DNA of 64,000 nt from an uncultured Sphingomonas sp. (GTDB taxonomy: Bacteria > Pseudomonadota > Alphaproteobacteria > Sphingomonadales > Sphingomonadaceae), in contig CAJYIX010000020.1 in assembly GCA_913775315.1 (NCBI GenBank), positions 1-64,000 on the forward strand, given 5' to 3'. The notes under the pieces are model-generated. The model saw nothing but the letters and a program-made list of their open reading frames with translations. It made no database searches and was not told the DNA's origin. A program made the translations under genes and the position numbers. This document shows positions 1 through 64,000 of the stretch, piece after piece; positions within the stretch are counted from its first letter, which is position 1, and each line of letters begins with the position of its first letter.

Positions 1-586
1 CGGCCGTCACCACGATCTTCGAATCGCAATCCTCGATGCGGCCCGCCAGCGCCTCGGGCGAGAAGCCGCCGAACACCACCGAATGGATCGCCCCGATCCG
101 CGCGCACGCCAGCACCGCGAACGCCGCCTCCGGGATCATCGGCAGGTAGATCGTCACCCGGTCGCCCTTCTTCACGCCCCGCGCCTTCAGCACGTTGGCG
201 AAGCGGCAGACCTCCGCGTGCAGCTCGCGATAGGTGAACCGCCGCCCCTCGGCCTCGGGGCTGTCGGGCTCCCACAGGATCGCCGTCTCGTCGCCGCGGT
301 CGGCAAGATGCCGGTCGATGCAGTTGACCGACACGTTGAGCACGCCGTCCTCGAACCAACGGATCCCGAAATCACCCTCGTCGAACGACCAGTTCCCCGC
401 CACCGTGGGTGCCTTCACCCAGTCGAGCCGCCGCGCCTGCTCCAGCCAGAACGCGTCCGCATCCTCCATGCTCGCCCGGTACAACCGCTCGTACCCCGCC
501 CCATCCACATGCGCACGCGCGGCCCAGTCCGCAGGTACGGGATAAAGGGCGCGGTCGGGAAGGTCGTTCCTGTATGCAGTCGCCAT
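1..586 (-). CDS. acsA: Acetyl-CoA synthetase, N-terminal part (runs off the left edge)
   Basis: This is the first 195 codons of an AMP-forming acetyl-CoA synthetase, which activates acetate with ATP and CoA in the cytoplasm. The N-terminal ACS cap region is followed by the family sequences [30 protein letters not shown] and HSVVFGGFS. The last of these lies just before the ATP-binding core, which is outside the window. I chose the ATG at 586 because GGGAGGG stands seven bases upstream; an in-frame ATG at 592 is too close to that site. The gene lies 27 bases downstream of the TonB receptor gene in the same direction. It may therefore be the last gene of a cytochrome-EthD-receptor-Acs operon, giving the final step from acetate to acetyl-CoA in this alcohol-oxidation locus. 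Confidence 0.95.
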
Positions 587-613
587 CGTCATGCCCTCCC
601 CGAGAATCCGCGG

Positions 614-2674
614 TCAGCGCGTCGCGCCCAGCCGCAATCCGATCCACAATTGCCGCGGGCGTGCGCGCTCCACGGCGGCGTTGCTGAAGCCCGTCTCGAT
701 CCGAGCGTCGAAAAGGTTCTCTCCGCGCGCCACCAGCGTCAGCCCGCGCGCGACCGGCGCGGACAGCACCGCATCGACGGTGAAGGCGTCGCCCAGCACG
801 CGGGCGTTCTGGTCGTCCTCAAACTGCGCCGCGAGATAACGCAGCGTCGTGCTCGCCCCCCAGGCGCCGCGCGCCCAGCCGAGCGTCGCCGACGCCTGAT
901 GCTCGGGCACCTGCGCGGGCGCGAGGCCGTCGAGCGTCGGCGCCAGTGTGCCGCCGTCGACCCTGGCATCGACATAGGCATAGGACGCCTCGGCATAGAC
1001 CGCGCCCAGATTCAACCGCCCGTCGACTTCCACGCCCGTCGAGCGGATCGCGTCGAGATTGTCGCGCCGGCGATAGAAGCCTGCCGCCGACACGAAGCCG
1101 ACGCCCGGAAACGTCCCCGGCCCGCGCGCGACGGTCACGTTGGCGATCGCGTCGGACAGGATGTTGCGGAACACCGTCGCGCCGACCGTCACCCGCCGGC
1201 CGAGCGCAACATCGACACCGCCCTCATATCCCTCGAGCGTCTCCGGCCGCAGATTCGCATTCGCCGCGGTCGCGTCGGCGCCCGCGCGGAATGGGCGATA
1301 GAGCTCGTTCGGCGTCGGCAGCCGCCACGCGCGATAGGCGGAGGCGCGCAGCGTCACCGGCTCGGCAAGCTGCCAGGCGATGCCGACATGCCCCGTCGCC
1401 TCGCTGCCCGAACGATCGGCATAGCGCGTGTCGGTGAGCGTGGCGCCCGTCAGCGCCGCCTCGAACAAATAACCGTCGCCGATCCGCCAGTCGTCGATCC
1501 GCCCCTCGCCCTCCAGCCGCACCGGCCCGAGCCGCGCGGACAGGCTGGCGAACGCGCCCATCGTCCGCGTTTCGCCGCCCGCCTGTCGCCGCCGGGTCGG
1601 GAGGTTGTTGACGTAGGTATAGAGCTCCTGCGTCCGCCCGCTCAGCGCGCGGATGTCGGCGCCGATGGCGAGGTCGACGTTCGGTCCCAGCGGCGGGATG
1701 ATCTCAACCCGGCCGCCAAGGCCGGTGCCTGGCGTGTTATACTGGTCGAGCGTCGGCGTGACGACGGTGCGCGCGGTGTTCACGCTCGCGAACTGGCTAG
1801 CGAAGCGGCGCGTCTGGACATAGCCGAGTACCGAGAAACGCCAGTCGCCGCTCCCCACCAGCCGAACGCTGGCATCCGCGCCGTCGCTCTCGATCTTCGT
1901 GAAGTCGAGACCGCGGTCGCGGCGGTCGGTGAAGCCCTGCACCGTCGATTGCAGCTCAAGGTCGGGGGCGATGCGCACCACGGCGCGCAGCGCGGCGTTG
2001 AACTGTTCGTAGGGCGCGGCTCGGTCGACGGGGCCGCGGCTCTCCGCCACGATCGGCGCGAAGCCGTCGCCGCGCGCATAGCCCGCCGACAAGGTGGCGA
2101 AACCAGGCCCGCGCGCCAGTGTCGCGGTCGCGCGCGCATCGACGCTGTTGCGCTCGCCGTACAGCGCCTCCGCGGTGAACGGCGCGAGCTGGTCGGGGGT
2201 GGCGCTGTCGATCTCGATCACCCCGCCGATCGCGCCCGATCCCCAGCGCCCGCTGCCGCCGCCCCGCCGCACCCGCACCGCACCGATCCGGTCGGTGGCG
2301 AAGCCCGGGAACGCGATCCAGCCGCCGAACGGGTCCGCCTGCGGCACACCGTCGAGGATCAGCAGCGCCCGGCTCGCGGCATTGCCGCCAAGGCCACGCA
2401 GCGTGATGCCCTGCGCAGTCGGGTTGGCGCTGCGCGAATCCGCGCGGCGGAACGACTGGAGGCCGGCCACGTCGGCGAGCACGTCCTCCAGCCGCCCGCT
2501 GGCGGTGTTGGTCGCGCGCGTGCGATTGATGACCGTGCCGGCGGTGCTGGCGGTCGAGGGGAGCGACAGGCCGCGCCCGGTGACGACGATCTCGGGTGCC
2601 TGCTGCGGCCCCTCCTGCGGCGGCGGGCCGGCAAGCGCGAGGGCGATCGGCCCCGCGAACAAAAGGTCGATCAT
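614..2674 (-). CDS. TonB-dependent outer membrane receptor
   Basis: This is a 686-residue TonB-dependent receptor. A short signal peptide (residues 1-19) is followed by a TonB-box-like APEIVVTG segment and a plug domain containing GITLRGLGGNAASRALLILDG and RWGSGAIGGVIEI. The rest is a long beta-barrel. The start at 2674 is supported by a 4-bp ATGA overlap with the EthD-like gene; an upstream in-frame extension is arginine-rich and looks non-coding. Receptors of this class import scarce ligands (metal chelates, cofactors, carbohydrates) using TonB energy. The ligand cannot be read from the sequence. Its place beside quinoprotein genes suggests a locus-specific ligand such as a lanthanide chelate or PQQ, which is inference only. 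The protein ends in GATR rather than the usual terminal aromatic residue. Confidence 0.92.
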   Translation of the reverse strand: MIDLLFAGPIALALAGPPPQEGPQQAPEIVVTGRGLSLPSTASTAGTVINRTRATNTASGRLEDVLADVAGLQSFRRADSRSANPTAQGITLRGLGGNAASRALLILDGVPQADPFGGWIAFPGFATDRIGAVRVRRGGGSGRWGSGAIGGVIEIDSATPDQLAPFTAEALYGERNSVDARATATLARGPGFATLSAGYARGDGFAPIVAESRGPVDRAAPYEQFNAALRAVVRIAPDLELQSTVQGFTDRRDRGLDFTKIESDGADASVRLVGSGDWRFSVLGYVQTRRFASQFASVNTARTVVTPTLDQYNTPGTGLGGRVEIIPPLGPNVDLAIGADIRALSGRTQELYTYVNNLPTRRRQAGGETRTMGAFASLSARLGPVRLEGEGRIDDWRIGDGYLFEAALTGATLTDTRYADRSGSEATGHVGIAWQLAEPVTLRASAYRAWRLPTPNELYRPFRAGADATAANANLRPETLEGYEGGVDVALGRRVTVGATVFRNILSDAIANVTVARGPGTFPGVGFVSAAGFYRRRDNLDAIRSTGVEVDGRLNLGAVYAEASYAYVDARVDGGTLAPTLDGLAPAQVPEHQASATLGWARGAWGASTTLRYLAAQFEDDQNARVLGDAFTVDAVLSAPVARGLTLVARGENLFDARIETGFSNAAVERARPRQLWIGLRLGATR

Positions 2675-2973
2675 GCGTCGAGGAAGATGTGCGCGACGGG
2701 GGCGATGTCGGTGAAGTTGGCGACGTCGGCGAACACGGGCGCGCTCGCCGGGGCCGCCATCACCGCGCCGATATCGGTGCCGGGCGCGAAGTCGATCAGC
2801 ACCATCGCCGCCAGCCTTCCTGCCGGCCCCGCGCCGCCGATCAGTGGCCGCGCGCCGGTCATGCCGCTCTCGCGCCAATACCGCTCGGCCAGCGGCATGT
2901 GCGTCGCCAGATAATAGTCCGCGTCGAAACGGCTGCCCGCCTCCGCCGGATAGCTCACGACCAGAACGCCCAT
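2671..2973 (-). CDS. EthD-domain protein
   Basis: This 100-residue protein fits the EthD family of small dimeric alpha/beta-barrel proteins. It starts MGVLVVSYP, has the DADYYLATHMPLAERYW segment typical of EthD, and ends FTDIAPVAHIFLDA. EthD proteins occur near several oxidation pathways, and their biochemical role is generally unclear. The start at 2973 has a GAGGGGG ribosome-binding site. The stop overlaps the start of the TonB receptor by four bases, so the two are translationally coupled. The gene is 27 bases downstream of the small cytochrome c gene and is probably in its operon. Confidence 0.85.
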   Translation of the reverse strand: MGVLVVSYPAEAGSRFDADYYLATHMPLAERYWRESGMTGARPLIGGAGPAGRLAAMVLIDFAPGTDIGAVMAAPASAPVFADVANFTDIAPVAHIFLDA

Positions 2974-3000
2974 GCCGACCCCCTCTTTGTTTTCAAACGC

Positions 3001-3363
3001 TTATTTGAGCGTCTTTAGATAGTTGACCAGCGCCGCGCGACGGGCGGGATCCTTGACGCCCGGAAAGCTCATCTTGGTCCCCGCGACGTTGCCGCGCGGG
3101 TCGGCTAGATAGGCGTCGAGCGCGGCGGGCGTCCAGTTGCCCTTCTTGGCCTTCATCGCATCCGAATAGGTGTAGCCGGCGACGCTCGCGACCTTGCGCC
3201 CGACCACCTTATAGAGCGTCGGCCCGACGCGGTTCGTCCCGGCGGTGACGGCATGGCAACCGGCGCAGGGGGCGAAGGCGGCCTTGCCCGGATCGGCCTG
3301 CTGCGCCGCCACCGGTGCGGCGAGGGTCATGCCCAGAAGCCCGATTGCCGCGACCTTGCCCAT
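3001..3363 (-). CDS. Class I cytochrome c, periplasmic
   Basis: This is a 120-residue cytochrome c with a cleavable signal peptide (about residues 1-21, ending VAAQQ). It has one haem motif, CAGCH, and a distal methionine in the [11 protein letters not shown] segment. The [26 protein letters not shown] segment is typical of mitochondrial-type class I cytochromes c. It probably carries electrons in the periplasm from a quinoprotein dehydrogenase towards the terminal oxidase. The gene is divergent from the aldehyde dehydrogenase gene across a 174-bp region holding one copy of the motif shared in this locus. It may head the transcript leading to EthD, the TonB receptor and acsA. Confidence 0.95.
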
Positions 3364-3427
3364 ACGCCCTCTCCCGATCCTGCCTGTTCGATGGCGGCGA
3401 GCTACGGCGGCGCTCGGTCGGCTCACA

Positions 3428-3443
3428 ATTGCCCGTTGGTACA
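3428..3443 (+). promoter_or_regulatory. Shared locus motif, site 1 (cytochrome c / aldehyde dehydrogenase)
   Basis: ATTGCCCGTTGGTACA lies in the divergent region between the small cytochrome c and the aldehyde dehydrogenase. It is the weakest of the five copies, matching ATTGNACYTTGGNAGG in the ATTG and TTGG blocks but less well elsewhere. It is 65 bases from the cytochrome start and 95 from the dehydrogenase start. Confidence 0.5.
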
Positions 3444-3537
3444 ATGGCGGTGCGGCGGGGGCGGGCGGATAGTCGGGACAGAAACGGACCCGGCCCCGCG
3501 ACGACAGCGGGCGCGTGATCGTCAGGAGGATGCCATC

Positions 3538-5058
3538 ATGTTGAGCCAAGCACTCGAACAACTGAAGGGCGACGTCGCGCTCCGCCCGCGCTACGACAAC
3601 TATATCGGCGGCCAGTGGACCGCGCCCGTCCGCGGCGAGTATTTCGACAACCCCTCCCCCATCACCGGCCGCACCGTCTGTCAGGTCGCGCGCGGCACCG
3701 CTGAGGACATCGAGCTCGCGCTCGACTCCGCGCACAAGGCGAAGGAGAAATGGGGCCGCACCAGCCCCGCCGACCGCGCCCGCGTGCTCCTCAAGATCGC
3801 CGACCGGATGGAGGCGCATCTCGACCGGCTGGCGCTGGCCGAGACGATCGACAACGGCAAGCCGATCCGCGAGACGACCGCCGCCGACCTGCCGCTCGCG
3901 ATCGACCATTTCCGTTATTTCGCCGGCTGCCTGCGCGCCCAGGAAGGCTCGATCGCCGAGATCGACCACGATACCGTCGCCTATCACTATCACGAGCCGC
4001 TGGGCGTCGTCGGCCAGATCATCCCGTGGAACTTCCCGCTGCTGATGGCGGTGTGGAAGCTGGCCCCGGCGATGGCGGCGGGCAACTGCATCGTCCTGAA
4101 GCCTGCCGAACAGACGCCGATGTCGATCATGGCGCTGATGGACCTGATCGGCGACCTCATTCCCGAGGGCGTCGTCAACGTCGTCAACGGCTTCGGGATC
4201 GAGGCGGGCAAGCCGCTGGCGCAAAACAAGCGGATCGCCAAGATCGCCTTCACCGGCGAGACGACGACCGGCCGCCTCATCATGCAGTACGCGACCGAGA
4301 ACCTGATCCCGGTGACGCTGGAACTGGGCGGCAAGAGCCCCAACATCTTCTTCGCCGACACGCTGGCCGAGGATGACGATTTCGCCGACAAGGTGATGGA
4401 GGGCTTTGCGATGTTCGCCCTCAATCAGGGCGAGGTCTGCACCTGCCCCAGCCGCGCGCTGGTGCACGAATCGATCTACGACCGCTTCATGGAACGCGCG
4501 ATCAAGCGGGTCGAGGCGATCAAGATGGGCTCCCCCCTCGACCCCGCGACGATGATCGGCGCACAGGCGTCGAACGACCAGCTCGAAAAGATCCTCTCCT
4601 ATATCGACATCGGCCGCGGTGAAGGCGCGAAGGTGCTGACCGGCGGCGAGCGTGCCAGCCTCGAGGGCGAATTGTCGGAGGGCTATTACGTCAAGCCGAC
4701 GATCCTCGAAGGGCACAATAAAATGCGCGTGTTCCAGGAGGAGATCTTCGGCCCCGTCGTCGCCGTCACCAAGTTCAAGGACGAGGAAGAGGCGCTGTCG
4801 ATCGCCAACGACACGCTCTACGGCCTCGGCGCCGGGGTCTGGTCGCGCGACGGAACGCGCGCCTATCGCTTCGGCCGCGCGATCCAGGCGGGGCGCGTCT
4901 GGACCAACTGCTATCATCTCTATCCGGCACATGCCGCGTTTGGCGGGTACAAGCAGTCGGGCATCGGGCGCGAAACGCACAAGATGATGCTCGACCATTA
5001 TCAGCAGACCAAGAACCTCCTGGTCAGCTACAGCCCAAAGGCATTGGGCTTCTTCTGA
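3538..5058 (+). CDS. exaC: NAD-dependent aldehyde (acetaldehyde) dehydrogenase, ExaC type
   Basis: This 506-residue aldehyde dehydrogenase is close to the ExaC/AldA acetaldehyde dehydrogenases of quinoprotein ethanol-oxidation pathways. Visible family features are [10 protein letters not shown] near the N-terminus, the [10 protein letters not shown] loop, FTGETTTGR in the Rossmann fold, the general base in LELGGKSPN, the catalytic cysteine in [11 protein letters not shown], and EEIFGPVV. It would oxidise the aldehyde made by the PQQ dehydrogenase to the acid, using NAD in the cytoplasm. The ATG at 3538 has a perfect AGGAGGA site seven bases upstream. Two tandem hairpins separate it from the DUF779 gene downstream. 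Confidence 0.95.
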
Positions 5059-5059
5059 T

Positions 5060-5128
5060 CGGACCGGCTGTCACTACTCTCCCTGCCGGTCCGGTCGGGC
5101 CGGGCGATGCCCAGCGTCGCCCGGCCCG
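5060..5128 (+). terminator. Two tandem hairpins after the aldehyde dehydrogenase
   Basis: Two perfect stems follow the stop codon. The first is 8 bp (5060-5067 with 5086-5093). The second is 12 bp of G and C (5096-5107 with 5117-5128, 9-base loop). The second is followed by CCTCCTTTCG, a poor U-tract. This could be an attenuating terminator or a processing and stability element that lowers expression of the downstream FIST and kinase genes relative to the dehydrogenase. Confidence 0.6.
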
Positions 5129-5146
5129 CCTCCTTTCGAAAGCTCG

Positions 5147-5542
5147 ATGATGGCCCCGCCGCCGCGTATCCTCGCCACCGACGCCGCCGTCGCGGTCATC
5201 GACGAGCTGCGCACGCGGCACGGGCCGCTGATGTTCCACCAGTCGGGCGGCTGCTGCGACGGGTCGGCGCCGATGTGCTATCCGGCGGGCGAGTTCCGCG
5301 TCGGCGGGCAGGACGTGCTGCTCGGCCATGTCGCGGGCGACGTGCCCGTCTGGATCGGCGCGGCGCAGTTCGAATATTGGCGGCATACGCAGGTGACGAT
5401 CGACGTCGTTCCCGGGCGCGGCGCCGGTTTTTCGCTGGAGGGGCCGACGGGGCGACGCTTCATCATCCGCAGCCGCGTATTTTCGGATGCGGAGGTCGAT
5501 ACGCTGGACGCCGCCGGCCCGCCGCCGCGCGGCGGCGACTGA
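5147..5542 (+). CDS. DUF779 protein associated with aldehyde dehydrogenase
   Basis: This 131-residue protein belongs to the DUF779 family, small proteins usually encoded next to ExaC-type aldehyde dehydrogenases. The cysteine-rich GGCCDGSAPMCYP segment and the VWIGAAQFEYWRHTQVTIDVVPGRGAGFSLEG block are the recognisable family features. The biochemical function is not established. The conserved cysteines and acidic residues would suit metal or redox chemistry, which is inference. The gene follows the aldehyde dehydrogenase after a hairpin region and is followed closely by the FIST gene. No strong ribosome-binding site is visible, and an ATG at 5150 is an alternative start. Confidence 0.88.
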   Translation: MMAPPPRILATDAAVAVIDELRTRHGPLMFHQSGGCCDGSAPMCYPAGEFRVGGQDVLLGHVAGDVPVWIGAAQFEYWRHTQVTIDVVPGRGAGFSLEGPTGRRFIIRSRVFSDAEVDTLDAAGPPPRGGD

Positions 5543-5592
5543 CGATGCTTCGCCAACCGCGCCCGAGGGTTGCGCGCCGCCCGCCACCTGTC

Positions 5593-6765
5593 ATGCTGGC
5601 GGCGATGCCAGAGACCGCGCCCCGCATCCGCCCCGCCGCCGTCACCCGCACCGCGCACTCGCGCGACCCTGACCCCGAACTGGCGGTCCGCACGATCTTT
5701 GCCGAACTCGACGCGCCGAGCCTGGCCGGCATCGTCCTTTTCGCCTCCAGCCGATACCCGATCGAGGCGCTGGAGGCTGCCCTCGTCCCCCGGTGCGAGG
5801 GGCTGACGCTGATCGGCTGCACCTCGTCCAGCGAGATCACCGAGGAGGGGTTCAGCGACGGCGCGCTCGTCGCGATCGGTTTTCCGCGCAGCGATTTCGC
5901 GCTGTCGGCCATCCGCTTCGACGCGCTCGACCGGATCGAGGCGGGCGAGGCGCAGGAGCGCGTCCGATCGCTGGTGGCGGAGGCGGGCGCGGATGCCCGG
6001 CGGCTGGGCGATGCGCTTCACCGCGCTGCCATCTTCCTCGTCGACGGGCTTTCGCACAGTGAGGAGATGCTGACCGTCAACGTCCAGGATGCACTGGGCG
6101 CGATCCCGCTGATCGGCGGTTCGTCGGGCGACGGCTTCGCCTTTCGCGAGACGTTCGTGCTCGACAATCGCGGCTTCCACCGCGACGCCGCACTGGTCGC
6201 CGTCCTGTCGAGCCCGCGGCCGATGCGCGTCTTCCGCTCGCAACCCTATGCCCCCGGCGATACCAAAATGGTCATCACCGGCGCCGACACCGCCGCGCGC
6301 ATCGTCAGCGAGATCAACGCCGAGCCCGCCGCTGCTGAATACGCCCGCCTCGTCGGCGTCCGGCCCGACGAACTCAGCCCCGCCATCTTCGCTTCCCGCC
6401 CGCCCATGGTGCGCGCGGGCGGCGAGCATTATGTCCGCTCGATCCAATCGGCCAATGCGGACGGCAGCCTCACCTTCTACTGCGCGATCGACGAGGGGCT
6501 GGTACTGACGCTGGGCGAGGCGGCGGACATCGTCGGCAGCATGCGCTCGCTCCTCGACGAGCTGGAGGAATCGGTGGGCGGCATCGACCGCATTCTCGGC
6601 TTCAATTGCGTGCTCAACCGCACCGAGATCGAGCAGCGCCAGCTCCTTCGCGACGTATCCCGCCTGATGACCGAGCACCGCGTCGCGGGCTTCAACACCT
6701 ATGGCGAGCAGTATCACGCGCTTCACGTCAACCAGACCTTTTCCGGCCTCGTGATCGGCCAGTGA
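5593..6765 (+). CDS. FIST-domain sensory protein
   Basis: This protein of about 390 residues has a FIST N domain (GLTLIGCTSSSEITEEGFSDGALVAIGF near residues 70-100 and IPLIGGSSGDGFAF near 170) and a FIST C domain ending in FNTYGEQYHALHVNQTFSG. FIST proteins are thought to sense small ligands and to feed signalling enzymes. Here the stop codon is fused as TGATG to the start of a hybrid histidine kinase, so the two are co-translated and probably work together. The pair lies between the aldehyde and alcohol dehydrogenases, so sensing a pathway substrate is a reasonable inference. The start is uncertain: ATGs at 5545, 5593 and 5605 are all in frame and none has a clear ribosome-binding site. Confidence 0.88.
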   Translation: MLAAMPETAPRIRPAAVTRTAHSRDPDPELAVRTIFAELDAPSLAGIVLFASSRYPIEALEAALVPRCEGLTLIGCTSSSEITEEGFSDGALVAIGFPRSDFALSAIRFDALDRIEAGEAQERVRSLVAEAGADARRLGDALHRAAIFLVDGLSHSEEMLTVNVQDALGAIPLIGGSSGDGFAFRETFVLDNRGFHRDAALVAVLSSPRPMRVFRSQPYAPGDTKMVITGADTAARIVSEINAEPAAAEYARLVGVRPDELSPAIFASRPPMVRAGGEHYVRSIQSANADGSLTFYCAIDEGLVLTLGEAADIVGSMRSLLDELEESVGGIDRILGFNCVLNRTEIEQRQLLRDVSRLMTEHRVAGFNTYGEQYHALHVNQTFSGLVIGQ

Positions 6766-8975
6766 TGGCACGCCGCGCGCCCACCCCCGCCGAGCTGGAA
6801 CTGGAGACGCTGCGCGCCGAGAATGTGAAGCTGCGTCGGATCAACGGCGTGCTGATGGACCGGGTGGAGCGATCGACCGACCTACAGGGCAACGCCTTTT
6901 CGCTCTTCGAAACCGCGATCACGCTCGAATCCAAGGTACAGGCGCGCACCCGCGACCTCGAGCACGCGCTCGGCGCGCTTGCCGCCAGCAACGCCGCGCT
7001 CACCCACGCCCGCGACGAGGCGACCGAGGCGCGCGCGCGGCTGGCCGATGCGATCGAGAGCATGTCCGAGGGGTTCGCGATCTTCGATGCCGAGGATCGG
7101 CTGGTGCTGTGCAACCGCACCTATCTCGACTTCTGGCCGCGCATCGCCGACCGGATCGTGCCGGGGATGCGCTTCGACGAGATCGCGCGGCTGATCGGCG
7201 ACGACCGCGCGGCGCTCGGCGCGATGGTGTCGCCCGACCGCTGGCTGTCCGAGCGGCTGGCGCAGCATTCGGTGGCGAGCGGGGGGCATGTCCACGCGCT
7301 CGCCGATGGTCGCTGGATCCAGGTCAACGAACTGCGCACCAGCGAAGGCGGCATCGTCGGCATCTACAACGACATTACCGAGGTGAAGGCGTCGGACGCC
7401 CGCGAGCGCGCCCGCGAACTGGCGCAGAAATCGGTGCTGCTGCAGGCGACACTCGACAACATCCGCCTCGGCGTCTGCGTCTACGATGCCGATCGCCGGC
7501 TGATCGCGTGGAACCGCTCGCTGCTGGCGGTCATCGGCCTGCCCGTCGACGGCATCCCGCGCATCGCGTCGCATGATGGCCTCGTCGCCACCTGTGCCGA
7601 ACTCAACGGCCCGATGGAGGATGGCGAGCCCTTGGGCTGGCTGTCGGTGGGCGAGATCGTGACCACGCGTCGCCACGCCAGCGGCCGGTCGATCGAGGTG
7701 CGCCGCTCCGCCATGCCCGATGGCGGCATGGTGATGAGCTTCGAGGATATCACTGAGCGCCTGCGTGCGGCCGAGGCGCTGGAGGCCCGCGTCGCCGAGC
7801 GCACCGCCGACATCGCCGCGGTCAACGACCAGCTCACCGCGCAGGTGCGCGAACGCATCGCCGCCGAGGAAGCGATGCGAGAGGCGATGCAGGCGGCCGA
7901 GGAGGCCAATCGTTCCAAGACCCGCTTCCTCGCCGCCGCCAGCCACGACCTGCTCCAGCCGCTCAACGCCGCGCGGCTGTTCGTCTCGGCATTGGGCGAG
8001 CGGCGGCTGGCGGCGGCCAATGCCGGCCTCGTCCGCCAGATCGATTCCGCGCTCGATTCGGTCGAGGACCTGCTCGAGGCGCTGCTCGAAATCTCGAAGC
8101 TCGATGCCGGCGCGGTGCGGCCCAACGTCATCGACTTTCCGCTGGCCGAAACGATGCGCCACATGCGCGCGGAGTTTACGCCGCTGGCGCGCGAGCGCGG
8201 GCTCACCCTCGCCTTCGACGACAGTTGCGATGCGTGGGTACGGTCGGACCCGCGGCTGCTGCGCCGGATCGTCCAGAACTTCATCTCCAACGCGCTGCGC
8301 TACACCGATACGGGCGGCGTCACCGTACGCTGTCACGCGGGCGCCAGCATGCTGCGGATCGAGGTGATCGACACCGGCCCCGGCATCGACCCCGCGCATC
8401 ACCGCGAGATCTTCGCCGAGTTCCGGCGCCTCGACCGCGACCGGCCGGTCAAGGGGATCGGCCTCGGCCTCGCCATCGTCGAACGCGCGGGGCGGATGCT
8501 CGGCCACCCGATCGGCCTCGCATCCGCGCCCGGCCGCGGCGCCACCTTCACCGTCGCGGTCCCGCTCGGCCGTGCGCAGGCCGTGGGTGCCGCCGCGACC
8601 CCCGCGGCGATGCGCGGCGGCCTAGCGGGCCGGACGGTGCTCGTCCTCGACAACGAGGAAGCGATCCTGTCGGGGATGAAAGTGATCCTGAGCGGCTGGG
8701 GCTGCAACGCGATCTGTGTCGCCGACCGGGCAGGGGCGATCGCGGCGGCGGGGCGCGGGGGGATCGACGCGATCGTCGCGGACTATCACCTCGATGCCGG
8801 CGACACCGGCGATGCGGTGGTACGCGCGCTCGGCCTCGGCATCCCGACGATCATCGTCACCGCCGACCGCACCGCCGAACTGAAGGACCGGCTGCGCGGC
8901 GAGGGCTTCCACTGGCTCAACAAGCCGGTAAAGCCCGCGCAGCTACGCGCGCTCCTGAGCGCGATCGTCCGCTAG
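6765..8975 (+). CDS. PAS hybrid histidine kinase with C-terminal receiver domain
   Basis: This is a 736-residue soluble hybrid kinase. The order is an N-terminal coiled coil (10-90), a PAS domain (about 92-205), a second PAS (about 225-335), a coiled coil, a HisKA domain with phospho-acceptor His394 in ASHDLLQPL, and a HATPase domain (NFISNALRY, DTGPGI, GLGLAIV). The end is a receiver domain (about 620-736) whose acidic pair reads DN and whose probable phospho-Asp is in IVADYHLD. No membrane segment is seen. It resembles kinases that control quinoprotein ethanol oxidation in Pseudomonas (ErcS' type). The TGATG junction with the FIST gene and the convergent LuxR-type regulator make a FIST-kinase-regulator module likely. 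Confidence 0.93.
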   Translation: MARRAPTPAELELETLRAENVKLRRINGVLMDRVERSTDLQGNAFSLFETAITLESKVQARTRDLEHALGALAASNAALTHARDEATEARARLADAIESMSEGFAIFDAEDRLVLCNRTYLDFWPRIADRIVPGMRFDEIARLIGDDRAALGAMVSPDRWLSERLAQHSVASGGHVHALADGRWIQVNELRTSEGGIVGIYNDITEVKASDARERARELAQKSVLLQATLDNIRLGVCVYDADRRLIAWNRSLLAVIGLPVDGIPRIASHDGLVATCAELNGPMEDGEPLGWLSVGEIVTTRRHASGRSIEVRRSAMPDGGMVMSFEDITERLRAAEALEARVAERTADIAAVNDQLTAQVRERIAAEEAMREAMQAAEEANRSKTRFLAAASHDLLQPLNAARLFVSALGERRLAAANAGLVRQIDSALDSVEDLLEALLEISKLDAGAVRPNVIDFPLAETMRHMRAEFTPLARERGLTLAFDDSCDAWVRSDPRLLRRIVQNFISNALRYTDTGGVTVRCHAGASMLRIEVIDTGPGIDPAHHREIFAEFRRLDRDRPVKGIGLGLAIVERAGRMLGHPIGLASAPGRGATFTVAVPLGRAQAVGAAATPAAMRGGLAGRTVLVLDNEEAILSGMKVILSGWGCNAICVADRAGAIAAAGRGGIDAIVADYHLDAGDTGDAVVRALGLGIPTIIVTADRTAELKDRLRGEGFHWLNKPVKPAQLRALLSAIVR

Positions 8976-8982
8976 CGCACGG

Positions 8983-9639
8983 TCACTTGCGCGTCGGGAT
9001 CACCGGCGGAAAGCCGACCCGGTTGGCGAGGATCACCGCCTGCGTCCGGTTGAATACCTCGAGCTTGGCGAGCACGGCCGAAACGTGCGCCTTCACCGTC
9101 GTCATCGAGACGTCGAGCTCATAGGCGATCTGCTTGTTGAGCCGCCCGGCCACCATCAGGCCGAAGACGACGCGCTGCTGCGGGGTGAGCAGGTCGATGC
9201 GCCGACGGATGCTCGCCCCAGCCGCATCCTCGGTCGTGATCTCCTCGGCGATATCGGCGGGGACATAGACCTCGCCGTCGAGCACCGCGCGCAGCGCCTC
9301 GGCGATCGCCGAGCGGCGCAGCGACTTGGGCACGAACCCCGCCGCCCCGTGCGCGAGCGCCCCGCGCACCAGCGCCGCGGTATGCGATCCCGACACCACG
9401 ACGACGGGCGTCGCCGGAAACTGCGCGACCATGCGGTCGAGCCCATCGAAGCCCGTGGCACCCGGCATGTTGAGGTCGAGCAGGACGAGGTCGAACTCCG
9501 CCCCCTCGCCCAGCACGCCCAGCGCCTCGTCCAGCGTCGCCGCCTCGAACAATTCGCATCCCTCGAACGCGAGCGAAATCACCGCGCGCAGCCCATCGCG
9601 GACCAGCGGGTGATCGTCGGCGATGAGCACGCGGTCCAC
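8983..9639 (-). CDS. LuxR-type (NarL/FixJ) response regulator
   Basis: This 218-residue regulator has an N-terminal receiver domain (ADDHPLV, phospho-Asp in VLLDLNMPG, PKS near residue 110) and a C-terminal LuxR helix-turn-helix (LTPQQRVVFGLMVAGRLNKQIAYELDVS, then TTVKAHVSAVLAKL). The GTG at 9639 is chosen because GGAGG stands about eight bases upstream and translation then begins directly at the receiver domain. It is 86 bases upstream of the alcohol dehydrogenase stop and convergent with the hybrid kinase. By position and type it is the likely output regulator of the locus, comparable to ExaE/ErbR/AgmR-like regulators of PQQ ethanol oxidation. It is the prime candidate to bind the shared promoter motif. 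Confidence 0.93.
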   Translation of the reverse strand: MDRVLIADDHPLVRDGLRAVISLAFEGCELFEAATLDEALGVLGEGAEFDLVLLDLNMPGATGFDGLDRMVAQFPATPVVVVSGSHTAALVRGALAHGAAGFVPKSLRRSAIAEALRAVLDGEVYVPADIAEEITTEDAAGASIRRRIDLLTPQQRVVFGLMVAGRLNKQIAYELDVSMTTVKAHVSAVLAKLEVFNRTQAVILANRVGFPPVIPTRK

Positions 9640-9725
9640 GGCTTCCCCCTCCCTCGAACCCGCCGATCGTATCGGGTGACACGCCGCACGGGAAGGGAGG
9701 GAGGCGACGCCTCCCCCCAGACCCA

Positions 9726-11489
9726 TCATGCCTTGGGCAGCTTGAACACCCAGAGCGAGCCGCCCTGGTTGATGTGGCCGACCGACTTGGCGACCTCTCC
9801 GCCCCAGAGCGGCACCGCGCCGCCCCAGCCGGACATGACCGCGACATATTGCTCGCCGTCCTGTTCCCAGGTGACCGGCGATCCGACGACGCCCGACCCG
9901 GTGTTGAACTTCCAGAGTTCCTTGCCGGTCTTCGCATCGAACGCCTTCAGATACCCCTCGGGCGTGCCCGTGAAGACCAGGTTGCCCGCGGTCGTCAGCA
10001 CCCCGCCCCACAGCGGCGCCTTGTTCTTGTATTCCCAGACGATCTTGCCCGTCATCGGGTCCATCGCGCGCAGCACGCCGATATGGTCCTCATAGAGCGG
10101 CTTGATCGTGAAGCCCGCCCCCAGATAGGCCGCGCCCTTCTTGTAGGCGATCGGCTCGTTCCAGATGTCCATGCCCCATTCGTTCGAGGGGATGTAGAAC
10201 AGGCCGGTCTGCTGGCTGTACGCCATCGGCATCCAGTTCTTGCCGCCGAGGAAGCTGGGCGCGGAGAACACCGTTGTCCCCTTCTCCGTCGTCGGCGGGC
10301 CGGGGCGGTTGGCGTCGATGTAGATCGGCTTGCCGTCCTTGGTATAGCCCGACGCCCAGGTCGTCTTCGACACGAACGGCTTGGCCGAGACGAACTTGCC
10401 GTTGGTGCGGTCGAGGACGAAGAAATAGCCGTTGCGATCGGCCTTGGCGCCCAGCTTCCGGCCGCCGGCATCGAACGAGATGAACTCGTTCACCCCGTCG
10501 AAGTCCCAGCCGTCGTGCGGCGTCGTCTGGTAATGCCACTTGATCTCACCCGTCTCGGGATCGAGAGCGAGCGTCGAGGAGGTGTAGAGGTTGTTGCCGG
10601 GGCGCAGGTGGCTGTTCCACGGCGCGGGATTGCCAGTGCCCATGTAGATGAGCTTGGTATCCGGGTCGTAAGTCCCGCCAAGCCAGGTGGCGCCGCCGCC
10701 ATTCTCCCACTGATTACCCTGCCAGGTCGCATTGAGCTTGCCCGTCATGGTCGAGGGCTGGCCATTGAGCTGGCCCATATGCCCCTCGATCGTCGGGCGC
10801 GACCAAACGAGTTCGCCCGTGTTCACGTCGCGCGCCTCGACCTTGCCGACGATGCCGAACTCGCCGCCCGAATTGCCGTAGATGACCTTGCCGTTGACGA
10901 TCATCGGCGCGGCGGTGAAGCTGTAGCCGGCCTGATAGTCGGCCAGCTTCTTGTTCCAAATGACTTTGCCCGTCATCCGGTTAAGCGCGACCAGATGCGC
11001 GTCGAGCGTGCCGAAGATGATCTTGTCGCCATAGATGGCAGCACCGCGGTTGACGACGTCGCAGCACGGCATGATCCCGTCGGGCAGGCGCGCGTCGTAC
11101 TGCCACTTCTCCTCGCCCGTCCGAGCATCGAACGCGAACAGGCGGGAGTAGGAGCCGGTGACGTAGATCATGCCGTCATAGACGATCGGCTGCGCTTCCT
11201 GCCCGCGCTGCTTCTCGCCGCCGAGCGAGGCGGAAAAGGCAGGCACCAGCCTGGCGACGTTGCTGGCGGTCAGCTTCGTCAGCGGGCTGAACCGCTGTCC
11301 GCGAAGGCCCATGCCATAGGTGAGCACGTCGCCCGGCGTCTTTTCATCATTGAGGATGTCGGCGTCGGTCGGCCCGGCCGCCGCCGCTACGGGCGCGGCG
11401 GGTTTCGCATCCTCGCGCGCCATCGCCGTTCCCGCCGTCGCCGCCAGCACCAGTGCCGCGCTCGAGACCGCGCTCATCAACCTCTTCAT
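9726..11489 (-). CDS. PQQ-dependent alcohol dehydrogenase, probable lanthanide type
   Basis: This is a 587-residue periplasmic quinoprotein dehydrogenase with a signal peptide (about residues 1-24) and an eight-bladed propeller of tryptophan-docking repeats such as [17 protein letters not shown] and TGKELWKF. The vicinal cysteine pair Cys142-Cys143, found over the PQQ ring in this family, is present. Metal ligands can be placed at Glu210 (GGEFG), Asn287 (GNPAPWN) and Asp329 in WDFDGVNE. A further aspartate, Asp331, is the residue that separates lanthanide enzymes (XoxF, PedH, ExaF; Asp-x-Asp) from calcium enzymes (Ala or Ser there). There is no fused cytochrome domain, so it needs a separate acceptor, probably PedF. 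The neighbouring aldehyde dehydrogenase and acetyl-CoA synthetase favour ethanol or another short alcohol over methanol. The shared motif lies 65 bases upstream. Confidence 0.93.
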
Positions 11490-11551
11490 GCCTCTTCCCC
11501 TCAGGTTTCTGCTCTCTCGTTCGGATGCTACGCCGGGCCCTCGCCCCCACA

Positions 11552-11567
11552 ATTGGACCTTGGAAGG
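11552..11567 (+). promoter_or_regulatory. Shared locus motif, site 2 (alcohol dehydrogenase)
   Basis: ATTGGACCTTGGAAGG lies in the gap between the alcohol dehydrogenase start (11489) and the stop of the upstream binding-protein gene. It matches ATTGNACYTTGGNAGG fully. This placement suggests that the dehydrogenase has its own regulated promoter in addition to read-through from pedF. Confidence 0.6.
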
Positions 11568-11576
11568 ATGCGGGCG

Positions 11577-12428
11577 TCAGGTGAGGAGCGGCGGTCGGTA
11601 TTCGACGCCGTGCGCGGCGAACACGCGGGCCAGCTCGCCCGATTTCGCCAGCTCCTCCATGATCCGCTCGATCTCGTCGCCCAGGTCGCGGCTGTCGTCC
11701 TTGACCGCCATGCCGACGTTCCAGCCGGGGCTGGTCATCGCCGGCAGCGGCCCCTTGCGCAGCGTCAGGCGATCGCCCGCCGCCTTGATCCCCGCCTCGA
11801 CCTGCGCGCGCGTCGCCACCGCCGCGTCGGCTTGTCCGGCCGCGACCGCCGCGACCGCCGCCTCGCCCGACAGCTTGTTCTTCACGTCGCCGCGCAAGAC
11901 CCCGCCGAACGACCCCGACAGATAGAAGTCGGGAATGCTGTCGAGCTCAGCGACGAGCTTCTTGCCCTTCAATTGCGGCGGCGGCACCTCGCAATCGGTG
12001 GTGGCGCGGTTGCAGACCATCGCGAAACTCTCGCGGTAATAGGGCGCGATCAGCACCGCGCGGTCATTCCGCTGGCCGAGCACGCGGTCATAGGGGACGT
12101 GCATCATCACGTCGCCCGGCGCCTGTCCCAGCAGCGACCCGCGCCAGACCATGTTGCGCAGGTCGTCGTCGACCGACTCGTCGGCGATATACTGGATCGC
12201 CTCCCCCCGCACGCCGAGCTTCGAGGCGATCAGCTTGCCGAGATCGACGTCGATCCCGACCAGCCTACCTTCCCGCTCCGCCGCCCAAGGAGCAAAGTCG
12301 CGATAGACCGCGATGCGCATCACGCCGAGCGCGCGGATCTTTGCCAGCGGCGCGGCGACCAGCGGCGCGGCGACCGCGCCGGCCATCGCCGCCGCCGCAC
12401 CGCGCACGAAGCCGCGACGCGACAGCAT
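11577..12428 (-). CDS. Quinoprotein-associated periplasmic substrate-binding protein
   Basis: This 283-residue protein has the two-lobed fold of family 3 solute-binding proteins (LGVMRIAVYRDFAPWAAE, LVGIDVDLGKLIASKLGV, VAAVAAGQADAAVATRAQVE). It begins with a twin-arginine signal (SRRGFVRG), suggesting export in folded form. It belongs to the group of putative ABC-type binding proteins found only near quinoprotein dehydrogenases. XoxJ of methanol oxidisers is the best-known relative and is thought to help mature the dehydrogenase rather than feed a transporter. No ABC permease or ATPase gene is nearby, which supports a transporter-independent role. It lies 4 bases downstream of pedF. Confidence 0.9.
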   Translation of the reverse strand: MLSRRGFVRGAAAAMAGAVAAPLVAAPLAKIRALGVMRIAVYRDFAPWAAEREGRLVGIDVDLGKLIASKLGVRGEAIQYIADESVDDDLRNMVWRGSLLGQAPGDVMMHVPYDRVLGQRNDRAVLIAPYYRESFAMVCNRATTDCEVPPPQLKGKKLVAELDSIPDFYLSGSFGGVLRGDVKNKLSGEAAVAAVAAGQADAAVATRAQVEAGIKAAGDRLTLRKGPLPAMTSPGWNVGMAVKDDSRDLGDEIERIMEELAKSGELARVFAAHGVEYRPPLLT

Positions 12429-12432
12429 CGCC

Positions 12433-12870
12433 TCAGGACTCCTGGTGCTTTGTGTCGAGCCAGGAGCGGATCGCCCAGCCCGCCTTCTGCCCGATGATGT
12501 CGCCGAACGGCGGCATGAACACCTTGCCGTCGCGCGAGGCGCCGTGGCGATAGCGGCCTATGAACCACTCGTCCCCCGCCTCGCCGACCTCGAGATAGCG
12601 CAGGTCGGGGGCGATGCCGCCGCTGATCGCCTCCAGCCCGTGGCAACGCGCGCAATTACCGCCATAGGCGGACTCGCCGATCTTGATGGCGTCGGGATTG
12701 CCGCGATACGGATTCACCGTCCGCCACTCCTCGCCGATATCGGGCAGCTTCGAGGTATCGACCGGCTGCGGCGTCACATTGTCGTGCGCCGTCACCTTGA
12801 GCGCGAAGGTGGTGGTGAACAGGAGCGTCGCCGCGATCATCGCGGCCCGCTCGTAACGCCTCGTCATCAT
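12433..12870 (-). CDS. pedF: Cytochrome c-550, PedF type
   Basis: This is a 145-residue periplasmic cytochrome c with an N-terminal hydrophobic export segment (about residues 7-24) and a haem motif CARCH. The segment GESAYGGNCARCHGLEAISGG and the methionine in KVFMPPFGD fit the PedF-type c-550 that accepts electrons from PQQ ethanol dehydrogenases. The ATG at 12870 has GGGGAGAGG just before it; ATG 12867 directly follows and 12882 is a longer option. It is the first gene of the pedF-binding protein-dehydrogenase series. It is divergent from the YVTN gene over a region holding the best copy of the shared motif. Confidence 0.92.
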   Translation of the reverse strand: MMTRRYERAAMIAATLLFTTTFALKVTAHDNVTPQPVDTSKLPDIGEEWRTVNPYRGNPDAIKIGESAYGGNCARCHGLEAISGGIAPDLRYLEVGEAGDEWFIGRYRHGASRDGKVFMPPFGDIIGQKAGWAIRSWLDTKHQES

Positions 12871-12927
12871 GCCTCTCCCCATTCGGGCTTTCGCGGCGGA
12901 GTGTGCTGCGCAGCATGGGGACGCGAC

Positions 12928-12943
12928 ATTGTACTTTGGTAGG
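12928..12943 (+). promoter_or_regulatory. Shared locus motif, site 3 (pedF / YVTN protein)
   Basis: ATTGTACTTTGGTAGG lies in the 109-bp divergent region between pedF and the beta-propeller gene. It is one of the copies that define the consensus ATTGNACYTTGGNAGG. It is 58 bases from the pedF start and 37 from the propeller gene start. Confidence 0.6.
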
Positions 12944-12979
12944 TTCGCGGTCGCGCGCGCGGCGCGGTATTCTCAGAGG

Positions 12980-13936
12980 ATGCGCAGCCTGATCCTCGCC
13001 GCCCTGGTCGCGGTGCCCGCCCCTGCCCTTGCAGAGACGATCTACGTCTCGAACGAGCGCGGCAATTCCATCACCGTCATAGACGCCGCGACGATGAAGC
13101 CCGTCGCCACCTGGCCGGTCGGCGCACGCCCCCGCGGCCTGACGATGAGCCGCGACGGCAAGTACCTCTATGTCTGCGCATCGAACGACCATGCTGTGCA
13201 GGTGATCGACCGCGCGACGGGCAAGCTCCTCTACGACCTCCCCTCGGGCGAGGATCCCGAGCAGTTCGCGCTCTCTGTCGATGGCAAGACGTTGTTCGCC
13301 GCGAACGAGCGCGACGCCGCCGTCACCGCGATCGACATTCCCGGCCGCCGCGTCGCCTTTCAGGTCGATGTCGGCATCGAACCCGAAGGGATGGCGACCA
13401 GCCCCGACGGCAAATGGGTGATCGCGACGTCGGAGACGGACAACAAGGCGCACTGGATCGACATCGCCACGGGCAGGATGGTCGCAGAAACCGAAGTCGA
13501 CCAGCGCCCCCGCCACGCCGAGTTCACCGCCGACGGCCGCGAATTGTGGGTGACGTCGGAGATCGGCGGCACGCTCCAGATCATCGACACCGCGACGCGC
13601 AAGGTCGCGCACAGCATCGCGTTCAAGCCCCCTGGCGTCACCTCTGACAAGGTGTTGCCGGTGGGTGTCCACTTCACTCCCGATGGGCGCAAGGCACTGG
13701 TCGCGCTCGGCCGCGCGAACATGGTCGCGATCGTCGATACCGCAACCCGCGCAGTCACGGGCTACGTCCCGGTCGGCCAGCGCGTCTGGCACCTTGGTAT
13801 CAGTCGCGACGGGACCCGCGCCTATGCCGCCAACGGCCTGTCCGACACGCTGTCGGTGATCGACATCGCCGCGGCCAGGGAAATCGCCCAGATTCCAACG
13901 GGTGATGCGCCTTGGGGCGTGGTCGTCGCCCCCTGA
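12980..13936 (+). CDS. YVTN beta-propeller protein of PQQ-dependent catabolism
   Basis: This is a 318-residue exported beta-propeller with a signal peptide (residues 1-19, ending ALA). It carries repeated YVTN-type blades such as ETIYVSNERGNSITVIDAA, YLYVCASNDHAVQVIDRA and AYAANGLSDTLSVIDIA. It matches the beta-propeller family seen beside quinoprotein dehydrogenases in many proteobacteria, where its exact task is unknown. A role in dehydrogenase assembly, or in holding partners in the periplasm, is plausible but unproven. It is transcribed away from pedF from the region containing shared motif 3. Confidence 0.9.
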   Translation: MRSLILAALVAVPAPALAETIYVSNERGNSITVIDAATMKPVATWPVGARPRGLTMSRDGKYLYVCASNDHAVQVIDRATGKLLYDLPSGEDPEQFALSVDGKTLFAANERDAAVTAIDIPGRRVAFQVDVGIEPEGMATSPDGKWVIATSETDNKAHWIDIATGRMVAETEVDQRPRHAEFTADGRELWVTSEIGGTLQIIDTATRKVAHSIAFKPPGVTSDKVLPVGVHFTPDGRKALVALGRANMVAIVDTATRAVTGYVPVGQRVWHLGISRDGTRAYAANGLSDTLSVIDIAAAREIAQIPTGDAPWGVVVAP

Positions 13937-13953
13937 CCGCTGACAGCGGCGGG

Positions 13954-13969
13954 TCGCCCAAAGTGCAAT
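13954..13969 (-). promoter_or_regulatory. Shared locus motif, site 5 (porin-like gene)
   Basis: Read on the minus strand the site is ATTGCACTTTGGGCGA, matching the ATTG-N-ACTTTGG half of the shared consensus. It is 79 bases upstream of the porin-like gene. A short GC hairpin (13972-13979 with 13983-13990, 8-bp stem) follows directly and may end the propeller transcript. Confidence 0.5.
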
Positions 13970-14047
13970 ATCGGGGGGCCCCGCCCCCCGGCACCCTTGC
14001 CCGACCGAGCTGCCGCCTGGGCAGCCACACAAGGGGAGGGAAAACCG

Positions 14048-15463
14048 ATGCGATCCACCGCGCGGTGGCTTTCGGCCACCATGCTTGCCGGGTGCCTGAC
14101 GAGCTTTGCGACACCGGCCTCGGCCCAGACGGCCACGCTCGACCTGCTGCAGAAGCTGAAGGAAAAGGGCATCCTCTCGGACGAGGAATATGACGCCCTC
14201 GCCGCCCGCGAAGCCGCCGCCCCGGCCGCGGCGACCGCCACCACCGTCACGACCGGCACCCCCGCCTCGCCGCAGCAGGCGGCGGCACAGGCGCTCGACG
14301 ACAAGCGGATGGTGCGCATGACCGAAAGCGGCATCGGCTTCGAGATGGGCGGCGTGCAGCTCAAATTCTCGGGATCGGTCAACGGCTTCTACGTGCATGA
14401 TAATGGCGACAGCGGCGGGCCGGGCAGCACCGTCGTCGGCGGGCTGGCGACGGTCGGCGGTAACAGCTCGTCGATCCGAAACGGCCTGCTTCCCGGCTTC
14501 TTCAAGGTGGACGTGACCACCAACCAGGGCGGCTGGGACGTGGGTGCGCATTTCGGCATGTATCCGGGCATCAACAGCGTGACCGGCGTCGGCGGCGCCA
14601 ATTCGGCGGGCAGCCCGACCGCGCTGTCGACCGCGGGCATCGACTTCCGCCAGACCTATCTCACCTTCGGCAAGGCGCAGTTCGGCGAGATCAAGATCGG
14701 CCGCGACATCGGCCTGTTCGCGTCGGAGGCGATTCTGAACGACATCACGCTCCTTGCCAGCGGCACGCCCGCGGGCAACGTCGCGCCGTCGAACACGACG
14801 CTGGGGCGGATCGGCATCGGCTATATCTACACCGACTTCCAGCCGCAGATCACCTATACCAGCCCCAAGTTCGGCGGGCTGCAATTCTCGGCCGGGGTGT
14901 TCCAGCCGCTGACGACGATCGGCGAGACCGAGTACAACGCGACGCCCGGCTTCCAGGGCAAGGTCGTCTACGATTATGCCGGCGGCGGGTTCGGCGCGCA
15001 TGTCTGGGCCTCGGGCCTCATCCAGAGCCATGACGGCATTGCAGGATCGCCGAGCTATACCGGCCGCGCGTTCGACGTGGGCGCGAAGCTGACTGCGGGG
15101 TCGGCGAGCCTGCTCGGCTATTACTACATGGGCACTGGTGTCGGCACGACGGGGCTGTTCATCCTCTCGACCGACGCGCTGGGGCGCAAGCGCGACAGCA
15201 ACGGCTTCTACGTCCAGGGCACCTACGGCATCGGCAAGCTGACACTGGGGGCGAGCTATGGTGCGAGCTATCTCGACCTGGCGGACGGGGAGGTGAACCC
15301 GACGCTGCTCGACAACAATTCGAGCTGGGTAGGCCAGGTCCGCTACGGCCTGACGAGCTGGATCACATTGCTCGGCGAATACACGCACACGCGGGCCGAG
15401 GCGCAGAACAACAACCGCGCGACCAGCGACGCGCTGGCGCTGGGGGCGATCCTGTTCTTCTGA
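14048..15463 (+). CDS. Outer membrane beta-barrel (porin-like) protein
   Basis: This 471-residue protein has a signal peptide (about residues 1-29, ending ASA), a short helical DLLQKLKEKGILSDEEYDAL segment near the mature N-terminus, and then a glycine-rich beta-barrel. Alternating aromatic residues (FSGSVNGFYVHD, FRQTYLTFGKAQFGEIKIGRD) and a terminal phenylalanine (GAILFF) are typical of outer membrane porins. The substrate is not evident. Being inside the quinoprotein locus with a copy of the shared motif upstream, it may admit alcohols or cofactors to the periplasm (inference). An intrinsic terminator lies just after the stop. Confidence 0.85.
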   Translation: MRSTARWLSATMLAGCLTSFATPASAQTATLDLLQKLKEKGILSDEEYDALAAREAAAPAAATATTVTTGTPASPQQAAAQALDDKRMVRMTESGIGFEMGGVQLKFSGSVNGFYVHDNGDSGGPGSTVVGGLATVGGNSSSIRNGLLPGFFKVDVTTNQGGWDVGAHFGMYPGINSVTGVGGANSAGSPTALSTAGIDFRQTYLTFGKAQFGEIKIGRDIGLFASEAILNDITLLASGTPAGNVAPSNTTLGRIGIGYIYTDFQPQITYTSPKFGGLQFSAGVFQPLTTIGETEYNATPGFQGKVVYDYAGGGFGAHVWASGLIQSHDGIAGSPSYTGRAFDVGAKLTAGSASLLGYYYMGTGVGTTGLFILSTDALGRKRDSNGFYVQGTYGIGKLTLGASYGASYLDLADGEVNPTLLDNNSSWVGQVRYGLTSWITLLGEYTHTRAEAQNNNRATSDALALGAILFF

Positions 15464-15469
15464 GGGCGG

Positions 15470-15500
15470 ACGGGCGGCGGCGACGCCGCCCGTTTCCTTA
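15470..15500 (+). terminator. Intrinsic terminator of the porin-like gene
   Basis: A perfect 10-bp stem (15470-15479 with 15484-15493, loop GCGA) is followed by TTTCCTTA. It starts 7 bases after the porin stop codon and separates two convergent genes. Confidence 0.75.
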
Positions 15501-16439
15501 TCGGTCGGCGCGCGGGAAAAGCTCGGTCTCGAGCCGCGGGTAGAAGTGCGAGACGGACCGCTGTAGCTCGTACCGCGCTGCCTTGACGCGATCGAACCGC
15601 GCGGGGATCGCCACCTCGCCCGCCGCGACCATGTCGAGGCCGGCCGTAATGGAGGCGCGCAGGCTCCCCTCCAGCCAGTCGAGCCAGTCCAGCGTTTGCG
15701 CGATCGCCGCCTGCCCGCCGGGATCGAACGGCCCGTGCCCTGGGAGCAGCCCCTTGTGCGGCATCGACGCCAGCGTGCCCAGCGCCTGTCGCCAGCGCGC
15801 CGGATCGGCATCGGGTGTGGAGGGCGCACGGTCGTGAAAGACGAGGTCCCCGGCGATCATCGTCCCCGTCGCCATGTCGGTGACGACCAGATCGGCCGGG
15901 CTGTGCCCCGCCATCGGCGCGAAGGCCAGCCGCCGCCCGGCCACCACGCGCTCGCCCACGGTCACGGTTGCGGCGGGCAGCACCGGCTCGGTCCCGCGCA
16001 TCCAGTCGCCCAGCAGCCGGTACATGCCGTCCGCATAGCCCGCCGACGTCGCCTGTAGCTCGCGGCGCAGATCGGGCGTGCCCGCCACCTCGGCGTTCGC
16101 GAAGGCGCCGGCGGCGAAGCCGTGGTCGGGATGGAGATGCGTCACGAACACATGCCCGACCGGCTTGCCCGTCAGTTTGCGCACCGCCGCATCGAGTGCC
16201 CGGCCGTAGCGCAGCGACGGCCCGCAATCGATCAGGATCGCCGCCTCGTCCCCCGCCAGGATCGCCAGATTGGCGATCGCGCCGCCATTGCCTCGCTCGA
16301 TCGGTTCATCGGACCCGCGCACCATCCAGAGGCCATCGCCGACCGCGACCGGTTCGATCCGATAGTCGAGCGCCTGTGCCCGCGCCGCGACGGGCAGCGC
16401 GGCCATCCCGCCGAGCAGGGTGCGCCGCGTCAGTCTCAT
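15498..16439 (-). CDS. Quinoprotein relay system metallo-beta-lactamase-fold hydrolase
   Basis: This is a 313-residue exported metallo-beta-lactamase-fold protein. The N-terminus MRLTRRTLLGG is Tat-like and is followed by a hydrophobic segment ending ARAQA. The zinc motif THLHPDHG is intact, with further metal ligands in MAGHSPADLVV, MIAGDLVFHD and LLPGHGPFD. It fits the zinc metallohydrolases that accompany SoxYZ-like carriers in quinoprotein gene clusters. Its start overlaps the stop of the SoxYZ-like gene by four bases (ATGA), so the two are made together. The substrate is unknown; in the proposed relay the hydrolase acts on something bound to the carrier. Confidence 0.9.
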   Translation of the reverse strand: MRLTRRTLLGGMAALPVAARAQALDYRIEPVAVGDGLWMVRGSDEPIERGNGGAIANLAILAGDEAAILIDCGPSLRYGRALDAAVRKLTGKPVGHVFVTHLHPDHGFAAGAFANAEVAGTPDLRRELQATSAGYADGMYRLLGDWMRGTEPVLPAATVTVGERVVAGRRLAFAPMAGHSPADLVVTDMATGTMIAGDLVFHDRAPSTPDADPARWRQALGTLASMPHKGLLPGHGPFDPGGQAAIAQTLDWLDWLEGSLRASITAGLDMVAAGEVAIPARFDRVKAARYELQRSVSHFYPRLETELFPRADR

Positions 16440-17185
16440 GGCATCGCCTGCACCGCGACCCTGCCCTCGATCTCGCGCCCGTTGGTGTCGCGCCCTCTGA
16501 TCGTCAGCGTGTCGCCGGCGGCGGCGGGTACGATCAGGCCGATCGCCGGATCCTCCGCGACCGAGGCCCAAAGCTTCATCGACCCCAGCTTGATCTCGCC
16601 GCGCGAAATCGACAATTCCTCGACATGATAGAGCGGCGTGTTGCCGACGAGGCCGGTGTCCATCGGATGCCGGATCGCGACCCGCAGCCGCGCCTCCGCA
16701 CCGACGAGCACCGCCCGCGCGCGCACTTCGCCCAGATGCTCGGCCCAGTCGCCCTTCACCCGGCTGACCGGCGGCGCCGAACAGCCGCCGCCCGCCGCGT
16801 CGATCCATGCGCCGTTGACGTGCCAGCGCCCGTCGCCGGTCAGCACCGCCGCGCGCACCGGTGTGCGCTGGTCGAGCTTGATCCGCACCGACACCACCGG
16901 CGCCGCGCCCGTCGGGGCATAGTCGATCGCGACGGGAATGGGGTTTAGGTCGACGAGAAGGACGACGCGCTTCACGTCCGGCAGCGCGGTCGCGTCGATG
17001 GCGACGGGAAAGACGCGCTGGTTTTCCGCCAGCATCGGCATGTCGACGACGACCCGCCGGTCGAACTCGACCGGCGCACCCGCGAACAGCACGCGCGCAT
17101 GGTCGGCCCACATCGGCGAGCCGAGCGGATCGGCGGGCAGCGCCGCCGCCATCGCGACCGGCGCGAACAATAGCGTCGCGAGCAT
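16436..17185 (-). CDS. Quinoprotein-associated SoxYZ-like carrier protein
   Basis: This 249-residue exported protein has a signal peptide (about residues 1-14) and fuses SoxY-like and SoxZ-like halves. The SoxY part carries the segment AAGGGCSAPP, whose cysteine would be the swinging-arm attachment point. The SoxZ-like half is seen around VRARAVLVGAEARLRVAIRHPMDTG. In sulfur oxidation SoxYZ carries intermediates on that cysteine, but the carrier's cargo in quinoprotein clusters is unknown. ATG 17185 is preferred, with GGAGAGGGTG immediately before it; a GTG at 17188 is the alternative. The shared motif overlaps the promoter region about ten bases further out. Confidence 0.88.
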   Translation of the reverse strand: MLATLLFAPVAMAAALPADPLGSPMWADHARVLFAGAPVEFDRRVVVDMPMLAENQRVFPVAIDATALPDVKRVVLLVDLNPIPVAIDYAPTGAAPVVSVRIKLDQRTPVRAAVLTGDGRWHVNGAWIDAAGGGCSAPPVSRVKGDWAEHLGEVRARAVLVGAEARLRVAIRHPMDTGLVGNTPLYHVEELSISRGEIKLGSMKLWASVAEDPAIGLIVPAAAGDTLTIRGRDTNGREIEGRVAVQAMP

Positions 17186-17193
17186 CACCCTCT

Positions 17194-17209
17194 CCTACCA
17201 AGGTAGCGT
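17194..17209 (-). promoter_or_regulatory. Shared locus motif, site 4 (SoxYZ-like / CxxxCW protein)
   Basis: On the minus strand this reads ACGCTACCTTGGTAGG, matching the ACCTTGGTAGG part of the shared consensus exactly but not the ATTG part. It lies in the 78-bp divergent region between the SoxYZ-like and rhodanese-like genes. It is only 9 bases from the SoxYZ-like start. Confidence 0.5.
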
Positions 17210-17263
17210 TTACCCCCGCCCCCGCCCGCCTACCATCCGACCAACGGACGAGGGAGGCGGGCA

Positions 17264-17797
17264 ATGTGGCGGGCGCTGATGCTGGTGGCGGCGCTGCAGG
17301 GCAGCGATTTCGATGCCGCGGGCTATCGCATCGCGCGCTATCGCGGCGTCGTGGCGGCAGCGCCGGTCGGGGTCGTGCGGATCGACGCGGATGCAGCCCG
17401 CACGCTCCAACGCCGGGGCGCCCGGCTAATCGACGTGACGCCGGCGGAAGGCGGTCATTGGGACCCCGATCGCCGCGCGTGGCGGCTGGCCGAAACTCAC
17501 ACGACGATCCCCGGCGCGCGCTGGTTGCCCGAGGCGGGACGCGGCGACGCGCCGCCCGGCACGATCGCCTGGCTTATCCGCGCCGCGCCCGCCGACAAAC
17601 GGCGGCCGGTCGTCGTCTTCTGCCTCGCCGACTGCTGGATGAGCTGGAACGCCGCGCGCCGACTGGCCGCGGCGGGGCATCGCGACGTGCGCTGGTTCGC
17701 CGAGGGGATCGACGGCTGGCGCGAGCGCGGCTGGCCGCTCATCCCCGCGAGCCCGGCGGGCGGCCCCGACGGCCCCGCCGTCATACCAAAGGCCTAG
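17264..17797 (+). CDS. Rhodanese-like protein of PQQ-dependent catabolism (CxxxCW motif)
   Basis: This 177-residue protein has a short export-type N-terminus (MWRALMLVAALQG) and a rhodanese-like fold. The signature is FCLADCWMSWNAARR, with cysteines spaced C-x3-C followed by tryptophan. This matches the group named for a CXXCW motif in quinoprotein clusters. It probably works with the SoxYZ-like carrier and the metallohydrolase in a periplasmic sulfur or thiol relay that supports quinoprotein activity, but the chemistry is not known. It is divergent from the SoxYZ-like gene and 45 bases upstream of the second TonB receptor in the same direction. Confidence 0.88.
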   Translation: MWRALMLVAALQGSDFDAAGYRIARYRGVVAAAPVGVVRIDADAARTLQRRGARLIDVTPAEGGHWDPDRRAWRLAETHTTIPGARWLPEAGRGDAPPGTIAWLIRAAPADKRRPVVVFCLADCWMSWNAARRLAAAGHRDVRWFAEGIDGWRERGWPLIPASPAGGPDGPAVIPKA

Positions 17798-17842
17798 AGC
17801 CGCAACCCCGCCCGCCTGTCACGATCGCCGCGGGGAGAAACG

Positions 17843-20101
17843 ATGCGACTACCGACACTTCTGACCGCGACCGCGATCGCCGTGGCAGGCACCGCGCATG
17901 CGCAGGAGGCGGACGCGCCGATCGTCGTCGCCGCGCCCGGCACCACCGCCGATGCCGACGATGCCGTCGCGGTGGACGCCGCCGCGATCACACGCGCAGG
18001 CCATCCGGACCTGCTCGCGGCACTGACGCGCGAGGTGGCGGGCGTCACGCTACAGGACGCGCAGGGCAATCCGTGGCAGCCCAACCTTGTCTATCGCGGC
18101 TTTTCCGCCTCACCGCTTCAGGGGCTGGCGCAGGGCCTCGCGGTCTATCTCGATGGCGCGCGGTTCAACCAGCCGTTCGGCGACACGGTGCAGTTCGACC
18201 TGATACCGGAGGCTGCGATCCGGCGCGTGACGCTGCTCGACGCCAATCCGGTCTACGGCCTCAACGCGCTGGGCGGGGCGATGGTGATCGAGACCGCGAC
18301 CGGCCGCGACACGCCCGGCCTGTCGCTCACCGGCACCGGTGGCCGGTTCGGCTACGCCGAAGGATCCGCCGCGGCCGGGCTGTCGTCGGGGCCGTGGAGC
18401 GCCTTCCTCGCCGCACAGCAACGCCATGACGGCGGCTGGCGCGATTTCAGCCCGTCGACGCTCTACAACGGCTATGCCGATCTTGGTTACGACGGGCCTG
18501 GTGGCGGACTGCACGTCAAGCTGATCGGCGCCGATAGCGACCTGACCGGCAACGGCGTCGTCCCCGTCGAGCTCTATGCCGCGCGCCGCGATGCGGTCTT
18601 CACCCATCCCGACAATAGCCACAGCCGGTATTGGCGGATCAGCGTGCACCCCTGGCTACGCCTCGGCACGCATACCCGGATCGAGGCATCGGCCTACGAG
18701 CAGTTCCTGCTGCGCCGGAACCTCAACGGCGACGCCGCCGATATCGAGGATTGCGACGGCGGCCTCCTCTGCCTCGAAACCGTCGATGGAGACGCGGAAG
18801 CGCCGCTCACCGACGCGACCGGCGACCCGATCGCGGCGGTTGCCGGGGTCGAAGCCTATGGCGTCCTCAACACCGGGCGAGAGCGGACGCGGAGCCGCGG
18901 CATCCTCGCCCAGATCGTCGACACCCGGCCGCTCGGCGCGGGCGAGAACATGCTGGCGTTCGGGACGAGCTATGACGAGGCGCGCACGCGCTTCGACACC
19001 GCGACCGAACTTGGCGCGATCGACGAGACGCGCGGGGTCGCGGGGCTCGGCCCGACGATCGTCCAGCCGGACGGCGCGATCGCGCCCGTCGGGCTCGTCA
19101 CGAACAGCAACAGCGTCGGCGTGTTCGCGCTCGACCGGCTGCCGATCGCGCCCGGCCTGTCGGCGGAGATCGGCGTCCGCTGGAACCGCACCCGGATCGA
19201 GCTGATCGACCAGATCGGCACCACGCTCAACGGCCGCCATGCGTTCGAGCGGGTCAATCCAGGCATCGAGTTCGACTGGACGCTGTCGCCGCTTCTCACC
19301 CTCCGCGCCGGCTATGCCGAGACGAGCCGCGCGCCGACCGCCGCCGAGCTTTCCTGCGCGGACGAGAATGCGCCCTGTTCGCTCACCAACTTCTTCGTCG
19401 CCGACCCGCCGCTGAATCAGGTCGTGTCCCGCCACTGGGAGCTGGGCGCGAGCGGGCGGCGCGGCGGCTTCCACTGGCTGCTCTCCGGCTATCGCGCGAC
19501 CAACGCCGACGACATCCAGTATGTCGCGTCCGAAATCCGCGGCCGCGCCTATTTCCGCAATATCGGCCACACCCGGCGGCAGGGGGTCGAGGCGAACCTG
19601 CGCTACGAGCGCGCGCATTGGCGGATCGCCGCGAGCTACGCCTTCATCGACGCGACGTTCCGCACGCCGCTGACCCTGTCGAGCCCTGCCAATCCGGCCG
19701 CGGCCGACGACGGCACGATCGCGGTCGAACCCGGCGACCGCCTGCCCGGTCTGCCGCGGCACAGCGGCACGCTTTCGGTCGACTATACCCCCCGGGCCTG
19801 GTCGCTCGGCGGTGACCTCGTCGCGCGCTCGGGCCAGCGTCTTGTCGGCGACGAGGGCAACGATGTCGCGCCGCTTGCCGGTTACCTTGTTGCCAATGTG
19901 CGGGCGGGCGTCGCGATCGCCGACGGCCTTCGCCTGATGGTCGAAGTGCGCAACCTCTTCGACCGCGGCTATGCCAGCTTCGGCACCTTCAGCGACATCG
20001 GCGAAGTCGCGATCGCCGAGGTTCCCGGCGCCGCCGATCCGCGCGCCATAGGGCCGGGCTCGCCGCGCCGCTGGTTCGTGTCGCTGGTGGCGACGCGCTA
20101 G
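17843..20101 (+). CDS. TonB-dependent outer membrane receptor with acidic cysteine loop
   Basis: This 752-residue TonB-dependent receptor has a signal peptide (1-20), a TonB-box-like APIVVAAPG segment, a plug domain (VYRGFSASPLQGLAQGLAVY, NPVYGLNALGGAMVIETATG) and a 22-strand-type barrel. Residues about 297-328 form a predicted external loop unusually rich in Asp and Glu (about ten in 32 residues) with Cys304 and Cys310. A second cysteine segment, SCADENAPCSL, is common in sphingomonad receptors. As the second receptor gene of the quinoprotein locus it is a candidate importer for a locus-specific ligand such as a lanthanide complex, PQQ or a large alcohol (inference). Its stop codon shares CTAG with the convergent PilZ gene. 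Confidence 0.92.
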   Translation: MRLPTLLTATAIAVAGTAHAQEADAPIVVAAPGTTADADDAVAVDAAAITRAGHPDLLAALTREVAGVTLQDAQGNPWQPNLVYRGFSASPLQGLAQGLAVYLDGARFNQPFGDTVQFDLIPEAAIRRVTLLDANPVYGLNALGGAMVIETATGRDTPGLSLTGTGGRFGYAEGSAAAGLSSGPWSAFLAAQQRHDGGWRDFSPSTLYNGYADLGYDGPGGGLHVKLIGADSDLTGNGVVPVELYAARRDAVFTHPDNSHSRYWRISVHPWLRLGTHTRIEASAYEQFLLRRNLNGDAADIEDCDGGLLCLETVDGDAEAPLTDATGDPIAAVAGVEAYGVLNTGRERTRSRGILAQIVDTRPLGAGENMLAFGTSYDEARTRFDTATELGAIDETRGVAGLGPTIVQPDGAIAPVGLVTNSNSVGVFALDRLPIAPGLSAEIGVRWNRTRIELIDQIGTTLNGRHAFERVNPGIEFDWTLSPLLTLRAGYAETSRAPTAAELSCADENAPCSLTNFFVADPPLNQVVSRHWELGASGRRGGFHWLLSGYRATNADDIQYVASEIRGRAYFRNIGHTRRQGVEANLRYERAHWRIAASYAFIDATFRTPLTLSSPANPAAADDGTIAVEPGDRLPGLPRHSGTLSVDYTPRAWSLGGDLVARSGQRLVGDEGNDVAPLAGYLVANVRAGVAIADGLRLMVEVRNLFDRGYASFGTFSDIGEVAIAEVPGAADPRAIGPGSPRRWFVSLVATR

Positions 20102-20580
20102 CTTGCCGGCCCGCCGGAGGCGGTGATGATCTCGTGCGAGGTATGATCGAGGAAGTGATAGACCGTGCTCGCCAGCGTGAGCGACGCGATGCCGAGCGCG
20201 ACCGCCAGGACCGTCGCCTCGATCCGGCGGCGCACCGTCGTCGCGTCATAACCGGGCAGCGCGTCATGTCGCAGCAGGCGGCGTCGATCGCCCCCTGCCG
20301 CGACGGCCCCCTCCCCCTTACCCCGTTCGAGCGCGGCGACGTCGATCCGCTCGCGCGTGCTGATCCCGCAGCGGTTGGCCGCGGCCCAGATCACCCGGCC
20401 GATCAGCACCGACGTCGCCCGGCGCAGCTCGACATAGCTGCCGCGCGGCGGTGCCCCGCCCGCCATCTCGATCATCGCCCCGCGACTGGACAGGTTGCGG
20501 ATGATCGCGTCGCACCACCCGGCATCGGTCAGCACCCGCGCCTGGATGAACGTCGTCTTTCTCGGCTCACGGTTGATCAT
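20098..20580 (-). CDS. PilZ-domain protein with C-terminal membrane segment
   Basis: This is a 160-residue protein. An N-terminal PilZ domain (about 1-85) has the NLSSRGAMI motif (N-x-S-x-x-G) and a basic NREPRK stretch standing in for the usual R-x3-R, so it may bind cyclic di-GMP. A linker is followed by one transmembrane segment (about residues 124-146, VLAVALGIASLTLASTVYHF) near the C-terminus. It is divergent from the PAS-GGDEF-EAL gene, which could make or destroy its ligand. The stop overlaps that of the TonB receptor. The output partner is not apparent. Confidence 0.85.
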   Translation of the reverse strand: MINREPRKTTFIQARVLTDAGWCDAIIRNLSSRGAMIEMAGGAPPRGSYVELRRATSVLIGRVIWAAANRCGISTRERIDVAALERGKGEGAVAAGGDRRRLLRHDALPGYDATTVRRRIEATVLAVALGIASLTLASTVYHFLDHTSHEIITASGGPAS

Positions 20581-20727
20581 CGTCCGTCCTTCAACTCGAA
20601 AGACAAGATAATGTCGTCGCCCGCGACCGCGTAATCGGTAGTTCTACGAACCCCGTATAAACCCGCTATTTTACTTTTCGTTAACCGGAAACGGCGCTCT
20701 TCTGCGGCTTCACGACGGGATACCATC

Positions 20728-22521
20728 ATGTCGCTGCACCAACGGATCATCGGCCCGGAGATCGACGCCGAGGAGACGATCGTCGATCTGGACCGGGAGA
20801 TCGCCGCACTCGAAAGCCGGACCCGCTCGCAGCAGGGGCGGCTCCAGGCGCTGGCAGCGCTTGCCGATTTCCAGCGCGAGGCGATCGATGCCGCCGCGAT
20901 CGTCGCCGTCACCGACCGCCGCGGCCGCATCCGGTCGGTCAACGCCAAGTTCTGCGAGCTGAGCGGCTATTCGGAGGCCGAACTGATCGGCGCGACGCAC
21001 CGCATCGTCCATTCGGGGATGCACGACCGCGCCTTCTTCCAGAACCTCTATCGAACGATCGGCAGCGGGCGGATCTGGCACGACGTCATCTGCAACCGCG
21101 CAAAATCGGGCCGGCTCTATTGGGTGGACACGACGATCGTGCCGCATCGCGACGGGTCCGGCTACACCGCGATCCGCTTCGACGTGACGCCGCAGAAGGA
21201 GGCCGAGCAGCGCCTGTGGATGCTCGCCAACATCGATGCGCTGACCGAACTGCCCAACCGCCGCCGCTTCATGGAATTGCTGGCTGAGCGGACCGCGCGC
21301 GGGGGATCGTTCGTGACGGCGATTCTCGACCTTGATCATTTCAAGGACGTCAACGACAGCGAGGGGCACGATGCGGGCGACCGCCTGCTCACTGCGGTCG
21401 CGGCGACGCTGCGCGAACAGCTTGGCGAGGGCGACGTGGTCGCGCGGTTGGGCGGTGACGAATATGCGCTGATCCTGTCGGCCGAGGGCGTGGGACAGGC
21501 GATCGCACGGCTCGAGCGGATCGTCGCCGCGGTCGGCGCCCGCCGCTCCGGCGGCATCGCCGACTGGACGGTACAGGCCAGTGTCGGCGCTGCACTCTAC
21601 CCCCGCGACGGCGCGAACAAGCACGACCTTCTGAAGTGCGCGGACATGGCGCTCTATGCCGCCAAACAGTCGGGGCGCGGCTGTGCCCGCCTGTTCGAGC
21701 CGCGCTTTCGCGAGGCCGCCGAACAGCGCGCCGGCCTGCGTACCGCAATCCAGCAGGCGCTGGCCAAGGGCGAGATGTTCGTCCTCTACCAGCCGATCGT
21801 CGACCTGTCGGGCGAGCGGCCGCTGGCGTTCGAGGCCCTGCTGCGCTGGCGCCGCCCCGATGGCAGCGTGCAGACGCCCGCCTTGTTCGGCGCGGTCTTC
21901 GACGACGAGCAGATTGCCGCCGACATTGGCAATTTCGTGCTCGGTGAGGTGCTCGCCCAGATCGAACGGTGGCAGGCCGAAGGCGTGGCGTTCCGGTCGA
22001 TCGCGATCAACGCGACGCTCGGCGACTTTCGCTCACCTGCGTTCGTCGACCGGATCGTCGATGCGGTGGACAGCGGCCGGATCCGTCACGACCAACTCTG
22101 CGTCGAGATTACCGAGGGGATGCTCCTCGACCGCGGCGGCCGGGCGGTGCGCGCCGCGATCGAGCGGCTCGACGCGTGCGGGATCGACATCGCCTTCGAC
22201 GATTTCGGCACCGGCTTCGCCTCGCTCACCCATCTGCGCCAATTGCCGATCGGCCATGTGAAGATCGATCGCAGCTTCATCGAATCGATCTGCGCGGGCG
22301 GCAAGGATCGGGTGATCGTCGAAAGCGTCATCGACTTGGCCCATCGCCTGGGCCTTAAGGTCGTGGCCGAGGGGGTGGAGGAAAGCGGTCAGGCAAAGAT
22401 GCTGCGCGACCTCGACTGCGATTCGATCCAGGGGTTCCTCGTCGCCCCCGCGCTTTCCGAGCAGTCGGCGACCGCGTTCGTGCGCGACGGCACCGCCAGC
22501 GATCGGCTCGCCGCGGCGTGA
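20728..22521 (+). CDS. PAS-GGDEF-EAL cyclic di-GMP enzyme
   Basis: This is a 597-residue soluble protein. A coiled coil (about 10-45) leads to a PAS domain (about 50-160), a GGDEF domain (about 165-325) and an EAL domain (about 335-585). The cyclase signature is GGDEY, a functional-looking variant. The phosphodiesterase motifs FEALLRW, ITEGMLLD, DDFGTGFASLTHL, KIDRSF and VVAEGVEE are all present, so both activities are possible. No receiver or membrane segment is seen. The 147-bp region between it and the PilZ gene is relatively AT-rich and must hold both promoters. Confidence 0.95.
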   Translation: MSLHQRIIGPEIDAEETIVDLDREIAALESRTRSQQGRLQALAALADFQREAIDAAAIVAVTDRRGRIRSVNAKFCELSGYSEAELIGATHRIVHSGMHDRAFFQNLYRTIGSGRIWHDVICNRAKSGRLYWVDTTIVPHRDGSGYTAIRFDVTPQKEAEQRLWMLANIDALTELPNRRRFMELLAERTARGGSFVTAILDLDHFKDVNDSEGHDAGDRLLTAVAATLREQLGEGDVVARLGGDEYALILSAEGVGQAIARLERIVAAVGARRSGGIADWTVQASVGAALYPRDGANKHDLLKCADMALYAAKQSGRGCARLFEPRFREAAEQRAGLRTAIQQALAKGEMFVLYQPIVDLSGERPLAFEALLRWRRPDGSVQTPALFGAVFDDEQIAADIGNFVLGEVLAQIERWQAEGVAFRSIAINATLGDFRSPAFVDRIVDAVDSGRIRHDQLCVEITEGMLLDRGGRAVRAAIERLDACGIDIAFDDFGTGFASLTHLRQLPIGHVKIDRSFIESICAGGKDRVIVESVIDLAHRLGLKVVAEGVEESGQAKMLRDLDCDSIQGFLVAPALSEQSATAFVRDGTASDRLAAA

Positions 22522-22530
22522 CGCCTTCGT

Positions 22531-23187
22531 TCAGGCTGCAGGATCGGTGCGCAGGATATCGCCCCGGGGTGCCAGGTCGGCATCGATCGCGATCTGAACC
22601 GCCTCGGCCAGGCTGCGGACGGCCAGCTTGTCCATGACATGCGCGCGATAGGTCTCGACCGTCCGCACCGACAGGCCGAGGCGATAGGCGATGATCTTGT
22701 TCGCAAGGCCGAGCACCATGCCGGCGAGCACGTCGCGCTCGCGCTCCGACAATCGCTCGACCTGCGCCTGCGCCTCGCGCCGCCGGCTGGCCTCGCGCAG
22801 CGCCTGGCGCTGCTGCGTCAGTGCCCGGCCGATCGCGCGGACCAGTTCGTCGATGCCGAACGGCTTCTCGATGAAATCGACCGCGCCGGCGTGCATCGCC
22901 CGGACCGCGGTCGGGATCGATCCCGACCCGGTCAGCATCACCACCTTGTGCGCGCTCTCGCGCTCGGTTAGCGCGGTCTGGACGTCGATCCCGCTCAGCC
23001 CCGGCATGTTGAGGTCGAGGACGACGCAGCCGCCGGGCAGCGCGTCCTGCGCGGCGAGGAACGCCTCGCCGTCGCCGAACCCCCGCACCGCAAAGCCGCG
23101 CAGCGACAACGCCGTCTCCAACTCGCCGCGCACGTCGTTGTCGTCGTCGACGAGGAAGACGTTCCGCTCGGCCTCCGCGATCGCCAT
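22531..23187 (-). CDS. FixJ-type response regulator
   Basis: This 218-residue regulator has a receiver domain (LVDDDNDVR, phospho-Asp in VVLDLNMPG, switch residues in VVMLTGSG, lysine in FIEKPFG) and a LuxR-type DNA-binding domain (LSERERDVLAGMVLGLANKIIAYRLGLSVRTVETYRAHVM). The FIEKPF segment and layout are typical of FixJ. Its start is two bases after the stop of the membrane kinase gene, so the kinase is its likely partner. The target genes are not known from the sequence. Confidence 0.94.
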   Translation of the reverse strand: MAIAEAERNVFLVDDDNDVRGELETALSLRGFAVRGFGDGEAFLAAQDALPGGCVVLDLNMPGLSGIDVQTALTERESAHKVVMLTGSGSIPTAVRAMHAGAVDFIEKPFGIDELVRAIGRALTQQRQALREASRRREAQAQVERLSERERDVLAGMVLGLANKIIAYRLGLSVRTVETYRAHVMDKLAVRSLAEAVQIAIDADLAPRGDILRTDPAA

Positions 23188-23189
23188 CG

Positions 23190-25412
23190 TCACGCTTCCT
23201 CCTCCATCGGAAAGCGCAGCGTCAGCGCGGCGCCCGGCGCGCCGTCGTTGGGCGTCAGCGCGATCGATCCGCCGACCTCGTCCATGATCTGGCGGCAGAC
23301 GAACAGGCCGAGACCCGTGCCCTTGCCCGACGGCTTGCTGGTGCAGAAGGCGTCGAACGCGCGGTTGCCCACCGCCTCGCTGATCCCCGCCCCGTCGTCG
23401 GCGATAGTGAGCGTGATCGTCCCCTCTCCCTGCCACAGCGCGATCGACACGCGGCCGGCGTCGCCGCGCCCGCCCTCACGCGCCGCGTCGATCGAATCGG
23501 CAGCGTTCTGGAGGGCGTTGACGACGATCTGTTCGATCCCGATCCGCGGCAGCAGCAGGAGCGGCACGCTGGCAGGCAGTTCGGTGAACAGCTGGATCGA
23601 CCGCTCGGTCATCACCGGCCGCATGAACCGGATCGCGTCGTGGACCGCCTGAACCAAGTTCGTGGGCTCGCGCTCGTCGCGCTCCAGGCGGGCATAGCTG
23701 CTGGTCCGCTGGACGATCGAGCTGGCGCGTTCGACCTGTTCGATGATGCGATCGAACTTCGCCGCCACCTTGGCGGCGGCCGGGTCGGTGGCATCGAGCA
23801 TCAGGCTGCCATTCTCGGCCGCGAGCGAGATGGTGAAGAGCGGCTGGCGCAGTTCGTGACTGAGCGCGCTTGCCATGCCGCCGAGCTCCATCAGCCGCGC
23901 ATTGTGCCGCATCCGCGACTGGAATGCCTTGGCGGTGCGCAGCCGGATCAGGCAGCCATAGCGCCAGTGGCCGCTTTCCTCGTCATATTCATGAGCCAGC
24001 AAAAGGTACCATTGGTCGTCGCCGCAGTCGCCGCGGCGAAACTCGATCATCACGTCGTGCTTGCCGGCGCTCGCGGCGAACTGGCCGGCGTCGGCGGCGT
24101 GGACGGGGAAGCTCAGCCGCCGCTCGCCCGCGACCGGATCGATCTTGACGAAATGGAGCGCGCAGGCAGCGGCATCGAAGCCCACGTCGCCGAAGAGCTT
24201 GAGCTCGATCGCGGAGCGCAGCTCGGAAACGGCGCGCGACAGGCGCTGCCGCTCCTGCTCGGCGACGACATAATCGTTGTTGGCCGAGACGAAGGCGCGC
24301 AGCAGCGCGTCGGTTTCGTGGAACGGTGCGTGCGGAAGCGCCAGCGTCTCGTGCCGCCCGAACCCACGCAGCGCCGTTTCCCAGAGGCCCATCGACCGCC
24401 GGATCGCCCGCCCGAACGCCAAGAGGCCCAGCTCGGCGATCAGCAAATAGATTATCATCGGCGTGACGCCGCGGACGATGTCGCCGAATAGCACCAGCAC
24501 ATGCGGCTGCGGCGCGACCGCTGCGGACAGCCCCGGCCCCGCCGGGACGACGTAGCACATGGTCAGCCAGTAGGCGAAGGTATCGCGGTCGTCGGGCCCC
24601 GCCTCTCCGGTATCGGTCCGCGCGCAGCCGATCCGGTGCGCGGCGGTGCCGATCGCCGCGGTCCGGTCGATGACGTACGGCATCGCCGCCCGCGCGCCCG
24701 GCAGCACCAGCGTCGCCCGCTGGCCGGGCCGGAACGGCTCATCGCGGCCGAGGTCGGCGACGGCCTGCGCCACTTCCTGCTCGTGGATCGCCAACCGGTC
24801 GCCGACGTGATGAAGCTCACCGAGCAGGAACAGCGTCGCCGCCCCCGCCACCGCGATCGACACCGCCGCCTCGAGCGATCGCTGGAGGCCGAACTGGCGC
24901 GCGCGGCGGATCGTCCCCTGGACCGGATCGACGACCAGCGCGAGCGTGACGAGGTCGGCGATCGCCGCCAGCATGATCTCGCACAGGATCTTGCGCAGCG
25001 AGACGACCGCGGTCACCTCGATCGGCGTGCGGTAATGCACCCAGACGAGCGCGAGCGCCGCGGCGACGCCGACCGTCGCCTGATAGAAGAAGGTGATCGC
25101 CGCCAGGCTCTGCTGCCCGCGCGACAGGCGGTGGACGACGAGCACATGGCCGAGCGCGAGCAGCACCGACACCGGATGCCCCCACCACAGGATCGACGGC
25201 GCCATCGTCGCCGCCGCGACGACCAGGCCGACCGTCAGCCCGAACCAGCGATAGGCGAGCAGGTAGAAGAGCGGCCCGAGATAGAATTCGAAACCGGGCG
25301 CGGCCACCAGCCGCATACTCGACAGCGCGACCGCCACCGCGAACGCGATCCCCGCCATCGGCCAGAAGGCCGGAGCGGTCACTTGTTCGCGAGGGCGGGC
25401 AAGGTTCAGCAT
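23190..25412 (-). CDS. Membrane-bound sensor histidine kinase
   Basis: This 740-residue kinase has an N-terminal membrane domain with several transmembrane helices (roughly residues 15-205). A long periplasmic or loop region follows (about 215-335), then another membrane segment (about 345-375), a linker with a GAF- or PAS-like region, a HisKA domain with the acceptor histidine in ALSHELRQPLF, and a HATPase domain (NALQNAADS, DDGAGI, GTGLGLFV). The H-box is FixL-like, matching the FixJ-type regulator downstream. A 7-bp overlap with the receiver gene upstream and a 2-bp gap to the regulator downstream make a three-gene cassette. The signal sensed is unknown. The start at 25412 is chosen because the longer frame upstream is coded over by the receiver gene. 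Confidence 0.9.
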   Translation of the reverse strand: MLNLARPREQVTAPAFWPMAGIAFAVAVALSSMRLVAAPGFEFYLGPLFYLLAYRWFGLTVGLVVAAATMAPSILWWGHPVSVLLALGHVLVVHRLSRGQQSLAAITFFYQATVGVAAALALVWVHYRTPIEVTAVVSLRKILCEIMLAAIADLVTLALVVDPVQGTIRRARQFGLQRSLEAAVSIAVAGAATLFLLGELHHVGDRLAIHEQEVAQAVADLGRDEPFRPGQRATLVLPGARAAMPYVIDRTAAIGTAAHRIGCARTDTGEAGPDDRDTFAYWLTMCYVVPAGPGLSAAVAPQPHVLVLFGDIVRGVTPMIIYLLIAELGLLAFGRAIRRSMGLWETALRGFGRHETLALPHAPFHETDALLRAFVSANNDYVVAEQERQRLSRAVSELRSAIELKLFGDVGFDAAACALHFVKIDPVAGERRLSFPVHAADAGQFAASAGKHDVMIEFRRGDCGDDQWYLLLAHEYDEESGHWRYGCLIRLRTAKAFQSRMRHNARLMELGGMASALSHELRQPLFTISLAAENGSLMLDATDPAAAKVAAKFDRIIEQVERASSIVQRTSSYARLERDEREPTNLVQAVHDAIRFMRPVMTERSIQLFTELPASVPLLLLPRIGIEQIVVNALQNAADSIDAAREGGRGDAGRVSIALWQGEGTITLTIADDGAGISEAVGNRAFDAFCTSKPSGKGTGLGLFVCRQIMDEVGGSIALTPNDGAPGAALTLRFPMEEEA

Positions 25413-25783
25413 GGACGCCCCACTGACGCTGCGACGAGTTGACGGAGCATCGCCGCGCGCACCGGTTTCATCAATAACCCTTTGGTGGAAGCGGCAATTT
25501 CCTCCCGCGCGGCGCGGGTCAGGTCGAGGTGGCCGGTCATCAGATAGATGTCGGCGTCCAGCGCCTGCGGCGCCCCGCGCGCCAGCGTGCGCAAGACGTC
25601 CAGACCGTTCTCGCGCTCGAGCTTGTAGTCGCAGAGGACGAGGTCGAACGCCTGCCCCCGGCACGCATGCTCAGCGCCGGCACCGTCGCGCACCCCCGTC
25701 GCCGCCGCACCCAAGGCGCCGAACAGTTCGACGAGTTCACCACGCAGCGCCTCGTCGTCCTCGATGATGAGTATCCTCGGCAT
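25406..25783 (-). CDS. Single-domain response regulator
   Basis: This is a 125-residue stand-alone receiver domain: acidic pocket IIEDDEALR, phospho-Asp in LVLCDYKLE, conserved threonine in LMTGHLD, and lysine in LLMKPV. It has no output domain. It overlaps the start of the membrane kinase gene by seven bases and comes first in that cassette. It could tune the kinase, compete with the FixJ-type regulator for phosphate, or pass phosphate to another pathway. Confidence 0.92.
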   Translation of the reverse strand: MPRILIIEDDEALRGELVELFGALGAAATGVRDGAGAEHACRGQAFDLVLCDYKLERENGLDVLRTLARGAPQALDADIYLMTGHLDLTRAAREEIAASTKGLLMKPVRAAMLRQLVAASVGRPC

Positions 25784-25823
25784 GATCGGGTCGCTAACCT
25801 GCCGCAACTTGGTTGATCCTTTC

Positions 25824-26108
25824 CTAAGATCCGCCGTCGAGCTCGAGCGCGCGCTCCAGCCGCACGCGCAGCCGTTCGAGCGGGGTGTCGCCGATCGCTC
25901 CATGCGGATCGTCGGCGCGCAGGATCGCGGCCAGCGCCAGTTGCTGCTGGCCGAGCATGTCGAGCGCCTGGAGCGCCGAGACGTGCCGCTCGACCAGCGC
26001 CGGGTCCGAACACAGGATCGCGCCCAGCCGCTCGATCTCCTCGCGCGCGCATTCGAGCTCGTCGGCGATCTGCGCCCGCAAGCGGTGGGAAAGGCCGAGC
26101 CCGTTCAT
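25824..26108 (-). CDS. Small helical protein at the end of the chemotaxis operon
   Basis: I do not recognise this 94-residue protein. It is predicted to be almost wholly helical, with heptad-like stretches (SHRLRAQIADELECAREEIERL, ALQALDMLGQQQLALAAIL). Its start overlaps the stop of the CheB-like gene by four bases, so it belongs to the chemotaxis operon as its last gene. By position and size it could be an adaptor or an accessory for the degenerate CheB or for CheA, but nothing in the sequence proves this. Confidence 0.7.
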   Translation of the reverse strand: MNGLGLSHRLRAQIADELECAREEIERLGAILCSDPALVERHVSALQALDMLGQQQLALAAILRADDPHGAIGDTPLERLRVRLERALELDGGS

Positions 26109-27145
26109 GCGGCCATCGCCGCGACGGTGCCGTGTAGCAGAAGCTCGCGGCCCATGTCCTCCAGCGGGCGCGGCGTCGCCCCGCCGATCATCGCCGCCTG
26201 TTCGGGCAGTTCGCGCGCCTTCGCCTCGTCGGGGAGCACCGCCAGCGTCGGCGCACCCGCCCCGCGCAGCGCGCCCAGCACCGCGACGCCGTCGTCGCCG
26301 ATGCCGCTCAGCATCCCAACCGCCGCGCGGCCGCCCGCGGTCTTGGCGACCGATTGGAGCAGCAGGTTGGCCGAGGGGCGATGCCCCGCGATCGGCTCGC
26401 CATCGATCAGGCGGATTGCGGCATCGGGCCAGCGGTCGACGACCGCATGCCGCGTCGCCTCGCGCAGGACATAGACGTTGCCCCGCTCCAGCGGCACGCC
26501 GTCATAGGCGGCGCGCACCGCCGGCCGCGCGCTCTTGTCCAGCTTCTCGACCAGCGCGTCCGCAACGTTGTGTGCATCGCCCAGATGGACGATCACCGGC
26601 GGGCAGTTGGCGGGCAGGCGATTGACGATCGCGCTCACCATTTCGACGCCGCCGGTGTTGCCGACCAGCACGATGACGCCGTCGCCGGGCATGTAGTCGC
26701 TGCCGACCAGCACCTCGCCGCTCGCGGCCTTCGCCTTCACCGCCTTGCCCGCCGCCGCCGCCTTGACCAGCTTGGCGAGGCGCGGACCGATCTTGCGGAA
26801 CTCCTCCATCGTCGCCGCCTTGGGCTTCGGGAAGCAGTCATAGGCGCCGAGCTCCAGCGCCTCGAGCGTCGCGGCCGATCCCTTCTGCGTCAGCGACGAC
26901 AGCATGATGATCGGCATCGGCCGCTCCGCCATCACCTCGCGCAGCAGCTCGAGGCCGCTGGTCCCCGGCATCTCGACATCGAGCGTCACCACGTCGGGAT
27001 AGTCGCGCGCGATCAGGCGGCGCGCCTCGTCCGCATTGGCGGCGTGATCTATGACGGTGATCCCCGGCGCCTCCTCGAGGATGGTGGTGAACAGTGCGCG
27101 CATCGTCGTCGAATCGTCGACGATCAGGACACGGACCGGTGGCAT
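26105..27145 (-). CDS. CheB-like protein with degenerate methylesterase site
   Basis: This 346-residue protein has the CheB layout: receiver domain (1-120, phospho-Asp56 in TLDVEMPG), linker, and methylesterase-like domain (155-346). The receiver looks active. In the esterase domain the catalytic serine of the SxGG-type motif is replaced by asparagine (Asn163 in VGNTGGVEM). The catalytic histidine position (QHMP in the canonical CheB of the same operon) aligns with LGDA. Only the aspartate (Asp285 in GIGDDG) is kept. It should therefore not hydrolyse receptor methyl esters and may act as a phosphate sink, receptor-binding competitor or scaffold. It lies 33 bases downstream of cheW. Confidence 0.88.
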   Translation of the reverse strand: MPPVRVLIVDDSTTMRALFTTILEEAPGITVIDHAANADEARRLIARDYPDVVTLDVEMPGTSGLELLREVMAERPMPIIMLSSLTQKGSAATLEALELGAYDCFPKPKAATMEEFRKIGPRLAKLVKAAAAGKAVKAKAASGEVLVGSDYMPGDGVIVLVGNTGGVEMVSAIVNRLPANCPPVIVHLGDAHNVADALVEKLDKSARPAVRAAYDGVPLERGNVYVLREATRHAVVDRWPDAAIRLIDGEPIAGHRPSANLLLQSVAKTAGGRAAVGMLSGIGDDGVAVLGALRGAGAPTLAVLPDEAKARELPEQAAMIGGATPRPLEDMGRELLLHGTVAAMAA

Positions 27146-27178
27146 TGGCGTTACTCCGACAAGCGAAAACGAAAGACG

Positions 27179-27655
27179 TCAGGCCGCTTCGGCCAGCGGC
27201 GGCGCGGCGACGGTCCCCACCGCCATCGCGCGCAGGTCGAGGACCATGGCCATGCGGTCCTCGACCGCGATCAGCCCCTCCAGGAACCGCTCGGCACCCA
27301 CCTGGCCGAGTTCGGGCGGCGGCTGCATGTCGGCGGGCTCGACGCGGACGATGTCGTTGACCGAATCGACGATCAGGCCGTTCAGCTGGCTGCCGATCTG
27401 AAGCACGATGATGACGTGCCGCCCGGTTGGGTCGATCCGCCCCCAGCCCAGCCGCTCCGACAGGTCGATGACGGGCAGCACGGTGCCACGCAGGTTGACG
27501 ACACCCCGCACGAACGACGGCGCGTGCGGGATCGCGGTCGTCGGCGTCCAGGCGCGGATTTCGCGGATCGCCATGATATCGACGCCGAGCAGCTTGTCGG
27601 CGATCTGGAACGTGATGAGTTGTTCGGCCACGACCCTCTCCTCTTCTTTGCTCAA
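27179..27655 (-). CDS. cheW: CheW coupling protein
   Basis: This is a 158-residue CheW adaptor that links receptors to the CheA kinase. The family core is clear: EQLITFQIADKLLGVDIMAIREI, FVRGVVNLRGTVLPVIDLSERLG, VIIVLQIGSQLNGLIVDSVNDIV and FLEGLIAVEDRMAMVLDL. It overlaps the CheY stop and start region by four bases and lies upstream of the degenerate CheB. Confidence 0.96.
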   Translation of the reverse strand: MSKEEERVVAEQLITFQIADKLLGVDIMAIREIRAWTPTTAIPHAPSFVRGVVNLRGTVLPVIDLSERLGWGRIDPTGRHVIIVLQIGSQLNGLIVDSVNDIVRVEPADMQPPPELGQVGAERFLEGLIAVEDRMAMVLDLRAMAVGTVAAPPLAEAA

Positions 27656-28017
27656 TGCATCACGCGGCGGACCGCGACGGTCAGCTTCTCGGGATCGAAC
27701 GGCTTCACGATCCAGCCGGTCGCGCCGGCATCGCGTGCGCGCGCCTTCTTCTCGGGAGAGCTTTCGGTGGTCAGCACCAGGATCGGCATGTCGCGGAACC
27801 GCTCCTGCGCGCGCAGTTCGGCGATCAGCCCGAACCCGTCGAGCCGCGGCATGTTGATGTCGGTGATGACGAGCGTCGGCTCGTTGTTCTCGAGCCAGTC
27901 GAGCGCGGCTCGGCCGTCCTCGGCCTCCGCCACCTCATAGCCCGCATTGGTAAGCGAGGCGCGCAGCAGCATCCGCATGCTGAGGCTGTCGTCCACCGCC
28001 AGGATACGCTTCTGCAT
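27652..28017 (-). CDS. cheY: CheY response regulator
   Basis: This 121-residue single-domain receiver is of CheY type. The acidic pair is in AVDDSLSMR, the phospho-Asp in VITDINMPRLDG, the conserved threonine in LVLTTESS, and the lysine in WIVKPFDP. It would carry phosphate from CheA to the motor or to another output. It is 15 bases downstream of cheD. No flagellar genes occur in the window, so a flagellar target is not shown. Confidence 0.95.
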   Translation of the reverse strand: MQKRILAVDDSLSMRMLLRASLTNAGYEVAEAEDGRAALDWLENNEPTLVITDINMPRLDGFGLIAELRAQERFRDMPILVLTTESSPEKKARARDAGATGWIVKPFDPEKLTVAVRRVMH

Positions 28018-28032
28018 GTTTCTCCCCTCGGA

Positions 28033-28581
28033 TCAGAACAGTTCGACGTCGCCCGACGTCGGCGGGACGGCGGGCCGTTGGATTTGCGGAAAGGCCTGTG
28101 CCACCTCGCGGCAGCGCACCCGCCCGCTGGCAGGTTGCAGGTCGAGGCGGCGCGCCAGCGTGCCCCCGGTATCGGCGCGGGCAAGCGCGATGCCGTCGTC
28201 GCGCAGGAAGCGGCGCGCGAACTCGGCATTCTCGGTCCCGATCGCGCGCATCCCCGAATGGAGATTGGCGCCGCCATAGAGGTGCGCGCGCATCGTCGGC
28301 CGCGTCGCGCCGCGCTTCAGCATGCCGTTGACCAGCATCTCCATGGCATAGAGGCCGTAGCGGCGCGCTTCCTCGCCCGGTCCCGATCGGACATGCTCAG
28401 GCGGGGTGGGCAACAGGAAGTGGTTCATGCCGCCCACGCCCGCGACCGGATCGAAGAGGCAGCAGGCGATGCAGCTGCCAAGCACGGTCGTCAGGATGAG
28501 GTTGGGATCGCTCGACACCTCATACTCGCCCTGAAGGACGTTGTGGCGCTGCTGCCGGGGGGCGGCCGTGATCGGTGCCAT
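28033..28581 (-). CDS. cheD: CheD chemoreceptor glutamine deamidase
   Basis: This protein of about 182 residues is CheD, which deamidates glutamines on chemoreceptors and in some species binds CheY phosphatases. The catalytic cysteine is in VLGSCIACCLFD, the histidine in GVGGMNHFLLP, and the YGGANL segment follows. The ATG at 28581 shares its A with the CheB stop (TGATG), which favours this start; ATG 28587 and TTG 28593 lie upstream in frame. Its presence implies that the receptor is adjusted by deamidation as well as methylation. Confidence 0.93.
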   Translation of the reverse strand: MAPITAAPRQQRHNVLQGEYEVSSDPNLILTTVLGSCIACCLFDPVAGVGGMNHFLLPTPPEHVRSGPGEEARRYGLYAMEMLVNGMLKRGATRPTMRAHLYGGANLHSGMRAIGTENAEFARRFLRDDGIALARADTGGTLARRLDLQPASGRVRCREVAQAFPQIQRPAVPPTSGDVELF

Positions 28582-29603
28582 CAGCATCGGCAAAGCTCCA
28601 GGATACGCGCGGCGATGCGATCGACGGGCAGGATCTCGGCTAGCGCGCCGCGCTCGGCGGCGGCGCGCGGCATGCCGTAGATGAGGGCGCTCGCCTCGTC
28701 CTGGCCGATCGTCGGCATGCCGAGCTTGCGCAGCGCCGCCAGCCCCTCGGCCCCGTCCTCGCCCATCCCGGTCAGGATCGCGCCGACCACCTTGTCCGCC
28801 GGCAGCCCCGCGAGCGAACGGAACATCGCGTCGGCGGAGGGGCGATGGCCGGAAACATGCGCGCCCTCGGTTAGGCGGCAGACGAGCTGCTTGCGCCCGC
28901 TGACCGTCAGGTGCCGGGTGCCGCCGGGCGCGATATAGACGTGCCCCTGCTCGACCGGCATCCCCTCCGCCGCCTCGACCACGCGCGGTGCGACCCGGGC
29001 GTCGAGGCGGCTAGCGAACATGCGGGTGAAGCCCGCAGGCATGTGCTGGACGACGATCGTCGGCGGGCCGTTGTCGGGATAGCCGGCAAGCAGCGCGCCC
29101 AGCGCCTCCACCCCGCCGGTCGACGCGGCGATCGCGGCAATCCGGCCATTCCAGCGGAAGCGCTCGGCCGAACGCACGGCGCGGCGCGGATGCTGAAGCC
29201 GGTCGCGGCAGCCGGCGGCCAGCTTGACCATCGCCGCCAGCTCGCCGTCGTCGAGGTCGCGCATGACCCCGAGCCCGCCCGAGGGCTTGGCATAGCAATC
29301 AATCGCGCCGAGCTCGAGCGCGCGCACCGTCGCTTCCGCGCCGGCGGTGGTGTGCGACGACACCATCACGACCGGCGTCGGGCGCAGCCGCATGATCTTT
29401 TCGAGGAACGCGAGGCCGTCCATCCCCGGCATCTCGACATCGAGCGTCACGACGTCGGGATCGAGCTCGCGGATCATCGACCGCGCCTCGACCGGGGTGG
29501 CGGCGGTGCCGATCACCTCGACCTCCGGATCGCGGCGCAGGAGCGCGGTGACGACGCCGCGCATCGTCGGCGAATCGTCGATGACGAGCGCGCGCACCGT
29601 CAT
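28581..29603 (-). CDS. cheB: CheB protein-glutamate methylesterase
   Basis: This is a 340-residue canonical CheB: receiver domain (1-120, phospho-Asp55 in TLDVEMPG), linker, and methylesterase domain with the full triad. That triad is Ser161 in AASTGGVEA, His187 in VQHMPAGF and Asp283 in TGMGEDG. It removes methyl groups from chemoreceptor glutamates when phosphorylated by CheA. The start overlaps the CheR stop by four bases, and the stop overlaps CheD as TGATG. It contrasts with the degenerate paralogue at 26105-27145. Confidence 0.97.
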   Translation of the reverse strand: MTVRALVIDDSPTMRGVVTALLRRDPEVEVIGTAATPVEARSMIRELDPDVVTLDVEMPGMDGLAFLEKIMRLRPTPVVMVSSHTTAGAEATVRALELGAIDCYAKPSGGLGVMRDLDDGELAAMVKLAAGCRDRLQHPRRAVRSAERFRWNGRIAAIAASTGGVEALGALLAGYPDNGPPTIVVQHMPAGFTRMFASRLDARVAPRVVEAAEGMPVEQGHVYIAPGGTRHLTVSGRKQLVCRLTEGAHVSGHRPSADAMFRSLAGLPADKVVGAILTGMGEDGAEGLAALRKLGMPTIGQDEASALIYGMPRAAAERGALAEILPVDRIAARILELCRC

Positions 29604-30457
29604 GCCGGCTGCTTCCGGAACACGGTCTGCCCGACGGGGCGGAGCATCCCCGCCGCCTCGCCGAGCAGTCTCTCCGAATGACCGATGTAGAGGTAACCGC
29701 CGGGCAATAGCTTTTCGGCGAGCCGGCATTGCAGCCGCTCGTTCGTGGCGGCGTCGAAATAGATCATCGTGTTGCGACAGAAGATGGCGTGGAACTGCCC
29801 CGCGATCGGCCATTCGCCCAGCAGGTTGAGCTGGCGGAAATGAACGATGTCGCGAACCTCGCGCCGGATCGTCAGCGCGTCGCCCGTCCGCTCGGTCCAG
29901 AGCCGGCTGAGCGGTTCGGGGATCGCCGCCGCCGCCTCTGCGGCATAGCGGCCGGCCCGCCCCGTCTCCAGCACCTGCGCGTTGAGATCGGTCGCCAGCA
30001 TCGCCACGTCGTGCGACAGGATCCGCCGCCCCTCCCGCTCGTTCGAGCCGAGAAGGGTCATCGCCAGCGAATAGACTTCCTCGCCCGACGAGGATCCCGC
30101 CGACCACATCCGCACCCGCCGCCCCTTTTCGAGCGCGCCGACGATCTCGGGCCGCAGCACCTCGTCGAAATGGCGGAAGTGATGGTCCTCGCGGAAGAAG
30201 CGCGTGTGGTTGGTGGTCAGCGCCTCGATCGCCGCGGTCCGCGCCCGGGCGTCGTGGCTAATGTGCTGGATATACTCGCCGATGTCGCGGCATCCGTGCG
30301 CGCGCACCAGCTTGGCAAGGCGCGAGGAGACGAGGACGCGCTTGCCCGGATGCAGGACGATGCCAGCATGGGCATGCGCCATCCGCGCGACGGCGGCGAA
30401 ATCCTCGGGCGACAGGTCGCGCGGCTCGGGCGCGGCGAGCGTGGTGGCGGCGCTCAC
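29600..30457 (-). CDS. cheR: CheR chemoreceptor methyltransferase
   Basis: This protein of about 285 residues is CheR, which methylates receptor glutamates with S-adenosylmethionine. The N-terminal helical domain is followed by TTNHTRFFREDHHF, the SAM-binding region RVRMWSAGSSSGEEVYSLAM, MLATDLNAQVL and IFCRNTMIYFD. A GTG at 30457 makes a GTGA overlap with the CheA stop and is preferred; a GTG at 30466 would add three residues. A pentapeptide-like tether on the adjacent receptor may recruit it. Confidence 0.94.
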   Translation of the reverse strand: MSAATTLAAPEPRDLSPEDFAAVARMAHAHAGIVLHPGKRVLVSSRLAKLVRAHGCRDIGEYIQHISHDARARTAAIEALTTNHTRFFREDHHFRHFDEVLRPEIVGALEKGRRVRMWSAGSSSGEEVYSLAMTLLGSNEREGRRILSHDVAMLATDLNAQVLETGRAGRYAAEAAAAIPEPLSRLWTERTGDALTIRREVRDIVHFRQLNLLGEWPIAGQFHAIFCRNTMIYFDAATNERLQCRLAEKLLPGGYLYIGHSERLLGEAAGMLRPVGQTVFRKQPA

Positions 30458-32505
30458 GACGCGCACCGGATCGGCATCGGCGCGCGCAGGCCCACCAGCC
30501 CCTCGACATCCAGGATCAGCGCGACGCGCCCGTCGCCCAGGATCGTCGCCCCCGCGACGCCCTCGACCTGCTGATAATGCGTCTCTAGGCTCTTGATGAC
30601 GACCTGGCGCTGGTCGATGATTGCATCGACCATCAGGATCGCGCTGCCCGCGCTTTCGGTCTCGACGACGATCAGGACGCCCTCCGACGGCTCGCTCACC
30701 GCCCCCGACAGGCCGAGCTGGTCGCCGATGCCGAGCACCGGCAGGAAAGCGCCCCGCACGTTGAGCACGCGGTTGCCAAGGCCGGTCGACTGGACCTGCC
30801 CCCGCTCGGGCCGCAGGCTCTCGACGATATGGGTCAGCGGGATGATGTAGGTCTGGTCGCCGACCGACACGACCATGCCGTCGACGATCGCGAGCGTGAG
30901 CGGCAGCGCGAGCGCGAAGCTCGACCCCTCGCCCGGCCGCGACTGGATGGTGATGCGGCCGCCCAGCGCCTGGACGTTCTGGCGCACCACGTCCATGCCC
31001 ACCCCGCGGCCGGAGATGTTCGACACCTCCCGCGCCGTGGAAAAGCCCGGCGCGAAGATCAGCTGGTCGATCTCCTCTTCGGATAGGCGCGCGTCGGCGG
31101 GGACGATGCCGCGCTCGGCCGCGATCGCCAGCACCCGCTCGCGGTCGATGCCCGCGCCGTCGTCGCTGACCGAAATGACGATGCGGCTACCCTTGTGCTC
31201 GGCCGACAGGCGCAGCCGCCCCTCGGCGGGCTTGCCCTTGGCCAGCCGGTCGGCGGGGAGTTCGATGCCGTGGTCGACACAGTTGCGAACGAGGTGGGTC
31301 AAGGGCTCGCCGATCCGCTCGATCACCGTCTTGTCGAGTTCGGTCGCCTCGCCCTCCACCTCGATCTGGACGCGCTTGCCGGTCGATGCCTCAAGCTCGC
31401 GGACGATGCGCGGCACGCGGCTGAACACCGACTTCACCGGCTGCGCGCGGATCGCCATCGCGCTGTCCTGTAGCTCGCGCGTCAGCTGGTCGAGGTCCGC
31501 GAGCTCCTCGACGGCGGCGAGGCCGTTGGAGACGAGCCGCTGCGAAAGCATCGACTGGGTGATGACGAGCTCGCCGACCAGGTCGACCAGCCGGTCGAGC
31601 TTTTCGAGGTCGACGCGGATCGTCGCGCCCGCCGCGACCTTTGCCGGTTTCGCGGCCGGCGGCGCCGGGACGGCGGGGGGCTCGGCCACCGTCGGCGCCG
31701 CCGGAGCGGCCGGGGGGGATCGGAGGACGGGCGCCGGCGTGGCGACGGCCGGCTCGTCGAACGCGGCACGCTCGATCGTCACTGACGCCGGGTCGGCAAC
31801 GAAGTCGAACACCTCCTCGATCAGCGCGCGATCGGCAGCGGCGGGCAGGCGCAGCGTCCAGCCCATATAGGCCGCGTCGGGATCGAACCCGTCGAGCGTC
31901 GGCACGCGATCGGCGTCGGCGCGCACCATCTGCCCGCCGAGCGCCGCCAGCTCGCGCAGCAGCAAGAGCGGCTCGCTGCCGTGCGCCAGATCACCCGCGG
32001 CGGGGACGAACACAACGCGCCAGTCCTGCGCCGGTGCATCGGCGGGCGCGGCGAGTTCGGCCATCATCGCGGCCAGGTCGAACGACAGATCGGGCACCGC
32101 GGGCGCGACAACCGGGGCGGCGGCGGGCGCGGCGGTCAGCGCGTCGCGCAGCGCCTGTTCCATCGCCGCATCGTCGGGCTGATCGCCCTCGCCTCGTATC
32201 GCGGTCACATGGTCGGCGAGCACGTCGAACGCGCCCATCAGCAGCTCGACCAGCGGCGCGGTGAGCGACAGCTCGCCGTCGCGCACCTTGTCGAGCAGCG
32301 TCTCGAAATGATGGGTAAAGGCCTGGAGCGGGTTGAAGCCGAACGCCCCCGCCCCGCCCTTGATCGAATGGACCGCGCGAAAGATCGTGTTGATCGTCTC
32401 GCCGTCATGCTCGCCGGCCTTGATCGCCATGAGCGCGGTTTCGGCGCTGGCGAGGCCCTCTTCGCATTCCTGGAAGAAGATCGACTGGATGTCGTCGGGG
32501 CTCAT
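30454..32505 (-). CDS. cheA: CheA chemotaxis histidine kinase
   Basis: This is a 683-residue CheA. The Hpt domain has His46 in RAVHSIKGG. A P2-like region for response-regulator docking covers about 160-245, followed by a proline- and alanine-rich linker. The dimerisation domain (IRVDLEKLDRLVDLVGELVITQS), the HATPase domain (HLVRNCVDHGIE, DDGAGID, ISGRGVGMDVV) and the CheW-like domain to the C-terminus follow in order. It is the central kinase of this pathway. It overlaps the STAS gene upstream and cheR downstream by four bases each. Confidence 0.97.
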   Translation of the reverse strand: MSPDDIQSIFFQECEEGLASAETALMAIKAGEHDGETINTIFRAVHSIKGGAGAFGFNPLQAFTHHFETLLDKVRDGELSLTAPLVELLMGAFDVLADHVTAIRGEGDQPDDAAMEQALRDALTAAPAAAPVVAPAVPDLSFDLAAMMAELAAPADAPAQDWRVVFVPAAGDLAHGSEPLLLLRELAALGGQMVRADADRVPTLDGFDPDAAYMGWTLRLPAAADRALIEEVFDFVADPASVTIERAAFDEPAVATPAPVLRSPPAAPAAPTVAEPPAVPAPPAAKPAKVAAGATIRVDLEKLDRLVDLVGELVITQSMLSQRLVSNGLAAVEELADLDQLTRELQDSAMAIRAQPVKSVFSRVPRIVRELEASTGKRVQIEVEGEATELDKTVIERIGEPLTHLVRNCVDHGIELPADRLAKGKPAEGRLRLSAEHKGSRIVISVSDDGAGIDRERVLAIAAERGIVPADARLSEEEIDQLIFAPGFSTAREVSNISGRGVGMDVVRQNVQALGGRITIQSRPGEGSSFALALPLTLAIVDGMVVSVGDQTYIIPLTHIVESLRPERGQVQSTGLGNRVLNVRGAFLPVLGIGDQLGLSGAVSEPSEGVLIVVETESAGSAILMVDAIIDQRQVVIKSLETHYQQVEGVAGATILGDGRVALILDVEGLVGLRAPMPIRCAS

Positions 32506-32798
32506 GCTGCCACCTCCGCATCGGCCAGCAGCTCGCCGAGCAGCCGGTCGGCGACGCCGCAGACGCGCGCCGCCTCCTCGACCGCGCGCGACGCGGCGAT
32601 CAGGCGGATCTCGGTCGTCCCCTCCGCCCCGGTGCGCAGCGCGCTGAGCAGAAGCTGGATCCCGGCAAGCCCGATCCGCTCCACCTTGCCGGCATCGATG
32701 CCGATCGCACCGCCCAGATCGAGCATGTCGCGCAGTTCGTTGGCCATCAGCCGGACCCCCGATCGGTCCAGCACCGGCAGCATGGTCAGGCGGCGCAT
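32502..32798 (-). CDS. STAS-domain protein lacking the phosphorylated serine
   Basis: This is a 98-residue single STAS domain. The usual DSAGLQLLL-type motif reads RIGLAGIQLLL (residues 41-51), so the serine phosphorylated in anti-sigma-factor antagonists is Leu44. STAS proteins occur next to cheA in several alphaproteobacterial systems and probably act as binding modules. It lies between the receptor gene (23-bp gap) and cheA (4-bp overlap). ATG 32783 is a shorter alternative start. Confidence 0.85.
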   Translation of the reverse strand: MRRLTMLPVLDRSGVRLMANELRDMLDLGGAIGIDAGKVERIGLAGIQLLLSALRTGAEGTTEIRLIAASRAVEEAARVCGVADRLLGELLADAEVAA

Positions 32799-32821
32799 CG
32801 CTCCGTCTCCCCTTCGGATGC

Positions 32822-34351
32822 TCAGAACTCGGACCAGTCCTCGGCGTGCGCGACGGCAAGGTTGCCGCGCGTCACCGGACGGGGGGCCGAACGAGCCGTC
32901 TTCTTGCGCGCGGGCTGCGGCACGGCACGGACGGGCGCGGGCGCCGAATGCCCCTCGCCCGACAGCGTGAAGCGCGAGACGAGGCCGGTCAGCTGGTCGG
33001 CCTCCCCCGCCAGGCTGCGCGCCGCCGCGGTCGATTGCTCGACCATCGCGGCATTCTGCTGCGTCATCTTGTCCATCTCGCCCACCGCGGCGTTGACCTG
33101 TTGCAGGCTGTTCGACTGCGACGCGGCGAGTTCGGAGATGTTGGCGGCGAGGCTGGCGATCTCCGCCACCTTGCCGACGATGCGGTCGAGCGCGGCGCCC
33201 GACTGCCCCACCAGGTCGACGCCGCGGCTCACCTGCTTAGAGCTTTCGCCGATCAGCTCCTTGATATGCTTGGCCGCGTCGGCCGACCGCTGGGCGAGCG
33301 CACGCACTTCGTTGGCGACCACCGCAAAGCCCTTGCCCGCGTCGCCCGCGCGTGCCGCCTCGACCCCGGCGTTAAGCGCCAGGAGATTGGTCTGGAAGGC
33401 GATGCCGTCGATCACGTTGATGATCTGCGCGATCTCCTGCGCCGAGCGCTCGATGTCGTCCATCGCCGCGACCGCTTCCTTGACGACGGTGCCGCCGCGG
33501 GTCGCGTCGCCATGCGCCTCCGCCACCGAACGGTTGACGTGCGCGGCACCGTCGGCGGTCTCGCGGATGCCGCCTGTCAGCTGGTCCATCGCCGCCGCCG
33601 TCTGCTCGAGCGAGGCGGCCTGCTGCTCGGTGCGCGAGGACAGGTCGTCCGACGCCTGGCTGATCTCGATCGACCCGGTGTTGATGCTCTCGGCCGTCTC
33701 CGACACCTGCGTCAGCGTCTCGCTGATCCGGCTGCGCATGAACTCGAAGTCCTGCTCGACCTTGCGGAACGTCTCCGGCAGCCCCTCCAGCGTCACGGTG
33801 AAGTCGCCCTTGGCCAGCGCCTCCAGCGCCGAGCCGACCTGCGCGATCACGGCCAGGCGCTGCGCCTCCTCGGCCCGGAAATAGCTCGACAGCGCGACGT
33901 CCATGTCGAGCAGCGCGCACTTCACCAGCGTGCCGATCACCTTGCCCAGCCGGTTGCCCGCCAGCCGCGCGATCGGCGACTGTGCGATCATCTCGCCGAT
34001 CAGCTGCTCGAGCACCATCGCATAGCCGCCGATGTACCAGGTCGGAGCGAGGCCAATCTTGGCGTGGACGTTGCCGATCTGCTCGGCCTTGGCGAAGTAA
34101 CCGTCGCCGATATCGCGCGAGAAAAGCTGGACCCAATGGTTGAACTGCTTGTCGCGCGCATGATCCATCGTCTGGCGCGAGGTAAAGAAGCGGGCGGTGT
34201 CGGGCGTCGCCGACATCTTGGTATAGAAGTCGTCGAGCGCGGCCGGCGCGTGCTTCTGAATGGCCCGCAGGATGCGGGGGAAGCTGGCATAGTCGTCAGC
34301 ATCGATACCGAAGAATTGCAGTCTGTTCTGATTGGCTGACGAATTGTCCAT
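32822..34351 (-). CDS. Globin-coupled methyl-accepting chemotaxis protein
   Basis: This 509-residue cytoplasmic chemoreceptor has no transmembrane segment. The N-terminal protoglobin sensor (about 10-165) has the proximal haem histidine at His96 in [10 protein letters not shown], as in HemAT-type oxygen sensors. A HAMP-like stretch (about 170-230) leads to a long coiled-coil signalling domain whose tip contains [20 protein letters not shown]. The C-terminus DWSEF fits the x-W-x-x-F tether that binds CheR in other receptors. It is the first gene of the chemotaxis operon and probably makes that pathway respond to oxygen or another haem ligand. Confidence 0.95.
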
Positions 34352-34448
34352 CTGACCGTCTCCACTTGGGCGCGAGGCGATCCAAGCGGTTTCGCGGTAA
34401 CCAAAATCCTAACCTGCGTAGAACTACGGATGCCCCGCGGCCGGGGTG

Positions 34449-35795
34449 TCAGGCGGCAGCGAGCCGGATCGACACCGCCAATCCCGGGCCTGCGTCGCCC
34501 AGTTCGACCTCGCCGCCGTGTAAGTGCGCGACCGCCTGGACGAGCGCCAGGCCAAGGCCTGCGCCGTTTCCGCCGCGTGCGGGGTCGAGCCGGCCGAACC
34601 GGCGCAGCGCTTCGCCCCGCTGATCGGGCGCGATCCCGGTGCCCTCGTCGGCGACGGTGACGACCGCGCCCTCACCCCAAATGGTGAGGCTGAGCGTGAT
34701 CGCCCCCGCGCCGTATTTCAGTGCGTTGTCGATGAGGTTGCCGATCGCCTGATCGAGCAACTGCCGGTGAATCGGACACGTCAGCGCCGCCGGCGCCTCG
34801 ACCCGGATCGTGCGCCCCGCGTCCTCGACGACCGGGCCGTAGAGGTCGGCGATATCCTCGACCATCGCCGACAGGTCGACCGCGGCGAAATGGTCGCGGC
34901 CCAGCCCCGCCTCTGCCCGGCTGATCGCCAGCGCAGTCTCGACCAGCGCGAGCAGGCGCTCGCCCTCGCCCTCCGCCCGCTCGATCGCGTCGCGGGCCGG
35001 CCCATCGCCCACCTCCGTTGCCGCTCGTTCGAGCGCGACGCGCAGCCGGGTCAGCGGCGATCGAAGGTCATGGGCCAGGCCGTCGGTCGCGATCTTCAAC
35101 TCGCCGATCAGCGCCGATACGCGGTCGAGCGTGCGGTTCACCTCCTCGCCCAGCATCGCGAACGCATCGCCAGATCCGTCCGGGGCCACCCGCTCCGTCA
35201 GCGCGCCGCCGCGCACATGGCGCAACGTCTCGACCGTTCCCTCCAGCCGCCCGGTGATGACCCGCGCCGACAGCCACGCCGCCAGCGCCGCGAACACCAG
35301 CGCCAGCGCCAGCGCGACGAGACTGGCGCGCTCCAGCAGCGACAGGAGGTTGCGCTCCCCCTCGATCACCATGCCCGTCAACAGCCGCGCCCCGCCGGGC
35401 AACGCGGTCGCGCGGACCAGCATCGTTTCCGGCTCGACATGGCCGAGGCGGTAGAGCGTGACGTCGACATCGTCGGCGCCCGGCGCGACGCTCGGCGGCC
35501 AGTCACCGACATTGCCCGCGAGGCGCGATCCGTCGGCGGCGGCGAGCAGCATCACCTCGCCCCCCGTCATCGCCTGCGTCCGGCGGAACTCGATCGCGCG
35601 GGCGAGCGCCGAGAGGCCGCCCTGCGCATGGGTGGCGAGCAGGTCGCTGCGCACGGTCTCCGCCGCCGCCGCCGCCTCCGCATCGCTGCGCCCGCGCAAC
35701 ACCGCGCCGAGCCCGGCGAGCAGCACCGCCGCCGCCACCACCTGCGCCAGGAAGACGAGCGCCGCAAAGCGCAGCGTCGTCGATCGCCAGATCAC
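34449..35795 (-). CDS. OmpR-partner sensor histidine kinase
   Basis: This is a 448-residue membrane kinase: transmembrane helix 1 (about 8-33), a periplasmic domain (about 35-160), helix 2 (about 162-185), HAMP, HisKA with histidine in GLAHDLRSPLTRLR, and a HATPase domain (NLIDNALKYG, DEGTGIA, GAGLGLALV). Its start overlaps the stop of the OmpR-type regulator by four bases, so they form a pair. Sphingomonads and other alphaproteobacteria have similar pairs for envelope or metal stress, but the signal is not evident here. A small GC hairpin (34435-34448) follows the stop. Confidence 0.93.
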   Translation of the reverse strand: MIWRSTTLRFAALVFLAQVVAAAVLLAGLGAVLRGRSDAEAAAAAETVRSDLLATHAQGGLSALARAIEFRRTQAMTGGEVMLLAAADGSRLAGNVGDWPPSVAPGADDVDVTLYRLGHVEPETMLVRATALPGGARLLTGMVIEGERNLLSLLERASLVALALALVFAALAAWLSARVITGRLEGTVETLRHVRGGALTERVAPDGSGDAFAMLGEEVNRTLDRVSALIGELKIATDGLAHDLRSPLTRLRVALERAATEVGDGPARDAIERAEGEGERLLALVETALAISRAEAGLGRDHFAAVDLSAMVEDIADLYGPVVEDAGRTIRVEAPAALTCPIHRQLLDQAIGNLIDNALKYGAGAITLSLTIWGEGAVVTVADEGTGIAPDQRGEALRRFGRLDPARGGNGAGLGLALVQAVAHLHGGEVELGDAGPGLAVSIRLAAA

Positions 35796-36478
35796 GGCTC
35801 CGCGCCGAGCCGGTATCCCGCGCCGCGCACGGTGTGGAGCAGCGGCTTCTCCTCGCCCTGATCGACCTTCTTGCGCAGGCGGCTGAGGTGCACGTCGACG
35901 ACGTTCGTACCGGGATCGAAATGATAGTCCCAGACGCCTTCGAGGAGCATCGTGCGCGTCACCACCTGTTCGGCATGGCGCAGCAGGAACTCGAGAAGGC
36001 GGAACTCGCGCGGTTGCAGGTCGATGGTGCGCCCGCCCCGTCGCACCCGGCGCGCGAGCAGGTCCATCTCCAGGTCGGCGCAGGACAGCACCGTCTCCGG
36101 CCCCGGCTCGGCAACGCGGCGGCGGATCAGCAGGCGGATGCGCGCGAGCAGTTCGGCAAAGGCGAAGGGCTTGGTCAGGTAATCGTCGGACCCGCCGGTC
36201 AGCCCGGCGATCCGGTCCTCCGCGGATCCCAGCGCCGACAGGATGATGACCGGCGTCGCCACCCCCGCCGCGCGGACCGCGGCGAGCACCGACATCCCGT
36301 CGAGGCCGGGCAGCATCCGGTCCAGGACGATGCAGTCGTAGCTGCCGTCGGTCGCGTGGAACAGCCCGTCACGGCCGTTGTCGGCGCGATCGACGACGAA
36401 GCCCTCCTCGCCCAGACCCTTGGCGATGAAGTCGCCCGTTGCCCGGTCGTCCTCGACGACCAGGATCCTGTGACTCAT
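35792..36478 (-). CDS. OmpR-type response regulator
   Basis: This 228-residue regulator has a receiver domain (VVEDDRATG, phospho-Asp in IVLDRMLPGLDG, ILSALG, YLTKPFAF) and a winged-helix DNA-binding domain (LQPREFRLLEFLLRHAEQVVTRTMLLEGVW, then VVDVHLSRLRKKV, ending GAGYRLG). It is two bases downstream of the PDZ gene and overlaps the kinase gene by four, giving a PDZ-regulator-kinase operon. Confidence 0.96.
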   Translation of the reverse strand: MSHRILVVEDDRATGDFIAKGLGEEGFVVDRADNGRDGLFHATDGSYDCIVLDRMLPGLDGMSVLAAVRAAGVATPVIILSALGSAEDRIAGLTGGSDDYLTKPFAFAELLARIRLLIRRRVAEPGPETVLSCADLEMDLLARRVRRGGRTIDLQPREFRLLEFLLRHAEQVVTRTMLLEGVWDYHFDPGTNVVDVHLSRLRKKVDQGEEKPLLHTVRGAGYRLGAEP

Positions 36479-36481
36479 GAA

Positions 36482-36889
36482 TCAGCTCCGCGTCGCCGGC
36501 ACATCGAGGTCGAGCGTGCGGCCCCCGCGCCGAACATGCAAGGCGACGTGCGCCTCCGCCCCCAGCGCATCGCCGATCGCATCGGCATCGCCGGGGGCGC
36601 GGGCGTCGATCGCCTCGATCCGATCGCCGACGCGCAGCCCCGCCTGCTCGGCGATCCCGCCGCTGCGCAGGCTGTCGACCAGGAGCGTGTGTCGTTTGCC
36701 CGGCGCCACCGTCAGCACCGCGCCCAGCCGGTCGCCGTCCTCGCGCCGATGCGCCACCACCCCCCGCCATGCGAGCACGCCCGCCAGCATCGCCGCTAGC
36801 AGCGTCAGCGCGGTGACGACGCGCAGCGCGCGCATCGCCGCGCCGCCATCGGCCTTCAACCTCGTCAGGGGCGTTTTCAAAAGGGGCAT
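36482..36889 (-). CDS. Membrane-anchored PDZ-domain protein
   Basis: This is a protein of up to 135 residues with one transmembrane helix (about 20-43) followed by a single PDZ domain (about 70-130, with VDSLRSGGIAEQAGLRVGDRIEAID). It has no protease domain. Located first in the operon with an OmpR-type pair, it may sense or present misfolded envelope proteins to the kinase, which is inference. The start is uncertain: ATG 36835 would give a 117-residue protein beginning right at the membrane helix. Confidence 0.78.
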   Translation of the reverse strand: MPLLKTPLTRLKADGGAAMRALRVVTALTLLAAMLAGVLAWRGVVAHRREDGDRLGAVLTVAPGKRHTLLVDSLRSGGIAEQAGLRVGDRIEAIDARAPGDADAIGDALGAEAHVALHVRRGGRTLDLDVPATRS

Positions 36890-37010
36890 GGATCGTCCTC
36901 CATCCCCGCCCTTCTGCCCCGCCCCGCCCGTCCGCCGGGTGGGGAGCAGATGAACTTTTGCTCATGTTCCGGCCAGCGCGGCGTAGGCGGCGGGGGCGTA
37001 GCGGGGCAGC

Positions 37011-37376
37011 ATGAACGTCCGCCCCCGCCCCGCCGATGCCGAAGCGCAGGCACGCCGACAGCGCGCGATGCTCGACGAGCGGACGTGCCGGATGATCTGT
37101 CCGGTCGCCGCGGCGATGGTCGGCGTTTGCCTGACTGGCATCGGGCTCCTCCGCGTCGTCGCGTCGGTGCGCGGGCGCGAGACGATCGCGGACGACCTGC
37201 TGTCCTTCGACGCACTGCTGTTCCTGGCCGCAACGCTCGCCTCCTACATTGCGCTCCGCGTCCAGTCGCACCAGCGGCTGCACGGGCTGGAGCGGATCGC
37301 CGATGCCGCGTTCATCGCGGCGATGGTCCTGCTGACGCTTGCCTGTTTCGTCATCACCTATGCGATCAGCCGATGA
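37011..37376 (+). CDS. Small integral membrane protein
   Basis: This 121-residue protein has about three transmembrane helices (near residues 30-50, 66-82 and 98-118) after a basic N-terminus. I do not recognise the family. It is divergent from the PDZ operon over a 121-bp region. Its stop overlaps an in-frame ATGA for the DUF2147 gene, so the envelope genes 37011-41195 may form one operon. Confidence 0.75.
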   Translation: MNVRPRPADAEAQARRQRAMLDERTCRMICPVAAAMVGVCLTGIGLLRVVASVRGRETIADDLLSFDALLFLAATLASYIALRVQSHQRLHGLERIADAAFIAAMVLLTLACFVITYAISR

Positions 37377-37399
37377 TCGCGCCGTTCCCGGGGAAGAAC

Positions 37400-37825
37400 A
37401 TGATGCGCCCTCACGCGATCCTCGCGGCCGCCGCCGCGATGCTGGCCGCCGCGCCCGCCGCGGCCCAGCCCGCCCCCAACCTCGCCGGCCTCTGGCAGAA
37501 CCCGCACCGCAGCGTCGTCGTCCGCACCGGCAATTGCGGGACGGAGCGCTGGTGCGGCTGGGTCGCCTGGGCGAGCGCCGAGGCGGAGGCCGATGCAAAG
37601 GACGGCGGCGTCGACCGGCTGGTCGGCACCGAATTGCTGCAAGGCTATGAGCGCGACGGGCCGGGCAGTTGGACGGGCACCGTCTTCGTCCCCGACATGA
37701 ACCGCCGCTTTTCCTCCCGGATCGAGGCGGTGTCGGCGAACGAGCTGCGCATCCGCGGCTGCGTCCTCGGCGGGCTGTTCTGCAAGACGCAGGTGTGGAC
37801 GCGCGTCGAGGCGCTGCCGCGATGA
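37400..37825 (+). CDS. DUF2147 exported protein
   Basis: This exported protein of about 141 residues has a signal peptide (ending AAAQP near residue 23) and a DUF2147 domain (NLAGLWQNPHRSVVVRT, CGWVAWASAEAEADA, LLQGYERDGPGSWTGTVFVPDM, CVLGGLFCKTQVWTR). It contains two cysteine pairs that could form disulfides. The family is widespread in alphaproteobacteria and has no firm function. The start is uncertain among 37373 (ATGA overlap), 37400 and 37403. I prefer 37400/37403 because GGGGAAG is just upstream and the signal peptide then begins at once. Its stop overlaps mprF by four bases. Confidence 0.85.
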   Translation: MMRPHAILAAAAAMLAAAPAAAQPAPNLAGLWQNPHRSVVVRTGNCGTERWCGWVAWASAEAEADAKDGGVDRLVGTELLQGYERDGPGSWTGTVFVPDMNRRFSSRIEAVSANELRIRGCVLGGLFCKTQVWTRVEALPR

Positions 37826-40443
37826 ACGCCGCCCGCGCCCTGTTCGAGCGGCATCGCCGTTTGATCGTCGTCGGCGTCATCCTTGCGCTGATCGCGCTCG
37901 GATTCGGCGCGCTGGAGGCGATGACGCGCGAGATCCGCTATGCCGATGTGCGCGCCGCCGCCGATGGGCTGGACGGGCGGCAGGTGTTCCTTGCGCTCCT
38001 GTTCACGGGCGCGAGCTATCTCGCGCTCACCTTTTACGACGTGCTCGCGCTGCGCGTCATCGGCCGTGCACTCCCTTGGCGGACCGCGGCACTCGCTTCG
38101 TTCACCAGCTATACGCTCAGCCACAATCTGGGCCTGTCGCTGCTCACTGGCGGCTCTGCGCGCTACCGTGTCTATACCGCCGCGGGGCTGGACGGGGGCG
38201 AGGTCGCGCAGGTGGTGGGGCTCGCCGCCAGCGGCTTCTGGGCGGGCGTGCTGACGATCGCGGGCGCGGCGATGCTGCTCCATGCCGGGCCGCTGGCGAT
38301 AGCCGGGTTCACGCTGTCGGCGCTCGTCGTCCACGTGATCGGTGCGCTGGCGATGCTGGCGATGGCCGCCGGCGTCGTCGTCGCCGCGCGGCTGAACGGC
38401 CCGGTGCGGCTCCTCGGGCTGACGATCCCCGTCCCCGACGCCGGCCAGTGGCTCGCGCAGATCGGCGTTGCGCTCGTCGACATCGCCTTTGCCAGCGCCG
38501 CACTGTTCGTCCTCATCCCCGGCGCCAGCCCCGCGCTGCTCCCCGCTTTCATCCTCGCCTATGCGCTCGCGATCGTTGCAGCCGTGCTGACGCACGTGCC
38601 CGGCGGGCTCGGCGTGTTCGAGGCGGTGGTGCTCGCCGTCGTCCCCGGCGACCGCGCGACCTTGTTTGCGGCGCTGATCGCCTATCGCCTGATCTACTAC
38701 CTCCTCCCCCTCGCGCTCGGCGTCATCCTGCTCGCGGGGCACGAGGCGGCGCAGCGGCGCGCGCTCCGGCGGATCATGGCGGGGGCACAGTCGGTGGCGA
38801 ACGGTCTCTCCCCGCTCGTCCTTGCCGCCGCCACCTTCATGGGCGGGGCGATGCTGCTGCTGTCGGGCTCGCTCCCCGCACTTCACCAGCGCATGGGGCT
38901 GCTCGCCGGCATCCTGCCGCTTCCTTTCATCGAGGCGAGCCACGTCGCCGCCAGCCTCGCCGGCACCGGGCTTCTGCTGCTCGCCCCCGGCCTCTATCGC
39001 CGGCTCGACGGCGCATTTCATGCGACGCGGCTGCTGCTCATCGCCGGCGCGCTTTTCTCGGTGTTGAAGGGCGTCGATGTCGAGGAGGCGACCGTCTGCC
39101 TGATCCTCGCGGGCCTTCTACAGGCGACGCGCGGCGCCTTCTATCGCCGCACCGCGTTGACGCAGCAGCCGCTGACTGCCGGCTGGCTCGCTTCCGTCGC
39201 GGCGGTCGTGGCGCTCGCGGCGTGGGCGGGGTTCTTCGCCTATCGCCACGTCCCCTATGACGACGACCTGTGGTGGAGCTTCGCATGGCGGGGCGACGCG
39301 CCGCGCTTCCTGCGCGCGATGCTGGGCGTAGCCGTGGCGCTGGCCGGGGCGACGGTCTGGCGGCTGATGGCCGCGGCCCCCGCCGCGGGGAGCGCGAACG
39401 AGCCCGACCTCGACGCGATCCGCCCGATCCTTGCCACCGCCATCCGGACCGAGGCGATGCTGGCGCTGACCGGCGACAAGCGGTTCCTCGTCTCCGAAAC
39501 CGGCGACGCGTTCCTGATGTACCAGGTGCGCGGCGCCAGCTGGATCGCGATGGGCGACCCGGTCGGCGCGCGAGAGGCGTGGGCCGACCTCCTCTGGACC
39601 CTGCGCGACCGTGCCGACCGCGCACAGGGCCGCGTACTGCTGTACGAAGTATCGCCCGCGGTCCTCGACATCGCCATCGGCATGGGCCTGACGATCGCGA
39701 AATATGGCGAGGAGGCGGTGGTCGATCTCACCGCCTTCACGCTCGACACGCCGCGGCTGCGGTCGGTGCGCAAGTCGGAGCGCGCCGTCGCCCGCACCGG
39801 CGCCGCGTTCGAGATCGTGCCCCGCGCCGCCGTCCCCGCGCTGCTCCCCGAACTGCGCGCCGTCTCCGACCAGTGGCTCGCCGCCAAGCGCCAGCGCGAA
39901 AAGCGGTTCAGCCTCGGCCGGTTCGACCGCGACTATCTGATGCAGTTCGACATGGCCGTCGTGCGGGTCGAGGGGCGAATCGTCGCCTTCGCCAACCTCT
40001 GGCTGACGGAGACGGGGCAAGAGGCGTCGGTCGACCTGATGCGCCACAGCGTCGATGCGCCGGGCGGCACGATGGACTTCCTGTTCGTCAACCTGATCCG
40101 CTGGGCGCAGGGACAGGGCTATCGCCGCTTCTCGCTCGGCATGGCGCCGCTTGCCGGGATCGAGGGCCGCCGCCTCGCCCCCGCCTGGGCCAAGGTCGCG
40201 CGCTTCGCTTTCCGCCATGGCGAGCGCTTCTACGGGTTCAGCGGGTTGCACCAGTACAAGGAGAAGTTCGCCCCCGCCTGGGAGCCGCGCTACGTCGCCG
40301 GCCCCGCGGGCGTCGGCATGCTGCGCGCGCTTCGCGACCTTTCGCGCCTGATCGGCGACACCCGCCCGCAAAGCCCGCCGCGCCGCCCCCGCGCCGCCCA
40401 GACCCGTCCGGCACTCGCCCGGCTTCAGGAAGCGACCCTATGA
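37822..40443 (+). CDS. mprF: Phosphatidylglycerol aminoacyltransferase and flippase
   Basis: This 873-residue MprF (LpiA) protein has an N-terminal membrane half with roughly fourteen helices (to about residue 520), the flippase and synthase membrane part. A C-terminal GNAT-like catalytic domain (about 540-850) follows, with AMLALTGDKRFLVSETGDAFLMYQVRG, IAMGDPVG, RFSLGMAPL and FYGFSGLHQYKEKF. It transfers an amino acid, usually lysine, from charged tRNA to phosphatidylglycerol and moves the product outward, giving resistance to cationic peptides and acid. It overlaps DUF2147 upstream and the AcvB-like gene downstream by four bases each. Confidence 0.95.
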   Translation: MNAARALFERHRRLIVVGVILALIALGFGALEAMTREIRYADVRAAADGLDGRQVFLALLFTGASYLALTFYDVLALRVIGRALPWRTAALASFTSYTLSHNLGLSLLTGGSARYRVYTAAGLDGGEVAQVVGLAASGFWAGVLTIAGAAMLLHAGPLAIAGFTLSALVVHVIGALAMLAMAAGVVVAARLNGPVRLLGLTIPVPDAGQWLAQIGVALVDIAFASAALFVLIPGASPALLPAFILAYALAIVAAVLTHVPGGLGVFEAVVLAVVPGDRATLFAALIAYRLIYYLLPLALGVILLAGHEAAQRRALRRIMAGAQSVANGLSPLVLAAATFMGGAMLLLSGSLPALHQRMGLLAGILPLPFIEASHVAASLAGTGLLLLAPGLYRRLDGAFHATRLLLIAGALFSVLKGVDVEEATVCLILAGLLQATRGAFYRRTALTQQPLTAGWLASVAAVVALAAWAGFFAYRHVPYDDDLWWSFAWRGDAPRFLRAMLGVAVALAGATVWRLMAAAPAAGSANEPDLDAIRPILATAIRTEAMLALTGDKRFLVSETGDAFLMYQVRGASWIAMGDPVGAREAWADLLWTLRDRADRAQGRVLLYEVSPAVLDIAIGMGLTIAKYGEEAVVDLTAFTLDTPRLRSVRKSERAVARTGAAFEIVPRAAVPALLPELRAVSDQWLAAKRQREKRFSLGRFDRDYLMQFDMAVVRVEGRIVAFANLWLTETGQEASVDLMRHSVDAPGGTMDFLFVNLIRWAQGQGYRRFSLGMAPLAGIEGRRLAPAWAKVARFAFRHGERFYGFSGLHQYKEKFAPAWEPRYVAGPAGVGMLRALRDLSRLIGDTRPQSPPRRPRAAQTRPALARLQEATL

Positions 40444-41195
40444 CCCGTCCGCGTACCCGCACCGCCCGCATCCGCCGCTTCGTCGGTATCATCGCGCTCC
40501 TGGCCGGGATCGGCTACGCGATCTTCGCCGCCGCGCCGATCCTGCACCTGATCGACAACCAGGCCGAGCGGATCTTCGCCGCCAGCGGCAAGCGGCGCGA
40601 CGTGGGCGCGGCGTTCATCTCGGGCGACATGGGCCTCGCCTATGGCATGGGCGCGCGGACCGCACCGGCGCTCGCCGCCCGCGGCGTCCCCGTCCTCGGC
40701 CTGAGTTCCGTCGTCGAGTTCGCGCATTATCACACCCGCGAGCAGGTCGATGCCGTCGTCGCCCGCACGATCCGCGAGACGCTGGCAAAGACCGGCGCGC
40801 GCCGTGTGCTCCTGATGGGCCAGTCCTATGGCGCGGACATCGTCGCGACCGCCGCCCCCGACCTCCCCGCCGACCTGCGCGACAAGGTCGCCGCGATCGT
40901 CCTCGTCGTCCCCGGCTCCACCGCCTTTTTCCGCGCCGACCCGAGCAACCTCTCCTACATGGGCACGCCCGACGCCTATCCGGCCGCCAAGCTTCGCACG
41001 CTGAGCTACGCGCCCGTCATCTGCATCTATGGCACCGCGGAGCGCGACAGCCTCTGCCCCCAGCTTGCCGGCAGTCGCGCCCAGATCATCGGCCTGCCCG
41101 GCGGTCATTTCCTGCGCGGCGACGACAAGACGCTGGTCGCGCGGATGGTCGGCGCAATCGACCGCGCGGACCCGACGATCCTCGACGGAAGATGA
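40440..41195 (+). CDS. acvB: AcvB/VirJ-family lysyl-phosphatidylglycerol hydrolase
   Basis: This 251-residue protein has a membrane anchor (about 15-36) and an alpha/beta-hydrolase domain of the AcvB/VirJ family. The nucleophile is Ser129 in LMGQSYGAD and the likely catalytic histidine is in GLPGGHFLRGD. In Agrobacterium and rhizobia AcvB or AtvA is encoded with LpiA (MprF) and hydrolyses aminoacyl-phosphatidylglycerol. The direct ATGA overlap with mprF gives the same pairing here, so synthesis and removal of the modified lipid are co-expressed. The usual SGDGG motif reads SGDMG. Confidence 0.9.
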   Translation: MTRPRTRTARIRRFVGIIALLAGIGYAIFAAAPILHLIDNQAERIFAASGKRRDVGAAFISGDMGLAYGMGARTAPALAARGVPVLGLSSVVEFAHYHTREQVDAVVARTIRETLAKTGARRVLLMGQSYGADIVATAAPDLPADLRDKVAAIVLVVPGSTAFFRADPSNLSYMGTPDAYPAAKLRTLSYAPVICIYGTAERDSLCPQLAGSRAQIIGLPGGHFLRGDDKTLVARMVGAIDRADPTILDGR

Positions 41196-41279
41196 CCAAA
41201 GTTTAAGTTGCGTCCCAGCACCGCGTCATCGGGGCGGCCCTAGACCGGCATCGTCCCTGATCCCGGAGCCCGACCCCCG

Positions 41280-44200
41280 ATGCGCACGCCCGTCTTCTTC
41301 GATCCCACCGGCCGGCGCGGGCGCTGGGCCAAGCGCGGCGTCGCCGCGCTGATCGTGGCGGTCCTCGTCGCCGCGCTTGCCTTTGCGACGACGCTGGTCG
41401 CAGTGCCGCGCGGCCGCGGGCTCGACCTGCCCGGCCGGCATCTGAAGGGCGAGAGCCTGCCGCATCAGACGCTCGGCCACCGCATTGCCGCCTGGCTTCC
41501 AAAGGGGCATGGCCATGGCGGCGCGCAGTCGCTGGGCATCGGCTTCTACGTGCCCGGCGACGATGGCGGCCTTGCGTCGCTGCGCGCCAATGCCGGCCAG
41601 CTCGACTGGATCGTCCCCGCCTCGATCAGCATTTCCGGCCCGAATCATCGGGTGAGCGTGGACGAGGACGCGCGCTTCGACGCTGCGCTCGCTGGCATGA
41701 CCCGCGCGCCGAAGGTGCTGCCGATGGTGCAGAATTTCGGTACCGACGAATGGGACGGTGCCGGTGCCGCCGCGCTGCTGCACGACAAGGCGGCGCGCGC
41801 CGCGATGGCGGCGAAGCTCGGCGCCTATGTCGCCGCGCATCATCAGGCGGGCCTCGTCATGGATTTCGAGGCGCTGCCCGCTGGCGCGATGGGCGACTAT
41901 ATCGCCTTTCTCCACACGCTCCGCGCCGCGCTGCCCGCCGGCACACAGCTTGCCGTCACCGCCCCGGCCGAGGACGAAAGCTGGCCGCTCGCCGCGCTCG
42001 CCCGCGTGTCGGACAAGCTCATCTTCATGGCCTACGACCAGCATTGGGAGGGCGGCGTCGCCGGCCCGATCGCCGGCCAGCACTGGTTCGTGCGAGAGGT
42101 CGAGGATGCGCAGCGCACCGTGCCGGCGGACAAGCTGGTCGTCGCGCTGGCCAGCTACGCCTACGACTGGCACGGCGACGACACCGACGCGCTGTCGGTC
42201 GAGGATGCCTGGCTCGCCGCGCACGACAGCGCCGCGCCGATCGGCTTCGACCCCGCCAGCGGCAATGCCCACTTCGCCTATGACGAGGGCGACACGCGCC
42301 ACGACATCTGGATGGTCGATGCCGCGACGAGCTGGAACGAGATGCAGGCGCTGAAGCGGCTTGGCATTGGCCAGGTCGCGCTGTGGCGGCTGGGCAGCGA
42401 GGACCCCGGCGTCTGGGCCGACATGCGCGCGTTTCGCAGGGGCGGCACGCCCGACCTTTCGACGCCCAAGTCGCTGCTCAGCACCGATGTCGAGGGTTCC
42501 GGCGAAATCCTGCGCATCACCGCGACGCCGACCTCCGGCCGCCGCCTGGCCGACCTCGACCCCCAGGGCATGATCCGCGACGAACGTTACACCGCGCTCC
42601 CCACCCCGTACGTCGTCCAGCGGACCGGCGCGCAGGATCCGAAATCGATCGCGCTCACCTTTGACGACGGCCCCGACGCCGTCTGGACGCCGCAGATCTT
42701 GAGCGTGCTGGAGGCCGCGCGCGTGCCCGCCACCTTCTTCGTCATCGGCGAGAATGCGGTCGCGCACCCCGCGATCCTCAACCGCATGGTCGCCGACGGG
42801 GACGAGATCGGCAACCACAGCTATACCCACCCCAACCTCGCCGATGCGAGCGAGCGGCAGACCCGGCTGGAGCTCAATGCCACGCAGCGGCTGGTCGAGG
42901 CCTATACCGGCCGCCAGATGACGCTCTTCCGCGCGCCCTATTTCGGCGATGCCGAGCCCACCACCGCCGACGAGCTCGGGCCGGCGATCGAGGCGCAGAA
43001 GGCGGGCTATACCGTCGTCGGCCTCCACGTCGACCCGAACGACTGGCAGCGGCCGGGGGTGGACGAGATCGTGAACCAGGTCGTCGACCAGATCCACGGC
43101 CGCACCGCCGAGAACGCGACCAACATCGTCCTGCTCCACGACGGCGGCGGCGACCGCGCGCAGACGCTCGCCGCTTTGCCGCAGGTGATCAGACGGCTCC
43201 GCGCCGAGGGATACCGCTTCGTCACCGCCTCGCAGCTCGCCGGGATTTCGCCCGCACAAGCGATGCCGAAGGTGGCGAAGGGCGACCTCTGGGCCGTGCG
43301 CACCGACGTCGCCGTCTTCCTCGTCGTCGCCGGGATCATCGCGCTCGTCACCTGGCTCTTTTACGTCGCGATCGCGCTCGGCATCGGGCGGGCGATAACG
43401 ATGGCCGCCCTCGCCTGGTGGCAGAGCCGCCGCCGCCGCGCCGAACCACCCGCGCACGAACCCAGCGTCTCGGTCATCATCCCCGCGCATAACGAGGCGC
43501 GGGTGATCGCCGCTTCGGTCGCGCGCGTCCTCGCCAGCGACTATCCCGCGCTCCAAGTGATCGTCGCCGACGACGGATCGACCGACGAGACGAGCCCGAT
43601 CGTCGCGCGTGAGTTCGCGCACGACCCGCGCGTCACGCTGCTCACCATGCGCAACGGCGGCAAGGCGGCGGCGCTCAATCGCGCCCTCCTGCAAGCCACG
43701 GGCGAGGTCATCATCGCGCTCGACGCCGATACGCAGTTCGAGCCGACGACGATCCGCCGCCTCGCCCGCTGGTTCGCCGATCCGCTGATCGGCGCGGTCG
43801 CGGGCGACGCACGGGTCGGCAACCGCGTCAATCTCGTCACCCGCTGGCAGGCGATCGAGTACATCACCGCGCAGAATCTGGAGCGGCGCGCGCTCGCCGG
43901 GTTCGAGGCGATGACCGTCGTTCCCGGCGCGGTCGGCGCATGGCGGCGCGCCGCGCTTGATGCGGTCGGCGGCTATCCCGAGGATACGCTGGCCGAGGAT
44001 CAGGACCTGACCATCGCGGTCCAGCGCGCCGGCTGGCGCGTCACCTACGACCCGCGCGCCACCGCCTGGACCGAGGCGCCCGAGAGCTTCGCCGCGCTCG
44101 CCAAGCAGCGCTATCGCTGGGCGTTCGGGACGCTCCAGTGCCTGTGGAAGCATCGCTCGGTCCTTCGCACCCGTCGCCCCTCGGGCCTGGCGCTCGTCGG

Positions 44201-44576
44201 CCTGCCCCAGGCGTGGCTGTTCCAGATCGCCTTCGCCGCGATCTCGCCGCTGATCGACCTCGCGCTGGTCGTCTCGATCGTGGGCACGATCATGCGCGTC
44301 GTCCAGCATGGCTGGGCGCAGACCGCGGGCGATGTCGGGACGATGGGGCTCTACTGGCTCGCCTTCACCGCGATCGACGTGGCGTGCGGCTGGGTCGCCT
44401 ATCGCCTCGACGGGCACAAGGCGCGCTACCCCGCGCTGCTGCTCGTCGCGCAGCGGCTGGTCTATCGCCAGATCATGTACTGGGTCGTGCTGCGCGCGAT
44501 CGCCTCCGCCATCGGCGGCTGGATGGTGGGCTGGGGCAAGCTGGAGCGCACCGGCCGCGTGGCGGCGCCGGCTTAA
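41280..44576 (+). CDS. Three-domain GH18-like / NodB deacetylase / GT2 glycosyltransferase
   Basis: This is a 1098-residue membrane protein combining three enzymes. After a signal-anchor (about 20-42) comes a GH18-like hydrolase domain (about 80-395) with the catalytic Glu197 in LVMDFEALP and MAYDQH at 250-255. Next is a NodB polysaccharide deacetylase (about 455-640) with TFDDGPD, HSYTHPN and FRAPYFG. A membrane helix leads to a processive GT2 domain (about 715-960) with DDGSTDET, DADT, EDQDL and QRYRW, then C-terminal helices. It could build, deacetylate and trim a beta-linked N-acetylhexosamine polymer at one membrane site. It lies 84 bases after acvB. The stop is shared in TTAA with the convergent flavoprotein gene. 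Confidence 0.93.
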   Translation: MRTPVFFDPTGRRGRWAKRGVAALIVAVLVAALAFATTLVAVPRGRGLDLPGRHLKGESLPHQTLGHRIAAWLPKGHGHGGAQSLGIGFYVPGDDGGLASLRANAGQLDWIVPASISISGPNHRVSVDEDARFDAALAGMTRAPKVLPMVQNFGTDEWDGAGAAALLHDKAARAAMAAKLGAYVAAHHQAGLVMDFEALPAGAMGDYIAFLHTLRAALPAGTQLAVTAPAEDESWPLAALARVSDKLIFMAYDQHWEGGVAGPIAGQHWFVREVEDAQRTVPADKLVVALASYAYDWHGDDTDALSVEDAWLAAHDSAAPIGFDPASGNAHFAYDEGDTRHDIWMVDAATSWNEMQALKRLGIGQVALWRLGSEDPGVWADMRAFRRGGTPDLSTPKSLLSTDVEGSGEILRITATPTSGRRLADLDPQGMIRDERYTALPTPYVVQRTGAQDPKSIALTFDDGPDAVWTPQILSVLEAARVPATFFVIGENAVAHPAILNRMVADGDEIGNHSYTHPNLADASERQTRLELNATQRLVEAYTGRQMTLFRAPYFGDAEPTTADELGPAIEAQKAGYTVVGLHVDPNDWQRPGVDEIVNQVVDQIHGRTAENATNIVLLHDGGGDRAQTLAALPQVIRRLRAEGYRFVTASQLAGISPAQAMPKVAKGDLWAVRTDVAVFLVVAGIIALVTWLFYVAIALGIGRAITMAALAWWQSRRRRAEPPAHEPSVSVIIPAHNEARVIAASVARVLASDYPALQVIVADDGSTDETSPIVAREFAHDPRVTLLTMRNGGKAAALNRALLQATGEVIIALDADTQFEPTTIRRLARWFADPLIGAVAGDARVGNRVNLVTRWQAIEYITAQNLERRALAGFEAMTVVPGAVGAWRRAALDAVGGYPEDTLAEDQDLTIAVQRAGWRVTYDPRATAWTEAPESFAALAKQRYRWAFGTLQCLWKHRSVLRTRRPSGLALVGLPQAWLFQIAFAAISPLIDLALVVSIVGTIMRVVQHGWAQTAGDVGTMGLYWLAFTAIDVACGWVAYRLDGHKARYPALLLVAQRLVYRQIMYWVVLRAIASAIGGWMVGWGKLERTGRVAAPA

Positions 44577-46189
44577 CGCTGCCGGTTCACGTGGCTCCAG
44601 ACGGAGGAGATCACCACCGACCCCTCGCCCACCGAAGAGGCGACGCGCTTGACCGACCCGGCGCGTACGTCGCCCACCGCGAACACCCCCTCGCACGAGG
44701 TCGCGTAGGGCGAGGCGGCACCCACCGCCTCGCCCGTCAGCACGAAGCCCTTGTCGTCGAGCGCGATCAGCCCCTCCAGCCAGCCGGTATTGGGCACCGC
44801 GCCGACCATCACGAACATCGCGCAGGTCTCGACCGTCTCGGTCGCATCGCCGCGGGCGATTGTCACCGCCTCCAGCTTCTCGTCGCCATGCACCGCGACC
44901 GCGGCGGCGCCATAGTCGATCGTGATCGCTGGATCGGCCTCCAGCCGGCTCGACAGATAGCTCGACATCGAGGTGGCGAGGCTGTTCCCCCGCACCAGCA
45001 CGCGCACGCGCTTGGCGACGCGGCTGAGGAACATCGCAGCCTGACCCGCCGAATTGCCGCCGCCGATCACGATCACCTCGGTATCGCGGCAGAAGCGCGC
45101 CTCGTTCTCGGTCGCGGCGTAATAGAGGCCCGCCCCCTCGAACTCGGCCAGCCGGTCGACGGGAAGCCGCCGGTACTGCACCCCCGTCGCGACCACCACC
45201 GCCCCCGCGCGCACCCGCTGGCCATTGTCGAACGTCGCGCAGAAGTCGCCGCCGTCCAGCCGCTCCAGTTGCGTCACGCGCAGCGGCATGACGAAGCGCG
45301 TGCCGAACTTCATCGCCTGCACCTCGCCCCGCCAGACGAGGTCGGCGCCCGAGATGCCGGTCGGAAAACCCATATAGTTCTCGATCCGGCTCGACGTGCC
45401 CGCTTGCCCGCCGATCGCATTGTCCTCGACCACCAGCGCCGTCAGCCCCTCCGCCCCGGCATAGACCGCCGCCGCCGTTCCCGCCGGCCCGGCGCCGACG
45501 ATCAGCACGTCCACCGCCTCGTCGTCGACGAACTCGCGGCAGAGGCCGAGGCGCCGGGCGATTTCGTGCGGGGTGCGCGGCTCGACGACCTGATCGCGGC
45601 CGAAGATCACGGCGGGCCGCCCGGCCGGAATGGCGCAATGCCCCGCGACGACGATCGCCTCCGCGCTGCCGAGCGGATGAGAAGCGTAGGGAATGCGGTT
45701 ACGGCTCGCGAACTCGGCCACGCGGCGCACGCCCCGGTCGGACTCCTCGCCGATCAGGACCAGCGAACTGCCCGGCGCCTCGAGCTGACGGCGGCGGCGC
45801 GCGGACAGGACGGTGATGATGATGTCCGACATTTCGGGCACGTGCGCCATCAGCGACAGCATCGCCGTGCGCGGCACCTCGATCACCCGCGTATCGCGCG
45901 CCGCGCGCATCGCCATCGACCAGCTGCCGCCGCTCAGGAAAGAGATTTCCGCCATGAACTGCGTGGGCCCGAGCGCCGAGGGGACCAGCCGCTCGCCGGT
46001 GAACGGATCGACCACCTCGATCTCGCCGTCGAGCACATAGACGAACCGCTCGACCGGATCGCCCGGCCGGACGAGGAAGGTGCCGGCGGGATAGAAGGCC
46101 TCCCGCCCCTCGCGACGGATCGCCTCGACATGGCCGGGCGCCAGCGGCACCCGCTGCATTTCGGCAAGGTCGCGGCCGATGGTTTCCAT
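44573..46189 (-). CDS. Cyclic-nucleotide-domain flavoprotein oxidoreductase
   Basis: This 538-residue protein has an N-terminal cNMP-binding-like domain (about 10-130, with FVYVLDGEIEVVDPF and QFMAEISFLSGG) and a thioredoxin-like linker domain (about 138-215). The C-terminal part is a thioredoxin-reductase-like flavoprotein (about 228-535, with VGAGPAGTAAAVYA, VIGGGNSAGQAAMFLSR and GVFAVGDVR). The CxxC redox pair of true thioredoxin reductases is absent, and VATGVQYRRLPV is followed by no cysteines. It is therefore more likely a ferredoxin- or other NAD(P)-linked reductase. A [2Fe-2S] ferredoxin gene lies directly upstream, which supports that partner. Confidence 0.9.
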   Translation of the reverse strand: METIGRDLAEMQRVPLAPGHVEAIRREGREAFYPAGTFLVRPGDPVERFVYVLDGEIEVVDPFTGERLVPSALGPTQFMAEISFLSGGSWSMAMRAARDTRVIEVPRTAMLSLMAHVPEMSDIIITVLSARRRRQLEAPGSSLVLIGEESDRGVRRVAEFASRNRIPYASHPLGSAEAIVVAGHCAIPAGRPAVIFGRDQVVEPRTPHEIARRLGLCREFVDDEAVDVLIVGAGPAGTAAAVYAGAEGLTALVVEDNAIGGQAGTSSRIENYMGFPTGISGADLVWRGEVQAMKFGTRFVMPLRVTQLERLDGGDFCATFDNGQRVRAGAVVVATGVQYRRLPVDRLAEFEGAGLYYAATENEARFCRDTEVIVIGGGNSAGQAAMFLSRVAKRVRVLVRGNSLATSMSSYLSSRLEADPAITIDYGAAAVAVHGDEKLEAVTIARGDATETVETCAMFVMVGAVPNTGWLEGLIALDDKGFVLTGEAVGAASPYATSCEGVFAVGDVRAGSVKRVASSVGEGSVVISSVWSHVNRQR

Positions 46190-46213
46190 GCCAATCCCCC
46201 TGATCGCGGAACG

Positions 46214-46519
46214 TTAGGTGTCGGCGAGCCCCACCGACTTTGCAACCTCGTCCAGGTCGCTGCCCGGACGCACCAGATGCCATGTCCGCGGCTCGGCACC
46301 GTTCACGACGACGACGGCATCGCGCGGACAGATGCCGAGGCACTTGACCTCGACCACCCCCGCCGCGCCCTTGCGCCCCTTCTTCAGATGCAGATGCTTG
46401 CGCAGCGCCTTCGACAGCGCGGTCTTTCGCTTGGGGCCGAAGCCGCCGCCGACGCGCTTCGAACATTTGGCGCAGACCAGCACCGTGTTCGACCAATTCG
46501 AGCGGACTTCTGTCTTCAC
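46214..46519 (-). CDS. Thioredoxin-like [2Fe-2S] ferredoxin
   Basis: This ferredoxin of about 101 residues has two cysteine pairs: VCAKCSKRVGGG near the N-terminus and VKCLGICPRDA. These fit the thioredoxin-fold [2Fe-2S] ferredoxin pattern. It is rich in lysine in the middle (KALRKHLHLKKGRKG). The GTG at 46519 is chosen because it follows the J-domain gene stop closely. With the cyclic-nucleotide-domain flavoprotein 24 bases downstream, it probably forms a small electron-transfer pair. Confidence 0.85.
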   Translation of the reverse strand: MKTEVRSNWSNTVLVCAKCSKRVGGGFGPKRKTALSKALRKHLHLKKGRKGAAGVVEVKCLGICPRDAVVVVNGAEPRTWHLVRPGSDLDEVAKSVGLADT

Positions 46520-46523
46520 AGGC

Positions 46524-47060
46524 TCATGCGGGCTTCCAATGCCGCCGCTCCTCGGCCGCGCGCAGCACGTCGTACGCGGCCTGCCCCTGCCGGAACCGCT
46601 CGGCCGCGTCGGCGTCGCCGGGGCGCAGGTCGGGGTGGTTCGCCTTGGCATGGCGGCGCCAGGCGAGCTTCACCGCCTCGAAATCGGCGTCCGCTTCGAG
46701 TTCGAGCACATCGAGCGCACGCATCTCGTCGCGCGAGCGGCTGCCGTCGCCCGGCCCCGCCCAGGCATTGTGCTTCGATTCGGCAAAGCCCCCGGCATCG
46801 CGCCGCTCGTCCGCCTCGCGCTGCGCGGCTTCCTCCGCCGACAGCCCGGCGAAATAGTCCCAGCCCTTGTTGTATTCGGCCGCGTGCGTCTCGCAGAAAT
46901 ACCAGCGTTCGGGGCTGTTCGGCGACTTGGGCGCGGGGCAGTTTCCCGGCGCGTCGCAGCCATGCCGGTCGCACAGCCGCACCTGCGTCGCCGCCCGCTC
47001 GGCCTCATAGCCCCGCCACCGCGGAAAGCCCCAGTCGTTGGATCGTGTCGGCCGTCTCAT
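46524..47060 (-). CDS. J-domain protein
   Basis: This protein of about 178 residues has a C-terminal J domain (about 115-175) in which the HPD signature is clear in KANHPDLRPGD, with helix segments LDVLELEADADFEAVKLAWRRHA and RFRQGQAAYDVL. The N-terminal part carries a CDRHGC/GNCPAP cysteine region that may bind zinc. It would recruit DnaK to a specific client. The gene is 5 bases upstream of the ferredoxin GTG, so it may help mature the ferredoxin or flavoprotein. An ATG further upstream is possible. Confidence 0.88.
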   Translation of the reverse strand: MRRPTRSNDWGFPRWRGYEAERAATQVRLCDRHGCDAPGNCPAPKSPNSPERWYFCETHAAEYNKGWDYFAGLSAEEAAQREADERRDAGGFAESKHNAWAGPGDGSRSRDEMRALDVLELEADADFEAVKLAWRRHAKANHPDLRPGDADAAERFRQGQAAYDVLRAAEERRHWKPA

Positions 47061-47199
47061 GTCCGGACAGCAGATAGGCCCGATGCTGCGGTGCGCAAGC
47101 GCGTGTCTCGCATGGAACGGCCTGTTCGGCCCCACGGCACGCCGCGGATTGCTGCGCTCAATTTACGGCGGTCGTAAGATGCGCCGCCGCGACCGCAAT

Positions 47200-47466
47200 T
47201 CAGGAGCGAACGATCTTTTGTGCCACCTTTCCCCCAATCACGGTCCCGAGCGCCGCTTGAAAAGACAGCGCGATCACCGTGAAAATCCAAAGGATCAGCT
47301 CGGGGCTGTCGGGTAGGCGTAGAAATACAAGAACCGCCATAAGCGTTGAGCATCCCCAGGGCCATGCCAGGCGCGGCGTAGCGCCATTGCGGTCGAACGA
47401 AACAATGACCGTTGCAAATGCGATTATAGCACTGATCGGAAGCACCAGGATCGATGAGAAGTCCAT
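47200..47466 (-). CDS. Small hydrophobic membrane protein
   Basis: This is an 88-residue protein with about three short transmembrane helices (near 5-23, 36-52 and 57-80). No family is recognised. Base composition is lower in GC than its neighbours, and it uses several rare A/T-ending codons, which may indicate recent arrival. It lies between rnpB and the J-domain gene on the same strand. Confidence 0.55.
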   Translation of the reverse strand: MDFSSILVLPISAIIAFATVIVSFDRNGATPRLAWPWGCSTLMAVLVFLRLPDSPELILWIFTVIALSFQAALGTVIGGKVAQKIVRS

Positions 47467-47501
47467 AACCCAAGCTTACGCTGTGCAGGCCGGTCTTCCA
47501 C

Positions 47502-47528
47502 CTGAAACATTCTTTTGCTGGGTTTCAG
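47502..47528 (-). terminator. Possible 3' hairpin of rnpB
   Basis: A perfect 7-bp stem (CTGAAAC at 47502-47508 with GTTTCAG at 47522-47528) lies about 10 bases past the 3' end of rnpB. There is no clear U-tract, so termination here is only possible. Confidence 0.35.
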
Positions 47529-47537
47529 CCGGAAAAT

Positions 47538-47908
47538 TCGCCAGAGGGCCTGTAAGCCGGGTTCTGTCCGTCCCGCGAACGGGACTCGGCGACCATTCCT
47601 CTAGGCGCGCCGTTGCCGACGCGCTCAAGCAACCAACCCGGGCGACGGGCCGAGACAAGGCCCATGCGCCGCCCCTATTCGGTCTTGCTCCCGGTGGGGT
47701 TTGCCGTGCCGCCCCCGTTACCGGGCGCGCGGTGCGCTCTTGCCGCACCCTTTCACCGTGGCGTGACCGAAGCCGTCGCCGTCTGCTCTCTGTGGCACTT
47801 TCCCTGGGGTCGCCCCCGCCGGGCGTTACCCGGCACCGCTGTCTCGTGGAGCCCGGACTTTCCTCGCGCGGGGTCACCCCCGCCCGCGGTCGCCCGGCCC
47901 TCTGGCGA
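47538..47908 (-). ncRNA. rnpB: RNase P RNA (class A)
   Basis: The minus strand holds a bacterial RNase P RNA of about 371 bases, the catalytic RNA that trims the 5' ends of tRNA precursors. The outer helix P1 is a perfect 13-bp pairing of 47896-47908 with 47538-47550. Recognisable conserved stretches on the minus strand are GAGGAAAGTCCGGGCTCC near the 5' end, AGAGGAATGG, and ACAGAACCCGGCTTA near the 3' end. The ends are set by P1 and may extend a few bases. A small membrane-protein gene lies just upstream. Confidence 0.95.
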
Positions 47909-47938
47909 GCCGCGCCCTAGCGCCTTCGTGCCCGCCGC

Positions 47939-48133
47939 TCAACCGGAGAACGCCGCGATCAGCGCGTGAAGCACCGTCGCGCCCGCGAGCGGCCCGAGCA
48001 CCAGCATGACCAGGTTGAGCGCGATCACCCAGCCGAGCCGCACCTCCGCCTTGCGGTCGAGGCGCGGCTTGGGCGGTGGCGGCGCGGGCTGCTCGGGAAT
48101 CGGCGGCCAGTCGCCGTTGAAGTTCACGAACAT
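47939..48133 (-). CDS. Small single-span membrane protein
   Basis: This is a 64-residue protein with a proline-rich N-terminal part (PEQPAPPPPKPR), a basic stretch and one or two hydrophobic segments at the C-terminus (about residues 33-62). No function is evident. It is 31 bases upstream of rnpB and 37 bases after the stop of the aldehyde dehydrogenase gene, on the same strand as both. Confidence 0.6.
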   Translation of the reverse strand: MFVNFNGDWPPIPEQPAPPPPKPRLDRKAEVRLGWVIALNLVMLVLGPLAGATVLHALIAAFSG

Positions 48134-48170
48134 CGCATGATCCTTCTCAAGCGAGCAGCCTGCCCCACCC

Positions 48171-49535
48171 TCAACCCTTCACCAATACCGCCTTGAGGTT
48201 CATGAATTCATGCATCCCCCACGGCCCCAGTTCGCGGCCGTGGCCGGACCGCTTGATGCCGCCGAACGGCGCTTCCGGCACCGAGGCGACCATCTGGTTC
48301 ACCGCGACCATCCCGCATTCGAGGTCGCGGACCAGCCGCTCGCGCTCGCCCTCGTCCTGCGTCCAGATCGAGGAACCCAGCCCGAACGGCACGTCGTTGG
48401 CCAGCGCGATGGCGGCGTCGAGGTCGTCGGCCTTGAACACCATCGCCACCGGCCCGAACAGCTCCTCCTTCGCAAAGTCGCTGTCCGGATCGACGTCGAG
48501 GAGGATGCCCGGCGTCAGATACGCACCCGGCAGATCGGGCTTCTCCGCCCCGAACAATAGCCGCGCGCCTTCCTCCCGTGCGCGGGCCACCTGCTCGATC
48601 ACCGTGTCGCGCTGCTCGAAGCTGGAGAGCGGGCCGATGTCGATGCCTTCGTCCATCGGATCGCCGACCTTGGCTGCGCGCATCGCAGCCGAGAACTTGT
48701 CGAGGAAGGCGTCGAACACGTCGGCGTGGACGATCATCCGCTTGGCGCAGATGCACGATTGGCCGGCATTCTGGATGCGCGCAGTGGTCGCGACCTTCGC
48801 CGCCTCATCGAGGTCGGCGGACGGCAGGACGATGAACGGGTCCGACCCGCCCAGCTCCAGCACCACTTTCTTCAGCGCACGGCCCGCCGCCTCGGCGACC
48901 TTCTGCCCCGCGCCCTCGCTGCCCGTCAGCGTGACCGCGGCGACCCGGTCGTCGGCGATCAGCGCCTCGACCGCGCCCGACTTGATCGGCAGGTTGGTGA
49001 AGAGCCCCTCGGGCGCACCCGCCGTCCGCACCATCTCCTCGATCAACGCGCCGCATTGCTGCGTGATCGACGCGTGCTTCAAGAGGCCGACATTGCCCGC
49101 CAGAATCGCCGGCGCGAGGAAGCGGACCACCTGCCAATAGGGAAAGTTCCAAGGCATCACGGCGAGCACGATGCCGATCGGCTGCCACTTTGCGATGGCG
49201 TGGCCGCCCTTGGTCTCGACCCGCTGGTCCTTCAGGAATTCGGGACCGTGCTCGGCGTAATAGCGGAACCCAGCCGCGCATTTCTCGACCTCGGCGATCG
49301 CGGATTTGAGCGTCTTGCCCATCTCCTTGGTCGCGGTGCGCGCCAGCCGCTCCTTGTTCGCCTCGAACGCGTCAGCGATTTTCGAGAGAAGCGCCGTGCG
49401 CGTCTCGACCGGGGTCAGGCGCCAGTCGCGATAGGCGGCGTGCGCTGTCGCCAGCGCGGCCTCGATCCCGGCGGCGTCCAGTTCCTCGATCGCGGGACGG
49501 GCTTCGCCGGTGGCGGGGTTCACGGTTTCGAACAT
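48171..49535 (-). CDS. NAD(P)-dependent succinate-semialdehyde-type dehydrogenase
   Basis: This 454-residue aldehyde dehydrogenase is close to the GabD/Sad group: ETVNPATGE at the start, [20 protein letters not shown], the base in LELGGSDPF, the catalytic cysteine in [19 protein letters not shown] and GGIKRSGHG. It would oxidise succinate semialdehyde or a similar aldehyde to the acid. The start at 49535 is an ATG beginning MFETVNP. It is divergent from xseB over 102 bases. Its substrate cannot be fixed from the sequence alone. Confidence 0.9.
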
Positions 49536-49637
49536 GGGGGATGCGACCTTTCGGCTTGGATTTGTCCGCAACAACCCGCAGGCGCCCGCTTGGCTCCCCA
49601 TTGCGCCGCGCCCCTTCCCTGTCGCATAGGCTGGGAC

Positions 49638-49880
49638 ATGGCAGAGGAAACCGGCATCGCCGAGCTATCGTTCGAGGACGCGCTCAAGGAACTCGAGCGC
49701 ATCGTCGCCCGCCTCGAAAGCGGCGAGGCGACGCTGCAGGAAGCGATCGATCTCTATGAGCGCGGCGACCGGCTGAAGCGCCAGTGCGCCGCCCGGCTCG
49801 ACGCGGCACAGGCCCGGATCGAGGCGATCCGCACCGACGCCGACGGCCGCGCCGCCGGCACCACCCCGTTCGGCGCCTGA
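49638..49880 (+). CDS. xseB: Exodeoxyribonuclease VII small subunit
   Basis: This is an 80-residue protein with the XseB signature [37 protein letters not shown] split over two helices. With XseA it degrades single-stranded DNA. It is joined to ispA as TGATG, an arrangement common in alphaproteobacteria. Confidence 0.95.
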
Positions 49881-50791
49881 TGGGCATGACGCTCGCCGCG
49901 CCCAGCCTCGCGCTCAAGAACGCGATGCGCGACGTCGCGGTCGAGATCGACCGCCAGTTCGACGCGCTGCTGCCCGTGCCCACGGATGCGCGCGCCGACC
50001 TCTACAACGCGATGCGCCATGCCGCGATCGGGGGGGGCAAGCGGCTGCGCCCGCTCCTCGTCTTCGCGACCGCGCGGCTGTTCGGTGTCGACCGCCAGTG
50101 CGCCGCGCGCGTTGCGACGGCCATCGAATGCATCCACGTCTACAGCCTCGTCCATGACGACCTGCCGGCGATGGACGACGACGACATGCGCCGCGGCAAG
50201 CCGACGGTGCATAAGGCCTATGACGAGGCGACCGCGATTCTCGCCGGCGACTGCCTCCACGCCCTCGCCTTTGAGATCCTGGCCGACGAGGCGACGCACC
50301 CCGACCCCTTCGTCCGCGTCGAACTCATCCAGTGCCTCGCCCTCGCCTCCGGCCCCTCTGGCATGGCCGGCGGTCAGGCGATGGACCTCGAGGCCGAGCG
50401 GTCGAGCTTCGACCTCGCCACCGTCACGCGGCTTCAGGCGATGAAGACTGGCGCGCTGATCGCCTGCTCGGTTGAGGCGGGCGCGATCCTCGGCCGCGTC
50501 GCGCATGAGGGGCGCACAGGCCTCAAGGGCTATGCCCGCGACATCGGCCTCGCCTTCCAGATCGCGGACGACCTCCTCGATATCGAGGGGGACGAGGACA
50601 AGGTGGGCAAGGCGCTGCGCAAGGACGGCGACGCGGGCAAGGAAACCTTCGCCTCCCTCCTTGGTGTCAAGCGCGCGCGCGAACAGGCACGGATGCTCGT
50701 CGACCAGGCGATCGCGCATCTCCACGCCTATGGCCCCGAGGCCGACCTGCTCCGCGACGTTGCCCGCTACACGCTGGAGCGCGATCGTTGA
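49880..50791 (+). CDS. ispA: Farnesyl diphosphate synthase
   Basis: This 303-residue trans-prenyl diphosphate synthase makes farnesyl diphosphate for quinones, carotenoids, hopanoids and undecaprenyl phosphate. The first aspartate-rich motif is in LVHDDLPAMDDDD, the GGKRLRP lysine-arginine motif is near residue 54, and the second aspartate motif is in FQIADDLLDIEGD. The start at 49880 shares its A with the xseB stop. An internal ATG at 49886 is also possible. Confidence 0.96.
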   Translation: MGMTLAAPSLALKNAMRDVAVEIDRQFDALLPVPTDARADLYNAMRHAAIGGGKRLRPLLVFATARLFGVDRQCAARVATAIECIHVYSLVHDDLPAMDDDDMRRGKPTVHKAYDEATAILAGDCLHALAFEILADEATHPDPFVRVELIQCLALASGPSGMAGGQAMDLEAERSSFDLATVTRLQAMKTGALIACSVEAGAILGRVAHEGRTGLKGYARDIGLAFQIADDLLDIEGDEDKVGKALRKDGDAGKETFASLLGVKRAREQARMLVDQAIAHLHAYGPEADLLRDVARYTLERDR

Positions 50792-51294
50792 GCGCGCGTA
50801 CCGCCGTCTATCCCGGCACCTTCGATCCCGTCACGCTGGGGCACATGGACATCATCGGGCGGGCGGCTCGGATCGTCGATCGGCTGGTGATCGGTGTCAC
50901 CACCAACCCGTCCAAGTCGCCGATGTTCAGCCTCGAAGAGCGCATGGAAATGGTCCGGCGGGAAGTGGCCGCGATCGAGGGCGACATTCACGTCGTCGCA
51001 TTCGATTCGCTCCTGATGGACTTTGCCGAGCGCGAAGGGGCGGACATGATCGTCCGCGGGCTGCGCGCGGTCGCCGACTTCGAATACGAATATCAGATGG
51101 CGGGCATGAACCAGCAGCTCAACGACCGGATCGAGACGGTCTTCCTGATGGCCGACGTCTCGCTCCAGCCGATCGCCAGCCGGCTGGTCAAGGAAATCGC
51201 GCTCTATGGCGGCGATATCGGCCGGTTCGTGACGCCGGGCGTCGTCGCCGACGTGGCGGGCCGGGTCGAGAAGATCGGTCGCAAGGGCAGCTGA
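50788..51294 (+). CDS. coaD: Phosphopantetheine adenylyltransferase
   Basis: This is a 168-residue CoaD, the penultimate step of coenzyme A synthesis. The T/HxGH-type nucleotidyltransferase motifs are seen in VYPGTFDPVTLGHMDII and in GLRAVADFEYEYQMAGMN. The start codon is TTG, overlapping the ispA stop as TTGA; no in-frame ATG precedes the active-site motif. This unusual start implies weak or coupled translation. Confidence 0.96.
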   Translation: MSARTAVYPGTFDPVTLGHMDIIGRAARIVDRLVIGVTTNPSKSPMFSLEERMEMVRREVAAIEGDIHVVAFDSLLMDFAEREGADMIVRGLRAVADFEYEYQMAGMNQQLNDRIETVFLMADVSLQPIASRLVKEIALYGGDIGRFVTPGVVADVAGRVEKIGRKGS

Positions 51295-51352
51295 TCGAAA
51301 CCGGCGCCCTCCCTCTCCTGAATCAGCGACGCGCCCGCCCGACCGCGCTAGG

Positions 51353-53752
51353 ATGGCCCGAGAAGCGCAACGGGGCGGGATGCCAGCGATGAAGCCAGGC
51401 GATTTTGCAGCGGCCGACGCGGTCCGGTTGCTCGACCGGCGGCCGACGCGTGCGCCCGACCATGCGCTCGAGGCGCAGATGCTCTCCCGCCTCGCCACCG
51501 AACTTGCCGAACGGCCGGAGGGCGTGCTCGCGCGGCTGGCCGAGCTGCTGGTCGAAGCAGGGATCGCCGGGTCGGCCGGCACGACGATTTGCGAAGGGGC
51601 ATGCGGCGTCTGGGAAGCGGTGTCGGGTGCCTGGGCATCGCTCGGCGGTACCGCGATCCCGCTTGAGGGGAGCCCGTGCGGCATCGTCGTCGAACGCGAC
51701 GCACCGCTCCTCATGATCCGGCCCGCCGACCGGTTCGCGGGCGCGCCGACCGATCCCGCCGCCAGCGAATTGCTGATCGTCCCCTTCCACCTCGACGGTG
51801 TGCCGGCAGGCACGCTGTGGATCGCGGGGCATGATCCCGACCGCTGCTTCGACGCCGAGGACCTGCGCCTGCTCCAGAGCCTCGCCCGCTTCGCCGCCAG
51901 CGCCCAGCGCGTGCGCGAGCGCAGCCGCGAACTGGCGCGCAGCCGCGACCTGCTTCAGGGCACGATGGATGCCTCGATCGACATGATCCAGGTGTTCGAG
52001 GCGGTTCGCGACGCCAACGGCACGATCACCGACTTCAACTGGCTGCTCAACAATCACATGTCCGAATCGCGGTTCGGCAAGGTCGAGGGCGAGAGCCTGC
52101 TCGAACGCAATCCCGGCGTTGTGGTCGAGGGGATCTTCGATGTCTTTCGCCAGGTCACCGAAACGGGCGAGCCCAGCCTGCGCGAGCACCATTATGTGCA
52201 CGAGCAGTTCGACGGCTGGTTCCTGCAAAGCGTCACGCGGCTGGGCGACGGCGTCGTCACCACGACCAAGGATATCACCGAGTGGAAGGCCGCGCAGACC
52301 GAGTTGCTTCGCCTGCGCGACGAGGCGGCCAGCGACCGCCTGCGCCGCAGCGAGGAACGCTTCCGCCGGTTCGGCGAAGCGTCGCAGGACGTGCTGTGGA
52401 TCCGCGATGCCGCGACGCTGCACTGGGAATATCTGACCCCGGCGTTCCAGGCGCTGTACGGCATCCCCGTCACGCTGGCGATCGTCACCCCGGGCCTAGA
52501 TCGCTGGCTCGACCGGATCGTACCGGGCGACCGGGCGGCGGCAAAGGCGCAGATCGCCCGCGCACAGGCGGGGGCGTCGACGACGTTCGACTATCGCATC
52601 CATCATCCCGACGGCGAGGACCGATGGGTGCGCACCACCGCCTTCCCGATCCGCGGTACCGATGGCGCGATCGAACGGATCGGTGGCATCGATCAGAACA
52701 TCACCCGCATCCAGCGCGCGCAGCACGCGCTTGCGGAAAGCGAGGAGCGGCTGCGCAGCGCGACCGAAGTCGGACGCCTCGGCCTGTGGGACTGGAACGT
52801 GCGGACGGGGCACATCGCCTGGTCCGACGAACATTACCGGATGTACGGCTATGCGGTGGGCGAGATCGTGCCGGGTTTCGAGACGTGGCTCGCCTCCGTT
52901 CACCCCGACGATCGCGCTTCGACTGAGGCTGCGTTGGCCAGCGCGATCGCCGATCACGCCGAATATGCGCATGAGTTTCGCGCGGTCCACCGCGACGGCA
53001 CCATCCGCTGGATCGCGGCGCGCGGCCGCTTCACCTATGACGGCGAGGGCCGCCCGCAACGCATGGTCGGCGCCGCAATCGACCTGACCGAGCGGCGCGA
53101 GGCCGAGGAGCGCCAGCGGCTGCTGCTCGGCGAGCTGCAGCACCGGGTGCGCAACATCCTGGCGGTCGTCCGCTCGATCATCCGGCGCACCCACGACGCC
53201 GATCAAAGCGCGGAGGAGTTCGTCCAGCATCTGGAGGGGCGGCTCGGCGCACTGGCGCGGACCCAGGTCCTGCTGACGCGGGCGGTCGATGCGGGCGCGG
53301 ACCTCGAACTCGTCATCCGCGACGAGCTTGACGCACAGGCCGCCGATTTCGACCGCGTCGACCTGTCCGGGCCGGGCGTTCGCCTGCCGGCAAAGGTGGC
53401 CGAGGTGCTGACGCTCGCCGTGCACGAGCTTTCGACCAATGCCCTCAAATACGGCGTCTTTTCGAGCGATCGCGGCCGGCTGACGATCGAATGGCACGAA
53501 CGGGTCGAGGGCGAGCGCCGCTGGCTTTACCTCGAATGGCTTGAGCGCGGCGTCGACATGCCCCGGCCCGCTTCCAGGCGCGAGGGGTTCGGGACCGAGC
53601 TCATCACCCGGCGGGTCCCTTACGAACTGCGCGGCGAAGGGCGCATCGACCTGCTCCCCGACGGTATCCGCTGCACGCTCGACATCCCGCTCGCCGCCAA
53701 AGCGAGTATCCTGGGCGGCGGCGATCCCGCCCGCCGGGACGATCGGAAATGA
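51353..53752 (+). CDS. HWE-family PAS sensor histidine kinase
   Basis: This 799-residue soluble kinase has an N-terminal GAF-like region (about 30-200), then PAS domains around 205-325, 335-460 and 465-585 (PAC ends at GVVTTTKDITEW, IGGIDQNITR and MVGAAIDLTERRE). The kinase core is HWE type, with histidine in ELQHRVRNILAVVRS, the N box in HELSTNALKYG, and TIEWHE. It has no membrane segment. Its stop overlaps a single-receiver gene as ATGA, giving a kinase-receiver pair. The start is uncertain; ATGs at 51380 and 51389 are possible. Confidence 0.92.
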   Translation: MAREAQRGGMPAMKPGDFAAADAVRLLDRRPTRAPDHALEAQMLSRLATELAERPEGVLARLAELLVEAGIAGSAGTTICEGACGVWEAVSGAWASLGGTAIPLEGSPCGIVVERDAPLLMIRPADRFAGAPTDPAASELLIVPFHLDGVPAGTLWIAGHDPDRCFDAEDLRLLQSLARFAASAQRVRERSRELARSRDLLQGTMDASIDMIQVFEAVRDANGTITDFNWLLNNHMSESRFGKVEGESLLERNPGVVVEGIFDVFRQVTETGEPSLREHHYVHEQFDGWFLQSVTRLGDGVVTTTKDITEWKAAQTELLRLRDEAASDRLRRSEERFRRFGEASQDVLWIRDAATLHWEYLTPAFQALYGIPVTLAIVTPGLDRWLDRIVPGDRAAAKAQIARAQAGASTTFDYRIHHPDGEDRWVRTTAFPIRGTDGAIERIGGIDQNITRIQRAQHALAESEERLRSATEVGRLGLWDWNVRTGHIAWSDEHYRMYGYAVGEIVPGFETWLASVHPDDRASTEAALASAIADHAEYAHEFRAVHRDGTIRWIAARGRFTYDGEGRPQRMVGAAIDLTERREAEERQRLLLGELQHRVRNILAVVRSIIRRTHDADQSAEEFVQHLEGRLGALARTQVLLTRAVDAGADLELVIRDELDAQAADFDRVDLSGPGVRLPAKVAEVLTLAVHELSTNALKYGVFSSDRGRLTIEWHERVEGERRWLYLEWLERGVDMPRPASRREGFGTELITRRVPYELRGEGRIDLLPDGIRCTLDIPLAAKASILGGGDPARRDDRK

Positions 53753-54168
53753 CGGCCATGGCACGCACGTGCGAGGCGGACGGACCGATCCTGGCCGGGG
53801 CGGCGATCCTGGTGGTCGAGGACGAATTCTATCTCGCGTTCGAACTCAAGGCCGCGGTCGAGCGGGCGGGCGGCATCGTCGCCGGGCCGTTCGCGGACGC
53901 GGCGTCGGCGATCGCGCATCTGGCCGGGGCGCGGATCGACGGCGCGATCGTCGACGTCAATCTGGGCAACGGAATCTCGACGCTCGTCGCCGATGCGCTG
54001 ATCGGGCGTGCGGTGCCGTTCCTGTTCCTGACCGGCTACGACGCCGCCGCGCTGCCCGATCGGTTCGGCGGGGTCGACCGGATCGAGAAGCCCGCCGATC
54101 TCGGCGCGGTCGTGCGCAAGCTGCGCGTTCTCGTCGGCCCACGCGAGGGTCAGGCCGCGACGAGATAG
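53749..54168 (+). CDS. Single-domain response regulator partner of the HWE kinase
   Basis: This 139-residue receiver domain has LVVEDEFYLA, the phospho-Asp in GAIVDVNLGNG, LFLTGYD and a lysine in RIEKPAD. It resembles the receivers that accompany HWE kinases in light, stress and general stress signalling of alphaproteobacteria. The gene overlaps the kinase stop by four bases. Its own last 19 bases overlap the convergent Crp/Fnr gene. Confidence 0.9.
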   Translation: MTAMARTCEADGPILAGAAILVVEDEFYLAFELKAAVERAGGIVAGPFADAASAIAHLAGARIDGAIVDVNLGNGISTLVADALIGRAVPFLFLTGYDAAALPDRFGGVDRIEKPADLGAVVRKLRVLVGPREGQAATR

Positions 54169-54881
54169 GCGCGGTCGAACTCGCCCGCGGCGACCAGCCC
54201 GTCCCAGTCGAGGATCTCGACGCTGTCGCGCGACACCGACACCAGCCGCTCCTCGCGCAGGCCTTGGAGCGTGCGGTTGACATGGACCGAGGTGAGGCCG
54301 AGCGCGTCGCCAAGTTGCTCCTGCGTCATCGGCAGGCGATAGCGGCGGCCGTCGGACTGATCGAGCTGCGCATAGCGCGTCGCCATTTCGCAGAAGAGAT
54401 GCGCCATCCGCGACCGCGCCGGGCGCTGGCCGATATTGATGAGCCATTGCGCGACGATCGCCGCTTCGATGACACAGGCGCGCCAGAAAGCGGTGGCGAT
54501 GCCCGGATGCCGAAGGCCGACGCGCCGCAGGTCGTCATGCGCGACGCGCAGCAGCGTCGATCCGGTCAGCGCGGTCAGCGCAGTCGTCGCCTGCGGCACG
54601 ATCACCGATTGCAGGTCGGCGATCTCGCCCGGCAGGTGCAGCGACACGATCTGGCGCCGGCCGTCGCCGGTCTGCCCGAAGCGCCCCACCAGCCCCTCCG
54701 CCACCAGGCTGGCATGGTCGCTGGACGAACCAACCTCGACGAAATCGGCATGCGCACGCACGTCGTGCCGCTGGACCGGCAGCGACAGCAGCGCCTCTCG
54801 CGCGTCGGCGTCGAGCGGCGTGTGCGATGCGAGACGCTGGACGAACAGCGCCATGGCGGAATGGTTCGACGGGTAGGGCAT
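54150..54881 (-). CDS. Crp/Fnr-family transcription regulator
   Basis: This 243-residue regulator has a cyclic-nucleotide-like sensor domain (about 25-145) and a winged-helix DNA-binding domain (RYRLPMTQEQLGDALGLTSVHVNRTLQGLREERL). It lacks a cysteine set for an iron-sulfur cluster, so it is not an oxygen-sensing Fnr. The ATG at 54881 has GAAGGA seven bases upstream. A perfect inverted repeat lies about 40 bases upstream. Confidence 0.93.
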   Translation of the reverse strand: MPYPSNHSAMALFVQRLASHTPLDADAREALLSLPVQRHDVRAHADFVEVGSSSDHASLVAEGLVGRFGQTGDGRRQIVSLHLPGEIADLQSVIVPQATTALTALTGSTLLRVAHDDLRRVGLRHPGIATAFWRACVIEAAIVAQWLINIGQRPARSRMAHLFCEMATRYAQLDQSDGRRYRLPMTQEQLGDALGLTSVHVNRTLQGLREERLVSVSRDSVEILDWDGLVAAGEFDRAYLVAA

Positions 54882-54920
54882 CGATGCTTCCTTCGAAGCG
54901 AGTTTCAAGCGCCGCAGTCG

Positions 54921-54953
54921 GCAGCCGTTCTGGCGCTATAATGGAACGGCTGC
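54921..54953. promoter_or_regulatory. Inverted repeat enclosing a TATAAT
   Basis: GCAGCCGTT (54921-54929) and AACGGCTGC (54945-54953) form a perfect 9-bp inverted repeat. The 15-base centre contains TATAAT on the plus strand. It lies upstream of the Crp/Fnr gene and may be its operator. No annotated plus-strand gene follows nearby. Confidence 0.45.
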
Positions 54954-55040
54954 GGAATAATGCCCCTAAACTAGGCTAAGTATCTCTCGATTAGTGGTTA
55001 ACGGCGCGACTCCGGCGTCGGTCGTCCCGGCTGCGACGAT

Positions 55041-55544
55041 TCAGCCACGAATGAACAGGTTGCGCAACCATGCCGGACCGCCCCGCCCCGCGGTGCGCCA
55101 GTCTTCCGCCTCTTCGGCCAGCGGTGCTTCTGCCGCTTGGGCGGACGGATCGAGCAGGCGCGCGCGCGTACCGCGATACGCCAGGCGATCGCGCGTGACG
55201 ATCGTCAGGCCATGCTCGATCGCGGTCGCAGCGATCAGCGCATCGCGCGTATCGGCAAGGGCGAGCGTCCCGCGGCGGCGCGCCACCGCCGCATCGACCG
55301 GCAGGACGTGTCCCTCGAATGCCGGCAGCAGTCGCGCCTCGATCCATTCGCGCCAGGCCGCGCCAGCCGGCTTGTCCTCGCGCCCGGCACGCGCCGCCGC
55401 GCCCTCCACCTCGACCAGGCTCACGGCCGAGACGAACAACCGCTCGCGCGGCGTCGCCGCGGCCCAGGCGACCAGCCGCGGATCGGCATCGGGCGCCCGC
55501 GCGCCCCGCAATTCGATCAGGATCGGCGTGTCGAGCAGGTACAC
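55041..55544 (-). CDS. PIN-domain toxin (VapC/FitB type)
   Basis: This is a 167-residue PIN-domain protein, normally a metal-dependent RNase toxin. The four acidic positions are visible in YLLDTPILIE, SLVEVEG, LADTRDALIAATA and VTRDRLAY. It starts with GTG at 55544, eight bases after the antitoxin stop codon. The C-terminal tail (about 130-167) is longer than in the shortest VapC proteins. Confidence 0.92.
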   Translation of the reverse strand: MYLLDTPILIELRGARAPDADPRLVAWAAATPRERLFVSAVSLVEVEGAAARAGREDKPAGAAWREWIEARLLPAFEGHVLPVDAAVARRRGTLALADTRDALIAATAIEHGLTIVTRDRLAYRGTRARLLDPSAQAAEAPLAEEAEDWRTAGRGGPAWLRNLFIRG

Positions 55545-55551
55545 TCGCCCC

Positions 55552-55776
55552 TCAGCCCCGCCAGTCGTCGCGCGCGGCGACCGGCGGCGCGGGCGCGGCG
55601 ACCGCCAACAGATCGACGATCGATTCGCGGCGTCCCTTCAGCCCGCGATAGGCCTCGATACTCATGAGCACGTGCGTCGGCCGGCCGCGGTCGGTCACGA
55701 ACAGCGGCTCCTCGCGCGCGATCCGCTTCGCGGCGCTTACATCCTGATTGAATTCGCGCGCGCTGACGACCTTCAT
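55552..55776 (-). CDS. Phd/YefM-type antitoxin
   Basis: This is a 74-residue antitoxin with the Phd/YefM fold: MKVVSAREFNQDVSAAKR, the PLFVTDRGRPTHVLMSIEAYRGL segment and an acidic disordered C-terminus that would wrap the PIN toxin. It is the first gene of the pair and would repress its own promoter, where a perfect palindrome overlaps the -10 region. Confidence 0.93.
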   Translation of the reverse strand: MKVVSAREFNQDVSAAKRIAREEPLFVTDRGRPTHVLMSIEAYRGLKGRRESIVDLLAVAAPAPPVAARDDWRG

Positions 55777-55793
55777 GGCCCAATCCTGATTGA

Positions 55794-55816
55794 ATTATAT
55801 GTAGGTACGTACCTAC
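55794..55816 (-). promoter_or_regulatory. Promoter and palindromic operator of the toxin-antitoxin pair
   Basis: On the minus strand a TATAAT hexamer (55794-55799) lies about 18 bases before the antitoxin ATG. It abuts a perfect 16-bp palindrome GTAGGTACGTACCTAC (55801-55816), which would cover the spacer. This is the expected place for a Phd-type autorepressor. The leader would be only about ten bases long. Confidence 0.75.
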
Positions 55817-55960
55817 GTTGTGGAGCCGCTGCAACAGATTGGCGACCCGAACCGGAAATCGCTCGACGCGTCCGAAAGGCCGCTTGCGAGCGCCCTTGGA
55901 TCACGGCTTCAAAGCGGTCACGGCAAGCGGCGAAGTGGCCGCACCCTCGGGGGAGGAACG

Positions 55961-57331
55961 ATGCTCGATCTATTGACTCAGGGCTGGACCGCGCTCGGCG
56001 ACGTGCTGGCACCGCACGGCCCCGCGGTGAATGCCGCCAAGAGCTATGCGCCCGGCGACTTCAGCATCCATTTCTTCCTCCAGCTCGCAATCATCATCGC
56101 GGCCTGCCGAGTCGTCGGCTGGATCGGCCAGCGGTTCCTCGGCCAACCGCAGGTGGTGGGCGAGATGATCGCCGGCGTGCTGCTCGGGCCATCGCTGTTC
56201 GGCCTCATCGCCCCCGACCTTCAGGCAGCGATTTTCCCCAAAGAGACGCGCAACGTCCTTTATACGGGCGCGCAGCTTGGCGTCGGGCTCTACATGTTCC
56301 TCGTCGGCCTGACGCTGCGGCTCGACCATTTCCGCACCAAGGCGAAGAGCGCCGCGGGCGTCTCGGCCGCCGGCATCGCCGCGCCATTCGCGCTCGCCGC
56401 GCTCATCACGCCATGGCTGCTTCAGGTGCCGGGGCTGTTCACGCCCGGCATCAGCACCAGCAACGCGACGCTTTTCATGGGTGCGTGTATCGCCCTCACC
56501 GCCTTTCCGATGCTCGCGCGCATCATCAACGAGCGCGGTCTCGCCAATTCCTCGCTCGGCACGCTGTCGCTGACTGCGGGGGCGTTCGACGACGCCGCGT
56601 CGTGGTGCGTGCTCGCGGTCGTGCTGGCGACGTTCGGTGCTGGACCGGGCGTCGCGGTGATCGCGATTGGCGGGGCGCTTCTCTATGTCCTGTTCATGGT
56701 GACGGTGGGCCACCGCCTGCTCGCCCCCCTCGGCCGTGCGGTCGAGGCGCGCGGGGAGATGTCGATGCAGGTGCTGGCGATCACGCTGGCGCTGTTCTGC
56801 CTGTCGGCGTTCCTCATGGACGCGATCGGCATCCACGCCATCTTCGGCGGGTTCCTGCTCGGCGCATGCATGCCGCGCGGGCTGTTCGTGATCGAGATGA
56901 AGCGCAAGGTGGAACCGCTGGCGGTCGTCCTCCTCCTGCCGATGTTCTTCACCTATTCGGGGCTGAACACGCGGATGGACATGGTCAACTCGCTGCCGCT
57001 GCTGCTCGTGGCGCTCGGTATCCTCGCGGTCTCGATCCTCGCCAAGTTCGGGGCCTGCTACGCCGCCGCGCGGATCGCGGGAGAGGACAACCGCACCGCA
57101 CTCGGCATCGGCGCGCTGATGAACTCGCGCGGGCTGATGGAGCTCATCATCATCAATATTGGCTTGCAAAAGGGCATCATCGGCCCGACGCTCTTCTCGA
57201 TGCTGGTGCTGATGGCGATCGTGACGACCGTGATGGCGACCCCGCTGTTCGAGGCGGTCTATGGCCGGCGCGCGCGCGCCAGCGGCGAGCTGGCGCCCGT
57301 CGACGAGCGCGAGCTGGCGACCGCGGCCTGA
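55961..57331 (+). CDS. Cation/proton antiporter (CPA2 type)
   Basis: This is a 456-residue integral membrane antiporter of the Kef/NhaP-like CPA2 family with about twelve helices. Visible features are the helix QPQVVGEMIAGVLLGPSLFG, GAFDDAASWCVLAVVLA with the conserved acidic pair, HAIFGGFLLGACMPRG, and GALMNSRGLMELIIINIGL. It lacks a C-terminal RCK domain. The ATG at 55961 has GGGAGG six bases upstream; the frame is open further up but that part looks non-coding. It is joined to the porin gene as TGATG. Confidence 0.93.
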   Translation: MLDLLTQGWTALGDVLAPHGPAVNAAKSYAPGDFSIHFFLQLAIIIAACRVVGWIGQRFLGQPQVVGEMIAGVLLGPSLFGLIAPDLQAAIFPKETRNVLYTGAQLGVGLYMFLVGLTLRLDHFRTKAKSAAGVSAAGIAAPFALAALITPWLLQVPGLFTPGISTSNATLFMGACIALTAFPMLARIINERGLANSSLGTLSLTAGAFDDAASWCVLAVVLATFGAGPGVAVIAIGGALLYVLFMVTVGHRLLAPLGRAVEARGEMSMQVLAITLALFCLSAFLMDAIGIHAIFGGFLLGACMPRGLFVIEMKRKVEPLAVVLLLPMFFTYSGLNTRMDMVNSLPLLLVALGILAVSILAKFGACYAAARIAGEDNRTALGIGALMNSRGLMELIIINIGLQKGIIGPTLFSMLVLMAIVTTVMATPLFEAVYGRRARASGELAPVDERELATAA

Positions 57332-58533
57332 TGCGCAGGGCACTGACGGTCCTCGCGGCGCTCGTCGGCACGACGGCGTCGGCACAGGAGATCGCGATCA
57401 AGCCGAGCATCGATGCGCGGCTACGCTACGAGCATGTCGATCAGGCCGATCTGCCACGCAGCGCCGACGCGCTGACGCTGCGCCTGCGCCCCGGCGTCAC
57501 CGCCGAGAACGGGCCATGGTCGGCGCTGATCGAGGCCGAGGGCGTCGTCGCGCTGGTCGATCGCTACAATGACGGGCTGAATATGCGGCCGGGCTATCCG
57601 ACCGTACCCGACCCCGAGAATATCGAGCTCAACCGCCTTCAGCTTCGCTATGCCGGGCCGGACGTGACCGGGACCGCGGGCCGCCAGCGCATCACGCTGG
57701 CCGACGACCGCTTCGTCGCCGCGGCCCCCTGGCGGCAGAGCGAACAGACTTTCGATGCCGTGCGCGCCCAGTTCGGCGAGGGCGCGGGGCCGCGCCTTGA
57801 CCTCAGCTATGCCTGGTCGGTGCGGACGGTCTATGGGCGCGACGGCTATGGCGTGCGCCCGACCAGCATCGGCGGCGACAATCTCTTCGCGCTTGGCAGC
57901 ATCGGCGGCCCACCCGCGACGCTCTCGGCCTTTGCCTATCTGGTCGATCAGGACGCGGCGGCGGTCCAGAACTTCGCGCTGTCGAGCCAGACCTGGGGCC
58001 TGCGCGCCAACGGCAAGCTGCCGCTCGCCCGCGACCTTTCGCTCACCTACACCGCCACGGCCGCGCGGCAGAGCGACTGGCACCGCAACCCCAACGACTA
58101 TGCCGCGACCTATGCGCTGGCGGAGGCGGTGCTGGGGCGCGGCGGCTGGACCGCGGGGCTGGGCGGCGAGCTCCTCGGCGCCGACCGCGGGGTCGCGCTG
58201 ACGAGCGTGCAGGCCCCGCTCGGCGCCGCGTTCAAGTTCAACGGCTGGGCCGGCAAGTTCGCGACCACGCCGCCCGACGGCGTACGCGACTATTATGCGA
58301 CGCTCGGCCATAGCTGGAAGCAGGTGGGCGGGCTCGACAGCGTCGTACTGACCGCGGCGGGTCATCATTTCACCAGCGACCGGCTGGTGCGCCCCTATGG
58401 CGACGAGCTCGACCTGCTTGCCCTGGCCAAGCGGGGGCCGTTCCAGTTCTCGGCGCGATGGGCGCATTACCGGGCGGATGGCTTCGCCGCGGATACCGAC
58501 AAGTTCTGGCTGCAGATCGACTGGCTGCGCTAG
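57331..58533 (+). CDS. Alginate-export/porin-family outer membrane protein
   Basis: This 400-residue protein has a signal peptide (about 1-18, ending ASA) and a beta-barrel of the alginate-export porin type common in sphingomonads (DARLRYEHVDQAD, TLRLRPGVTAENG, LNRLQLRYAGPDVTGTAGRQRI, KFWLQIDWLR). The ligand is unknown. It is translationally coupled to the antiporter, and it overlaps the convergent halogenase gene by four bases. Confidence 0.85.
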   Translation: MRRALTVLAALVGTTASAQEIAIKPSIDARLRYEHVDQADLPRSADALTLRLRPGVTAENGPWSALIEAEGVVALVDRYNDGLNMRPGYPTVPDPENIELNRLQLRYAGPDVTGTAGRQRITLADDRFVAAAPWRQSEQTFDAVRAQFGEGAGPRLDLSYAWSVRTVYGRDGYGVRPTSIGGDNLFALGSIGGPPATLSAFAYLVDQDAAAVQNFALSSQTWGLRANGKLPLARDLSLTYTATAARQSDWHRNPNDYAATYALAEAVLGRGGWTAGLGGELLGADRGVALTSVQAPLGAAFKFNGWAGKFATTPPDGVRDYYATLGHSWKQVGGLDSVVLTAAGHHFTSDRLVRPYGDELDLLALAKRGPFQFSARWAHYRADGFAADTDKFWLQIDWLR

Positions 58534-60050
58534 GCGGCCACGCCCTCGCCGATCTGGCGGATCAGGGCGCGATGCTCGGGCAACTCGGCCACCGCCTGCC
58601 GGCCGAAGCTGCGGATGCGCTCGAACAGCCGCTCGGCCTGGGCGGCGTCCGGACCGCCCGCGGCGTCCTGGCCGAGATCGGTCTCGAACCCCATCCCGTA
58701 CAGCACATATTGATAGTTGAACGGCGCAAAGCTCTCCGTCCCCACGAGGAAATCGAACCGACTGGGCGGCCGATACCGCCACTCGGCCAGCATCGCGCCC
58801 AGCGTGTCGGGGATCGAAGCCGGATCGGCATTGTCGCGCCAGAACGGCTCGGGCCGGCGCGACAGGCAGTAATGCAGCTTCAGGAAATTGGTGATCGCCG
58901 CATAGCGCGCGCCCATCAGCGTGTTGAAGCGCGCCGACGACGCCGAGACCGGGCCGCCGAAGGGCAGGAACTCCGCGATCATCGCCGCCGCCGCCTCGAT
59001 CAGCACGATGCCCGTCGATTCGAGCGGTTCGAGGAACCCGCCGGCCAGCCCCACCGCGACGCAATTGCCCACCCACTGCGCCTCGCGCCAGCCGGGTTCG
59101 AACGGGATGATCCGCGCGTCGAAGCGATCGTGGCCGACATAGGCGCGCAGGATCTCCGCCGCACGCGCATCGGACAGGTGCGCGCTCGAATAGACGCAGC
59201 CAAGGCCCCGCGCATGTTGAAGGCCGATGTCCCAGATCCAGCCGGCCTCGTGGGCGGTCGCGGTGGTCACGCTCTCGATCGGCGTGTCGGGGCGGTCATA
59301 GGCGATCTTGCAGGCGAGCGCCCGGTCGGTGAACAGATGCGTCTTGGCCGGCCGGAACGGCGCGCTGAGCGCCCGGCCGAGCAGTTCGGCGCGGAAGCCC
59401 GAACAGTCGACGTAGAGGTCCGCGGTCAGCGCCCCGTGTGCGTCGGTATGGACCCGCGCAATCCCCGCCTCACCCGTCTCGACCCCGCGAAGCTCCCCCT
59501 CAAGGTGCCTGACGCCCAGTTCGACCGCCCGCGCCCGCAGCAATGCGGCCAGCCGATGCGCGTCGAAGTGATAGGCATAGGCCAGCGGCCCGTCATAATC
59601 GCCCTCACCCGAATGCTTGGGCGCGCGCACCGCATCGGCGACGCGGTTCTGGATCGTCATCGCCTCGGCAAAGGGCTCGCGCGCGGAAGCCGGCTTGAGC
59701 AGCCAGTGCGCGACGAGATCGGTGCCCTCGGCGTGATAGGGCGCGTCGAAGGGGTGGAGATAGCGATGCCGCCCCGCCGGGGCCGGCGGATGCAGCCAGT
59801 CGTCGAACCGCACGCCCTGCTTGAACGTCGCGCCCGCCTCTCGCACGAAGCGCGCCTCGTCAATGCCGATATGGCGCAGCGTCGTGCGGATCGTTGGGAA
59901 CGCGCCCTCGCCCACGCCGATGATGCCGATGCCGGGCGACTCGAGGACGGTGATCGCGGCGCGCCGGCCAAGCGCCCGCGCCAGATAGGCCGCGGTCAGC
60001 CATCCAGCCGTGCCGCCGCCGACGATCAGGATCGAACGCTGCTGCGCCAT
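58530..60050 (-). CDS. Flavin-dependent tryptophan-halogenase family protein
   Basis: This is a 506-residue member of the flavin-dependent tryptophan halogenase family. The FAD motif GGGTAGW is at 11-17, the catalytic lysine is Lys77 in ATFKQGVRF, and the glutamate matching PrnA Glu346 is Glu344 in EPLESTGI. The second signature, usually GWxWxIP, reads GWIWDIGL (270-277), with glycine in place of proline. Relatives in sphingomonads and xanthomonads often have no known substrate and may halogenate indoles. No dedicated flavin reductase is adjacent. The start at 60050 (MAQQRSILIVGGG) puts the FAD motif close to the N-terminus. Confidence 0.92.
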   Translation of the reverse strand: MAQQRSILIVGGGTAGWLTAAYLARALGRRAAITVLESPGIGIIGVGEGAFPTIRTTLRHIGIDEARFVREAGATFKQGVRFDDWLHPPAPAGRHRYLHPFDAPYHAEGTDLVAHWLLKPASAREPFAEAMTIQNRVADAVRAPKHSGEGDYDGPLAYAYHFDAHRLAALLRARAVELGVRHLEGELRGVETGEAGIARVHTDAHGALTADLYVDCSGFRAELLGRALSAPFRPAKTHLFTDRALACKIAYDRPDTPIESVTTATAHEAGWIWDIGLQHARGLGCVYSSAHLSDARAAEILRAYVGHDRFDARIIPFEPGWREAQWVGNCVAVGLAGGFLEPLESTGIVLIEAAAAMIAEFLPFGGPVSASSARFNTLMGARYAAITNFLKLHYCLSRRPEPFWRDNADPASIPDTLGAMLAEWRYRPPSRFDFLVGTESFAPFNYQYVLYGMGFETDLGQDAAGGPDAAQAERLFERIRSFGRQAVAELPEHRALIRQIGEGVAA

Positions 60051-60191
60051 AGGCTCAGCGTAGCGCAGCCGCCGGCGGCCTGCCACCCGCCAATGGCGGG
60101 CAAGCATCTGTAGTAGTTCGATGGTTCAAAACTACCTCTTTTCGACCGTATCCTGCCCCGGCTAAATGTACGAAACGGTACAGGAGAGGCT

Positions 60192-60731
60192 ATGCAGAAG
60201 GCGGACGGGGCGCGAATGCGCCTGAATGACGACCTCGCCCTCGCCGCCGCCGGAGATCGCGTGGCCTTTGCGCGCATCTATGCCGATACGTCGCACAAAC
60301 TATTTGGGATCGTCCTGCGCCTCGTCCACGACAGGGAAGCGGCGGAGGATGTTCTTCAGGAAGTCTATCTGAAAATCTGGGACCGGGCAGGCAGCTTCGA
60401 TCCCGCGCGCGCCAGCCCGATCACCTGGATGGCGACGATCGCCCGCAACACCGCGATCGACAGTCAGCGCCGCCGCGATCGCCGGCGCGAGGACGGCGAA
60501 CCCGCGGACTCGGCGGATGCGAGCGTGTCGGGCGACCCCGACCTACGCATCGGCCTCGCCCGCTGCATGACCCTGCTTGAGGACCATCAGCGCCAGTTCA
60601 TCCGCTCGGCCTTCTTCGACGGCTACAGCTATGCGGAGATGGCGACCCACGCATCGGTGCCGCTCGGCACGATGAAAAGCTGGGTGCGGCGCGGGCTCGA
60701 ACGACTTCGGTTCTGCCTCGACGCCGACTGA
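60192..60731 (+). CDS. ECF-family RNA polymerase sigma factor
   Basis: This 179-residue ECF sigma factor has region 2 (FARIYADTSHKLFGIVLRLVHDREAAEDVLQEVYLKIWDRAGSF), a short linker and region 4 (GYSYAEMATHASVPLGTMKSWVRRGLERL). No anti-sigma factor gene (RskA or FecR type) follows, as would be usual for this SigK-like group. CAGGAGAGG is placed well for the ATG at 60192; ATG 60216 would remove eight residues. It is divergent from the halogenase gene. Confidence 0.93.
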   Translation: MQKADGARMRLNDDLALAAAGDRVAFARIYADTSHKLFGIVLRLVHDREAAEDVLQEVYLKIWDRAGSFDPARASPITWMATIARNTAIDSQRRRDRRREDGEPADSADASVSGDPDLRIGLARCMTLLEDHQRQFIRSAFFDGYSYAEMATHASVPLGTMKSWVRRGLERLRFCLDAD

Positions 60732-60733
60732 GG

Positions 60734-61480
60734 TTAAGCCGCGATACCGACCTTGCCGAACGGGCCCAGCAGCGCGCGATGCACCGTCTCCGCCGCGCCA
60801 TAGCATCCGCCCGCCACCGCTTCCAGCGCGGCGCGGTCGCGCACGACGATCTTGCCGCGGGTGCAGCGAACGACGCGCTCGCCTTCGAGCAGATGAAGGC
60901 TGTCGGTCACGCCCGCACGGCGCGAGGCCAGGAACTCGGCAAGGCGCAGATGCGTGATGTCCAGCGTGTCGCCCTCGACCCGGTCGTGCAGCATGCACAG
61001 CCAGCGCGCCAGCCGCGCTTCCGGCCGGCAGTGCAGGCGCCCGGCGATGGTCGAGCGCATCTGGGCGATCACCGTCTCGCGATAGCGCAGCAGCGCGGCG
61101 GCGAGCGCCGGGCGCTCGGTACACAGCGCCTGGACGCGCTCGCCCGGGATCGACAGTGCTGTGCCGCGGATCAGGACGCCGATCGCGGTCGAGGGCGCGA
61201 TCCCGGTCGCAGGCTCCCAGCCGAGCACGCCCTCGCGCCCGACCATCCCGCATTCGACCAGCTCGGCGCCGATCCGCTCGCCGAAGGAAAGCACGGCGGT
61301 CTCGGGCAACCAGAGCGAGGGGCCCTGCGCCTCCGGCACCACCGGCTCGGCATTGGCGAAGGTGACGCGGACCGCCACCGCCGCGACCACCCTCGCATCG
61401 TCCCGCGGCAGCGCGGCCAGAAAGAGATTGGCATAGGCAGCGCTGTCGCTGCGGTCGGTACGGTCGGTGCTGCGGTACAT
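60734..61480 (-). CDS. Second Crp-family transcription regulator
   Basis: This 248-residue regulator has the Crp/Fnr layout: an N-terminal sensor domain (about 20-150) that is poorly conserved, and a C-terminal winged helix (THLRLAEFLASRRAGVTDSLHLLEGERVV). The DNA-recognition helix SRRAGVTD differs from that of the Crp protein at 54150-54881. Its target is unknown. It ends two bases from the convergent ECF sigma gene and is preceded by the rplS terminator region. Confidence 0.9.
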   Translation of the reverse strand: MYRSTDRTDRSDSAAYANLFLAALPRDDARVVAAVAVRVTFANAEPVVPEAQGPSLWLPETAVLSFGERIGAELVECGMVGREGVLGWEPATGIAPSTAIGVLIRGTALSIPGERVQALCTERPALAAALLRYRETVIAQMRSTIAGRLHCRPEARLARWLCMLHDRVEGDTLDITHLRLAEFLASRRAGVTDSLHLLEGERVVRCTRGKIVVRDRAALEAVAGGCYGAAETVHRALLGPFGKVGIAA

Positions 61481-61602
61481 CTACTCACAATCGCTAAACT
61501 AACCCATGTGAGTTTCGCAACAGCCCCCGTTTGCGGATGCATGCCGGGGGCGGGCGGGCGAAATAAATGTTCGCTTCCGTACGATCGATTCGGCCAGACA
61601 CG

Positions 61603-61638
61603 AAAAGGGGCGCGGCAGGTAACCCCGCCGCGCCCCTA
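61603..61638 (-). terminator. Intrinsic terminator of trmD-rplS
   Basis: A perfect 11-bp stem (61606-61616 with 61627-61637, 10-base loop) is followed on the minus strand by TTTT. It lies about 25 bases after the rplS stop and is the clearest intrinsic terminator in the window. Confidence 0.85.
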
Positions 61639-61660
61639 GTTCATGCGAAATCGCAATGCC

Positions 61661-62047
61661 TTACTTGGCGGCAACCTCGCTCGGGCGCGGGTCGCGGCGC
61701 TCGGCGATACGCGCCGACTTGCCGGTGCGGCCACGCAGATAATAGAGCTTCGCACGGCGAACGACGCCGCGGCGCACGACCTCGATCGAATCGATCGTCG
61801 GCGAATAGAGCGGGAACACGCGCTCGACGCCCTCGCCGAACGAAATCTTGCGGACGGTGAAGTTCGAGCCCATGCCCTTGTTCGAACGCGCGATGCACAC
61901 GCCCTCGTAGTTCTGGACACGGCGGCGCTCGCCCTCGATCACCTTCACGCCGACCTTCAGCGTGTCGCCCGGACGGAACTCGGGGATCTTCTTGTCGGCC
62001 AGGAACTTGGCGATCTGTTCAGCTTCGATCTGCTGGATCAGGTTCAT
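61661..62047 (-). CDS. rplS: 50S ribosomal protein L19
   Basis: This 128-residue L19 lies at the interface of the ribosomal subunits. The family core is clear: [67 protein letters not shown] and [20 protein letters not shown]. Its ATG at 62047 overlaps the trmD stop (ATGA), the usual trmD-rplS order. It ends at a strong intrinsic terminator. Confidence 0.97.
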
Positions 62048-62781
62048 TTCTTGTCGTCCCAATCTTCATCGCTGCGCGCCAGAGGGAGGCTGACCCGAAC
62101 GCCGGTGTGGCGCTCCCAAAGGTCGGGCCTCCTTAGCCGTGTATCGGTCTCGGCCATCTGGCGTCGCCAGGCCGCGATCCGCGCATGATCCCCCGATCGC
62201 AGCACTTCGGGGATCGTGCGCCCTTCCCATTCGACGGGTCGGGTGAATTGAGGGTATTCGAGGAGGCCGCTTTCGAAGCTTTCCTCGTCTCCGCTCGAAG
62301 CGGCGCCCATTACGCCGGGAAGCAGCCGAACGCAAGCGTCGAGCAGGGTGAGCGCCGCCATCTCGCCGCCGGACAGGACATAGTCGCCGATCGACACCGG
62401 CTCGATCGGGCGCCCCTCGAACAGGCGCTCGTCGAACCCCTCGAACCGGCCGCACAGGATCGAAACGCCCGGCCCCGCGGCAAGCTCGCGCACCCGCGCC
62501 TGCGTCAATGGCTTGCCCCGCGGGCTCATCGCCAGCATCGGCCGGTCATAGCCGACGCTGTCGCAGGCCGCCGCCAGCACGTCGGCCCGCAGTACCATCC
62601 CCGCGCCGCCGCCCGCGGGCGTGTCGTCCACGCTGCGATGCTTGTCGGTCGCGAAGTCGCGGATCTGCACGGTCTTGAGGCGCCACCGCCCCTCGCGCAG
62701 GCCCCGGCCCGCCAGCGAAAGGCCGAGCGGGCCGGGAAACATCTCGGGGTAAAGCGTTAAGGCGGTGGCGGCGAAGACCAT
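62044..62781 (-). CDS. trmD: tRNA (guanine-37-N1)-methyltransferase
   Basis: This is a 245-residue TrmD, which methylates G37 of tRNAs and prevents frameshifting. The trefoil-knot SAM site is seen in [13 protein letters not shown] and [17 protein letters not shown], with [14 protein letters not shown] and [28 protein letters not shown]. The start at 62781 ([15 protein letters not shown]) matches the family; rpsP and rimM, often upstream, are not in this position here. It is 35 bases from the divergent oxidoreductase gene. Confidence 0.97.
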
Positions 62782-62816
62782 GGGGGCTCCTTGGCCTGCA
62801 CGCGGGAGGAAAGGCA

Positions 62817-63722
62817 ATGGAGGATTGCATCATCGTCGGCGCCGGCCCCGCGGGTCTGACCGCGGCGATCTATCTGGCGCGCTTCCACCTCAAGGTCCGC
62901 ATGTTCGATTGCGGGTCGAGCCGCGCCGCCATGATCCCGCGGACGCACAATCATGCGGGTTATCCGGGCGGCATTCCCGGCCCCGAGCTCCTCCGTCGGA
63001 TGCGCGAACAGGCGGCCGAGTTCGGGGTGACGCGCGAGGAATGCTCCGTCACCGCGATCGAGCCGCTGGACGGCCGGTTCGGCATATACTGCGGCGACCG
63101 CACCTGGGAGGCGCGAACCGTCCTGCTCGCGACGGGCGTCGTCAATCACCGGCCGGAGAGGATGGACGACGCGCTGCACGATGCGGCGCTGGCGGGCGGG
63201 CAGCTTCGCTACTGCCCGATCTGCGACGGGTATGAAGTGACCGATCGCCGGGTCGGGGTGATCGGCACCGGCGCGCACGGGATGCGCGAGGCGCTGTTCC
63301 TACGCGGCTATACACGCGACGTGACGCTGGTCGCGCCGGCGGTCCACGATCTCGACGACGCCTGCCGCGCGGCGCTGGTCGATTCCGGCGTGACGCTCGT
63401 CGAGGGGCCATGCGGCGGCTATGGGCTTGAAGGCGATCGGCTGGCACTCGACACGGCCGAGGGACGGCTGGCATTCGACAGCGTCTATCCCGCGCTCGGC
63501 TCGACGATCCGCTCGGCTCTCGCGATCGGCGCGGGCGCCCACGCGACGGGCGAAGGTTGCCTGACCGTCGACGATCACATGCGCACCAGCGTCCCCGGCC
63601 TGTTCGCGGCGGGCGACGTGGTGCTGGGGCTCGACCAGATTTCCAATGCGATGGGCCAGGCGGGCGTCGCGGCGACGACGATCCGCAACACGCTCAACGA
63701 AGCGACGCCGCTGCGGCGGTGA
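62817..63722 (+). CDS. Thioredoxin-reductase-like NAD(P)/FAD oxidoreductase
   Basis: This 301-residue flavoprotein of the thioredoxin reductase family has the FAD motif [17 protein letters not shown] at the N-terminus, the redox-active CxxC in [10 protein letters not shown], a NAD(P) motif GVIGTGAHG, and GLFAAGDVV near the C-terminus. The CxxC supports a real disulfide reductase. The partner protein is not adjacent. The gene is divergent from trmD. Confidence 0.9.
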
Positions 63723-63730
63723 TTGGGAAA

Positions 63731-63814
63731 GGCGTCGCCCCAGCGAAAGCTGGGGTCGCTGGCCTTGCCTGCTATGCCATCGGCCAGCGATCCCAGCTTT
63801 CACTGCGATGACGC
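63731..63814. repeat. REP-like palindromic repeat between convergent genes
   Basis: Two 23-base arms, 63742-63764 and 63782-63804, form an inverted repeat with 21 of 23 positions matching and a 17-base loop. Weaker pairing extends outward to GGCGTC/GACGCC. The arm core, AGCGAAAGCTGGG followed by a GCTGGCC block, looks like the short palindromic elements that recur in sphingomonad genomes. It sits between two convergent genes and may end both transcripts. Confidence 0.75.
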
Positions 63815-63818
63815 CGCT

Positions 63819-64000
63819 TCAGAACCAGGCGCGCAGCCCCGCGACGAAGGCGAAGCCGCCCGTCCCCTCGCCGTCGGCGCGTGCGAACCGTGCGGTGTCG
63901 CCGAACCGCCGCTCCCATGACACGCCGACATAGGGCGCGACCTCGCGCTTCCATTCGTAGCGAAGGCGCAGCCCCGCCTCCGCCCGCGTCACGCCCGAGC
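63819..64000 (-). CDS. copB: Copper resistance outer membrane protein CopB, C-terminal end (runs off the right edge)
   Basis: These are the last 59 residues of a beta-barrel protein. The segment LRYEWKREVAPYVGVSWERRFGD, with a final GLRAWF, matches the C-terminus of CopB, an outer membrane copper-resistance protein. Most of the gene and any copA partner lie outside the window. Confidence 0.85.
   Translation of the reverse strand, partial: SGVTRAEAGLRLRYEWKREVAPYVGVSWERRFGDTARFARADGEGTGGFAFVAGLRAWF

What the first reader, a model, noticed from the sequence alone, without database searches (positions are those of the whole stretch)
3428..17209. A shared 16-bp motif marks five promoters of the quinoprotein locus
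Five intergenic regions of the locus carry related sites: ATTGCCCGTTGGTACA (3428-3443), ATTGGACCTTGGAAGG (11552-11567), ATTGTACTTTGGTAGG (12928-12943), ATTGCACTTTGGGCGA (13954-13969, minus) and ACGCTACCTTGGTAGG (17194-17209, minus). The consensus is ATTGNACYTTGGNAGG. They precede the genes for cytochrome c/aldehyde dehydrogenase, alcohol dehydrogenase, PedF/YVTN, the porin and SoxYZ-like/CxxxCW, all within about 100 bases of a start. A LuxR-type response regulator is encoded in the same locus, so a single regulon is likely. I know of no described operator of this sequence, but I could not search for one.
Basis: partly seen in the sequence, partly recalled or inferred. Interest (0 to 1): 0.85.

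Follow-up and report, generated by a model that had tools for sequence, protein, structure and literature searches.

The report
Shared control switch for alcohol genes
A short DNA sequence repeated in front of the alcohol-oxidation genes of this sphingomonad is a real, widely conserved control site, very probably the docking site of a known type of regulator (AgmR/ErbR) whose target sequence I did not find in the papers I could search.

Summary
All five strings are at the stated places, but read better as an 18-bp site on the transcribed strand, core CCAARGTnCAAT, pointing at one gene each: cytochrome c, PQQ-ADH, PedF, porin-like, CXXCW. The exact core CCWARGTNCAAT occurs 3 times in the 3.25-Mb genome, all here. 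A matrix from the five sites finds same-strand sites before 30 of 36 ADH and 31 of 32 pedF relatives, 0 of 36 RR, 0 of 33 SBP. A -10-like TANNNT lies 21-22 nt downstream in 74 of 162 sites, against about 0.5 at other spacings, placing the site near -42, a classic activator position. Among 30 PedF loci the site is found in 19 of 24 whose genome has an AgmR-class regulator and in 0 of 6 without (threshold set afterwards). Pseudomonas-like genomes carry a variant palindrome before matching genes. Best reading: the 218-residue regulator is an AgmR/ErbR-type activator and this is its operator; binding is untested. The CXXCW site and a sixth candidate before a TonB receptor are weak. Side finding: 12 of 13 sphingomonad-family PedF genomes tested lack PqqC.

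The parts
3428..3445 (-). operator of the cytochrome c gene, followed on the same strand by a 100-aa protein gene and a TonB-receptor gene; also reads on the + strand towards the ALDH gene
   Evidence: ATTGTACCAACGGGCAAT, 21.7 bits on -, 11.7 bits on +; ATG 64 nt downstream on -, TAGCTC 23 nt downstream
11552..11569 (-). operator of the PQQ alcohol dehydrogenase gene
   Evidence: ATCCTTCCAAGGTCCAAT, 27.0 bits; TAGCAT 21 nt downstream, ATG 62 nt downstream
12928..12945 (-). operator of pedF (cytochrome c-550)
   Evidence: AACCTACCAAAGTACAAT, 22.7 bits; CACACT 22 nt downstream, ATG 57 nt downstream
13952..13969 (+). operator of the porin-like gene
   Evidence: GGTCGCCCAAAGTGCAAT, 17.4 bits; CACCCT 22 nt downstream, ATG 78 nt downstream
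17192..17209 (+). weaker operator of the CXXCW (rhodanese-like) gene, next to the divergent SoxYZ-like gene
   Evidence: CTCCTACCAAGGTAGCGT, 11.1 bits with the foreign matrix; TACCAT 21 nt downstream, ATG 54 nt downstream
17780..17797 (+). sixth, weak candidate operator before the TonB receptor at 17843; overlaps the end of the CXXCW gene
   Evidence: GTCATACCAAAGGCCTAG, 13.7 bits, only 1 bit above two non-promoter matches of the window; CACGAT 22 nt downstream, ATG 45 nt downstream
8983..9639 (-). response regulator, receiver + GerE (LuxR-type) domains, proposed binder (AgmR/ErbR type)
   Evidence: Pfam Response_reg 79 bits, GerE 62 bits; co-occurrence
6765..8975 (+). histidine kinase with PAS domains and a C-terminal receiver-like stretch, proposed partner of the regulator (PedS1-like by neighbourhood)
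   Evidence: PAS_7, HisKA, HATPase_c over cut-off; Response_reg 26.6 bits, under its cut-off of 30.2
5593..6765 (+). FIST-domain protein (NosP-like by neighbourhood)
   Evidence: Pfam FIST 119.6 bits, FIST_C 77 bits
9726..11489 (-). PQQ alcohol dehydrogenase, lanthanide (PedH) type by sequence
   Evidence: TIGR03075 782 bits; PDB 6zcw (PedH) 874 bits, WDFDGVN against WDFSGNN in 1flg
12433..12870 (-). cytochrome c-550 PedF
   Evidence: TIGR04494 200.6 bits, cut-off 122
3001..3363 (-). cytochrome c
   Evidence: best NCBIfam NF043008 82.5 bits, below its cut-off 240
3538..5058 (+). acetaldehyde dehydrogenase ExaC
   Evidence: NF050026 937.5 bits, cut-off 900
12980..13936 (+).
   Evidence: TIGR03866 421 bits, cut-off 287
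14048..15463 (+). porin-like protein (name from the finding; no family found)
   Evidence: no match in NCBIfam or Pfam at E 0.001
15498..16439 (-). quinoprotein relay system zinc metallohydrolase 1
   Evidence: TIGR04558 330 bits, cut-off 300
16436..17185 (-). SoxYZ-like carrier
   Evidence: TIGR04557 200 bits, cut-off 140
17264..17797 (+). PQQ-dependent catabolism-associated CXXCW protein
   Evidence: TIGR03865 141 bits, cut-off 128
17843..20101 (+). TonB-dependent receptor, nearest solved structures YncD/PqqU
   Evidence: 6v81 60.8 bits, 9c4o 58.3 bits; published PqqU signature not met
614..2674 (-). TonB-dependent receptor downstream of the cytochrome c gene on the same strand
   Evidence: Pfam TonB receptor and plug; no solved relative at E 0.001

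Best explanation
The sites are the operator of the LuxR/NarL-type response regulator encoded at 8983-9639, an AgmR/ErbR-type activator. The kinase next to it (6765-8975) phosphorylates it when alcohol is sensed; it then binds an 18-bp imperfect inverted repeat (best conserved part CCAARGTnCAAT) whose right half overlaps the -35 element, centred near -42 from the predicted start of transcription, and recruits RNA polymerase to the promoters of the periplasmic alcohol-oxidation system: cytochrome c, PQQ-ADH, PedF, porin-like protein, CXXCW and possibly a TonB receptor. Shown here: the sites, their orientation and spacing, their conservation, their rarity in the genome and the co-occurrence with the regulator. 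Inferred: binding, phosphorylation, activation rather than repression, alcohol as the signal, and the start sites.
For: Same-strand sites at 10 bits or more before ADH 30 of 36, pedF 31 of 32, porin 19 of 31, cytc 6 of 9, ALDH 13 of 22, against RR 0 of 36, SBP 0 of 33, HK 0 of 27, MBL 0 of 14; column-permuted matrices give means of 0.07-1.1. Conservation falls off two bases beyond the site. More distant loci: pedF 32 of 41, cytc 9 of 9 at 9 bits or more. -10-like TANNNT at 21-22 nt in 74 of 162 sites, mean 0.47 at other spacings. In 199 genomes of the same family, 11 of 12 with PedF have the exact 14-mer CCAARGTNCAATNG against 48 of 187 without, and 17 of the 21 hits in PedF genomes lie within 12 kb of pedF. 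Regulator profile: 19 of 24 PedF loci in genomes with a hit of 238 bits or more carry the site, 0 of 6 below that. DNA-binding helix TTVKAHVSA[IV]L shared by the window and the Pseudomonas-like loci, with small changes in others. In the Pseudomonas-like stretch L140 a variant palindrome lies before pedF, pedH, the PQQ_ABC_bind gene, the CXXCW gene and ALDH: 5 hits against 0.37 per shuffled 20 kb. AgmR of P. putida is described as activating this gene cluster (PMC12997753, passages).
Against: No binding or expression data. The 238-bit threshold was chosen after seeing the scores (at 200 bits: 19 of 25 against 0 of 5; at 245: 18 of 23 against 1 of 7), the profile holds 5 rows from the genomes tested, and the rank correlation over all 30 loci is weak (0.30, P 0.11), because 4 pseudomonad-like loci carry the variant and G047 has the regulator but no site at pedF. 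Related genomes are not independent. The site is only weakly symmetric: outside the G-C pair at columns 7/12 the dyad's pairs are complementary in 17-62% of sites. Porin and ALDH sites mostly lack TANNNT (1 of 29, 0 of 17). In distant loci ADH has a site in only 13 of 43, SoxYZ in 1 of 19, porin in 0 of 6, ALDH in 1 of 5; RR has one in 1 of 30 and SBP in 4 of 41. Opposite-strand matches are frequent before some genes (ALDH 12 of 22, pedF 6 of 32, SoxYZ 7 of 13, CXXCW 5 of 12), partly because these lie next to divergent genes. Two window sites (CXXCW, TonB receptor) are weak.
Confidence: 0.83

Rival explanations
1. The site is real but is bound by another transcription factor encoded elsewhere, for example an ErdR-like regulator, with the local regulator acting upstream or on other genes.
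For: The regulator's own promoter has no site (0 of 36); many genomes hold several NarL-type paralogues; four Azospirillum loci (L045, L047, L048, L050) have sites at pedF but no regulator match in the fetched stretch; the best NCBIfam match of the regulator is the ErdR model, below its cut-off.
Against: All 19 of the 30 PedF loci with a site of 9 bits or more lie in genomes with an AgmR-class hit of 238 bits or more, and the 6 without such a hit lack it; 36 of the 37 loci of the sphingomonad set hold the regulator, directly after ADH.
Confidence: 0.11
2. The sequence is a promoter element of an alternative sigma factor rather than an activator site.
For: Fixed spacing to a -10-like element and orientation towards the gene at ADH, pedF and porin.
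Against: 18 bp is long for a -35 element; TTG and TANNNT fit the housekeeping type (recalled); in the Pseudomonas-like pedF promoter the strongest copy is a near-palindrome 22 bp further upstream.
Confidence: 0.03
3. The binder is the second LuxR-type response regulator of the window (22531-23187).
For: It is encoded about 5 kb from the last site, beside a kinase-like frame.
Against: Only 3 weak matches (29-33% identity) in 100 related loci at E 1e-15, against 75 loci for the local regulator.
Confidence: 0.015
4. Chance resemblance or general promoter composition.
Against: Conservation before the same genes in relatives with several control genes at zero; 3 exact copies in the genome, all here.
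Confidence: 0.01

Closest known systems
AgmR / ErbR / PedR1 regulon of Pseudomonas (exa/ped cluster)
   Same: LuxR-type response regulator in a cluster with a hybrid kinase, rhodanese-like, SoxYZ-like, metallohydrolase, PedF and PQQ-ADH genes; Pseudomonas-like stretches carry a related palindrome before matching genes
   Different: The regulator at the AgmR position of L140 is 44% identical to the window's; the outer half-site differs (about TTG-TACC here, CTAG/C-TACC there); most sphingomonad-family PedF genomes tested lack PqqC, whereas AgmR activates the pqq operon in P. putida according to PMC12997753 (passages)
ErdR (NCBIfam NF041830)
   Same: Best NCBIfam match of the window's regulator (187 bits) and of the one in L140 (178 bits)
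   Different: Cut-off 390 bits reached by neither; P. aeruginosa ErdR controls acsA and other promoters (PMC9927353, passages)
NarL, DevR/DosR, VraR family operators
   Same: Same regulator family; inverted repeat about a two-base centre (recalled for DevR)
   Different: Half-site sequence differs (recalled)
PqqU (E. coli PQQ importer)
   Same: Among the two nearest solved structures to the TonB receptor at 17843
   Different: Published signature Y99/R304/R365 not met in 9 of 9 aligned sequences

Membership tests
AgmR/ErbR-type response regulator | receiver domain plus GerE domain | tested here: met
   Pfam 79 and 62 bits, both over cut-off
AgmR/ErbR-type response regulator | gene neighbourhood with kinase and quinoprotein genes | tested here: met
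AgmR/ErbR-type response regulator | closer to the Pseudomonas AgmR-position regulator than to other NarL paralogues | tested here: inconclusive
   a profile of 16 rows, including the window's own and two f44 rows, gives 306 bits here and 313-322 in the eight f44 genomes, next paralogue in this genome 165.5 bits; the window is in the profile and no tree was built
AgmR/ErbR-type response regulator | binds and activates the promoters | not testable with these tools
   needs protein and mutants
AgmR/ErbR regulon | pqq biosynthesis operon under the same control | tested here: not met
   no PqqC match and no PqqE match over cut-off in this genome, so there is nothing to control; in two Pseudomonas-like genomes no site in 3.7 kb around pqqC
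ErdR NF041830 | score over curated cut-off | tested here: not met
   187 against 390 bits
PqqU | Y/F/W99, R304, R365 (PMC12124388, passages) | tested here: not met
   receptor at 17843 and 8 relatives: Q or V at 99, no R at 304, F at 365 in 9 of 9; sequence alignment at 25-28% identity, so positions are uncertain. Receptor at 614 and 14 relatives: G at 99 in 15 of 15, no R at 365
Lanthanide-dependent PQQ-ADH (PedH type) | extra Asp two residues after the catalytic Asp (recalled) | tested here: met
   WDFD aligned to PedH WDFD, ExaA has WDFS; metal use untested

The most novel reading that the evidence does not exclude
In sphingomonads that cannot make PQQ, the AgmR-type regulon has been rewired: instead of the PQQ synthesis operon, the operator drives outer-membrane receptors that import PQQ (or a lanthanide chelate) through a TonB receptor that is not PqqU. 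That would make alcohol oxidation here dependent on cofactor scavenged from neighbours and switched on together with its importer, in a class that PMC12124388 describes as largely lacking PqqU.
Probability: 0.35. Interest if true: 0.7.

Novelty: new member of a known kind. Interest (0 to 1): 0.6.

Why it matters
It gives a concrete candidate operator for a regulator class (AgmR/ErbR) known by genetics since 1991 (reference seen); none of the passages I read prints a target sequence. With it, regulons of periplasmic alcohol oxidation can be read from sequence across Alpha- and part of Gammaproteobacteria, and the question of how PQQ-dependent enzymes are run in bacteria without PQQ synthesis becomes directly testable.

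Tried and rejected
Attribution to YVTN: YVTN upstream regions of relatives have 6 of 32 same-strand hits, and 31 of 32 on the strand that reads towards pedF, so the site serves pedF. Attribution to SoxYZ: same-strand sites in 6 of 13 relatives, but in the window the site points at CXXCW.

Regulon members elsewhere in the genome: 15 one-mismatch core hits and 5 two-mismatch hits of the long pattern; 4 of these 20 fetched loci hold a match of 9 bits or more (L095, L099, L100, L101), not followed further; numbers are at background. Autoregulation: no site before the regulator gene, 0 of 36 in the sphingomonad set, 1 of 30 in the distant set. pqq operon in Pseudomonas-like genomes: no site around pqqC in L159 and L160. 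Tandem sites: a second match at -15 in 8 of 29 porin sites and at -71 or -39 in 7 and 5 of 63 pedF sites, not explained. Motif strings in print: 6 strings searched anywhere in the library, 34 papers hold one, 25 were listed and none of these is on bacterial gene regulation by title. Subscription papers on exa promoters (Gliese 2004, Promden 2009, Gliese 2010; seen only as reference-list entries) could not be read and might show such a site. No structure prediction and no tree was run.
Full report
The place. The window is part of a 3.25-Mb draft genome (44 contigs, 98.2% complete) whose closest ADH loci are from sphingomonads. The stretch 614-20101 is a ped/exa-type cluster: ExaC aldehyde dehydrogenase, PQQ alcohol dehydrogenase, PedF, SoxYZ-like carrier, zinc metallohydrolase, CXXCW protein and the PQQ-associated beta-propeller protein reach their NCBIfam cut-offs; a FIST protein, a PAS kinase and a LuxR-type response regulator lie among them. 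The porin-like protein matches no family in NCBIfam or Pfam. The order resembles the Pseudomonas ped cluster.

The observation. Written on the strand that is transcribed, they line up as an 18-bp site around CC-AA/AC-GGT-n-CAAT, each 54-78 nt before one start codon: cytochrome c, ADH, PedF, porin-like protein and CXXCW. The exact core CCWARGTNCAAT occurs three times in the genome, in the ADH, PedF and porin promoters of this locus and nowhere else; with up to one mismatch there is no excess over the reversed pattern (18 against 23). So the first condition that would have refuted the finding is not met.

Conservation. I fetched 80 loci around relatives of the ADH (591 candidates, best 80 kept) and mapped 17 window proteins onto them. 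A matrix from the five window sites was scanned over 200 nt before each gene in 37 mostly sphingomonad loci. Same-strand matches of 10 bits or more: ADH 30 of 36, pedF 31 of 32, porin 19 of 31, ALDH 13 of 22, cytc 6 of 9, SoxYZ 6 of 13, CXXCW 5 of 12, YVTN 6 of 32, TBDR2 3 of 12; TonB 2 of 20, EthD 0 of 9, DUF779 1 of 22, FIST 2 of 27, HK 0 of 27, RR 0 of 36, SBP 0 of 33, MBL 0 of 14. Opposite-strand matches: ADH 1 of 36, porin 1 of 31, pedF 6 of 32, ALDH 12 of 22, SoxYZ 7 of 13, CXXCW 5 of 12, YVTN 31 of 32 (this is the pedF site). Matrices with permuted columns average 0.07 to 1.1 loci per gene, although single permutations reached up to 14 (all). Across 103 distinct sites the information is confined to the site, the two bases after it and a TA-n-n-n-T-like stretch about 22 nt downstream. 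A second matrix from 81 foreign sites, the window excluded, scores the window sites 11.1 to 27.0 bits. In the 43 more distant loci (Azospirillum, Methylobacterium, Alteromonas and others) it finds same-strand sites of 9 bits or more before pedF in 32 of 41 (opposite strand 15), cytc 9 of 9, ADH 13 of 43, SBP 4 of 41, ALDH 1 of 5, SoxYZ 1 of 19, RR 1 of 30, YVTN 2 of 37, porin 0 of 6, CXXCW 0 of 8, MBL 0 of 19, HK 0 of 20, FIST 0 of 15.

Whole genomes. In 199 genomes of the same family, 12 have PedF over the cut-off. The exact 14-mer CCAARGTNCAATNG is found in 11 of these 12 (21 places) and in 48 of the other 187 (64 places, counted by hand from the list); 17 of the 21 places in PedF genomes lie within 12 kb of pedF. 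The exceptions are G223 (no hit), G407 and G496 (hits elsewhere only) and one of three hits in G561.

Promoter geometry. In 162 sites before ADH, pedF, porin, cytc and ALDH, TANNNT begins 21 or 22 nt after the site in 74, and 23 nt after it in 8 more; the mean for neighbouring pairs of other spacings is 0.47. By gene at 21-22: ADH 35 of 43, pedF 33 of 61, cytc 5 of 12, porin 1 of 29, ALDH 0 of 17; the looser [TC]ANNNT is present in 108 of 162. If TANNNT is the -10 element, the site is centred near -42 and its right half overlaps the -35 element, as for an activator that touches RNA polymerase directly (inference). Base-pair symmetry of the site is modest.

The regulator. The response regulator is nearest NarL among solved structures (101 bits) and scores 187 bits to the ErdR model, whose cut-off is 390; the regulator at the AgmR position of L140 behaves the same way (178 bits). 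The DNA-binding helix is nearly the same from sphingomonads to Pseudomonas-like loci. A phylum sample of 398 genomes gave 34 with PedF over the cut-off; for 30 of them a pedF locus was at hand and its 300 nt upstream were scanned: 19 have a same-strand site of 9 bits or more, 4 an opposite-strand one. A profile of 16 regulator relatives was run on these 30 genomes and on 15 of the same genus or family without PedF over the cut-off. The 15 have no hit above 204 bits. Of the 30, 24 have a hit of 238 bits or more and 19 of these carry the site; none of the 6 others does (P 0.0008, not corrected for kinship; threshold chosen after seeing the data; 5 of the 16 profile rows come from these genomes; rank correlation 0.30, P 0.11). 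Four of the five misses are f44 genomes with a variant site; the fifth is G047.

Pseudomonas. Family f44 is Pseudomonas or very near (inference): its PedH-like protein scores 1108 bits to the PedH structure, against 874 bits for the window's ADH. A symmetrised matrix from eight f44 pedF and pedH sites finds 1, 5, 4, 3, 2, 3 and 4 matches in the seven f44 stretches L139-L145, against 0.37 per shuffled 20 kb of L140. The five in L140 lie before pedF, the pedH-like gene, the PQQ_ABC_bind gene, the CXXCW gene and ALDH; the first two were in the matrix, so three are independent. At pedF of L140 a second, degenerate copy lies 22 bp downstream of the palindrome and is followed after 22 nt by TACCAT.

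Cofactor. PqqE is not found over its cut-off in this genome, and PqqC is absent from 12 of 13 sphingomonad-family PedF genomes tested, three of them single-contig assemblies, but present in G407 and in both f44 genomes tested. The sixth candidate site precedes a TonB receptor whose nearest solved structures are YncD and the PQQ transporter PqqU; 4 of 8 relatives of that receptor have a site of 9 bits or more, and 6 of 21 relatives of the other receptor; 13 of the remaining 15 follow the porin gene on its strand. The published PqqU signature is not met. PMC12124388 reports PqqU as largely absent from Alphaproteobacteria and suggests that these are mainly PQQ producers (passages); the genomes tested here suggest that some may be scavengers by another route. 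The substrate of either receptor is unknown.

Verdict. The finding is real and the interpretation largely right. It is the probable operator of a known kind of regulator, not found in the open papers I could search, so I call it a new member of a known kind.

Noticed in passing
whole genome G000 and relatives: PQQ-dependent ADH cluster without PqqC in 12 of 13 sphingomonad-family PedF genomes tested: probable PQQ auxotrophs.
   Followed up: partly
17843-20101 and 614-2674: Two TonB receptors beside or within the regulon; the first is nearest YncD/PqqU among solved structures but fails the published PqqU signature.
   Followed up: partly
9726-11489: The ADH has the extra Asp of lanthanide-type enzymes (WDFD).
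   Followed up: partly
L140:10410-10490 (minus strand): Pseudomonas-like pedF promoter has a palindrome and a degenerate second copy 22 bp downstream, then TACCAT after 22 nt.
   Followed up: partly
porin upstream regions of related loci: Second match 15 bp upstream of the main site in 8 of 29 porin promoters; unexplained.
   Followed up: no
22531-25664: A second response regulator beside a kinase-like frame on the minus strand, nearly absent from the 100 related loci.
   Followed up: partly
G328, G231, G246, G019, G294, G397: PedF genomes without an AgmR-class regulator hit (238 bits or more) and without the site: presumably another control system.
   Followed up: no
G407:C6:103481-105582: Two exact 14-mer sites about 2 kb apart on another contig than pedF: possibly a second regulon locus.
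   Followed up: no
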